Of a stretch of DNA of 34,694 nucleotides, positions 1 through 34,694 are shown piece after piece. The position numbers and the translations under genes were made by a program. Source of the stretch: Lentisphaeria bacterium (GTDB lineage: Bacteria; Verrucomicrobiota; Lentisphaeria; JABSQK01). The number at the start of each line of letters is the position of its first letter. The first letter of the stretch is position 1. A model generated the notes under the pieces. That model ran no database searches and had not been told where the DNA came from. It saw only the letters and a list, made by a program, of their open reading frames with translations. The stretch lies in assembly GCA_013215875.1 (NCBI GenBank), contig JABSQK010000147.1, forward strand, positions 1 through 34,694. The letters are read 5' to 3'.

Positions 1-29
1 CGACCGCCAAAGGCAGAGTCGAAGACAAC

Positions 30-77
30 GCAAAGCGAAGCACTTCGAAACGCCCAACAATGGGCTCACTACATAGG
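30..77. repeat. Imperfect direct repeat, copy 1
   Basis: This stretch recurs at 212-264. Both copies begin with GCAAAGCGAA, continue with CTTCGAAACGCCCAA and end with ATGGGCTCACTACATAGG. The copies differ by a few substitutions and a short insertion. Each contains a small hairpin (GCCCA/TGGGC, four-base loop; 52-65 here, 239-252 in copy 2) in which the stem is conserved while the loop varies, as expected if structure is selected. The tail CTACATAG is also inverted shortly after copy 1 (CTATGTAG, about 101-108). No coding potential is evident. Likely a non-coding interspersed repeat; the family is not recognised. Confidence 0.6.
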
Positions 78-146
78 CATGACTCTTGCAATTGAGGATT
101 CTATGTAGTTAAGGCAGTTGCCACTTCGTTCTCATCAACAAGTTTC

Positions 147-221
147 TTCGCGTTGCCTAACGGCTGCTGCCTGTTCAACGCTGCGAACTTCAAAATGCCC
201 AGCAGCCGAAGGCAAAGCGAA
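147..221. repeat. Long imperfect inverted repeat (hairpin)
   Basis: The left arm (147-169) and right arm (200-221) are nearly perfect reverse complements: a GGCTGCTG/CAGCAGCC core plus the outer TTCGC.TTGCCT match, with one small bulge and a 30-base loop. The structure overlaps the start of direct-repeat copy 2. There is no U-run, so it does not read as a standard intrinsic terminator. It superficially resembles a folded attC site, but a second core site is missing. Confidence 0.5.
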
Positions 222-264
222 TAGTACGGCTTCGAAACGCCCAATGATGGGCTCACTACATAGG
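212..264. repeat. Imperfect direct repeat, copy 2
   Basis: Second copy of the repeat at 30-77, in the same orientation and about 185 bp away. It keeps the GCCCA/TGGGC hairpin (239-252) with a changed loop. It lies downstream of the ABC exporter gene, so it could sit in that transcript's 3' end. Confidence 0.6.
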
Positions 265-330
265 ATGTGGACTGCAGCAATTCGTGCTTGCGTAGATACT
301 TTTATGATTTATTTAGGCCAACTTTTTAAT

Positions 331-2214
331 TTATATTGTCAAAACCTGCTGGCGCTCGATCATCGATTTGTAGAGACCTTCTTTGCTCATTAATTCTTCA
401 TGGTTACCAGATTCAACAAGTTTCCCTTCATCGAGTACGAGTATTTGATCCGCATGAATAATGGTGCTGAGTCGATGTGCAATAATAAAACAGCTGCGGT
501 CGGCCATGAGATCGGTGAGTGCTTCCTGGATAAATTGTTCACTCTCCGTATCCAGATTACTGGTCGCTTCATCAAGAATCAGTATTTTCGGATCGGCGAG
601 AAATGCCCTGGCAATACTGATGCGCTGACGCTGGCCACCGGAAAGTTTCACCCCGCGTTCGCCAATAATGGTATCATACCCAAACTCAAGTTGATCAACA
701 AATTCATGTGCATTGGCTTTTTTTGCTGCTTCTAAAATGGCCTCTGCAGAAGCTTGCGGATAGCCGTATGCGATGTTTTCTTTTACAGTTCCATCAAAGA
801 GAAAGACTTCCTGTTGAACAACTGCAATTAATGAACGATAGGAATTTAGGCTGAATGTTTTGATGTCGGTTCCATTAACCAGGATTCGCCCTTCGCTGGG
901 GTCATAGAAGCGCGCAATCAAATCTGTGAGCGTTGTTTTACCTGCACCGCTGCGGCCAACGATGGCGACTGTTGCCGAGTCTTTTGCTACGAACTGCAAT
1001 TTATCGATGACGACTTTGTCAGGGTCGTAAGAAAATGAGACATTTTCTATTTCAATCGAATCGACAAATTTCGGTGCCGCTGTCGCATCGTCCATATCCG
1101 GCATATCCATGTCGATATTCATCACTTCAATTACGCGTTCAGTTGCCGCCAGACTTCGTTGCAGCTGGCTGATGGAATTCACTATTCTGTGCACCGGGCT
1201 GATCACCATGATAGTATATGCCTGGAATGCAAAGATCTCACCCATCTTCACTTGTCCCTGAATTAAAAGATAGCCACCCACAATGAGAACAAGGATACCA
1301 GTTAAAGCCAAAGTCATTTCCCAGAACATACCGAGTGCGAGGATGCGTAGTCTGGCGAAGAGCATCTTGCGGATCACTGTATGTTCGCCGACAACATAAT
1401 CCTTCTCTTCTTTTGCTTCCCGTTTAAAGGCCCGTACCACCCGAATACCACTGAAGGTTTCTGTTAGACGTCCGCTTATGATGCCTTTGTCGACATTTGT
1501 TGAGCGCCAGATAGGACGGATCCTACGAATCCAGATATAACTCATCACCGCCATGATAGGGATGAGGCCAAGGGAGATTATGGCAAGTTCCCATTTAATA
1601 TAGAAGACGATACTCATTACCAGGGTGAGCCGCAGAATAGCAATGAGTGGAGACAATACAGCTAAGTGTACTAAATCACCCATATTATTCACATCATTGC
1701 TGAGTCGCGAAATTGACCCGCCAACTTTCATTTCTGCAAGAACGGACAGTGGCAGTCGCACCATGCGGTCAAAAAGATATCGACGAATACTGATCATGAG
1801 TTTGGCATTCAGGACATTTGTTAGATAGCTCCGTATTATACTCAGAACTTGTGCTGAAATCAGCAAAACAACAATGAACATACCAATTTGAAAGAGCTGG
1901 TGAATACGATCATCTTTGCTAATGGACTTGTTGAGCAGGATGTTATCAACAATATGCTGCATGAACAATGGCTGAATGGTTGTAAGTACTTCGCCAACAC
2001 AGGCCAAGAGAAAAAGTAAGAGAAAACTAAGACGAAAGGGCTTTATCCATTGTACATATTGTTGGAATAGAACCTTGCGATCAATGGGTTCTTCTTCATT
2101 TATCAGTTTTCGATGCTGGTCTTTCTTGGGGTCTTCCCGGTCTTTTTTCTTCGCATAATAATTCTTTTTAAATTCTTTAAATCGTTCTTTAGAGCTTTTT
2201 AAATCGAAATTCAT
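331..2214 (-). CDS. MsbA-type ABC exporter (fused membrane and ATPase domains)
   Basis: A 627-residue half-transporter that dimerises to pump a lipid, lipopolysaccharide precursor or drug out of the cytoplasm. The N-terminal 60 or so residues are charged and soluble. About residues 60-360 form a six-helix ABC exporter membrane domain (YVQWIKPFRLS start, EMKVGGSISRLSNDV coupling region). The ATPase domain has Walker A (GRSGAGKTT, near residue 420), signature LSGGQRQR (near 525), Walker B ILILDEATS and the switch histidine in IIAHRLST. All catalytic motifs are intact. Length is slightly above the usual 580-600 because of the N-terminal extension. No strong ribosome site precedes the ATG, but it is the first in-frame start before the conserved region. 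The substrate cannot be told from sequence. Confidence 0.93.
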   Translation of the reverse strand: MNFDLKSSKERFKEFKKNYYAKKKDREDPKKDQHRKLINEEEPIDRKVLFQQYVQWIKPFRLSFLLLFLLACVGEVLTTIQPLFMQHIVDNILLNKSISKDDRIHQLFQIGMFIVVLLISAQVLSIIRSYLTNVLNAKLMISIRRYLFDRMVRLPLSVLAEMKVGGSISRLSNDVNNMGDLVHLAVLSPLIAILRLTLVMSIVFYIKWELAIISLGLIPIMAVMSYIWIRRIRPIWRSTNVDKGIISGRLTETFSGIRVVRAFKREAKEEKDYVVGEHTVIRKMLFARLRILALGMFWEMTLALTGILVLIVGGYLLIQGQVKMGEIFAFQAYTIMVISPVHRIVNSISQLQRSLAATERVIEVMNIDMDMPDMDDATAAPKFVDSIEIENVSFSYDPDKVVIDKLQFVAKDSATVAIVGRSGAGKTTLTDLIARFYDPSEGRILVNGTDIKTFSLNSYRSLIAVVQQEVFLFDGTVKENIAYGYPQASAEAILEAAKKANAHEFVDQLEFGYDTIIGERGVKLSGGQRQRISIARAFLADPKILILDEATSNLDTESEQFIQEALTDLMADRSCFIIAHRLSTIIHADQILVLDEGKLVESGNHEELMSKEGLYKSMIERQQVLTI

Positions 2215-2327
2215 TCAGTTGAAAAATCCTATTCTATTGTTGAGCAGCAGGGCGGAAAAACACAAGTTTTTTTATGATAATATCCTGCTATATACCAGTC
2301 TTAAATCACTAACACTATAGGGGAGAA

Positions 2328-3161
2328 TCAAGTTGTTTTTAGAAAACTCATGAAAGGAAGTTCAGTGGATTCATAGCTTTCTAGGGCGTTATCGAAACAA
2401 ACATGCTCCAAAAATAAGCCCTGTGCCGGGGCTGTTTTTATGTTGAATGCCATTTCAGAATTGAGCAATTTCTCCGTATCTTCAGCGGCAAATTTGTCGG
2501 CTCCGACATCATGAAGAAAGCCTGCCAACCGCCGCACCATCTTGTACAAAAATGCATCGCCTTTCACAGTAATCGCCAAAATATGGCCGTAACTTTTAAG
2601 CTGAAAGTCGTGCAGTGTCCGTACTGTATTTTCCCGATGATCCGCTGAAATGGCAAACTCATTGAAATCATGGGTACCGCTTAATTGCGCTGCAGCTTTT
2701 TCAATTTCGGCGAGATTCAATTTATAATGTGTGTGCCAGCAATAGCGATGTAAGAATACTGAGTTCGATTGATCCTGGTGAATTAAGTAGGTATAGGCCT
2801 TTCCCTGATTATCAAAACGGGAATTGAATTTGCTGCTTTTTTCCTCTATGGACACGACACGGACATCGATGGGCAGATAGGTGTTTATAGCCCGTTTTAA
2901 GCGCTGAAGGGGTATTGGCGGGCTTTCTGGTACATGCAGGGTAACAAATTGTGCGAGGGCATGCACACCGGAATCCGTGCGGCTGCAACCGGTCATATAA
3001 TGAATTTCGCTATAAATTTCGGACAGGGCGGTTTTTAATGTTTCTTGAACAGTTACACTGTTTTCCTGAATTTGCCAGCCGCAGTAGTTTGTGCCATCAT
3101 AAGCGAGCTGGAGTAAGAGGTAGCGACTAGTCCGTGAAGATGATGGTTCCGCAGCATCCAC
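2328..3161 (-). CDS. truA: tRNA pseudouridine synthase A
   Basis: Converts uridines 38-40 of the tRNA anticodon arm to pseudouridine. The family signature GCSRTDSGVHA is present and places the catalytic aspartate at residue 63; YDGTNYCGWQ (21-30) is the usual N-terminal motif, and NTVRTLHDF and YKMVRRLAGFL mark the second half. At 277 residues it is a normal size. The start is a GTG at 3161 with AGGAG six bases upstream, inside the 3' end of the preceding zinc-ribbon gene. The 35-bp overlap in a different frame implies translational coupling. There is a roughly 110-bp gap before the ABC exporter gene. Confidence 0.96.
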   Translation of the reverse strand: MDAAEPSSSRTSRYLLLQLAYDGTNYCGWQIQENSVTVQETLKTALSEIYSEIHYMTGCSRTDSGVHALAQFVTLHVPESPPIPLQRLKRAINTYLPIDVRVVSIEEKSSKFNSRFDNQGKAYTYLIHQDQSNSVFLHRYCWHTHYKLNLAEIEKAAAQLSGTHDFNEFAISADHRENTVRTLHDFQLKSYGHILAITVKGDAFLYKMVRRLAGFLHDVGADKFAAEDTEKLLNSEMAFNIKTAPAQGLFLEHVCFDNALESYESTELPFMSFLKTT

Positions 3162-3837
3162 AAATGGCTCCTGTAGCTGACATCGCCTTTACGTTTAAGT
3201 CGGGGGGAATTGTCAGGTGGCAGAAACCACACAAATTATTTTCGATTTTGGCGACGCCACGACGAAAATGCCCTGTCACTGTGGGCTTCACAATCAAGCG
3301 CTCATATAAACGTATAAGATCGTCATTGATACCTTCTGTTGCACCGGAGCGGTCCTGCTTAAATTTTTCGATTTGAGAGAGGCAATTTGTCTCGCGAACA
3401 TCGAGGTCCTGTTCGGCAGCCTTGATTCGGCTATCGGCGTGCTGTTTGTTTTTTTCAGCGATTGTCTGCGCATCCTTTGCATCCTCAACTTCTTCGAGCA
3501 GGGCCAATTCAGAATCTTCGCAAGTAGAGATATCCGCTTTGTAGTTATCTATTTGTGCGAGGATTGCCTTGTATTCGTCGTTCTTTTTCACATCATTGGA
3601 TTTAATATTGAGATCGGTGATTTTGGCATTAATGCCATCGACATCGCTTTCAAGGTCTTTGATTTTTATTTGAATAGTCTGCAGGGTTTCTTTGGCATTT
3701 TCCAGCGCAGATTCAGCACCTTGCAATTCGTCACGGATTTTGGCTTTTTCTTCTGGAATGGAATCTATCATCCGTTGAAGATTTGCTATCCGTAAATCTT
3801 TATCCTGCAGTTCTAATAATGACTCAACTTCTTTCAT
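3127..3837 (-). CDS. CdsZ-like coiled-coil protein with C4 zinc ribbon (PF02591 type)
   Basis: After an initial leucine-rich segment (MKEVESLLELQDKDLRIANLQ) the protein is a long coiled coil rich in E, K and heptad hydrophobics. It ends in a four-cysteine zinc ribbon (CGFC ... CGCC) and the typical tail TIIFTD. This is the architecture of PF02591, which includes the chlamydial cell-division protein CdsZ. Binding of RNA, DNA or a protein partner is inferred for the family, not shown here. The ORF track starts at 3930, but an ATG at 3837 preceded by AAAGG at proper spacing fits the conserved N-terminus better, giving 236 residues. It is the first gene of a pair with truA. Confidence 0.85.
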   Translation of the reverse strand: MKEVESLLELQDKDLRIANLQRMIDSIPEEKAKIRDELQGAESALENAKETLQTIQIKIKDLESDVDGINAKITDLNIKSNDVKKNDEYKAILAQIDNYKADISTCEDSELALLEEVEDAKDAQTIAEKNKQHADSRIKAAEQDLDVRETNCLSQIEKFKQDRSGATEGINDDLIRLYERLIVKPTVTGHFRRGVAKIENNLCGFCHLTIPPDLNVKAMSATGAICGCCGTIIFTD

Positions 3838-3910
3838 CAAACACCTTTCATGTATGGGAATGCGAATTTGTATTATAGCTCTATGGCATGATCTATCAAG
3901 CAGCGATTTC

Positions 3911-3970
3911 GCCAAAGTAGTGAAATTCACAACTTTAAGGAATTACCGGCAATTTCACGCTCAAAGCGAA
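3911..3970 (+). repeat. 60-bp interspersed repeat, copy A (REP-like palindrome)
   Basis: About 60 bp matching 5746-5805 along its whole length. It contains AGTGAAATTCAC followed by a near-palindrome whose consensus over the two copies is GGAATTGCCGGCAATTCC, then CACGCTCAAA and CGAA. The right end runs into the stem of the terminator at 3964-3997. The copies lie just outside the two ends of the prepilin gene pair, in direct orientation. Confidence 0.65.
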
Positions 3971-3997
3971 GCAAAAAATCACTTTTTTGCTTCGCTT
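3964..3997 (-). terminator. Strong intrinsic terminator of the prepilin operon
   Basis: Perfect 15-bp inverted repeat (AAGCGAAGCAAAAAA / TTTTTTGCTTCGCTT) with a four-base loop TCAC. Read on the minus strand it lies 47 bp past the stop codon of the 214-residue gene and ends in a T-rich arm. The A/T-rich inner stem makes it potentially bidirectional. Confidence 0.75.
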
Positions 3998-4044
3998 AAT
4001 ATATTAGTTTAAATGACATTTAAATTGAAGTTTAATTGTCCATG

Positions 4045-4689
4045 CTATGGGTGCTGGATCGCTTCTTTATGCGTTTTGGCATGCTTGAAGTTTTTTGCGA
4101 AGACTGCAAATTTCCTTTTAAAGTAGATTGAATCGGAGACAGTTATAGATTCTTTGTCTTTAAGCCAACCGGTTCGACGCGCAATTAAAATGGCCTTACC
4201 ATCTCCCACAAGGCCACTGAATTCAGAGTCCTGCCTGGCACTGCCAATTAAAAAAAGTAAACCATCATTAGAGAGGAATTTACTCAAGGCTGAATTTACT
4301 TTGGCATGTGTTACCATGCCCAGTGAATGGATAATTAAGACTCTGGTTTGAGGAAACATATACAGTGTATCGCTAATGGATTCACTATAATCATCATCAT
4401 TGTAAACGGAGTCACTTTTAGCAAAAAAAGTGTTCATTGTCAATCTTTTTTGCATTGCAGAAACTCGACTGTCATAAGGTTTTGCATTTTTATCAAATAA
4501 GACCAGCATTGTGATCTCTTGATTATCACCGGCGATCTGAGAAGAAACGATTTCAGCCATCTCTGAGCCAATAAGTGCTTCATCTATAGTTGTATGTTTC
4601 TCTGGGCCTACCTTTTTTGAATAGGTAGTGAAATGAAATATTATCGCAATAATAACAAGCAAGATTAGAAGTCCAATTTTTAGTCTCAT
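4045..4689 (-). CDS. Membrane-anchored protein of unknown function, paired with a prepilin
   Basis: Not recognised. The 214 residues open with one hydrophobic segment (about residues 4-20, MRLKIGLLILLVIIAIIF), probably a signal anchor. A soluble domain of alternating strands and helices follows (TMLVLFDKNAKP, TRVLIIHSLGMVTHAKVNSALSKFL, LLFLIGSARQDSEF), which gives a loose Rossmann-like impression. It ends with a basic region. The gene starts 12 bp after the prepilin stop, and its ribosome site (AGGAAAAG) overlaps that stop codon, so the two are almost certainly co-transcribed and coupled. It is the last gene before the terminator at 3964-3997. The domain most likely sits outside the cytoplasm. 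Confidence 0.75.
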   Translation of the reverse strand: MRLKIGLLILLVIIAIIFHFTTYSKKVGPEKHTTIDEALIGSEMAEIVSSQIAGDNQEITMLVLFDKNAKPYDSRVSAMQKRLTMNTFFAKSDSVYNDDDYSESISDTLYMFPQTRVLIIHSLGMVTHAKVNSALSKFLSNDGLLFLIGSARQDSEFSGLVGDGKAILIARRTGWLKDKESITVSDSIYFKRKFAVFAKNFKHAKTHKEAIQHP

Positions 4690-4701
4690 AGCTATCTTTT
4701 C

Positions 4702-5592
4702 CTAATAACTTTCAATTGACGAATCATTTAAACCATTCCATAAACTCGGGTCGCCACTACCACTGACGTCTTCAGGAAAATCTGCATCATATCCAGCATC
4801 AGTCATTGTCATACTATCTATATGCAGATCTCCAAATACAGCATTAAAACGTTTGAGGTGGCGTGGGTCAGCTGGACATTGACTTGCATTGGTTCCCCAG
4901 CGCCCATTTAATAAAGTCGGACCATCAAGTGTATAAGCATGTACATTTTCGCTTTTACTGGCATCGCCAAAGGCATCTGCCAAAAGAATTGTATCACTCG
5001 GATTAGAAACTCCCTTTACAAGTTCACCCTGGATTTGACTGCTATCTGGTAGAAATGGCCCAAAGGCTGCCCAGTTCATTCCGTAACTACCGCTTCGCAA
5101 ATACTTGCCACGATCTTCACCATCAATTTGATTTGTAGATCTATTTACTGAACTACAAATAAATAACTTATTGGTTATTTCATTTCCAGTACCCACAGTA
5201 CTCTCAATGCTTTTATCTTGAACTGATCCGCCAACATAACTCTCGATGGAATTACCCCAACGGAGTTTAGGGCTTGTTTTCCAACGGGCTGAGGGGAAGA
5301 AGCTATCATATTCATCTGCATAAAATACGAAGCCCATCCCAAGTTGCCTTAAATTATTCCCGCAGTTAATTGCTTGTGCTTTGGAACGTGCTTTTCCCAG
5401 AGTGGGCAATAGCATTGAAGCTAAAATTGCGATAATTGATATCACAACCAGTAGCTCGATCAATGTAAACATTGATCTTTCTAGCTTCCCAAACATTCTT
5501 CGAATGCTCTGCCAGCTTGTCGTTCCCGGAGGAACTCGTGTTTCGATTAATGTGAAATGCTGTTTTACTTTTCCCAAGAGATTTAATTTCAT
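4702..5592 (-). CDS. Type II secretion/type IV pilin-like prepilin (Lentisphaera-type)
   Basis: A pseudopilin-like protein with a type III prepilin-peptidase signal and membrane/assembly helix ([20 protein letters not shown], residues 42-61). A KARSKAQ segment and a large globular domain follow, ending near [14 protein letters not shown], which resembles the C-terminal H-X9-DG-like motif of PVC prepilins. The residue before the cleavage point is Met, not Gly. The N-terminus is unusually long (41 residues) and contains a second, degenerate FTLIE at 13-17. The ATG at 5592 has AAAGGAAAAAG directly upstream, so the extension appears to be translated. A Fur-type operator lies 35-59 bp upstream of the start. 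It heads a two-gene operon. Such proteins are highly multiplied in Lentisphaerota and their cargo or role is unknown. Confidence 0.88.
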
Positions 5593-5626
5593 CTTTTTCC
5601 TTTTGTCATGCGTTTAGTTACACAAT

Positions 5627-5651
5627 GATAATGATAACGATTATCATTATC
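5627..5651 (-). promoter_or_regulatory. Fur box upstream of the prepilin operon
   Basis: A perfect 11-bp inverted repeat GATAATGATAA / TTATCATTATC around a three-base centre, 25 bp in all. It matches the established Fur consensus (GATAATGATAATCATTATC) almost base for base. It sits 35-59 bp before the prepilin ATG. A TTGACT on the minus strand (5674-5679) could be the -35 element, which would put the box over the -10 region, the usual place for iron-dependent repression. It may also affect the divergent VanZ-like gene, whose start is about 210 bp away. The repressor itself is not in this window. Confidence 0.8.
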
Positions 5652-5745
5652 AATTAACTTACGTTTAAAACGAAGTCAATAAGCAGCGATGATAAATATA
5701 AAAAAAACATTGGAGAGCGTTTTTTTGTCTTAAAAGAGGCTATTT

Positions 5746-5805
5746 GCCATAGTGAGTGAACTCACCCTTTTCAGGAATTGCCGGCACTTCCACGCTCAAA
5801 TCGAA
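5746..5805 (+). repeat. 60-bp interspersed repeat, copy B (REP-like palindrome)
   Basis: Second copy of the repeat at 3911-3970 in the same orientation, with the centre GGAATTGCCGGCACTTCC and the flanking AGTGAACTCAC palindrome. It lies between the Fur-box promoter and the VanZ-like gene. Unlike copy A, no long terminator stem is attached. Confidence 0.65.
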
Positions 5806-5859
5806 TAAATTTACGAATTCTGTACTATTTAGAGATGGGATTGTTATAGTGAATCAATA

Positions 5860-6222
5860 ATGCCAAGACTAATTAAAAAAATTATTTTCTTCACGCTCTT
5901 AATTGGCGCGAGTCATCAATCACTGGTGCCACGACCTGTTGCGGTTTTAGCTGAAAAACCTGACGTGTTCCTGCATTTCATTTGCTGGTTTGTATTATCT
6001 CTAGCAATTCTCTTGGCCTTTCCCCAAAAGAATGCCTATGGGTTGATTGCAGTGCTTTTTGTGTATTCATGCTTGATAGAAGTCGGGCAGCATTTTGTAG
6101 AAGGGCGCTTTTTCTCATTCAGTGACATGCTGTGCAATGGGCTCGGCTGCGTGGGGGTCTTAGTTGGGCAATTCGCATACATGAAGATGAAGAAGGATAA
6201 AACCGTACTGGTGGATGATTAA
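5860..6222 (+). CDS. VanZ-like small membrane protein
   Basis: A 120-residue protein with about three to four hydrophobic segments. It has the VanZ-family pattern: PDVFLHFICWFVLSLAI (a DK..HF-like start of the second helix), a central IEVGQ, then GRFFSFSDMLCNGLGCVGV, which is the conserved E..Q ... GR..S..D...N..G block. VanZ-like proteins are integral membrane proteins; the founding member gives low teicoplanin resistance, but most members have no known function. No strong ribosome site is visible. The gene is divergent from the Fur-box prepilin operon and possibly ends at hairpins near 6278-6347. Confidence 0.75.
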   Translation: MPRLIKKIIFFTLLIGASHQSLVPRPVAVLAEKPDVFLHFICWFVLSLAILLAFPQKNAYGLIAVLFVYSCLIEVGQHFVEGRFFSFSDMLCNGLGCVGVLVGQFAYMKMKKDKTVLVDD

Positions 6223-6277
6223 TCGCATTTTTCTTAATGAATGTCAAGGGCTATTCTTTCCTATTCGTATATCGAGT

Positions 6278-6295
6278 AACCTGCGCCGGCAGGTT
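6278..6295 (+). terminator. Possible terminator hairpin after the VanZ-like gene
   Basis: AACCTGC/GCAGGTT with a four-base loop, followed by TATTTC. The stem is short and there is no clean U-run, so termination is only a guess. Confidence 0.3.
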
Positions 6296-6320
6296 TATTT
6301 CGGCCTGATTTGTTCCGCGC

Positions 6321-6347
6321 TCCCATTTCATCCCTCCCAAAATGGGA
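6321..6347. repeat. Inverted repeat in the 6223-6464 intergenic region
   Basis: A perfect 8-bp stem (TCCCATTT / AAATGGGA) with an 11-base loop, followed by TAAAAACTG. It could be a second transcript-end hairpin for the VanZ-like gene. Apart from this and the hairpin at 6278-6295, the 240 bp show nothing recognisable; the ORF at 6215-6436 has no family features. Confidence 0.35.
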
Positions 6348-6464
6348 TAAAAACTGATTCTAAGGTCTGTGGCCAAAGTATTTTCAAGCCACGGAGCAGT
6401 TGTTGGGCAAAATGCGATTGCAATCATTTAGATTGAAAACACTTAGGAGAAAACTAGGTACGGC

Positions 6465-6668
6465 ATGGTAAACGAGCCTTTCAAAGCCTATTACGAGAAA
6501 AATCACGGTGCTGATAAATGGCAAGAGATTATTGATAAGGCAGCCGTATCTACCAAAGAATCCCTTAGCATGGAGCAATATCCCGATCCCGATCCCGATT
6601 CCGATTCCGTAGCCTTGGTCGTCGCTGGCAGTAAACTCAGCCGTATCACTTTGTCAGGTCTTATTTAA
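6465..6668 (+). CDS. Small hypothetical ORF with PDPDPDSDS repeat (doubtful)
   Basis: A 67-residue ORF (MVNEPFKAYYEKNHGADKW start) that matches no family I know. It contains a run PDPDPDSDS encoded by a six-base tandem repeat (CCCGAT/TCCGAT, 6581-6609). AGGAG lies 15 bp before the ATG, too far to be a convincing ribosome site. The ORF overlaps the 3' end of the broken glycosidase gene on the other strand by 8 bp. It could be a small gene, a remnant of a larger one in this decaying region, or chance. Confidence 0.25.
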   Translation: MVNEPFKAYYEKNHGADKWQEIIDKAAVSTKESLSMEQYPDPDPDSDSVALVVAGSKLSRITLSGLI

Positions 6669-9023
6669 CAAGAATGGTTGGTGGCCAGGGGATGCCGTCA
6701 AATGGCTCGGGATGACTGAAGTGAAACAGTATTTCGTGCTGCCCTTTTTGTACCATTCCCAATTTTATTTGATGAGCACAGGGCTGTATGTCTTTAACCA
6801 CTTGCGAAAAGCATTGTTCAGCAAATTCTATTTTGAGGTTTCCACGTATTGCTGTAGGTTCGAGAATGAGCACAAGTTCGGTCTCTCTATCGATTGCGAA
6901 TTCTGCTTTGTAGCGTAAGCATTTCCATCCAGAGTCAGCAGTCAATAGGGCAGGGGCTGTTAGCTCCATTTCTACCACACGTGATTGAATCGGCCATTCC
7001 TTTTTTAAGAGGTAAGAGGCTTTTGGCTTGTCTAATTGCTCCCAAGGTGCATCATCAGTTCTGAAAGACCAATTGGTATAGCGGACAGTTTCTGGCAGTT
7101 CGAGTTCAAGGGGATAATTTGACGGATTTATTGAGCGACGAATGGACCACCCATCACTGTTTTTTTCGAAAAGAATAAGTTCAGAAGCAGGTATTTCGAA
7201 CTCCTTATCAAGCATAAAGGATTGGGGATGTTCAGAAATATTCATGATGCTTATCCATGAGTTTCCATTTTTGGTCCAAGTGCTTGAACGCAAGGCAGGA
7301 TTGGCTTCGGGTATAAGTGCTGGTACGATAGCCTTGATTGCATCACTCGTTTGAATGCTTTGATACTGATAGCTCTCGGCATTAAATTCTATGAGTTTTT
7401 CCGGTGTTTCCAGGTACTGAATTGATTCATCAAAAATTAAAATTGTCAGCCCCGCTTCAGTCAACGTATCTGCTGCATGCAAACTTGGCTCCTGCCAGAT
7501 GTCGGCCGGTGGAAAAATAATGTGCTTATAGGATGCTTTGCCTATCTGTATTTTTCCATCGAGCGCAGCCGCTTTTTGAAAATCAGCTTCATCAAGAAGG
7601 TGAATCCCGATTTGGTTTTCCAGACAGTATAATACAATTGCCGAGAGTTTTTTTCGGAAACCAGTATAGTCATCGAGGCCATTAAAGTTTTTAGATTGAA
7701 ATGTTCCAATGGGCCAGAGTATCGCAGTTTCCGCGGTGCTCGTTATGGCAGTCATATCACGGGCAAATGCATTGAAATCTGCGGCAAATTCTTTGAGTGC
7801 CGGCCATGCGCTGGACCCCGGGCCCCAATCTCTGGGCGCATCAAGTTTTCGCAGCCCCAGCGATGAGGAAAATGCGGCATGGATGACGATGGAATTAACC
7901 CCCATATTCAACTGCCAGAGTAGAATCCGAATTGCTGCTGCCGGTGTGCAATCAAAACCTGCACAACCGAGTGTCTCACTCATGACGCAGTCCTTATCCA
8001 ATTGTTGGGCACAGGAGACACCTATGAGCGAACCGATATTGATAATGGCATTTTCCTTATCGCCCACAGCCGGTATGATCATGTCGAGGCCGGGCATCGT
8101 GAACTCCTGCTGAATGGGAAAAAGGTTGCTGATACAAGAGGACTGCTCGACAAGGTCATCCTCTGGGCTTACATGCCCGTTGAGTGAGAGACCATGATCA
8201 TCACACCATTTGCGAATAGGTTTCATATATGAATTGATAAATCGTGTTAAACACCAGCTGCGAAAATCCAGTCGTGTTTTCATGGCAGTTGGATTATCTG
8301 ACTCGATAAAGAGATCATTTAGTTTTGCTCTTAAATCATATGCATAGGTTTTTTCAAAGTCCTCAAAGAGGCCTGGAGTATATGGAAATTTACCAAAGTA
8401 TTTTGGTTCGTCTGTAAACATTGCTGTAATGGTTTTTCCAAAATGTTTTTTGAGGCGTCTGGCATAGGGTTCATATACCAGCTTGATGAACTCATCGGTT
8501 ACCACTGGATTCAGGGAGTCTGCAAGTGCTTCCCATGAATTAGATCGAGTCGCAGGACGTGCTACAAAAGCCATGAGCTGCCAGCCATCATTTATTTTTG
8601 GAACTGTGACGGCATATTCACATACGTGCACATCGGAGCGGGGACATTTATAAAGCTGTGTATCTGGATAATACCATCGACTGTCCCAATCGGTGGCTTC
8701 CCAATAGCGTCGAATGGTCCCAACAGAATCGCTTAAATCGATACTTGCTTCGGTCGATCCTTCCGGTGGAACAAGGCCGGCCCATAAAAGGTTTCCTGTG
8801 GGAAAACAAAAGAGCTCTTCCCCTTCATCATAAACGAACCGCTCAATTTTTCTGGCCTCATATTCTGGATGTTCGATAACGATCCGCCCACCGGCAGACC
8901 ATTACGGGGATGCAGTACGAGGGCTGTTGCTCCCGATTCTGCAAATTCTCGAATCTCATCTTTTAGATGTGTAAGATTGCAATCACCATTTAAAAACCAA
9001 AACCACGAAAGACCTTCATGCAT
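6661..9023 (-). pseudogene. GH106-like large glycoside hydrolase, broken by a frameshifting deletion
   Basis: Two ORFs in different frames make one gene. The first, from ATG 9023 (AGGA nine bases upstream), encodes the family start FWFLNGD ... LVLHPRNGLP. It then drifts into a wrong frame, giving a meaningless tail to the TAA at 8733. The correct frame resumes near 8903 as W-S-A-G-G-R-I-V-I-E-H-P-E-Y and stays open through 8631 to the stop at 6661. This downstream part has family-like features: SLNPVVTDEFIKLVYEPYARRL, MFTDEPKYFG, and a C-terminal beta-rich region. From memory of related proteins, about 50 residues (a YLS.EW helix and a YDE..WPSG strand) normally separate HPRNGLP from AGGRV. 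They are missing here, so a deletion of roughly 150 bp is inferred, not just a one-base slip. Loss of that barrel segment should destroy activity. Confidence 0.75.
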
Positions 9024-9054
9024 AAATTCTATTCCTGAAATACTGTTAAATTAG

Positions 9055-9933
9055 TCATCCTGCAAACCACCATTTTTTATATCGGTATGCTAATATGCTT
9101 ATGATTGGTGATAATGAAATAAGCGTAAAAAAGAAATAGAGGATAGGATTCATCGTATCAAAACTAAAAAAGTCATAAAGCTTCTCAAAATCATTCACAT
9201 GGCCATCCGGTCGATTACGATACATATGTTCGACACCCGGATCATAAAGAAGTTTAAATGTAAATATTGCATCGTAAATAAGTATGAAGAAGCCACACAT
9301 TGCATAAATGGGTTGATCGAAACGGTACTCCATGGAGGTACCCCCTATGGCTCTGTAAATAAAAATAATGGCAATGACCAGTTCAAATCCATGTCCCATA
9401 AAGGTCACCAGCAGGTGATGCTGTCCACTGTGATTGATAATTGCATAGACAATGAATACCGGGATGAATACCAGCAATCCAATAATGTTTTTACGATTCA
9501 AATAGATCAGCCAAGCCAAAAAAATATAGGTTGCCATATAATAAAGCGGTTCCTGCTTTAGCAGGTGCCGTGTAATACCGCCACCATATTGGAAATTGAA
9601 TTGAGGAAGTGCAGGACTGCCAAAAACCCATGAAGCGAGTGCGTGGCCTGTTTCATGAACGAGTATGATGAAATAGCTCATAACAAATTTTGGGAATTGA
9701 AAAACAGACAATATTAGAGCCAGGACTAGACCTATCCCAAGTGAGCTCCAGGACCGCTTAGTAAATTTTTGGATTTGCGGACCGTCTTTAACTTTGTCAG
9801 GGGGTTTTTGAAGATTCAGCTTAGATGCAGCCTGTAGATGGTAACCACAGTCGGTGCATAGAACGGCATCGGCGGGAAGTCTTTTAGCACAGCCAGGGCA
9901 GGGCTTGTCGCCATCATCTTTGAGTTCTATATC
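9055..9933 (-). CDS. Membrane metalloprotease, M50-like, with N-terminal zinc ribbon
   Basis: About 290 residues. The N-terminal zinc ribbon has C13, C16, C27 and C30 (CPGC ... CTDC). A linker is followed by about six to seven membrane segments. The first of these leads into HETGHALASWVFG (H94, E95, H98), the HExxH site of site-2-type or M50B-like peptidases, placed at the end of a helix as expected. The role would be intramembrane proteolysis, but the substrate is unknown and no PDZ domain is visible. There is no in-frame ATG before residue 80 or so. The frame opens after a TAA and the only sensible start is TTG at 9936, just after the TGA of the 67-residue gene upstream, so translational re-initiation is likely. 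Confidence 0.75.
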   Translation of the reverse strand, partial: DIELKDDGDKPCPGCAKRLPADAVLCTDCGYHLQAASKLNLQKPPDKVKDGPQIQKFTKRSWSSLGIGLVLALILSVFQFPKFVMSYFIILVHETGHALASWVFGSPALPQFNFQYGGGITRHLLKQEPLYYMATYIFLAWLIYLNRKNIIGLLVFIPVFIVYAIINHSGQHHLLVTFMGHGFELVIAIIFIYRAIGGTSMEYRFDQPIYAMCGFFILIYDAIFTFKLLYDPGVEHMYRNRPDGHVNDFEKLYDFFSFDTMNPILYFFFTLISLSPIISILAYRYKKWWFAG

Positions 9934-9937
9934 CAAA

Positions 9938-10141
9938 TCAGCCCGTCTTTATTTTAACAACGCCCAGAAGAATATAAGTCACCAGACAACCAAGTCCGAC
10001 ACATAGAAAATCGGGAATTGGAATAAACATTATAAAGGCAAGACATATCATAAAGGTAATAAACCCCCATAGGGCGCCATTCATTTCTGCCATTTCTGCA
10101 ATTCGATAGTTTAAGACAATTGCGGCAATCAACATGATCAT
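9938..10141 (-). CDS. Small two-helix membrane protein
   Basis: A 67-residue, almost wholly hydrophobic protein with two or three membrane segments (ALWGFITFMICLAFIMFI, FLCVGLGCLVTYILLGVV). It starts at ATG 10141 with AAGGG about 10 bp upstream. Its TGA stop sits one base before the TTG start of the M50-like protease gene, so the pair is probably translated as a unit. No family is recognised. It could be an adaptor or inhibitor of the protease, but that is inference from position only. tilS lies 24 bp upstream in the same direction. Confidence 0.65.
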   Translation of the reverse strand: MIMLIAAIVLNYRIAEMAEMNGALWGFITFMICLAFIMFIPIPDFLCVGLGCLVTYILLGVVKIKTG

Positions 10142-10164
10142 ATGTGCATTTCCCTTTCAGTTTA

Positions 10165-11490
10165 TTAATATTCTTTCATCGATTTAATGTCGATAGTAAT
10201 AACACGCTTTGTACTTTCCGTTACACGGGCAAATTCGGCACGTTTTAAGTGAGGCACCCAGATCAATGTATCATTATTGCAGATATAAGCTAAGTGTTTC
10301 TTTTCGGATTTAAGTAAGGCACTATCAGAGAGAATTTTTTTTATTTTTTTCTCATGTGTTTTAGAAAATGGTATCATGCTATCACCTTCTTTTCGAGAAC
10401 GTACTGTTAATTGGCCGGCTAATTTATCTGCATCGAATTGCTCGCCGTCCTTGGTATCGCTGAGATATAGCGTCATGCCTATTTCTGGAATATCCAATTC
10501 CGGCTCTTCTTGCCAGTTCCAGGAATAACTAAATCCTGCTTCTTCACTATTTTTTTCAATGAGACTTAATTGCCCCTTATCCAGTTCGAGAAAGTGAGTT
10601 TTATTTAGATCAATGAGTTGGTAGCCGCCTTGCTTGAGGGCATCTTTTAGGCGAGACTGGGCTTGGTGGCTAAAGCTGAATTCCGGGTTTTTATAATGAA
10701 GCCACTTATTCAGATAGCGATTTAATATTGGCCCATCAAGTGTTTGAAGTTTTTCCAAACTTAAGTTTTCAGACTCAGGCAGGTCTATTTGAGAATCAAT
10801 GAATTCTGCATCTTCCGCGATAAATTGCAAGGACTTTAAAATGCCGGAGAGTTGCGGATCCTTGGATTCGAATAAGGGAAGAATGTTGTGACGAATGTGA
10901 TTCCTTAATATACCGTCATCCGAATTCGTACTATCTTCACAAAAATCGTCTACCCCGTTTTCTTGAAGAAAAGTAAGGATTTCCTGCTTTCGTAAAACGA
11001 GCAGGGGGCGAACAAAACGTACACCTTTTATGTCGACACACTCTTTAAGGGCCGATAAACCGCCACTATTGCAACCGCGCATAAGGCGGATGAAGAAGGT
11101 TTCAATTAAATCATCCAGATGATGGCCTAAAACCACCGCACTATTCGGAGTGTAGAGTTTTTGCCACTCGATGAGCCGCAAACGCCGGGCAGCCATTTCG
11201 ATACTTTCCCCGGCGAATGCATCGCCTTTCACATCGACGTGAATGGCTTGAAATGGAATTTGGTTTTTTTCGCAGAAATCGGCACACCATCGTTCATCAG
11301 CATCGGACTCATCACCGCGAAGCCCGTGATTGATGTGTACTGCTTCGACGGGAATAGCCTGGTCTTTCATCAATAGAAGAGCAGCACTGCTATCCGCACC
11401 ACCGCTAAAACCTACAAAGAGATTTTGTATACCTTGTAGCAGCAGCTTTTCACGAATAAAATCATTTACTTTGTCAATAATATTTTCCAT
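10165..11490 (-). CDS. tilS: tRNA(Ile)-lysidine synthase
   Basis: Changes C34 of the minor tRNA-Ile (anticodon CAU) to lysidine, using ATP and lysine, so that it reads AUA. The P-loop-like ATP pyrophosphatase motif SGGADS is at residues 29-34, followed by VHINHGLRGDESDADE and the later GHHLDDLIETFFIRLMRG and RNHIRHNILPLFE, all diagnostic. At 441 residues it includes the C-terminal substrate-binding domain (KEGDSMIPF, KKIKKILSD). Essential in most bacteria. It is divergent from trmB with about 55 bp between the starts, so both tRNA-modification genes share a promoter region. Confidence 0.96.
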   Translation of the reverse strand: MENIIDKVNDFIREKLLLQGIQNLFVGFSGGADSSAALLLMKDQAIPVEAVHINHGLRGDESDADERWCADFCEKNQIPFQAIHVDVKGDAFAGESIEMAARRLRLIEWQKLYTPNSAVVLGHHLDDLIETFFIRLMRGCNSGGLSALKECVDIKGVRFVRPLLVLRKQEILTFLQENGVDDFCEDSTNSDDGILRNHIRHNILPLFESKDPQLSGILKSLQFIAEDAEFIDSQIDLPESENLSLEKLQTLDGPILNRYLNKWLHYKNPEFSFSHQAQSRLKDALKQGGYQLIDLNKTHFLELDKGQLSLIEKNSEEAGFSYSWNWQEEPELDIPEIGMTLYLSDTKDGEQFDADKLAGQLTVRSRKEGDSMIPFSKTHEKKIKKILSDSALLKSEKKHLAYICNNDTLIWVPHLKRAEFARVTESTKRVITIDIKSMKEY

Positions 11491-11545
11491 ACTTTACCAT
11501 GCTTTAATAAAAGCTATTGTAGCATTCAAAAAAAGTAATTATGAT

Positions 11546-12115
11546 ATGATAAACATACTCAATGGTGAATACAAGCTACTCGAGCTTCCAAATACCTGTG
11601 AAATAGAGTTGGATATTGGCTGTGGTAAAGGCAGTTTTTTATCTCAATTGGCGAAACGCTATCCGGATAAATATTTTCTGGGATTGGATCTTTTAATTGG
11701 TCGTTTGAGAAAACTTGAAAAACGTTGCCAAAAAGAGGGCATTGAAAATATCGAATTGTTTCAGATAGATGCCTGGAACCTTATAACAATTGCATTGCCG
11801 GATGAGTGTTTGTCCCGCGCCCATGTGCTCTGCCCGGATCCGTGGCCAAAAAACAAGCACCGGGCCAATCGATTGCTGACCAGTGAATTTATTTCCAGAC
11901 TGGCCTGTAAAATTAAACTTGGCGGCTGCCTTCATCTGGCAACAGATAATTTGCCATACTACGAAAAAATGACCGATGCAGCGGGACAGCTTAGCTGCCT
12001 GAAAGAAGATGCATCTTTGTTAGATGACATCAGTGATATAAAAACAGATTTTGAGGCAGGCTTTGCAGAGCAAGGCATAAAGGTAAGGCATATAGCCTAT
12101 AAAGTCGTCTGTTAA
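11546..12115 (+). CDS. trmB: tRNA (guanine-N7)-methyltransferase
   Basis: Methylates G46 of the tRNA variable loop using S-adenosylmethionine. The AdoMet-binding motif DIGCGKG is at residues 23-29 and the family signature CPDPWPKNKHRANRLL at 97-111, then HLATDNLPYYEKM. The ORF track opens at 11330, but that part lies inside tilS on the other strand. The conserved region begins only after the ATG at 11546, giving 189 residues. This is short for the family, whose members are commonly 210-240, with almost no N-terminal extension. No clear ribosome site is visible. The gene converges with the SHD1-like membrane protein gene, with 6 bp between the stops. Confidence 0.93.
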   Translation: MINILNGEYKLLELPNTCEIELDIGCGKGSFLSQLAKRYPDKYFLGLDLLIGRLRKLEKRCQKEGIENIELFQIDAWNLITIALPDECLSRAHVLCPDPWPKNKHRANRLLTSEFISRLACKIKLGGCLHLATDNLPYYEKMTDAAGQLSCLKEDASLLDDISDIKTDFEAGFAEQGIKVRHIAYKVVC

Positions 12116-12121
12116 GGTTTC

Positions 12122-13411
12122 TCAGCAAACCACGGGCATGAGCTGCGAGATCATTAGCGCTGCACCGGATAGTCCCATGGCGCCTGCAAATAATGCAAAG
12201 GCGATAAATACAATGACGACCATTATTAGCACAATTTCCACGATCAATAAAACACCCGATATTAAGCAAAATAAAAATAATGTAAAGCAGCCTTCTTCTG
12301 AATCTCCATAAACACGGTTGTAGCCGATATAGTAGGACCAGCCAAAAACCAAATTACTGAGGAAGAATGAAACGTTTAAATTAATTAATTCTAGAATGGC
12401 AAAAAGCACATCCGCTCCAAGTTGTATCGCATAAACGACGCAGGCCATACGAATTGCATCTTTAAACGTTGCAGCACGAATGCTCATTATCTTAGAAGTA
12501 AGGAAATAATTTATAATGCTCAATCCAAACATGATAATGATAAAAACGACCCCGGCAAGAAAACCAGCGATTGCTCCAAGGGTGGAATACTTGTCATAAA
12601 TTTGCTCAAATTTGCCCCGGGCGCTATCGTCATATTCGTGTTCATAATCATCAGACGATTTTGCATAAGCACCAAACTTCTTTTCAAATTTTTCATAATC
12701 GGCTAAAATATCATCGGTAATTATGTTTACATCGACTCCATACTTTTTTGCGAAGAATTCTTTTCGTTCTTTCTTGCTGGGAGCTTTTTCTTTCTCTTGC
12801 GCAGCTGATGTTTGTTTGCTAGAGGATTTCTTTTTAGATAGCGGCATGCCTGGCATCCCGCCTGGACTCGTTTTTTTTGGTTCCCTTTTAGATAGCGGCA
12901 TGCCTGGCATCCCAGGACTCGTTTTTGGGGATTCCCTTTTAGATGCAGGTTGCATGGGCATGCTGCCAGGACTCGCTGGTCCTTTATATCTACCATTGCG
13001 AATTTGTACTAACTTTTTCTGGGTTTCACCTGAAAACTTAGAAATGGGAACGGTGATTTTTTTACCGCCTTTTTTCTTCTTCAGGACCACCATATCATTC
13101 GGAAAGCTGATCACACGAGCAATGAGGACATTTTTCCCATCTTTGCTCGTGAGCTGATAATAGCGCTTTAATTCTTTTAGGCGGGCCTTTTCTGCAAGAA
13201 AATAAATCCGGTCTTTTTGAGAAAAGAAACTGATGGGTACAACGATGATTTTACCATCTTTTTGGCGTTTAATTTTTACTTTGGCGCCAACGAAGCCAGT
13301 TAGTTCACCATTTACCTTTTTCTTTCCATCCGCACTGTCAAAACTACGAGCTGATAACTGAATGGAGGAAATTAAAAAGATGGCAATTAGCCAATTGCAG
13401 AGTTTCACCAT
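12122..13411 (-). CDS. Membrane protein with two SHD1-like domains and a repeat-rich linker
   Basis: An exported, membrane-anchored protein of about 429 residues. A signal peptide (MVKLCNWLIAIFLISSIQLSA) is followed by two SHD1-like domains. Each shows a GxxxxV.....dGK...VPIS.FS pattern, at about residues 30-75 (KIIVVPISFFSQKD) and 90-140 (KKITVPISKFSGET). A P/M/K/S-rich linker follows with near-tandem SPGMPGMPLSK repeats, then a charged segment. The C-terminal half has four to five membrane helices. That half resembles the membrane domain of the next gene upstream (shared AIAGFLA start, TF.(N/D)A segment, and G-(C/S) turn). The ORF track starts at 13432, but the ATG at 13411 has AAGGG at good spacing and yields a clean signal peptide. 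Function unknown. Confidence 0.75.
   Translation of the reverse strand: MVKLCNWLIAIFLISSIQLSARSFDSADGKKKVNGELTGFVGAKVKIKRQKDGKIIVVPISFFSQKDRIYFLAEKARLKELKRYYQLTSKDGKNVLIARVISFPNDMVVLKKKKGGKKITVPISKFSGETQKKLVQIRNGRYKGPASPGSMPMQPASKRESPKTSPGMPGMPLSKREPKKTSPGGMPGMPLSKKKSSSKQTSAAQEKEKAPSKKERKEFFAKKYGVDVNIITDDILADYEKFEKKFGAYAKSSDDYEHEYDDSARGKFEQIYDKYSTLGAIAGFLAGVVFIIIMFGLSIINYFLTSKIMSIRAATFKDAIRMACVVYAIQLGADVLFAILELINLNVSFFLSNLVFGWSYYIGYNRVYGDSEEGCFTLFLFCLISGVLLIVEIVLIMVVIVFIAFALFAGAMGLSGAALMISQLMPVVC
12831..12975 (-). repeat. Tandem repeat coding for SPGMPGMPLSK units
   Basis: Two DNA copies of about 55 bp (TTTTAGATAGCGGCATGCC ... GGACTCG), beginning near 12831 and 12886, and a diverged third near 12940-12975. 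Together they encode the SPG(M)PGMPLSK linker of the two-SHD1-domain protein. Copy number may vary between strains. Confidence 0.7.
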
Positions 13412-13521
13412 TTGTCCCTTGAGTTCATACAAACTAGCACAAAATACATAAATTTAAATGTTTTTAGGCTTATCGGATGATAAAAAAAGAAGCAGTAATT
13501 TTAATTTTACATGAGGTAATT

Positions 13522-14241
13522 TTACATCATTTTCCAGATCATGGATAATGCTGCTGTTATTACGATAAGTATGCCAATAGGGACGAGGATAAAATAAAAT
13601 ATAAAAAATTTCATGCATCCCGCATCTTTATACGAGCGTTGGTATGCCCAATGGTAAGAAAATAAAAACCCAAGAATAGTTATAATAATGATAAGGATCA
13701 CGGACGGCAATACCATCGTTATACCGGCGATGACAAACTCTGTTAGGATGCCGAAAACAGAAAACCATATGGAAAATTTCACGGCATTTTGAAATGTGGG
13801 TTCGTCTGCTGCAAATTTACTGATAAACCATGTGTAAAGTACCTGGATGAGAAATTGTAGTATCAGGAAGGCAATAACAATGACAATGATGAGTACCAGG
13901 CCAAATGCTAAAAATCCTGCTATAGCTTGCTTAAACTTCGTGACATCTTCAGACTCCTCAATAAGATCTTCCTCTGCCTTAAACCCCACTCCATCATCAT
14001 AAGAAGCTACAACGGAGCGAAGATAGGCCTGGTCTTTCCGCTGAAAAGATGAAACCTTCATCTCAATCTCCCGGCCGTCTTTTTTACGAACAAGAATGAC
14101 ATTATCTCCATCCACAGAAATAACTTTTGCGATTAGTTTTTTGGAGCCATCCTTACTTCTAAATGTGTGATATTCGCCCTCGTCCTCTTCCTCCTCATAC
14201 TCCTCTTCTTCAATTTCGTCGTCATATTCTCCTCGCAACAT
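13522..14241 (-). CDS. SHD1-like domain plus multi-pass membrane protein
   Basis: 239 residues. A very acidic N-terminus (EIEEEEYEEEEDEGEY) is followed by one SHD1-like domain at about residues 26-75 (FRSKDGSKKLIAKV ... VILVRKKDGREIEMKVSSFQRKDQAYL). A charged stretch then leads into four or five membrane helices from about residue 105 to the end. There is no signal peptide, unlike its neighbours, so the SHD1-like part may face the cytoplasm. The ATG at 14241 is two bases after the stop of the thioredoxin gene and has no ribosome site of its own, so it is translationally coupled. The membrane half is paralogous to that of the 12122-13411 product. No function is known. Confidence 0.75.
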   Translation of the reverse strand: MLRGEYDDEIEEEEYEEEEDEGEYHTFRSKDGSKKLIAKVISVDGDNVILVRKKDGREIEMKVSSFQRKDQAYLRSVVASYDDGVGFKAEEDLIEESEDVTKFKQAIAGFLAFGLVLIIVIVIAFLILQFLIQVLYTWFISKFAADEPTFQNAVKFSIWFSVFGILTEFVIAGITMVLPSVILIIIITILGFLFSYHWAYQRSYKDAGCMKFFIFYFILVPIGILIVITAALSMIWKMM

Positions 14242-14243
14242 TT

Positions 14244-14801
14244 TTAGAATATTTTGGTCGCTTTTTTAAAAAAGGAGATGGGAATTTTTAAGCGTTTTTT
14301 GCCTTTCTTGCGAATGAAAATAACTTTGGTGCCCTCAAAGCCTTCAACTTTTCCTGTAATTTTTTTACCTTTCTTACTCGTTAAGGTCATTTGGCCGGGA
14401 CCTAGAGGTTCTTGTCTGGCAGAACGGCTGCTTATATGTTTGTCAATTTCAGCTGCAATGACGGCTTCACTAGTGACACCTACAAAGCGTTTCACCTCTT
14501 TGCCATTTTTGAAAATAATGATCGCTGGAATACCCCTAATACTATATTTTCGGGACGTGCTCTTTGCCTTATCAACATCCAACTTAGCAATTTTTGCCCG
14601 CCCTCTATAGCGCGATTCGAGCTTTACCATGATGGGGGCCTGCATTTTACACGGGCCGCACCAGACTGCCCAGAAATCAACAACAGTGACACCCGAGCGT
14701 ATTTTTTGAGAAAAGTTGCCATCGTTCAAATTACTGATAGCAAAGCTTGAAGAACAGCATAGACATGCCGCTAGAAAAACAATCTTTTTATACAATTTCA
14801 T
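14244..14801 (-). CDS. Exported thioredoxin fused to a C-terminal SHD1-like domain
   Basis: 185 residues. A signal peptide (KKIVFLAACLCCSSSFA, cut near residue 21) precedes a thioredoxin fold with active site WCGPC (47-51) and cis-proline in RGIPAI (Pro92). A C-terminal SHD1-like module follows (about 137-180, MTLTSKKGKKITGKV ... IPISFFKKATKIF). The protein should act as a disulfide reductase or isomerase outside the cytoplasm, or as a tethered redox partner. SHD1 domains bind NPF-type peptides in yeast Sla1; the role of bacterial copies is unknown. It heads a co-directional run with two SHD1-like membrane proteins, the next only 2 bp downstream. Cysteines in the signal peptide (CLCC) could suggest a lipoprotein, but there is no clear lipobox. 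Confidence 0.85.
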   Translation of the reverse strand: MKLYKKIVFLAACLCCSSSFAISNLNDGNFSQKIRSGVTVVDFWAVWCGPCKMQAPIMVKLESRYRGRAKIAKLDVDKAKSTSRKYSIRGIPAIIIFKNGKEVKRFVGVTSEAVIAAEIDKHISSRSARQEPLGPGQMTLTSKKGKKITGKVEGFEGTKVIFIRKKGKKRLKIPISFFKKATKIF

Positions 14802-14850
14802 ATTTCTCCTTCATCCCCACAGACTCATAAGCGACGATTTTATTTCATAG

Positions 14851-16482
14851 CTATATGATATAAGATGGATCGTAATCTTCCGGCGCATCATAGCCGAGAA
14901 GGTTTATGCAGGATGCTGAATGGCTGCTAATGCCAAATTTCCCGTCTGCCAGGGTATAATTTTTGTCATATAAAGGGTCATATATCAAGCAGGGTACGGG
15001 GTTCAATGTATGACATGTCTTATTTCTTGGTATACCCGCTTCATCCAGTTTAATCACGCCCTGTTTATCTAGCTCATACATTTCATCTGCATTGCCATGA
15101 TCTGCAGTAACCACCAAAATACCGCCGGCTGCTTTTACCTCGGGAATTAAGCGGGCGAGGCAAAGGTCAACGGCTTCAACACTCATGCGAGCGGCCTGAA
15201 AATTCCCCGTATGGCCGATCATATCGGCATTTGGATAATTCAAACGAATAAAGTCGTGCTTCTTCTGACGTAAAGAGTCGATGACTATGTCGGTAATCTC
15301 GGCCCCTTTCATCCATGGACGTTCATCAAACGGAACATTATCCGATGGTACTTCAATATAGTCTTCAAGTTCATCGTTAAATTTGCCGGATCGATTGCCG
15401 TTAAAGAAGTAGGTAACATGGCCGTACTTTTGCGTTTCGCTTACGGCGAGCTGCCGTAAGCCCGTATTTGCGATGTACTCACCCATGGTTTTGTCGATAG
15501 CCGGTGGGGTCACCAGGTAACGTTTTGGTATTTGCAAATCGCCATCATATTGCATCATGCCGCAATATAAAACACTTGGGTAACGTTTGCGGTCAAATCT
15601 GTTGAAGTTTTCGTCTTCAAATGTTTTACAAAGCTCAATACCACGGTCGCCGCGAAAGTTGCAAAATATAACGGAATCGCCATCAACGATGGGGCCGATA
15701 GCATTGCCATTTTCGGCAATGACAAATGCAGGCAGATTCTGGTCGATGCAGCGCGTTTCATTGCGGAATGTTTTTATCGCTTCTTCGGCACTTGAAAATT
15801 GGCGTCCGTCACCCAATACATGGGTATGCCAGCCGCGCTCCACCATTGCCCAGTCAGCATCATAACGATCCATGGTGATAAACATGCGACCGCCGCCGGA
15901 AGCAATGCGGTAATCAACCCCGGATTGATTGTGCTCAGCAAGCAGTTTTTCAATAGGTTCAATATAATCCAGGGCAGATGTTTCCCCCACATCACGCCCG
16001 TCCAACAGAGTATGTAGACGGATTGATTTGACGCCTTCTTTTCTGGCCTGATTAATCATCGCGACGAGGTGGTCTATATGGGAATGCACATTACCATCTG
16101 AAAGCAGGCCGATGAAATGCAGAGTCGTATTATTTTGAGTGACATTGTTTGTCTGCTCTTTCCAGGTGGTGCCCTCAAACATACTGCCTGTTTCAATCGC
16201 TTCTTTTACAAGCTTGGCACCCTGGGCAAAAACCCGTCCACAGCCAATGGCATTGTGGCCGACTTCACTGTTGCCCATATCGTCATTCGACGGCATGCCT
16301 ACGGCAGTACCGTGTGCTTTTAATTTGGTATGGAGACTTGTCGTATGTAACGCATCTAAATGAGGTGTGTAAGCCTGAGCGACAGCATCAGCTTCATATT
16401 TTGGGCCATAGGCAACACCATCCATGATGCATAATACAACGGGACGCCCAGCGGCAAATTTTTTCGATTTTACTAAAGACAT
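14851..16482 (-). CDS. gpmI: 2,3-bisphosphoglycerate-independent phosphoglycerate mutase
   Basis: Interconverts 3- and 2-phosphoglycerate in glycolysis and gluconeogenesis, in the cytoplasm, with two Mn ions. The N-terminal LCIMDGVAYG and NSEVGHNAIG give the phospho-serine nucleophile (Ser72). HSHIDH, LDGRD, GGGRMFITMDRYDADW and the metal site VVTADHGNADEM are all present. At 543 residues it is slightly longer than the typical 510. It starts 20 bp after the stop of the 159-residue gene and may share a transcript with it. It is the only housekeeping gene in that unit. Confidence 0.96.
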   Translation of the reverse strand: MSLVKSKKFAAGRPVVLCIMDGVAYGPKYEADAVAQAYTPHLDALHTTSLHTKLKAHGTAVGMPSNDDMGNSEVGHNAIGCGRVFAQGAKLVKEAIETGSMFEGTTWKEQTNNVTQNNTTLHFIGLLSDGNVHSHIDHLVAMINQARKEGVKSIRLHTLLDGRDVGETSALDYIEPIEKLLAEHNQSGVDYRIASGGGRMFITMDRYDADWAMVERGWHTHVLGDGRQFSSAEEAIKTFRNETRCIDQNLPAFVIAENGNAIGPIVDGDSVIFCNFRGDRGIELCKTFEDENFNRFDRKRYPSVLYCGMMQYDGDLQIPKRYLVTPPAIDKTMGEYIANTGLRQLAVSETQKYGHVTYFFNGNRSGKFNDELEDYIEVPSDNVPFDERPWMKGAEITDIVIDSLRQKKHDFIRLNYPNADMIGHTGNFQAARMSVEAVDLCLARLIPEVKAAGGILVVTADHGNADEMYELDKQGVIKLDEAGIPRNKTCHTLNPVPCLIYDPLYDKNYTLADGKFGISSHSASCINLLGYDAPEDYDPSYII

Positions 16483-16502
16483 CAGCTACCTTAAATTATT
16501 AA

Positions 16503-16982
16503 TTAACTATCAAATACAAAATATCGTGTTTCTGGAATCTGATGGAGAACAGTTTTTATCTCCTGGAAGTTAATTTCTAATTCGCTAATACTTTCGATAT
16601 CTTCAAAATCTGAATTAGCAAGCTCGAGACTTTCACCTTCAATCAATAATTGCTCTAGGCCCTGATCAGGCATGCGATAATTACCATCCGACAACTCAGT
16701 TTCCTGAAGTGATCCGAGAATGTTAAGTATGTATTTAACGTTTACCTTGTCAAGAATCAGCGCGTTTAAAAGTATGCGAAGGCGCGGTGTTTTCAACAAT
16801 TGAAGGGTGTTTTGAAAATCCGCCATTTGTTCATCCTGCTCAACTTTGCTCAATTCTTCGAATCGCTCTACCAGTATATCGAGATTCATTTCAAGCTCAT
16901 CAGTACTACAGTAAGGGTCTACATTTAATTCATCGTATATTGTGTGTATAAATGGATTGTACTTATCTTTAATTCCTGACAT
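16503..16982 (-). CDS. Hypothetical acidic protein coupled to the giant TPR protein
   Basis: Not recognised. 159 residues, acidic and predicted mostly helical, with no signal peptide or membrane segment, so probably cytoplasmic. The N-terminal TIYDELNVDPYCSTDELEMNLDIL recalls the first helices of a J domain, but the HPD motif is absent, so a chaperone role is not supported. A middle segment (LLKTPRLRILLNALILDK) looks like a helical hairpin. The ATG lies two bases after the stop of the 2013-residue gene, which strongly suggests co-translation and possibly a physical complex with its cytoplasmic TPR part. Confidence 0.65.
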   Translation of the reverse strand: MSGIKDKYNPFIHTIYDELNVDPYCSTDELEMNLDILVERFEELSKVEQDEQMADFQNTLQLLKTPRLRILLNALILDKVNVKYILNILGSLQETELSDGNYRMPDQGLEQLLIEGESLELANSDFEDIESISELEINFQEIKTVLHQIPETRYFVFDS

Positions 16983-16984
16983 AT

Positions 16985-19900
16985 CTATGATCCCTTTTGC
17001 ATTGTATAATTTAGTACCCGCTGGTACAGTCGTTCAAATTCATGAGACAGATTTCGTCCATCATCTGCAGCCTTCGATGCCTGGCGGCAGGCATCTCTTA
17101 ATTCCCATAGCACTTCTTCGAGTTCGCCAAGGGTCACTCCGGACGGTTTGTTATTCAGAGTCTCATCGAGCTTATCACCTGCTTGACGAAATTTCCCGTT
17201 AATGCCCGATTGCATGGCATCGAGCAAGTTGGTATTAAACACTTTTTTAGCACGCATATATTCCACAGGCGAGCCATAATGATTGCGGTATTCAAGATAG
17301 GCTTCCAGCTGCGCTTCTAATGGACCTATACTTTGCAATTTGAGAATTTCCTGACTGATGACCTGGAAGCTCATATAGGTGATAACAAAATCCCATGTTT
17401 TCAATATAGGATCGTTTTTCGGAAATGATGCAACTTTTTCTTTTACCGCACTATCTGCCATACCGACATATGCACCGAGGTTATTATCAAGCTCACCAAG
17501 CTTTGCAATATAGTCAAAATGGCGTTGCATATCCGCTGCAGAACCCTGCTCGATATACAAGACGAGATGGCCGATAAAGAGATTCAGCAGATAATCTTTA
17601 CGGAATTTTTTGTTTAAGCCATCGATTTCTTTTAATGGCAGAGGTCTGAACTCGTCTGCATCAGAAATACGTTCCAAACACATGTTCCAGTATTCACGGT
17701 TTGAGAAAACATAAGATTCCCAGAAATTTAATACATTGTCCCAAACATCTGCAACATTTTCTTTCGTCTCCGATTCTTCCGTTAGGATGGCCAGCCGCAA
17801 AAGCAAAAGACCTAAATTATTTTGCAGATTGTGCTTCATTAATTTATCCGAGACATTCTGAATGCTTTCAGCCAGTACATCGATTGTTTCTCGTACAACT
17901 TCTATGCTATCAAGCTTATCAAGGAGAGATGAAATTTTAAGTGATTCAAGAGCACTGGAGATGGGCCCGGTGGGATTTTTAACCTGCTGCAGAACTTCGA
18001 TTGCCCGCTTGGTATTGCCTGCCACCAGTGCCTGCCTGGATAAATCTGCAGATAAAATATAAAACAGCTTTTGGTTGAGTTTGGTTTTTTCAGCATGCGG
18101 CTGAAGATTGATAACTGCGGCATCGAGGTGTCCTCCCTCAAGGCAAGCCAGAGCTTGCAGGTAGGATGAATAACTCTTCGTCTTATCATCCATGGAGTGC
18201 AAAAGAAATTGCAGACGTGTTGTATCATTTATTTTGCAGAGGTAATATGCTTGAGCAGACAATATTTTTTGTTTGATATAGTCATTCTCTGTCTGAATCG
18301 CTGAAAGGACCTGTTCGGCTTCAGTATTTTTCGAATCCAGCGCCAATAAATAGGCCTCTACAAGCTGGTTTGAGGTGGCGATATAATCGTCGCAATCGAG
18401 GGTCTTTAATTGCTGTTCGAGTTCATTGGCCCGCTCTATATTTGACTGCAGGAGCTCCGAACATAAGAGATGATAAACATAACGGGAATTAGTAGGTTCT
18501 TTTTCGAGCAACGCTTTGAATATTTCAGCAGCATCAGTTAAATTTTTATTGTACATGTAACATAATGCAAGATAAAACTGGTAGCAGCTATTACGATTTT
18601 GATTCGTTGTTGTTAACTGCAATTCAGAAATGAGGTTTAGCGCGCCTTCATAATCGTTTCGAGAGATCATTTGTATGACCATGCGAAATCTTGCTTCTTC
18701 GAGAATCTTATTTAAGGCTTCCGAATCGACACCTCTTTCCTTGATGTATTCAAAACATTGCACTGCCATATTATAATCTTCTTGATTGAACAGTTTGTAT
18801 GCGATAGAATACATTGCTTCTATGGCATGGTCCTGCCACTTCTTGTCTTCGACATGGTGCCCGAATATCTTTAATAGAAGTTGTTCACAGCGGCTCAGCC
18901 TGTGTTGTACTGCATTTGCATAGGCAGCGAGATACAGAAACCATGGCGACTTCTCGCCTTTGCTTTCAGCTATATCAAAATATTTTAGAGCGGAATCATA
19001 GTCATTTTTAAAGAAATATATTTCGCCAATATTGCGGGATGCATTACGCACAAAGCTGTCACTTTCCACTGCTTTTTCAAGAAGCTCAAGCGAGCGGTCT
19101 TCATCGCTTGATTTAAGCAGAACACCCAAAAAATAATGAGCCCCAAGATTGCTTGAATCGAGCTCAAGTATGCGACGGAAAATAATTTCCGCTTCTTGAA
19201 GTTTCTCGGTTTCGAGAAGCAGCTGTCCATAGCCCATGAGAGCAGATACAAGGTCATTATTGCGTTGCAGTGCTTCTGCATAATGAGCGTTTGCATCTGA
19301 AATCTGTCCTTGCACATAGAAAATATTTCCCTGTAATGCGAGCGAATTTGCATAAAATGGATTATCGGGTTTAATTAATCCAATGACCTTAAAGGCTTTC
19401 TTGTATTCTTTTTGATCTGCAAATGTTGATGCGAGGTAGTAAATGCATTCTCCATCAAGTGGATTCTGCTTGATTAACATCTGGTACCATTCCACAGATT
19501 TGCTTTGCATACCTGATTTTGCAAAGGACCTTGCACCATGGAATAATGTATTTCGATTCCGTGATTCTACGGCTTCAAAGCATTTCGCTGCAGGTTGAAA
19601 CTTGCCTAGTTCAAATAAGCAAAAGCCAAGATTATACCAGAGCAAATCATTATTCCCACCCCCGGCAAGACAGCTCTTAAAATGCGGGATAGCACTCTCA
19701 TAGTCATTGCGCTCAAAATAAATAGACCCTAATAATTCGTGTGATGGGACATCGCGGGGATTCATTTCAATGAGGTGTTTGAGTTCTTTTTCACAAGCTT
19801 CAAGCTGGCCCTCTTCGTGATAGAGATAAGCCAGATTATAAATACAGTTATTTATATGTTCGTTAATAACGTCACTCTTTTGACGACGGACATTTTTTTC

Positions 19901-22900
19901 CAGCTTAATCAAGATTTTTTGAAATTCGTCTATACCTTTTGCAGCGTTGGTCTCAGAGTGGCGGATTGCCCGTTCAATATTGAATAAATGTATATCATGT
20001 AGCAAGGGCAAATCTTCTTCCAATTGGTCGAGGTCGCGTGTGATAAATGGCGCGAGGTTTCCCAAGGGACCCATGCGGTTTAATATTTTTCCAAGGAATA
20101 GTTTGCGTCTGAAATATATAAGTGGAAAGAAAGCCATCGTCGCCATACCGACAATATTGAATGAAAGGGAGGGTATAACTAATGAAAATAATACTGCAAT
20201 ACTGTGAGAGACCTTACCGACACTAATAAGTAAAAACATGAAAAAGCTAAAGCAAAAGAATACGACGCAGAAGTGAATCATGCTGTATTTTAAGTGGCCA
20301 AAGCGCATGCCGTTTCGAATGGTTCTGAAAAAATAAGTAATCCAAAACAAAATCCAAATGAAAAATGCACCCCAGTCCGCATTGCGAAGAACCTGGTTAT
20401 AAATTAATCCGCGGCTTTCATCGACATTACTATCGATACCAAGTGGTTCTTTAAAGCGCTCAAGCTTTAATTTAAATTGCCATTCCTTTTTTATCTTTGA
20501 GACTTTATTTTCCTGAGCAAGTTTAGGGAACTGACTCTCCAGGCTGTCATAAATCATAAAGGCCTTGCTTAATTGATTGATTTTTAGAAAATTTTCAGCC
20601 TGCCTTAATTTGAAACTGACAATTCGCTCATCCACTTTGTATTGTTTGATGTGAGTATCAAATTTTCTGATATTTAACTTATCGAGGGCTCTTATTGTTG
20701 TGTTTGGAACTGCCAGGTGCTCTTTGTCCAGATACAATTTATTTAAGCGCTTTTGAAAACTAATGATAATATCTTTTGCCAGTTCTGAGTGCAAAACAAA
20801 GTCAGGCACAGTTTTATCGATTGCCAGAAAATAAATGACTGCTTCATCTGCACGGCCTGTATCATCCCATATGCTTAAAAATTTCTGAACGATCAGGACT
20901 TTTTGTTCTTTTACCGCTGTGCAATGTTTAATTCTTTTTTGGTAGAGAACGGCATATTTATCGAGCTGTTCAAGCCAGGTTGTTTGATCCGCAAAACGTG
21001 GCTCCTTTTCTTTTCTGAGCGCCAACAACTTATTGAAAACATCATGCTTTTTTGCATGGCCAGGAAAATCAGAACAGAGAGTCTCATAGTCCATTATCAC
21101 CCCATTAAAATCAGAACCTTTCAGCTTTGTGGAAACCTGGTCAAGGATAACGGATACGAGCTCATCGTTGATGCTGATCATCGTTGAAAACTCTTTGTAA
21201 TTTTCTTTTATATCAGTAAAGATTTTTATTGCATCCGCCATTCTATTATTTTTAACAAGCTCTTTTCCCACTTTAAGGCGCAGCAGAATAAGCTTTTTTG
21301 TGAATGGGTCAGATGTATCCTTATCGCGAATGATTGTAACATTTTGAATAAACTTATCAGCGCTCAGAAAGGCCTTTTTCTTTTTTAAATATTCAACCAT
21401 GGAGAGAATTAGGTCCTGGTTAAATTCGCTATCGAGAACAAGCTTTTTAGTACTGAGCTTCTTTTGAATATTTTTTAAAACATGAGGCAGCAGAATTCCT
21501 TTTTCCTTGAGCAGGATACTCTGCCATTGTGCGGTTGCAGAGGGGTGTATGGAATCTCCATATTTGGAAAATTGTTCTTCCAACTTGCCATAGCGCAGCC
21601 ATTTCTCCAAAGCATCAGAATTTTCATTTTCCTGCAGTAGGCTGATTTTATCAAAAAAATTAATATAATTTTTTAGCTGTATGCCTTTATTTTTTACCCG
21701 CATGATTGTCCCGCTTTTGCCGCGAAGATGTTGTTTATTCTTTCTGAAAAATTGATCCATCTCAGAATATATTTTGCGGGCCTGGGCAAGATTTACATTC
21801 TTTTGGGCATTTACTTTTGTTTCCAGCTGGTTCAGTTCGCCCATCACTATTTTGAAATTTAAGTGATCAACTAATGGGCGATTTTTCACCTTTATTTCAG
21901 AAAACCCTTTTAAAATAGCCACGTATATTTTTGATGCTCCAGAATAATTTTTCTTAGTCATTTCCCGGTTTGCACTTAAGTACTGGTCGTGATATTTATT
22001 CAGCTTTCCTTGAAGCATAATCGATGATTTACGCAGTGTCTCTAAACCCGCTAAATCCGTATTAATTTTTTTAGTTAATTGCACGATGTTTTTACCAAAA
22101 AGCTTATCTTTCAGTTTTGCTAAAATTGTACTGTGATTTTCCGAAAGATTATATTTCCCCTTAAAGATTTTAGAGTAAGATTGCACGCCATCTTTTTCAT
22201 TGTAGACCAGGCTGTTCCGTGCCAATACAGGTAAGGTCTCTGCATGCAGTTTAGAGACCTTAAGAGCATCAAGAATTACGTTTTCCTGACTCATTTCAAA
22301 TGAATAGTCTTTTGTGGAATGAGATTTTAGCATGGAAAGTAATTGCACAATTTCAGTGCCTTTACCTCGCTTGAAAAGCTGTATACTGTTTTTCTGTATA
22401 AAAAGTGAGACATTAGTGAATTCCCGGTTAATTGCCTTTAGAGCACGGGCACGCTTCTTTGCGATAGGAGCAGTCATGTTTTTTACTTTATGAAAATCAT
22501 TGATTGCCTGTGAGCTGAGTTTTAAAAAAGCCAGGGATTTTTTATTTCTCATCTTGGAAATCTCTTCAACCTTGTCAATCAGCTTTAATACAACTACGGA
22601 AGGTTCTATGGCGTCGACTTGGTCACTGTAATATTTTTTCGCGAGTTCAATGGCTTTAGCGGTATCCCCACCCATCAATTCTTTGAGTTTCACAAATTTT
22701 AAATAGTTGTTGAGATGTTTTCTAAGTTTGGGGATATCCGTTTTTATGTTGTAATAGTCTTTCTTGCGAATCCAATTATTGAAGACGTGCAATTGAGCGT
22801 TTAAATTCCGCACTTCAGAGGAATATTGGCTGGATCTATTCACGTTGTGTTTCGAGATACGTTTTACTTCTTTTGCAGTAGCAATGGTATAGAACCCGCC

Positions 22901-23026
22901 TCGGTCATCAAGTATGATGCAGCGTAATTTGCTGCCAGTAGCTGTTAAAGTCAGAGTTTCATAATATGAATCTGCAAAAACGAACGACATCAGCATAAAA
23001 TAGAGTAAAATTTTTATCTTCAGCAT
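16985..23026 (-). CDS. Giant two-sided TPR membrane protein (2013 residues)
   Basis: A signal peptide (KIKILLYFMLMSFVFA, residues 3-18) leads into an exported, lysine-rich helical region of about 860 residues with no family I recognise. About three to four membrane helices follow near residues 885-975 (FFIWILFWITYFF, CVVFFCFSFFMFLLI, IAVLFSLVIPSLSF, MATMAFFPLIYF). After them come about 1000 residues rich in tetratricopeptide-type repeats (e.g. ACEKELKHLIEMNPRDVPSHELLGSIYF, EAEIIFRRILELDSSNLGAHYFLGVLL), then a helical C-terminus. Topology would put the first half outside and the TPR half inside. TPRs bind partner proteins, so this looks like a scaffold linking envelope and cytoplasm. The function is unknown. 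One uninterrupted frame of 6 kb argues for strong selection. The 159-residue gene follows after 2 bp. Confidence 0.8.
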   Translation of the reverse strand: MLKIKILLYFMLMSFVFADSYYETLTLTATGSKLRCIILDDRGGFYTIATAKEVKRISKHNVNRSSQYSSEVRNLNAQLHVFNNWIRKKDYYNIKTDIPKLRKHLNNYLKFVKLKELMGGDTAKAIELAKKYYSDQVDAIEPSVVVLKLIDKVEEISKMRNKKSLAFLKLSSQAINDFHKVKNMTAPIAKKRARALKAINREFTNVSLFIQKNSIQLFKRGKGTEIVQLLSMLKSHSTKDYSFEMSQENVILDALKVSKLHAETLPVLARNSLVYNEKDGVQSYSKIFKGKYNLSENHSTILAKLKDKLFGKNIVQLTKKINTDLAGLETLRKSSIMLQGKLNKYHDQYLSANREMTKKNYSGASKIYVAILKGFSEIKVKNRPLVDHLNFKIVMGELNQLETKVNAQKNVNLAQARKIYSEMDQFFRKNKQHLRGKSGTIMRVKNKGIQLKNYINFFDKISLLQENENSDALEKWLRYGKLEEQFSKYGDSIHPSATAQWQSILLKEKGILLPHVLKNIQKKLSTKKLVLDSEFNQDLILSMVEYLKKKKAFLSADKFIQNVTIIRDKDTSDPFTKKLILLRLKVGKELVKNNRMADAIKIFTDIKENYKEFSTMISINDELVSVILDQVSTKLKGSDFNGVIMDYETLCSDFPGHAKKHDVFNKLLALRKEKEPRFADQTTWLEQLDKYAVLYQKRIKHCTAVKEQKVLIVQKFLSIWDDTGRADEAVIYFLAIDKTVPDFVLHSELAKDIIISFQKRLNKLYLDKEHLAVPNTTIRALDKLNIRKFDTHIKQYKVDERIVSFKLRQAENFLKINQLSKAFMIYDSLESQFPKLAQENKVSKIKKEWQFKLKLERFKEPLGIDSNVDESRGLIYNQVLRNADWGAFFIWILFWITYFFRTIRNGMRFGHLKYSMIHFCVVFFCFSFFMFLLISVGKVSHSIAVLFSLVIPSLSFNIVGMATMAFFPLIYFRRKLFLGKILNRMGPLGNLAPFITRDLDQLEEDLPLLHDIHLFNIERAIRHSETNAAKGIDEFQKILIKLEKNVRRQKSDVINEHINNCIYNLAYLYHEEGQLEACEKELKHLIEMNPRDVPSHELLGSIYFERNDYESAIPHFKSCLAGGGNNDLLWYNLGFCLFELGKFQPAAKCFEAVESRNRNTLFHGARSFAKSGMQSKSVEWYQMLIKQNPLDGECIYYLASTFADQKEYKKAFKVIGLIKPDNPFYANSLALQGNIFYVQGQISDANAHYAEALQRNNDLVSALMGYGQLLLETEKLQEAEIIFRRILELDSSNLGAHYFLGVLLKSSDEDRSLELLEKAVESDSFVRNASRNIGEIYFFKNDYDSALKYFDIAESKGEKSPWFLYLAAYANAVQHRLSRCEQLLLKIFGHHVEDKKWQDHAIEAMYSIAYKLFNQEDYNMAVQCFEYIKERGVDSEALNKILEEARFRMVIQMISRNDYEGALNLISELQLTTTNQNRNSCYQFYLALCYMYNKNLTDAAEIFKALLEKEPTNSRYVYHLLCSELLQSNIERANELEQQLKTLDCDDYIATSNQLVEAYLLALDSKNTEAEQVLSAIQTENDYIKQKILSAQAYYLCKINDTTRLQFLLHSMDDKTKSYSSYLQALACLEGGHLDAAVINLQPHAEKTKLNQKLFYILSADLSRQALVAGNTKRAIEVLQQVKNPTGPISSALESLKISSLLDKLDSIEVVRETIDVLAESIQNVSDKLMKHNLQNNLGLLLLRLAILTEESETKENVADVWDNVLNFWESYVFSNREYWNMCLERISDADEFRPLPLKEIDGLNKKFRKDYLLNLFIGHLVLYIEQGSAADMQRHFDYIAKLGELDNNLGAYVGMADSAVKEKVASFPKNDPILKTWDFVITYMSFQVISQEILKLQSIGPLEAQLEAYLEYRNHYGSPVEYMRAKKVFNTNLLDAMQSGINGKFRQAGDKLDETLNNKPSGVTLGELEEVLWELRDACRQASKAADDGRNLSHEFERLYQRVLNYTMQKGS

Positions 23027-23102
23027 AGTCTTTTGCTTGTATAATTATACAGCGTACTACTATACTGCATTAGTCCAATGAAACAATTAAGTTCAAATAA
23101 TT

Positions 23103-23117
23103 ATCTCAATTTGAGAT
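23103..23117. promoter_or_regulatory. 15-bp palindrome in the 464-bp divergent intergenic region
   Basis: ATCTCAA-T-TTGAGAT, a perfect 7-bp inverted repeat about 77 bp upstream of the giant TPR gene. It has the form of a dimeric regulator's operator, but no known consensus is recognised. Besides this and a 6-bp hairpin (TGCTTT/AAAGCA, 23281-23300), nothing recognisable is seen in 23027-23490; no ORF of note is present. Confidence 0.35.
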
Positions 23118-23490
23118 TTGTGGTTTTAGCCTTAAATTGAGCCAAAATACAGCTGTGAATGGGCAATGGAATAAGAATATAATACTGGCAATGATGCTTG
23201 AAGCAGGTGAAATTGCCATGGATTAGTTCCTCCGGATAAACAACAGCATTAAAAAAGACGGTATTTGGCCAGGCAAAAAATGCTTTTCAGCCTTAAAGCA
23301 TGCTTATTTTGACATGAGTAAGTAAAAGAGCGTATTTTATCAAGCATTGATTTTTAGGTCATGGCGCATTGTTTTCCACCAGCGTTAATAATTTTAGTGT
23401 GTCTATATTGGTGCAACACATATTTGCAGTAGATTGTTTTATGACTTATTCACGCTACGTTAAACCGGATATAAACCCAAGGAAGAAATT

Positions 23491-24066
23491 ATGGTCACCG
23501 ACAATATAGTAAATCAGGGATACGATCCGGATAAAAATCGCAGATCCAAGAAGAGGTTCAAAATCGTCAGTATTATTTTCGTTGTACTTATTGTTGGTGG
23601 TGGTGCAACTTTCTTTTTAATGGAGAATGATAAAGTTCGTGAAGACCTTTTCTCCTTCTTCAAAGCAGGAAAAGAGAGGGCCAAGGATACAGTCGCTGTA
23701 TCAAATCTGATCGATGAATTTACAGAAAGCCTGAAAGAAGGAAAATTTACACGCAGCCAAAAATATATTCTTAAGGAGGCTGCCTACATTAAAAAATCCG
23801 GGAAAAAACTTAAAGGGAAATCATTTTTAAAATTTGTGGAAAGGAATGAAAAGACGGAGACGAATATCTACAAGATTAAAGATTACGGTATGCGCAAAAA
23901 GGATGAACACTATGTTTGCGGCCGTGAATTTCATTTCGTTGAAAGATCCGCTACAGGGGTGCGTAACAATATAATTAAAATTAAATTCACCTTGCAAAAA
24001 AAAGATGACAAGTGGTTTATCATAGAAATCAAAGAACTCTCTGCAATGACAATGAAGCGTGGGTAA
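23491..24066 (+). CDS. Single-pass membrane protein of unknown function
   Basis: 191 residues. A basic cytoplasmic leader (NRRSKKRFK) precedes one membrane helix (about residues 24-44, IVSIIFVVLIVGGGATFFL), then a lysine-rich helical segment. The C-terminal alpha/beta part ends with HYVCGREFHFVE ... IIKIKFTLQKKDDKWFIIEIK. That last piece looks like the sheet of a cystatin/NTF2-like fold (often a DUF4878-type small domain), but this is only an impression. The ATG at 23491 has AAGGAAG just upstream. Its stop codon abuts the ATG of the dioxygenase gene (TAAATG), so the two are co-translated. Confidence 0.7.
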   Translation: MVTDNIVNQGYDPDKNRRSKKRFKIVSIIFVVLIVGGGATFFLMENDKVREDLFSFFKAGKERAKDTVAVSNLIDEFTESLKEGKFTRSQKYILKEAAYIKKSGKKLKGKSFLKFVERNEKTETNIYKIKDYGMRKKDEHYVCGREFHFVERSATGVRNNIIKIKFTLQKKDDKWFIIEIKELSAMTMKRG

Positions 24067-24738
24067 ATGAATTTACCGGATGGTGCTTTCTGCCTTACTG
24101 AAGCCCACATTGAAAGCTTCTACAGGGATGGTTATTTTTATGCCGAGCAACTTATTTCTCCAGAAACAGTCCATGCCCTGAATACTGCCTACGATGATGA
24201 AGTTTCAAAAGTAAAATCAAAAGAATGGACGTCATTACCATTTGCCGAAGATGGGCAGACATGCCTGAAAACACCCTATATGGTAAACATCTTCGAACAA
24301 GTGCTGGGCGGTCCAGTTCGTTTATGGCTGGGCATGTATGTTGTTGTAATCCCCGGTGGTAAAGGCCTGCAATGGCACCAGGATAATATGTATACCCATA
24401 TCCTCGGGCATATGCTCAATGCATTTGTCGCGCTTGATACCATAACGACAGAAAATGCCGGATTATGGATTTCGCCAAAATCGCACCTACTCGGTCGACA
24501 GGAAAATTTGTCAGAGGGCGATGGACATCGGCGTGCGGCCGACCCGGAAAACCCCATGGCCTGCAAAGAGATGAAAGCCGGTGATGCAATCATCATTCAC
24601 CGAGAAATGTTGCACCACAGCAAGGAAAATAAAACAAAAAAAGTGCGTCGGGCATTCGCCTTTCAAATTTCTGCAGCAAACTGTCGTTATGCCGAAACAG
24701 GTAAACTTCTAGAAGACCGGGACCTGCTCTCAAGTTGA
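24067..24738 (+). CDS. Phytanoyl-CoA dioxygenase (PhyH) family Fe(II)/2-oxoglutarate enzyme
   Basis: 223 residues, one double-stranded beta-helix domain. The iron-binding triad is visible as H104 and D106 in LQWHQDN, with the distal histidine in MLHHSKEN (183/184), followed by arginines (KVRRAFAFQ) suited to bind 2-oxoglutarate. FYRDGYFYAEQLISPETVHALN is the usual N-terminus of the family. These enzymes hydroxylate small molecules or lipid-like substrates; the substrate here is unknown. It sits between a membrane protein and a glycerophosphodiesterase with no gaps (TAAATG before, TTGA overlap after), which hints at a lipid-headgroup or phosphonate-like substrate, but that is inference. Confidence 0.87.
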   Translation: MNLPDGAFCLTEAHIESFYRDGYFYAEQLISPETVHALNTAYDDEVSKVKSKEWTSLPFAEDGQTCLKTPYMVNIFEQVLGGPVRLWLGMYVVVIPGGKGLQWHQDNMYTHILGHMLNAFVALDTITTENAGLWISPKSHLLGRQENLSEGDGHRRAADPENPMACKEMKAGDAIIIHREMLHHSKENKTKKVRRAFAFQISAANCRYAETGKLLEDRDLLSS

Positions 24739-25433
24739 AACCACTGATCATTGCACATCGCGGCTGTTCATCACTCGCACCTGAAAATACCGTCGAGTCC
24801 GTAAAACTTGCCCTCGACTGCAATGCCGATGGAATTGAAATAGATGTACGACTCACTGCCGATAAACAAATCGTTGTTACTCACGATACCTGTACCGATC
24901 GCATATCGACAGAAAACCTGGAAGTACCGACAACGACTTATGCCGATTTACACGAGCTCGATATAGGCAGCTGGAAAGGAAGCGAGTGGTCAGGGTGCCG
25001 CATGGCTCTGCTTGAAACGATATTTAATCTTATGCCAGATGACAAGCAACTACTGCTTGAAATAAAATGCGGTGATGAAATTATTGAGCCGTTAAAAAAA
25101 CTTGCACAAATCTTTCCCGCGAAACTAATAATCATATCCTTTGACTATGAACTCCTGCTTAAGATAAAGAAGCAGTTTGTAGAAATACCGGTGATGTGGA
25201 TCGTTGAAAAAATGGATAAAACAGTTTTAGAAAAATTTGCCCTATCTGATTTTGACGGGCTCGATTTTAATATCGATGTGAATACTTTGGACGAGATGAA
25301 GGACATTGCTGCGGGCCTGAAAAAAGAAAGTAAAATCATCTATACCTGGACAATGAACGATGCTCAAAGACTGGATGAGCTCTCATTTCTTGATGGGATT
25401 ACCACAGATTACCCACAGGATTTTAATCTTTAA
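24735..25433 (+). CDS. Glycerophosphodiester phosphodiesterase (GDPD family)
   Basis: 232 residues of a single GDPD TIM barrel. It hydrolyses glycerophosphodiesters to glycerol-3-phosphate and an alcohol. AHRGCSSLAPENTVES (H8, E17), ADGIEIDVRLTAD (E35, D37) and VVTHD (H50) give the metal-binding and catalytic residues, and the YTWTMND and DGITTDYP strands close the barrel. There is no signal peptide, so it is cytoplasmic, as in the UgpQ type. It starts at TTG 24735, overlapping the dioxygenase stop by four bases (TTGA). Its 3' end overlaps the convergent SHD1-like gene by 11 bp. Confidence 0.92.
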   Translation: MKPLIIAHRGCSSLAPENTVESVKLALDCNADGIEIDVRLTADKQIVVTHDTCTDRISTENLEVPTTTYADLHELDIGSWKGSEWSGCRMALLETIFNLMPDDKQLLLEIKCGDEIIEPLKKLAQIFPAKLIIISFDYELLLKIKKQFVEIPVMWIVEKMDKTVLEKFALSDFDGLDFNIDVNTLDEMKDIAAGLKKESKIIYTWTMNDAQRLDELSFLDGITTDYPQDFNL

Positions 25434-26319
25434 GTTCAGCGATTTGTGACTTAACGCCCTTTATCTGTTTCTTTACAGCGGAAATTTTGTCTTTTATCTG
25501 AGATCGCTTCTTTCTCTTTTTCCGTGAGAGAGAGTCATATTGATTTTTAAGTTTTGTTTCTTGAAACTTTAAATCATCGAGCTTTGATTCAAGTTTGGCA
25601 ATACGTGTTTCATTCTTAGCCTCTGCCCGATCCTCTATTTTATCCTGCCTGGCTTTCTCACGTTTTTTCACCGTGTCTGTAATTTTTTCCTCTTTGGATA
25701 AACGTTTCTCAGAAAAATCCTCTTTCTTTTTCCACTGACGATAGGCTTTGGTACTACCTGTGAATATAGCACCTAGTCGCAAGGGATTTTCTCCCAGTTG
25801 TTTATCAAAAGCTTTCCGTTTAAGAAAGTTTAATTCCTGGATTTGATTCATGCTCATGCCATTAAATTCGATCTTCTCATTATTGATTAATTTACAATAA
25901 GATGAAAATGCCTGATCCTTTTTATAAACCATCGCATTCGACACCGCATAACTACGCTTGGTCGTTTTTACGACTAACAAATTCTCAGTGATTACATCCG
26001 TGACTGTACCGATGACCTTGATGGACGTCTTGCCCCTTAGAATGATCCGACCATCCTTATCAAGCACATAGCGCTGACCCGCCAGCTGAAATGCGGCCTT
26101 TTTATTTAAGTGATGTTTGACAAGATAAAAGACATCTTCATTGCTGAGATCTTTTAGACTGCAGCTTTTTATTTTTGTGGAATTGGCTAAACGGAATTCA
26201 ACTCGGCCTTTTTCCATATTCCAGAATTGAGCTTCCACCCGCTTTGAGTCGATTTCCCAGATGCGCAAATCAGCCGCAAATACCTGCAGGGATAGCATAA
26301 GTAGTATTACATATTTCAT
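25423..26319 (-). CDS. Exported SHD1-like protein with C-terminal coiled coil
   Basis: 298 residues. A signal peptide (MKYVILLMLSLQVFA, cut before ADLRIW) is followed by an SHD1-like domain at about residues 17-65 (RIWEIDSKRVEAQFWNMEKGRVEFRL ... LKDLSNEDVFYLVKHH), the best match to the SHD1 pattern in the window. A second beta-rich segment follows (about 75-135, ILRGKTSIKVIGTVTDVITENLLVVKT). The last 100 residues are a highly charged coiled coil (KIEDRAEAKNETRIAKLESKLDDLK ...). No strong ribosome site precedes the ATG. It converges on, and overlaps by 11 bp, the GDPD gene. Role unknown; the architecture suggests an envelope structural or binding protein. Confidence 0.75.
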   Translation of the reverse strand: MKYVILLMLSLQVFAADLRIWEIDSKRVEAQFWNMEKGRVEFRLANSTKIKSCSLKDLSNEDVFYLVKHHLNKKAAFQLAGQRYVLDKDGRIILRGKTSIKVIGTVTDVITENLLVVKTTKRSYAVSNAMVYKKDQAFSSYCKLINNEKIEFNGMSMNQIQELNFLKRKAFDKQLGENPLRLGAIFTGSTKAYRQWKKKEDFSEKRLSKEEKITDTVKKREKARQDKIEDRAEAKNETRIAKLESKLDDLKFQETKLKNQYDSLSRKKRKKRSQIKDKISAVKKQIKGVKSQIAELKD

Positions 26320-26360
26320 AGAAAAAGACTATAAGTCATGTGATGCATGAATCAAGAAAA

Positions 26361-26391
26361 AAGGCTCCCCATGAAAAACATGAGGAGCCTT
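26361..26391 (-). terminator. Intrinsic terminator of sodA
   Basis: Inverted repeat AAGGCTCC / GGAGCCTT with an inner CATG/CATG extension and an A-rich loop. On the minus strand the hairpin is followed by TTTTTTC. It lies about 20 bp past the sodA stop: a textbook Rho-independent terminator. Confidence 0.88.
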
Positions 26392-26411
26392 CAAAATTGC
26401 GATAGAAACTG

Positions 26412-27020
26412 TTATTTAGCTGCAGAGAATTTTTCTGCTACGGCATCCCAGTTTACTACATTCCAGAATGCGCTTACATAGTCCGGGCGACGATTCTGGT
26501 AATTCAGGTAATAGGCATGTTCCCATACATCAAGACCCAGAATGGGTGTAGATCCATCGGTATATGGGCTATCCTGGTTTGCGGTGCTGGTAACAGCAAC
26601 GGAACCGTCAGCCTTTACAACCAACCATGCCCAGCCACTGCCAAAACGTGTAGCTGCAGCATTAGCAAATTCAGTTTGGAATTCAGCAAAACTTCCACAG
26701 CTTGCGGAGATTGCATCGGCCAGAGCACCCGAAGGTTCACCGCCGGCATCCGGGCCCATGACTTCCCAAAAAAGCGTATGGTTGATATAGCCACCGCCAT
26801 TATTGCGAACAGCGCCCTGAATATCTGCAGGAAGACTGGCAAGATTCTTAATTAATTCAACAGGACATGTACTTTCGTGTTCAGTACCTTCCACTGCTGC
26901 ATTTAGTTTTCCGCAGTATGCTGCGTGATGTTTACCGTGATGAATTTCCATTGTGCGAGCATCGATATGCGGCTCTAATGCGTCAAGCGCATAGGGTAGG
27001 GGTGCGACTTCGTGTGCCAT
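26412..27020 (-). CDS. sodA: Superoxide dismutase, Mn type by motif
   Basis: Converts superoxide to hydrogen peroxide and oxygen in the cytoplasm. The metal ligands are all present: H27 (MEIHHGKHH), H81 ([13 protein letters not shown]), D164 and H168 ([19 protein letters not shown]). The glycine-rich NNGGG and the glutamine in TANQDSP are features that separate Mn from Fe enzymes, so manganese is favoured, though cambialistic use cannot be excluded. At 202 residues it is full length. It is monocistronic, with its own terminator. No Fur box was seen in its upstream region, unlike the prepilin operon. Confidence 0.96.
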
Positions 27021-27364
27021 AATAATTCGTCCTTATATTGGTTTAAGTTATTGGCTATAAGTGCCTAACTATAAAGCACTCATTTCCTGCGTCAATCTCA
27101 CATTGTCGTTTTATTGAAATAGGAATTCCTATAACTAACCGTGAAGAAAGCAAAAAAATCGTCTACTCTCATATGCAAACCATAAAATATCGTAATCTAC
27201 ATTTTCGTTGGAACTCATGAAATACCCGTTATTTTTGAATTGACTTGAGTCCGTTTAAATTACCGGAAAGCATGATAGATTGAGGCGATGTACTGGAAAG
27301 CTTCGTGTAATGCTAAAAACAAGCAGCTTGGAATATTGAGTGAAAATATTCGTGAGCTATCTCC

Positions 27365-27408
27365 TTATTAATTCAGAGATTTTTATTTATTAATTCAGGG
27401 ACTTTTTT
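27365..27408. repeat. Tandem 22-bp direct repeat upstream of the SDR gene
   Basis: TTATTAATTCAG(A/G)GA(T/C)TTTTT occurs twice in tandem with a 22-bp period, 43-86 bp before the SDR start codon. A spacing of about two helical turns fits paired operator half-sites. The rest of 27021-27450 shows nothing recognisable apart from a weak AGTGC/GCACT inverted repeat near 27060-27080 in front of sodA. Confidence 0.45.
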
Positions 27409-27450
27409 GATGTTTAAGATGATAGATGTGTATATAGCTCTAGGAGATTC

Positions 27451-28218
27451 ATGACGGATCCCAGGAAAATTCTAATCACGGGTGCTTCCGGACTTATAGC
27501 AGGGTTCGCTATAAAAGCCCTTAAGGAAAGCTGCGAATTAACCCTTGTCGACCTTGACGATACAGCTTTTGTGGATTGCATAGCACTGGATCTCAGAATC
27601 GACTCACAAACACTGGACGACTTATGTTCGACTCACGATATGATCATTCACCTGGCTTTTTCCAAAGATCACACAGACGATATCAAAATGGCCGAAAATG
27701 TATACCGCGCGGCAATGAAAGCGGACTCAAAACCCAGTGTGATCATGGCGAGTTCCATTCATGCAGTGGGTGGCTATTGGGATTGGCAGAAGGAACCGTA
27801 TCGCTCCATCTTGAATAAGCAGGCATCCGCTGAAACCCTGAAAAATGCCCTGATTGGGATTGATCGTCCGCTTTATCCCAACAGTGTGTATGGTGCGTCA
27901 AAAGGCTATCTGGAGTTGCTTGGAAAGCATTATGCGGACCAAGGTTTGCAGGTCGTGGTCGTACGATATGGTGGTGTTACACATGAGCTTGATTTTTTTG
28001 AAAAAGAGCCGGGCTTTCATTCCATATGGTTCAGCCATGGCGATACGATTCACTTTTTTCAATGCCTTGTCAAGGCAGAGATTACCCAGCAGTACAGCGT
28101 TATCTTTGCGACATCCAAAAATCGTTTTGGGATACATGACTTGGGTCCGGCAGAACAGTTATTGAATTATACCGCTTCTGATGATGGCAGCGAGCAAGAT
28201 TACAAAAATGAACTATAA
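27451..28218 (+). CDS. Extended SDR: NAD(P)-dependent epimerase/dehydratase
   Basis: 255 residues. A Rossmann fold with nucleotide-binding TGASGLIAG (10-18), an aspartate at the end of beta-2 (TLVDLDD) that favours NAD over NADP, MASSIHAVGG at the catalytic serine strand, and the YGASK catalytic pair (Y147, K151). Overall closest in feel to uronate dehydrogenase-like or sugar-nucleotide SDRs. It is shorter than the 310 or more of sugar-nucleotide epimerases, so a free-sugar oxidation is more likely, but the substrate is unknown. AGGAG lies just before the ATG. It overlaps or abuts the GH130 gene, so it heads the carbohydrate operon. Confidence 0.85.
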   Translation: MTDPRKILITGASGLIAGFAIKALKESCELTLVDLDDTAFVDCIALDLRIDSQTLDDLCSTHDMIIHLAFSKDHTDDIKMAENVYRAAMKADSKPSVIMASSIHAVGGYWDWQKEPYRSILNKQASAETLKNALIGIDRPLYPNSVYGASKGYLELLGKHYADQGLQVVVVRYGGVTHELDFFEKEPGFHSIWFSHGDTIHFFQCLVKAEITQQYSVIFATSKNRFGIHDLGPAEQLLNYTASDDGSEQDYKNEL

Positions 28219-29695
28219 GTTTTTTATGAAAAATATTGCCAGTCTTAAAATAGAAGAACAGCGTTTTTATCCGGATATATCGCGGGTAATATTGCAGAGC
28301 TTTCTTCCTGGAAATTCCGAAAATGTACGCGGTATTTGTGAGCGTATTCTTGCTCTATCAAATGCCGAGGTCGTTTACAAAAAAGTAAAGAGTCGTTATG
28401 AGCAGCGCCATGCCGATATTGAAACGGTCTTTATGCAACATTATCAAATTGCTATTGAACACGCCGGCATAGCCGATTCTGAAAAGATAAAGGCGATGAG
28501 CCCAAACCAGAAAAAATTAATGGGGGCCTACTTTTCCAAAGAATATTCTGTTGAAGCAGCAGCCTTGTTTAATCCCTCGATTGTTCCATCTCGGGATCAA
28601 ACAGGTGTGGCGGATGGCGCCTTGCGCTTTATTCTCAGTCTTCGAGCAGTCGGCGAGGGACATATTTCATCGATCGTTTTCCGTTCGGGCATATCAAGTG
28701 CCGATGGCACAATAGAAATGGACCCGATTTCAGAGCATTTAAAACTACCGGAAATAAATCAAAATCCGGAATATGATAAACATACTTTTTTACTTAAGCT
28801 TGCTGAAATGAATTTGAATCCAGCCATTTATCAGGCGAGTTTAAACAGCCTCAATGCGCGCTTTAACTACAGGGATCTGGAGAACTGCATTTGGTATTAC
28901 GGGGTCAGTAACCCATCGACTGTTCATACAACAGAAACGGATGCAATTAAATGGCTGGCATTGTCAAATTATCAGGCATCATTTTCTGATCAAAGTGAGG
29001 TCTCATCGCGCGTTTTATTCCCATATTCAGAAAACGAAAATAATGGTATAGAAGACGCACGCTTTGTCGAATTTACTGATGATGGAAAAGTAAGTTACTT
29101 TGCTACATACACCGCCTACAATGGGGTGACCGTATTGCCGCAATTGATGATGACCAGGGACTTTAAGAGTTTTCGCATCAGCACACTCAACGGAGATGGA
29201 GTAAGCAATAAGGGAATGGCATTATTCCCTCGAAAGATTGGCGGAAAGTACTTTATGATTGGCCGTGTCGATAGTGAAAACCTATTTATCATGAGCTCGG
29301 ATAACATCCATTTCTGGAATAAATACGAGCCATTGCAGACACCCGGCTTTGCCTGGGACCTTATCAAAATCGGCAACTGCGGGTCGCCAGTAGAAACAGC
29401 AAGAGGCTGGTTGTTAATGACTCATGGCGTTGGCGCTTGCAGACAATATGCCATAGGTGCCATGCTCTTGGACCTTGAGGATCCAAGCATTGTTATTGCC
29501 TATCTGGACGAGCCTATTATCGAAAGTGAAGGGGAGGACCGGGAAGGTTATGTGCCAAATGTCGTCTATACCTGCGGCATAATGATTCATGGTGAAACCC
29601 TCATCATTCCCTATGCCATGTCAGACCGCATTACAGGATTTGTAACAGTTAATATAGATGACTTGCTCGACCGTTTGGTCATGCAGACGAAATAA
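28208..29695 (+). CDS. GH130-family mannoside phosphorylase/hydrolase-like protein
   Basis: About 495 residues. After an N-terminal helical extension of about 110 residues comes the five-bladed propeller of GH130: LFNPSIVPSRDQ, GIEDARFVEF (catalytic aspartate region), SNKGMALFPRKIGGKYFMIGR, IGNCGSPVETARGWLLMTHGVG, LDDP-like LEDPSIVIA, and GYVPNVVYTCG. GH130 enzymes act on beta-mannosides by phosphorolysis or hydrolysis; the long N-terminus places this outside the short characterised phosphorylases. The ORF can start at 28181 or 28208; the latter gives less overlap with the SDR gene and neither has a strong ribosome site. It lies between an SDR and a GT4 transferase, so it may trim or recycle what that transferase makes. 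Confidence 0.83.
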   Translation: MNYKFFMKNIASLKIEEQRFYPDISRVILQSFLPGNSENVRGICERILALSNAEVVYKKVKSRYEQRHADIETVFMQHYQIAIEHAGIADSEKIKAMSPNQKKLMGAYFSKEYSVEAAALFNPSIVPSRDQTGVADGALRFILSLRAVGEGHISSIVFRSGISSADGTIEMDPISEHLKLPEINQNPEYDKHTFLLKLAEMNLNPAIYQASLNSLNARFNYRDLENCIWYYGVSNPSTVHTTETDAIKWLALSNYQASFSDQSEVSSRVLFPYSENENNGIEDARFVEFTDDGKVSYFATYTAYNGVTVLPQLMMTRDFKSFRISTLNGDGVSNKGMALFPRKIGGKYFMIGRVDSENLFIMSSDNIHFWNKYEPLQTPGFAWDLIKIGNCGSPVETARGWLLMTHGVGACRQYAIGAMLLDLEDPSIVIAYLDEPIIESEGEDREGYVPNVVYTCGIMIHGETLIIPYAMSDRITGFVTVNIDDLLDRLVMQTK

Positions 29696-29713
29696 AATTC
29701 ACAGGAGTAGATA

Positions 29714-31978
29714 ATGGCAAGCAGTATAAATAGAGTCGTTTTTATAAGCGATTTTTTCCCTCGCCGTTGCGGTATTGCAACATTTACCTACGAACTATGC
29801 AATTCGATTACAGAGAGTCTAAAACCGGGAGCATATGCCGAAGTCGTGGCGATTGATGAAACACCCGAAAGCTATCAATATCCAGATTGTGTGCGCTTTC
29901 AAATAAATGAAAACATTCGCAATGATTATGTGGTCGCTTCTGAATTTATCAATATTATCGGCTACGATCTGGCCATTGTTCAACATGAATACGGCATCTA
30001 TGGCGGTGAGGATGGCAACTACCTTATTCATTTGTTACGCCGTCTAAACATGCCAGTTTTAACGACCTTGCACACGGTCCTTACAGAACCAAGTAAGGGT
30101 CAGCGCGAGGTGCTTATTGCTCTTGCGGAATTATCAGATTATCTCGTCGTAATGAGCCATAAGGCCGTCAAAATTCTCAAAGAGGTCTATGGGATTTCCG
30201 AAGATAAAGTGAGTTTTATTCCCCATGGTATTCCTGATATTCCTTTTAGTGATCCTTCCTTTCACAAGGATAGTTTTGGTGTGGAAAACCAAAAGCTTAT
30301 TCTTACTTTCGGATTAATTGGCCCCAGCAAGGGATTGGAGAAAATGATCGATGCCATGCCGGCGATCGTCGAGCAGCACCCGGATGCAGTCTACCTTATT
30401 CTGGGCGCAACTCATCCTCATATTATCCGCGATAGTGGTGAGAGCTACCGGAGGTCTTTAGTTCAACGTGCGAAGCGCTTAGGCGTCGAAAAGAACATTT
30501 TGTTTCACAATCGTTTTGTGAGTATGGAAGTGCTTGTACAATATTTGAGCGCTGCAGATATTTATTGTACGCCCTATCCCAATATGGCACAAATCACTTC
30601 GGGAACCCTGGCCTACGCGCTGGGATCTGGAAAAGCAGTTGTTTCCACACCGTATTGGTATGCCGAAGAACTGCTCGCCGACGGGCGGGGTGAGTTGGTG
30701 GACTTTGAGGATACAGAGAGTTTTTCCAACGCGATAAATATGTTATTAAATGATGATGGCAAACGCAATACCATGCGCAAAAAAGCGTATCAATTTTGTC
30801 GTTCTATGGTTTGGTCTAAAGTCGCTGCCGACTATATAGCTCTCGGAGAATCAGTCATTGCTGAACAAGCGTGCAAACCAAAACCCCGTAGTTTGGACAC
30901 AGTGGATGTTCTTGAAGAACTGCCAGTAACAAAACTTCAACACTTAAAAATTTTAACCGATGATACAGGTATATTGCAGCATGCTTTTTCCACCACGCCA
31001 AACCGCCATCACGGCTACTGCCTGGATGACAATGCCCGCGCACTTATTGTTACCTGCCTCCAATACAAACAGGAAAAAGATGATTCATTACTCTCAATGA
31101 TTCATACCTATCTCTCCTTCATCCAATATGCCTTTAATACTGAGACTCGTCGCTATCGGAATTTCATGAGTTTTCACCGGACCTGGCTGGAGGATGAGGG
31201 CAGTGAAGATTCACACAGCCGCGCTGTGTGGGCACTTGGCGTTGCAGTAAAATATGCACCCGTTCCAAGTATTGGAGAAACGAGTGCACGCATGTTCACC
31301 GGTGCCATAGAAAAAGTGGAAAGTTTCAAATCCCCCCGAGCGATTGCATTTTCGCTGATTGGGATCCATGCCTATCTTGAAATCTATGCTGGCGATAGTG
31401 ATATACGCCGCATACGAAATTCCCTGGCAGAAAAACTGTACAAACAGTTTAAGGAAAACGCCAACGATGATTGGCCTTGGATGGAGGATAGTGTTACCTA
31501 TGCCAATGGTATCCTGCCACTCGCCTTAATGCTCTCGGGCCAGTGGATTCCCAAGATGGACATGCATGAGATGGGAATCAAAGCCTTGCGCTGGTTGCTC
31601 GATAAGCAGAAGTCCGCCCAAGGACACCTAAGCATTATCGGCAATGAAGATTGGATGACACGAGACGGTAAACATTCCACCTTCGACCAGCAACCCATCG
31701 AACCCATGTGTCTTATACTCGCCTGTTGTGAAGCATACCGTTCCACACGCGATGACATCTGGGTGACAGAAGCACGGCGTTGCCTCGATTGGTTCCTTGG
31801 TAATAATGACTTAAATATACCCCTCTGCAATTTTCGCACAGGCGGCTGTCGCGATGGTTTACATCCGGGTGGTGCAAGCATCAACCAAGGTGCAGAATCA
31901 ACCCTGGCCTGGCTCATTTCTCTGCTCGCAATGCATGAGATCAATGAATTGTCACCAGCACCCAAAGAGAAAGAATAA
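29714..31978 (+). CDS. GT4 glycosyltransferase fused to an alpha-helical C-terminal domain
   Basis: 754 residues. Residues 1-385 or so form a GT-B fold of family 4: SDFFPRRCGIATFTYEL at the N-terminus, VQHEYGIYGGEDGNYL, TTLHTVL, FIPHGIPD, LTFGLIGPSKGLEKMIDAMP (donor-binding loop) and PYPNMAQITSGTLAYALGSGKAVVSTPYWYAEELL. The remaining 360 or so are helical and resemble an (alpha/alpha)6 barrel (GYCLDDNARALIVTCLQYK, WPWMEDSVTYANGILPLALM, GCRDGLHPGGASINQGAESTLAWL), which could be hydrolytic or binding. AGGAG precedes the ATG. GT4 proteins of this shape occur with GH130 partners, from memory. The donor is probably GDP-mannose, by association only. Confidence 0.83.
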   Translation: MASSINRVVFISDFFPRRCGIATFTYELCNSITESLKPGAYAEVVAIDETPESYQYPDCVRFQINENIRNDYVVASEFINIIGYDLAIVQHEYGIYGGEDGNYLIHLLRRLNMPVLTTLHTVLTEPSKGQREVLIALAELSDYLVVMSHKAVKILKEVYGISEDKVSFIPHGIPDIPFSDPSFHKDSFGVENQKLILTFGLIGPSKGLEKMIDAMPAIVEQHPDAVYLILGATHPHIIRDSGESYRRSLVQRAKRLGVEKNILFHNRFVSMEVLVQYLSAADIYCTPYPNMAQITSGTLAYALGSGKAVVSTPYWYAEELLADGRGELVDFEDTESFSNAINMLLNDDGKRNTMRKKAYQFCRSMVWSKVAADYIALGESVIAEQACKPKPRSLDTVDVLEELPVTKLQHLKILTDDTGILQHAFSTTPNRHHGYCLDDNARALIVTCLQYKQEKDDSLLSMIHTYLSFIQYAFNTETRRYRNFMSFHRTWLEDEGSEDSHSRAVWALGVAVKYAPVPSIGETSARMFTGAIEKVESFKSPRAIAFSLIGIHAYLEIYAGDSDIRRIRNSLAEKLYKQFKENANDDWPWMEDSVTYANGILPLALMLSGQWIPKMDMHEMGIKALRWLLDKQKSAQGHLSIIGNEDWMTRDGKHSTFDQQPIEPMCLILACCEAYRSTRDDIWVTEARRCLDWFLGNNDLNIPLCNFRTGGCRDGLHPGGASINQGAESTLAWLISLLAMHEINELSPAPKEKE

Positions 31979-32135
31979 CGGGCAAAGCGACAACTGGAAA
32001 GTAAAGAGGGCGACCGCTTTCACCTTTTAAATCTGGATAATTCTTAACGAGTGCAAAGCCTCTTTGTAAGCTCAAATCACTTTGGATATTTTTCACCTGT
32101 TTTACGGAACAATCAATTAAAGGGTATCTTTCAGT

Positions 32136-32963
32136 ATGAGTGAAATAGAGAAAAGCAGCTTTATGGTCCGTCAGGCAGATCGACTGTATCGACTATTTCG
32201 ATTTGCGGTAAAGAATTACTTCATTACACTTGCTGTCTTTATCAGCTGTGCATTGATTTCAGGAGCCCTTTATAGACGACATATTTCTAGTGAATTTCAG
32301 AAATTAATGGTACAAAGAATGTTCATGGTAAATAGACCTTACACAACAACATATACACCTGCTCAAGGGCATATTATAATTTTAAATAAAGCAAATGAAA
32401 TAAGTAAATCATGGTTCTTCGATGTAAATTCAAAGGATGAATATGAGCGAACCCTTCTACATATCGCTGTTTTTCTGGAGGGAGCAACCCACATGGAATT
32501 GGCAAAACGTTTGATAAAAAGAGGAGCAGATGTGAATGCAAAATCGAAATGGGGTAGTCGTCCATTGCAATTGGCCGTAATGGGAAAACCAGAGATAGTC
32601 GCACTCTTGCTCGAAAATGGCGCTAATATAAATGATATTGATCCACATAGCATGACTCTGTTGCAGAGAGCTACACCACCTTTCATTCAAAATTCAAATA
32701 ACGACCAGCTAGATATTGTTAAGTTATTACTTGAGGCAGGCATCAAAATCAATGCTAAAAATGAAAGAGGTCAAACAGTATTAGATACATTTTTCATACC
32801 ACCTATACCTCCAGCGCCACCACCACAAGTAGGTGAAGTGATTAAGAAACCGAGATTAATATCTCCTTTCGAAAAAGATATTAAGGAAAGGATTGAAATC
32901 AGGGATTATCTTATTTTCAAGGGTGCGAAGAAAAGTGCTGAATTGGACTCACAAGAAAAATAA
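32136..32963 (+). CDS. Membrane-anchored ankyrin-repeat protein
   Basis: 275 residues. A short basic leader and one membrane helix (about residues 28-45, YFITLAVFISCALISGALY) precede a linker and three ankyrin repeats (RTLLHIAVFLEGATHMELAKRLIKRGADVNAKSKWG; SRPLQLAVMGKPEIVALLLENGANINDID; LDIVKLLLEAGIKINAKNERGQTVLD). A proline stretch (PPIPPAPPPQ) and a charged tail follow. Ankyrin repeats mediate protein contacts; the partner is unknown. The start has only a distant AAAGGG. It is convergent with the VCBS-repeat gene, 5 bp between the stops. No function can be assigned. Confidence 0.75.
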   Translation: MSEIEKSSFMVRQADRLYRLFRFAVKNYFITLAVFISCALISGALYRRHISSEFQKLMVQRMFMVNRPYTTTYTPAQGHIIILNKANEISKSWFFDVNSKDEYERTLLHIAVFLEGATHMELAKRLIKRGADVNAKSKWGSRPLQLAVMGKPEIVALLLENGANINDIDPHSMTLLQRATPPFIQNSNNDQLDIVKLLLEAGIKINAKNERGQTVLDTFFIPPIPPAPPPQVGEVIKKPRLISPFEKDIKERIEIRDYLIFKGAKKSAELDSQEK

Positions 32964-32968
32964 TCAGT

Positions 32969-34694
32969 TTAAATAAACATGTTCAAGAAGGCAAGCACTT
33001 TTACAATTACAGGGAATCTTTTCATTAAATCTGATTCCACATGTTTTTCAGTGTCATTCTGAAAATACGTTTGGTCATCTTCTTCGTCGTCATCTTCTTC
33101 GTCGTCATCTTCATCATCATTTAAGAACTCTTCTTCGAGCAAACGATTTATCGTATCTTCTGTTGGCCAATAAATACCGTCATCAAAATCGGCAACTTCA
33201 CTGCCAGGATCCGTTGAGAAGAAATGTAGATTCTCAGTATCATCTTCAAAAAAGATCAGGTCGGGGTTTAGCTGCATGGAGTCATTAAAAAACCAAAATC
33301 TATTTGATGCAAGTTGACTATGGCTCAGAGCATTTGTTGGACCAACAGGTATGACAGAGGTAGATATTGGCGCAATATTTTCATCTGAGGGATCGGTAAT
33401 TGAAACAATATCATCATCGGCGCCGTTAATAGTTATGGTGATAGTTGCTGAGTCCGTATTGCCATTGCCGTCGCTGAGCACATAGGTAAATGTTTCGGTG
33501 ACCGCATCGCCCGTATCCAGCGCATTGACTGTGGAATTTGAATTATCCAGACTGTATGAATAGTTACCAGCGCCGTCGATGCTCAAGTCCCCGTATGTGC
33601 CGGTCATTGTACCAGTAGTGGTGACTGTCATGGCATCGCCTTCCGGATCCGAATCATTGGCTATCAATGTGGCAGTACCGGTGGCGGTATTGCCAGTTGT
33701 GGTATCCTTAAGTTCAGTAACACTGCTGCTATCTCCAACAGCCACAGGTGAATCATTGACACCGTTGATAATAATTTTTACCTGAGCCGTATCAGAAATT
33801 GCCCCGTCAGTTATGGTGTATGTAAATGTATCACTTAAGTTCTCACCGGCATCGAGTGCGTTCACCAGTGTATTTGTATTATCTAGACTGTAGGAGTAAG
33901 AGCCGTCACTATTTACGCTGAGGGTTCCATAATCGCCAGTAAATGTACCCGTGCTGGTTACCGAGAGATTATCTTCGGGATCGATATCATTGGCCAAGAG
34001 CCCAGTAGCTGTCGTCATGGAAATAGAATTGCTTGCGATGCTATCAACCAGTTCAGTTACTGTCGCCGTATCATCGACAGCAGTCGGTGAGTCGTTTACT
34101 CCATTGATGATGATGGTGACATTGGCCACATCTGTTGTAGCGCCGTCAGTAATGGTATAGGCGAATGCATCTGTTAAGGTTTCACCCGTATTCAGTGCAT
34201 TTACCAGTGTATTGGTATTAATTAGACGGTATGAGTAGGAGCCGTCTGCATTTACAAAGAGGGTTCCATAATCGCCTGTAAATGTCCCTGTACTGGTGAC
34301 GGTGAGAGTATCATCAGGATCACTATCATTGGCTAATAAGCCGGTAGCTGTTGTCATTGAAATAGAATTTATTGCAGTATTATCTGCCAGCTCAGTAATC
34401 CCGGCGGTATCATCGACAGCCACTGGCGGATCATCTGTACCCGCAATGGTAATGATAATATTGGCGGTATCTTTTCCACCGCTACCATCCGTGATGACAT
34501 AAGCAAATGTTTCGGTGAGCGTATCCGCCGTGCCGGTGAGTGCATCGACCGTTGCATTATTATCATCCAGACTATAGGACCAGGCGCCGGAAGAGGTGAT
34601 GGTGAATGTACCGTAGTCATCTGCGAATGTTCCGACACTGGATGCTTTCACAGTGAGTGTATCATCTGGATCACTATCATTGGCAAGTAAACCA
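32969..34694 (-). CDS. VCBS-repeat surface or secreted protein, 3' part
   Basis: The reading frame is open to the right edge, so this is the C-terminal portion of a larger protein; the ORF track's Met at 34651 is internal. At least three VCBS (TIGR01965-type) repeats of about 111-113 residues are seen, each with GLLANDSDP(D/E) ... TGTFTGDYGTL ... NADGSYSY ... LVNAL..GE.L(T/S)D.FTYTITDG. A spacer, an acid run (DDEDDDEEDDDEED) and a basic-hydrophobic end (LMKRFPVIVKVLAFLNMF) follow. Such proteins are secreted adhesins, often by type I secretion, but no RTX repeats or sorting signal are visible at this end. Confidence 0.83.
   Translation of the reverse strand, partial: GLLANDSDPDDTLTVKASSVGTFADDYGTFTITSSGAWSYSLDDNNATVDALTGTADTLTETFAYVITDGSGGKDTANIIITIAGTDDPPVAVDDTAGITELADNTAINSISMTTATGLLANDSDPDDTLTVTSTGTFTGDYGTLFVNADGSYSYRLINTNTLVNALNTGETLTDAFAYTITDGATTDVANVTIIINGVNDSPTAVDDTATVTELVDSIASNSISMTTATGLLANDIDPEDNLSVTSTGTFTGDYGTLSVNSDGSYSYSLDNTNTLVNALDAGENLSDTFTYTITDGAISDTAQVKIIINGVNDSPVAVGDSSSVTELKDTTTGNTATGTATLIANDSDPEGDAMTVTTTGTMTGTYGDLSIDGAGNYSYSLDNSNSTVNALDTGDAVTETFTYVLSDGNGNTDSATITITINGADDDIVSITDPSDENIAPISTSVIPVGPTNALSHSQLASNRFWFFNDSMQLNPDLIFFEDDTENLHFFSTDPGSEVADFDDGIYWPTEDTINRLLEEEFLNDDEDDDEEDDDEEDDQTYFQNDTEKHVESDLMKRFPVIVKVLAFLNMFI
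33075..33120 (-). repeat. 15-bp tandem repeat coding for the acid run
   Basis: TCATCTTCTTCGTCG occurs twice in tandem (33075-33089, 33090-33104), then a partial copy. It encodes the D/E run of the VCBS-repeat protein and may vary in copy number by slippage in steps that keep the reading frame. Confidence 0.7.
33417..34694 (-). repeat. Long direct repeats of about 340 bp (VCBS units)
   Basis: The VCBS units are conserved at the DNA level as well as the protein level. For example, GGGTTCCATAATCGCC occurs at about 34261 and 33922 (339-bp period, 113 codons), with related sites near 34608 and 33590. Recombination between units and assembly collapse are both plausible here. Confidence 0.7.

Follow-up and report, generated by a model that had tools for sequence, protein, structure and literature searches.

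A Fur-type operator and conserved gene neighbourhoods link a Lentisphaeria prepilin to ferric-iron uptake

A 34,694-nucleotide stretch of DNA from a Lentisphaeria bacterium (contig JABSQK010000147.1; hereafter the window) carries, on its minus strand, a prepilin gene and the gene of a partner protein behind a Fur-type box. We find that the only other exact copy of this box in the genome lies before an fbpA gene, and that iron genes lie beside all three prepilin orthologues identified in the class; on these two grounds the prepilin is very probably part of a ferric-iron uptake system that would be induced by iron starvation. Direct reading of the sequence gives the operator, its presence before fbpA as well, and the conserved gene linkage, and these make an iron-regulated role in iron acquisition highly probable for the prepilin, which is probably a dedicated, undescribed helper for collecting iron. 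Lentisphaeria genomes contain tens to hundreds of prepilin-like genes, almost none with a known function. In this case a role is indicated by three independent lines, namely: a shared Fur operator, the operon partners, and a second type of operator in a relative.

The operator and its second copy in the genome

The box is a perfect 11-bp inverted repeat at 5627-5651, GATAATGATAA-CGA-TTATCATTATC, located 35-59 bp 5′ of the prepilin ATG at 5592 on the minus strand. Both its symmetry and its position were given correctly in the preliminary description, and the arms even extend to 12 bp (Table 1), so that the operator can be read as four hexamers, GATAAT-GATAAC-G-ATTATC-ATTATC, in a 6-6-1-6-6 layout. 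The previously noted resemblance to the Fur consensus also holds: the box matches the 19-bp consensus GATAATGATAATCATTATC at 18 of 19 positions on the minus strand and the 7-1-7 core TGATAATNATTATCA with a single mismatch. In the rest of the window there is no match to the Fur consensus at three mismatches or fewer (0.03 expected from shuffles). Palindromes with arms of at least 11 bp and a gap of at most 6 are found at two places only, the operator and a hairpin behind the partner gene (4 counts, two per palindrome, vs. 0.11 expected by simulation), and the hairpin is a probable terminator of the operon.

Table 1. Features of the prepilin-partner operon, in window coordinates
Feature	Position	Strand	Remarks
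Prepilin, 296 aa, target gene of the box	4702..5592	-	N-terminal helix and family-type H-x9-D motif
Motif H218-A-Y220-T-L-D223, prepilin ectodomain	4924..4941	-	Candidate Fe3+ ligands, with D242 and Y268
Putative Fur operator TGATAATGATAA-CGA-TTATCATTATCA	5626..5652	.	12-bp arms, 3-bp centre
Promoter-like -35 TTGATA / -10 TATCAT, 17-nt spacer	5625..5653	-	Consensus match only, 10/12
Ribosome-binding site AAAGGA	5598..5603	-	5 nt 5′ of the prepilin ATG
Partner protein, 214 aa	4045..4689	-	12 bp after the prepilin; no Pfam family
Hairpin, arms of at least 11 bp	3967..3994	.	Just 3′ of the partner gene

The box spans the promoter-like pair TTGATA-17-TATCAT on the minus strand, which renders its earlier placement over the -10 element plausible, although such pairs are no commoner than in shuffled sequence. 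The box also falls within a 267-bp intergenic region that the prepilin gene shares with a divergent VanZ-like gene (5860-6222), and it might thus serve the latter, leaving the prepilin as a bystander. This is extremely improbable: the prepilin ATG is about 34 bp away, vs. 207 bp for the VanZ-like ATG, the box overlays the promoter-like site of the minus strand, and the prepilin orthologues are linked to iron genes (see below) with no VanZ-like gene seen in their loci.

A 63-nt direct repeat (75-80% identical; 3908-3970 and 5743-5805, 1.8 kb apart) flanks the prepilin-partner operon. None of the other loci examined from the same genome contains another strong copy, and the repeat may be the trace of an old insertion of the prepilin-partner cassette. 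Elsewhere in the window, two proteins (12122-14801 and 25423-26319) show an SHD1-like domain by weak matches to PF03983, and a thioredoxin (14244-14801) ends in a C-terminal stretch of similar appearance.

The genome from which the window derives (5.49 Mb in 876 contigs, 92.7% complete, contamination 5.06%) contains exactly two exact copies of TGATAAYNRTTATCA, both including the core TGATAACGATTATCA. The second copy, on contig C477, is positioned 29-43 bp 5′ of a gene for a FutA/FbpA-type Fe3+ transporter, which is followed by a permease-like gene (named by eye) that is cut by the contig end. Thus, the check proposed in the preliminary description, whether known iron genes carry the site, has a positive outcome. 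A whole-genome search with the 19-mer Fur pattern at two mismatches or fewer likewise returns the prepilin box and the C477 site only. As controls, the reversed pattern of TGATAAYNRTTATCA has 0 copies in the genome and the Markov expectation is 0.27, while the 18-bp string common to both operator sites is expected 0.0006 times genome-wide under a first-order Markov model. Seven other Fur-like sites with one mismatch were judged to be chance occurrences, six of them being within genes and one across the 3′ end of a gene; weaker sites (at least two mismatches) are indistinguishable from chance.

The product of the C477 fbpA gene is a full-length match to FutA1 (E 3.8e-99, residues 19-334), the FutA type being its closest solved relative, and it also matches other Fe3+-binding proteins. 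Its Tyr-Tyr dyad, NTYYLG, is aligned to NTYYMG of FutA1. The same genome encodes a Fur protein (contig C190, 171 aa, 98.2 bits to PF01475) that matches solved Fur proteins, a second and shorter Fur-family protein (C815), and a DtxR-family protein. Since the operator core is identical before fbpA, and Fur-family and DtxR-family proteins are encoded, the box very probably functions as a Fur operator, at which Fur would act as a repressor. By the strict criterion of an exact site, the sole co-regulated neighbour of the prepilin operon is very probably the ferric-iron transporter. Among 39 relatives, exact canonical Fur boxes were matched in 3 genomes vs. 4 for the control; the canonical consensus is therefore not enriched in the class, and the operator argument rests on the window genome. 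In another Lentisphaeria genome, an exact TGATAATTATTATCA is found about 95 bp 5′ of a rubrerythrin-like gene (L020; G015 C20:48208-48222), and is probably a Fur or PerR site.

Orthologues of the prepilin and their neighbours

In order to identify orthologues, a profile of the C-terminal half of the prepilin was run against 198 Lentisphaeria genomes, a set without another member of the window organism's family. The profile recovered three, namely: Victivallales Lenti_02 (LVAZ01000156.1), Lentisphaeria DeMMO1_3 (JAGVIF010000171.1) and Victivallaceae D100SM.bin.29 (JAKIUY010000150.1), none of which was found by a single-protein scan of contigs; plasmid records yielded no relative. The group is therefore present in 4 of the 198 genomes, the window's included, representing four families. 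All four assemblies are fragmented, and the three relatives are MAGs. Prepilin-like candidates number up to hundreds per genome in the relatives. The ectodomains of the four orthologues share 44-54% identity, whereas the longer alignments to other prepilins mostly fall in the range of 20-30% and have weak E-values. The four group together as a single clade (support 99/98) among Lentisphaeria prepilins.

In Lenti_02, the prepilin gene is followed by the partner gene and a FutA-type fbpA, with gaps of 30 and 15 bp. The FbpA in question is 44% identical to that of the window genome, where the Lenti_02 arrangement is in effect found as two halves, each with the same operator. In DeMMO1_3, the order is fur, a 78-aa ORF, prepilin and partner, all on one strand. 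In D100SM.bin.29, the prepilin gene is followed 7 bp on by the gene for an FTR1 iron permease (PF03239, 1.2e-43), in whose sequence two RExxE-type motifs are visible; FTR1 is found in 1 of the 198 class genomes, exactly beside this prepilin. Relatives of FbpA, FTR1, Fur, Feo or DtxR are encoded in all three orthologue loci (3/3), vs. none of 26 control loci of other prepilins.

The orthologues had also been named earlier as a place to look for the box itself, whose absence would speak against the proposal. The exact GATAAT-type box is absent upstream of all three, which counts against the proposal in a narrow sense only, as each is tied to iron by its neighbours: fbpA within the operon in Lenti_02, fur just upstream in DeMMO1_3, and FTR1 together with DtxR-type boxes in D100SM.bin.29. 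The latter boxes consist of two perfect TTAGG-N4-CCTAA sites 5′ of the prepilin-FTR1 pair, which we take to be the core of DtxR/IdeR boxes, and a DtxR-family protein is encoded in the same genome. There are three exact copies of TTAGGNNNNCCTAAT in D100SM.bin.29, two before prepilin-FTR1 and one 40 bp 5′ of feoA-feoA-feoB (FeoA and FeoB named by eye), where the 14-bp string is the same as in the second prepilin site. The prepilin sites are far from the start of the gene (about 280 and 375 bp). As TTAGGNNNNCCTAAT is not over-represented in this genome (16/19 vs. 57/61 for the control at one mismatch), the weight rests on the placement of its three exact copies. Taken at face value, these sites suggest that the prepilin remained under iron control through a change of regulator family.

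In DeMMO1_3, the stretch that separates fur from the following ORF of the prepilin cluster contains ATTGAGAATAAATCTCAAT (L067, 695-713), which, judged by eye, looks like a GAGAAT-type Fur box. A 25-bp inverted repeat before the Lenti_02 prepilin is unique in its genome and was set aside as uninformative.

The prepilin and partner proteins

The prepilin has the N-terminal hydrophobic helix FTLIELLVV, with Phe at +1 and Glu at +5 (residues 42-57). It scores 20.2 bits against TIGR02532, over the cut-off of 16.3, and 18.7 bits against PF07963, under the cut-off of 21.2. The -1 position of the cleavage site is Met in the window prepilin and Glu, Ala and Asn in the orthologues; as none of the four has Gly at this position, processing is putative only. 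About 29 residues before the real helix, the start of the window prepilin contains a decoy FTLIE (residues 12-46) that is absent from the three orthologues. A doubled start is also found, with a different linker, in a prepilin of the Victivallaceae family (L045 1285-2250).

Over about 35-45 residues, the N-terminal helix is similar to GspG/GspH, and the prepilin could be a pseudopilin of a type II-like system exporting an iron- or haem-releasing protein under iron starvation; secretion of an iron-releasing protein was among the suggestions of the preliminary description. We consider this reading very unlikely, given that the scores fall far below the NCBIfam equivalog cut-offs (26.0 vs. 80 bits for GspH; 23.3 vs. 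88.85 for GspG) and that no secreted-protein gene is consistently linked, the neighbours being either fur or inner-membrane and periplasmic transporters of free iron. The other options of the preliminary description, haem uptake and a filament, likewise find no specific support, and the linked transporters are those of free ferric iron. The broader proposal of iron acquisition is well supported by the shared site before fbpA and by the iron linkage of the orthologues.

In the ectodomain, six metal-capable residues (H218, Y220, D223, D242, M263 and Y268) are invariant in the four orthologues and rare in 31 other prepilins, with those of the H218-A-Y220-T-L-D223 motif occurring in 3-13% of the latter. 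The clearest signature of the orthologues is H-x-Y-T-L-D-G-P, which most paralogues do not have. Since His, Tyr and Asp typically serve as Fe3+ ligands, H-x-Y-T-L-D-G-P may be guessed, plausibly, to form an Fe3+ site. With an alignment of too little depth, AF2 gave a prepilin model too unreliable (pLDDT 37.9) for a metal site to be placed in it.

The partner was predicted with fair confidence (pLDDT 75.6) to have one transmembrane helix and an alpha/beta periplasmic domain. Its fold matches are weak, the best (E 8e-6, TMq ~0.45) being to one lobe of type I (sugar) binding proteins, and too weak to name a ligand. The partner was not found in D100SM.bin.29; thus, it is not essential to the iron association, of which the prepilin is the constant element.

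Proposed role and known systems

Taken together, the prepilin-partner operon is likely to be an accessory of ferric-iron uptake that is induced by iron starvation. When iron is plentiful, Fe-loaded Fur would occupy the box across the promoter and keep off both the prepilin operon and the futA/fbpA-type Fe3+ ABC transporter, and when iron is scarce both would be made. The prepilin would enter the inner membrane by its N-terminal helix and either stay anchored or join a short pseudopilus. Its ectodomain, with H-x-Y-T-L-D-G-P, would most likely bind or capture Fe3+, either at the surface or within the periplasm, and pass it to the dedicated permease of each genome, which would be FbpA/FutABC for the window organism and Lenti_02 and FTR1 for D100SM.bin.29. 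The partner, as a membrane-anchored periplasmic alpha/beta domain, would probably help docking or release.

The individual steps are held with less confidence. Direct binding and delivery of Fe3+ by the prepilin is put forward tentatively, and so are filament formation and action via the membrane-anchored partner. A further-reaching version, in which a dedicated Fe3+-binding pseudopilin (H218, Y220, D223, perhaps D242 and Y268) collects iron outside or across the outer membrane for FbpA/FTR1, is rather doubtful; if it is true, Lentisphaeria would have a siderophore-free, filament-based route of iron import that involves a new membrane partner protein.

Alternatively, the prepilin might be made in iron starvation and act indirectly, neither binding nor passing on Fe3+: it could serve at the surface, as a pilus or adhesin by which cells attach to iron-bearing particles, or in the membrane, as a protein of signalling or assembly that adjusts the transporter. 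Pili aid the use of iron oxides by Synechocystis (PMC4144903), while Legionella PilA2 promotes low-iron growth without pilus assembly, signalling being one hypothesis of the authors (PMC13170364). The prepilin could in addition reach the surface, and the partner resembles a binding-protein-like domain. However, the tight operon linkage to FbpA/FTR1, together with an H/Y/D motif that is specific to the group, suggests a closer involvement in transport, and we regard the indirect forms, even jointly, as unlikely. We therefore retain the accessory of ferric-iron uptake as the preferred reading.

The literature searched yielded no dedicated prepilin, or prepilin-partner cassette, encoded with an FbpA or FTR1 ferric permease, and that on Lentisphaera prepilins and DUF1559 nothing on a role in iron uptake. 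Among general type IV pilins, those of Moraxella catarrhalis and Xylella fastidiosa are reportedly encoded by genes that are Fur-repressed and raised in low iron (work ascribed to Luke, 2004, and Zaini, 2008). Fur-repressed pilin genes are cited in the discussion of PMC13170364, whose passage on the Moraxella and Xylella genes states no linkage to iron transporter genes. The same paper describes L. pneumophila PilA2 as promoting iron acquisition and assimilation, with Fe3+ binding by its ectodomain hypothesised, as in our reading of the window prepilin; unlike the latter, PilA2 is the major pilin of competence pili, and its monocistronic gene lacks a Fur box and is not regulated by iron. In Synechocystis, the type IV pilin PilA1 helps growth on iron oxides and insoluble ferric iron (PMC4144903), in a cell whose ferric transporter is also of the FutA type (FutABC), but PilA1 is a major pilin of general use, serving motility and DNA uptake, and is not a dedicated gene product of a ferric-transporter operon.

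The DUF1559/SBP_bac_10 family (PF07596), which includes prepilins of Planctomycetes, has been described as a family of solute-binding proteins (PMC2754498). The N-termini are alike, and the window prepilin weakly matches the start of the family, below the gathering score, whereas among Lentisphaeria prepilins the window protein and its three orthologues make up a separate clade. The window prepilin is a concrete test case for a question that the Synechocystis and Legionella work raised, namely whether pilin-like proteins can be dedicated parts of metal uptake, and it offers a partner for FbpA and FTR1 ferric transporters in cells without a known outer-membrane step. Finally, EfeO/EfeB and P19 are periplasmic iron-handling accessory proteins encoded beside FTR1-type permeases, and in D100SM.bin.29 it is the prepilin that takes this FTR1-adjacent place, a likeness by gene position.

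Follow-up and report, generated by a model that had tools for sequence, protein, structure and literature searches.

A stretch of 34,694 nucleotides from a Lentisphaeria bacterium (hereafter the window) encodes two adjacent genes forming a real, conserved pair that is so far restricted to one Lentisphaeria order. The first gene specifies a 2013-residue protein with TPR arms predicted on both sides of the inner membrane, and the second a 159-residue J-like protein. As judged from family comparisons, the family is undescribed: its parts are of known kinds, in a combination that we did not find described. The architecture of the pair is well supported; binding between the two proteins, the ligands and the scaffold role are inferred. 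An earlier note, made from the DNA alone, had known of no described system of this form. That view has held, as our searches returned no family match beyond generic TPRs and a degenerate J domain, and the literature searched contains no such system. The features of the locus are collected in Table 1.

Table 1. Features of the two-gene locus and its downstream neighbour (positions in the window).
Feature	Position	Strand	Basis
Long protein, 2013 aa, putative two-sided membrane TPR scaffold	16985–23026	minus	ORF translation; orthologues
Signal-peptide-like N-terminus, residues 1–18, VFA/DS	22973–23026	minus	Sequence, hydropathy; similar in 5/5 orthologues
Small five-strand beta domain (predicted), residues 26–58, unclassified	22853–22951	minus	AlphaFold
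Long helical hairpins, predicted exported, residues 70–550, least conserved part	21377–22819	minus	AlphaFold; conservation profile
TPR-like alpha-solenoid, predicted exported, residues 551–862	20441–21376	minus	Helix pattern of model; Pfam TPR_14/TPR_6
Three predicted TM helices, residues 885–971, positive loops inside	20114–20374	minus	Hydropathy, AlphaFold, loop charges
Cytosolic TPR superhelix (predicted), residues 1038–1690	17957–19915	minus	Pfam; PDB consensus-TPR matches
First cytosolic TPRs, residues 1101–1200, peak conservation, candidate ligand site	19427–19726	minus	Conservation
C-terminal region, residues 1691–2013, without relatives outside the order	16988–17956	minus	Phylum sample, PDB
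Shine-Dalgarno-like AAAAGGGA of the small gene, within the final codons of the long one	16991–16998	minus	Sequence
Small J-like protein, 159 aa	16503–16982	minus	ORF translation; orthologues
Degenerate J domain of the small protein, residues 14–76, no HPD	16755–16943	minus	Profile, hhalign, Pfam, model, Foldseek
gpmI, iPGM-type phosphoglycerate mutase, 20 bp downstream of the small gene	14851–16482	minus	Found downstream in G004, G005 and the deleted G003 locus too

The long gene, which opens with ATG and closes with TAG, is one uninterrupted frame, and the small gene starts 2 bp past its stop, as the earlier note had described. A search of its own genome found the long gene in a single copy. 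Relatives were sought in 60 genomes, and four further genera of the order proved to encode an orthologue of the long protein, each as a stop-free open frame of about 2000 codons (2009–2047 aa). As the small gene adjoins the long gene, directly downstream, in all five genera, the two ORFs are not the product of chance or of an assembly join. Identity to the window proteins is 24–27% for the long protein and 24–35% for the small one. Sequence searches located the small gene in three relatives; in the fourth, G002, it encodes 143 aa, is too diverged for a single-sequence search and was found by position. The carriers are MAGs labelled Verrucomicrobia (OFTM167, OFTM198) or Lentisphaeria (ETNP2_MAG_64, UBA12247), and the phylogenetic spread of the pair, one of the checks proposed in the note, thus covers five genera of one order. 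Searched with profiles of the exported half, 198 genomes from the class and 388 from the phylum added no convincing member to the family. The profile matches in four genomes outside the order (G250, G258, G330, G373) span some 70–120 positions at about 17–22 bits and are best read as generic repeat similarity. A pattern scan of genome contigs returned the same four relatives and no others; since it used two peptide patterns, very distant relatives could be missed. The distances between the long and small genes at the five loci are 2, 26, 244 and 3 bp and a 59-bp overlap, indicating that tight coupling is not universal. In G002 (L015 10271–10279) the two genes lie in one frame with TAA-GCC between them, such that a single read-through would fuse them.

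Each of the five long proteins begins with a signal-like segment and has a hydrophobic region of three helices at about residues 885–971, seen by hydropathy and, for the window protein, by AlphaFold. In the orthologues the loop between TM1 and TM2 contains three to four Lys/Arg residues, against none to two between TM2 and TM3. Cysteine accounts for 0.35–0.59% of the exported half and 1.24–1.56% of the cytosolic half in all five, being about two to four times rarer outside. Together, the signal-like N-terminus, the TM helices, the loop charges and the cysteine asymmetry favour a predicted N-out/C-in topology for the five proteins. The two-sided architecture put forward earlier therefore stands as a prediction; the halves are not placed on the same side of the membrane, an arrangement that the note had considered incompatible with its proposal. 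An FFPLIY motif is conserved at the inner end of TM3 in the orthologues.

The exported half had been described as about 860 helical residues. It is indeed predicted to be mostly helical, but it also contains a five-strand beta domain, and its last 300 or so residues look TPR-like. AlphaFold, run on residues 1–1012 with five sequences (mean pLDDT 78, pTM 0.37), yielded the fold prediction that the note had suggested, a beta domain followed by an alpha-solenoid: the beta domain at 26–58, long hairpins to about residue 550, TPR-like helices to about 862 and then the three TM helices. As the pTM is only 0.37, the overall shape of this half is uncertain. Pfam TPR_14/TPR_6 matches occur in the exported half of four of the five members (best E 1.7e-4), and the helix pattern of the model fits such repeats. 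The last third of the exported solenoid would thus be TPR-like, and solenoids would lie on both sides of the membrane. Foldseek retrieved generic alpha-solenoids alone for this half, with TM-scores of 0.18 or less among the matches listed. As for the cytosolic half, several Pfam TPR models match above their curated cut-offs (TPR_2 1.3e-27, TPR_19 1.7e-27 and others), and a PDB search matched designed consensus TPRs and the TPR domain of OGT. The approximately 1000 cytoplasmic TPR residues of the earlier note are thus partly borne out: Pfam repeats are seen to about residue 1590, but the last 320 or so residues have no relatives outside the order in the phylum sample or the PDB, and none there as a J-domain fusion. 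Conservation peaks at residues 1101–1200, with 50% mean pairwise identity.

Profile comparisons and a predicted structure together show J-domain ancestry for the small protein. In hhalign its profile matched DnaJ J domains at 95% (E 3.9e-8, profile columns 11–72), and Pfam DnaJ was weakly matched in three of the five small proteins, below the curated cut-off (25.7 versus 27.8 bits for the G005 copy). The helices of the model, at 15–19, 27–42, 46–64 and 66–76, follow the J-domain order I–IV, albeit at low confidence (pLDDT 57). Nearly all of its 20 Foldseek matches are J-domain-containing proteins, every one with an E above 1 and none significant alone. The J-like character noted at the outset is therefore correct, but it is not confined to the first helix, as residues 14–76 or so give all four. 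The reported lack of HPD between helices II and III extends to all five orthologues, in which the loop is short, and for want of this motif the protein is J-like rather than a J protein. Its acidity, in contrast, is no family trait, the net charges of the five orthologues being −21, +2, −10, −8 and −15. The small-protein profile also picks up frames of about 385–420 aa in other genomes; in 11 of these 19 frames a strict motif search, which left the other eight unresolved, identified an N-terminus of the DnaJ type, including HPD, together with the four zinc-finger repeats. No relatives of the C-terminal 85 or so residues were found outside the order.

How does the pair compare with known systems? 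LapB/YciM is an inner-membrane-anchored cytosolic TPR hub of LPS synthesis (PMC12387048) and shares the anchor and the cytosolic TPR array with the long protein. However, LapB combines an N-terminal TM anchor with TPRs and a rubredoxin domain and lacks a large exported half; the NCBIfam LapB equivalog NF008757 scores 30.9 bits against the long protein, for a cut-off of 363, a generic TPR match. Conversely, PflA, with a signal peptide, an N-terminal beta domain and a periplasmic TPR solenoid, and PflB, with a TM helix and a large periplasmic TPR domain (PMC11392913), both of the Campylobacter/Helicobacter motor, have no large cytosolic TPR half. In the inner-membrane TPR scaffolds compared here (LapB, PflA, PflB), the repeats lie on one side of the membrane. 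The small protein shares helix order I–IV and profile similarity with the DnaJ J domain (PF00226), but its loop between helices II and III is shortened. A J-domain fold without HPD is also found in Pam16/Tim16 and other J-like proteins (PMC11349236). Unlike Pam16/Tim16, however, the small protein is soluble, bacterial and encoded beside a TPR scaffold, with no Pam18-like gene adjoining. The literature searched yielded no account of a bacterial protein that combines large repeat arms on the two sides of the membrane with a dedicated J-like partner.

On balance, we favour a TPR scaffold that is embedded in the membrane, reaches to both sides of it and carries, on its cytosolic arm, a J-like adaptor independent of DnaK. 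The N-terminus would be exported via Sec, and the exported half, with its beta domain, helical hairpins and TPR-like solenoid, would lie in the periplasm and bind an envelope ligand. The three TM helices would anchor the scaffold in the inner membrane, and the first, best-conserved cytosolic repeats might bind a cytosolic partner. The small protein would probably be made from the same mRNA by coupled translation and would most likely serve as a structural adaptor on the cytosolic arm, in the way that Pam16 and similar J-like proteins do in other systems. Stimulation of Hsp70 depends on HPD, and J-like proteins frequently function without it (PMC11349236), which makes the adaptor role more likely; having lost HPD, the small protein is probably unable to drive DnaK. 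It is tempting to go further and propose, though we hold this only tentatively, a solenoid made of a single chain, with TPR arrays at either face of the inner membrane and a J domain that, its Hsp70 function lost, has turned structural adaptor, the whole forming a lineage-specific hub that would couple periplasm and cytosol in Lentisphaeria. Should the two proteins bind directly, they would be an example from bacteria of a J domain put to new use as a structural adaptor, and would open a way into envelope organisation in a part of the PVC group that is uncultured.

The earlier note went beyond a scaffold and held that such an architecture implies mechanical or signalling coupling. This implication does not follow, since a static hub, too, can be built as a two-sided scaffold. 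In a coupler, the TM bundle would pass on ligand binding or force from the exported solenoid to the TPR arm in the cytosol and to the J-like protein. The two-sided solenoid with its predicted topology would suit this, as would the strong conservation just inside the membrane (residues 986–1230). Nevertheless, we consider it unlikely: family-model searches found no motor, kinase, sensor, enzyme or output domain in either protein, the TM bundle is short and hydrophobic with no conserved charged residue inside, and conservation in the long protein is lowest in the exported half (0.18–0.23). Equally improbable in our view is a membrane-bound regulator of Hsp70, in which the J-like protein would pair with a canonical J protein and tune DnaK while the TPR arm provides a client or chaperone platform. 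Its J-like fold without HPD, the Pam16–Pam18 precedent (PMC11349236) and the presence, elsewhere in six of six genomes, of a J protein above the Pfam cut-off are in keeping with such a role. However, the locus contains no second J gene, nothing links it to translocation, and most Arabidopsis J-like proteins are Hsp70-independent (PMC11349236).

Alternatively, the two genes might merely share an operon without their products forming a complex, the long protein alone being a two-sided TPR scaffold. The variable intergenic spacing is compatible with this, and the housekeeping gene gpmI is likewise co-directional and close; yet the small gene lies directly downstream in five of five genera, whereas the gene after it is gpmI only in G000, G004, G005 and G003, and we give this reading little credence. 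We reject a flagellar-motor scaffold of the PflA/PflB kind as highly improbable. Its appeal stems from the best Foldseek match of the exported half, the periplasmic scaffold 9hmf_K of the Campylobacter motor (E 1e-4), and from the similar succession of signal peptide, beta domain and TPR solenoid in PflA. But the TM-score to 9hmf_K is 0.10, the other top matches are unrelated eukaryotic solenoids, and FliG is encoded in only two of the five pair-carrying genomes, the three without it being 84–91% complete.

The genes around the preferred scaffold–adaptor pair are of the housekeeping type and give no functional hint: besides gpmI, an inositol-monophosphatase-family gene lies divergently upstream in four relatives (Pfam run on the G005 copy), with IleRS beyond it in G004 and G005. 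G003 belongs to the same genus as G005 and has a reduced genome of 2.0 Mb. What it retains of the long gene is the first 57 codons, containing two stops, and these run directly into the final 46 codons of the small gene (L023 1335–1645; G003:C1, about 1121800–1122110). The missing segment corresponds to L012 4702–11030 (6329 bp), and the flanks match G005 at 78% and 77%. Most simply, the sequences suggest that both genes were lost together, in one event. The pair is thus dispensable at least in that lineage, but as the genes are neighbours, their joint loss is no proof of partnership. The deletion looks fresh, the small-gene tail being 89% identical to that of G005.

Other parts of the window deserve mention. 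Exported or membrane proteins bearing short SHD1-like domains cluster at 12122–14801 and 25423–26319, Pfam SHD1 falling just below its cut-off in two of them; the cluster includes a thioredoxin with a similar-looking tail (14244–14801). By eye the N-terminal beta domain of the long protein resembles these domains, but hhalign found no relation and we rejected an SHD1 identity. At 23491–24066 is a 191-aa membrane-anchored protein whose sole family match, to the N-terminus of FliL, is weak (E 4e-4, far below the cut-off) and corresponds to its TM segment. Bacterial cadherin/Ig-like repeats at 32969–34693 run off the end of the window; ahead of the C-terminus stands a very acidic tail, EDDDEEDDDEEDD. 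A beta-mannobiose-phosphorylase-like protein of the GH130 kind lies beside a group-1 glycosyltransferase at 28181–31978, the latter with a C-terminal extension of about 370 residues without Pfam match. Finally, a 656-aa frame with a GTG start (6661–8631) weakly matches alpha-L-rhamnosidase from profile position 198 and is possibly an N-terminally shortened glycosidase.
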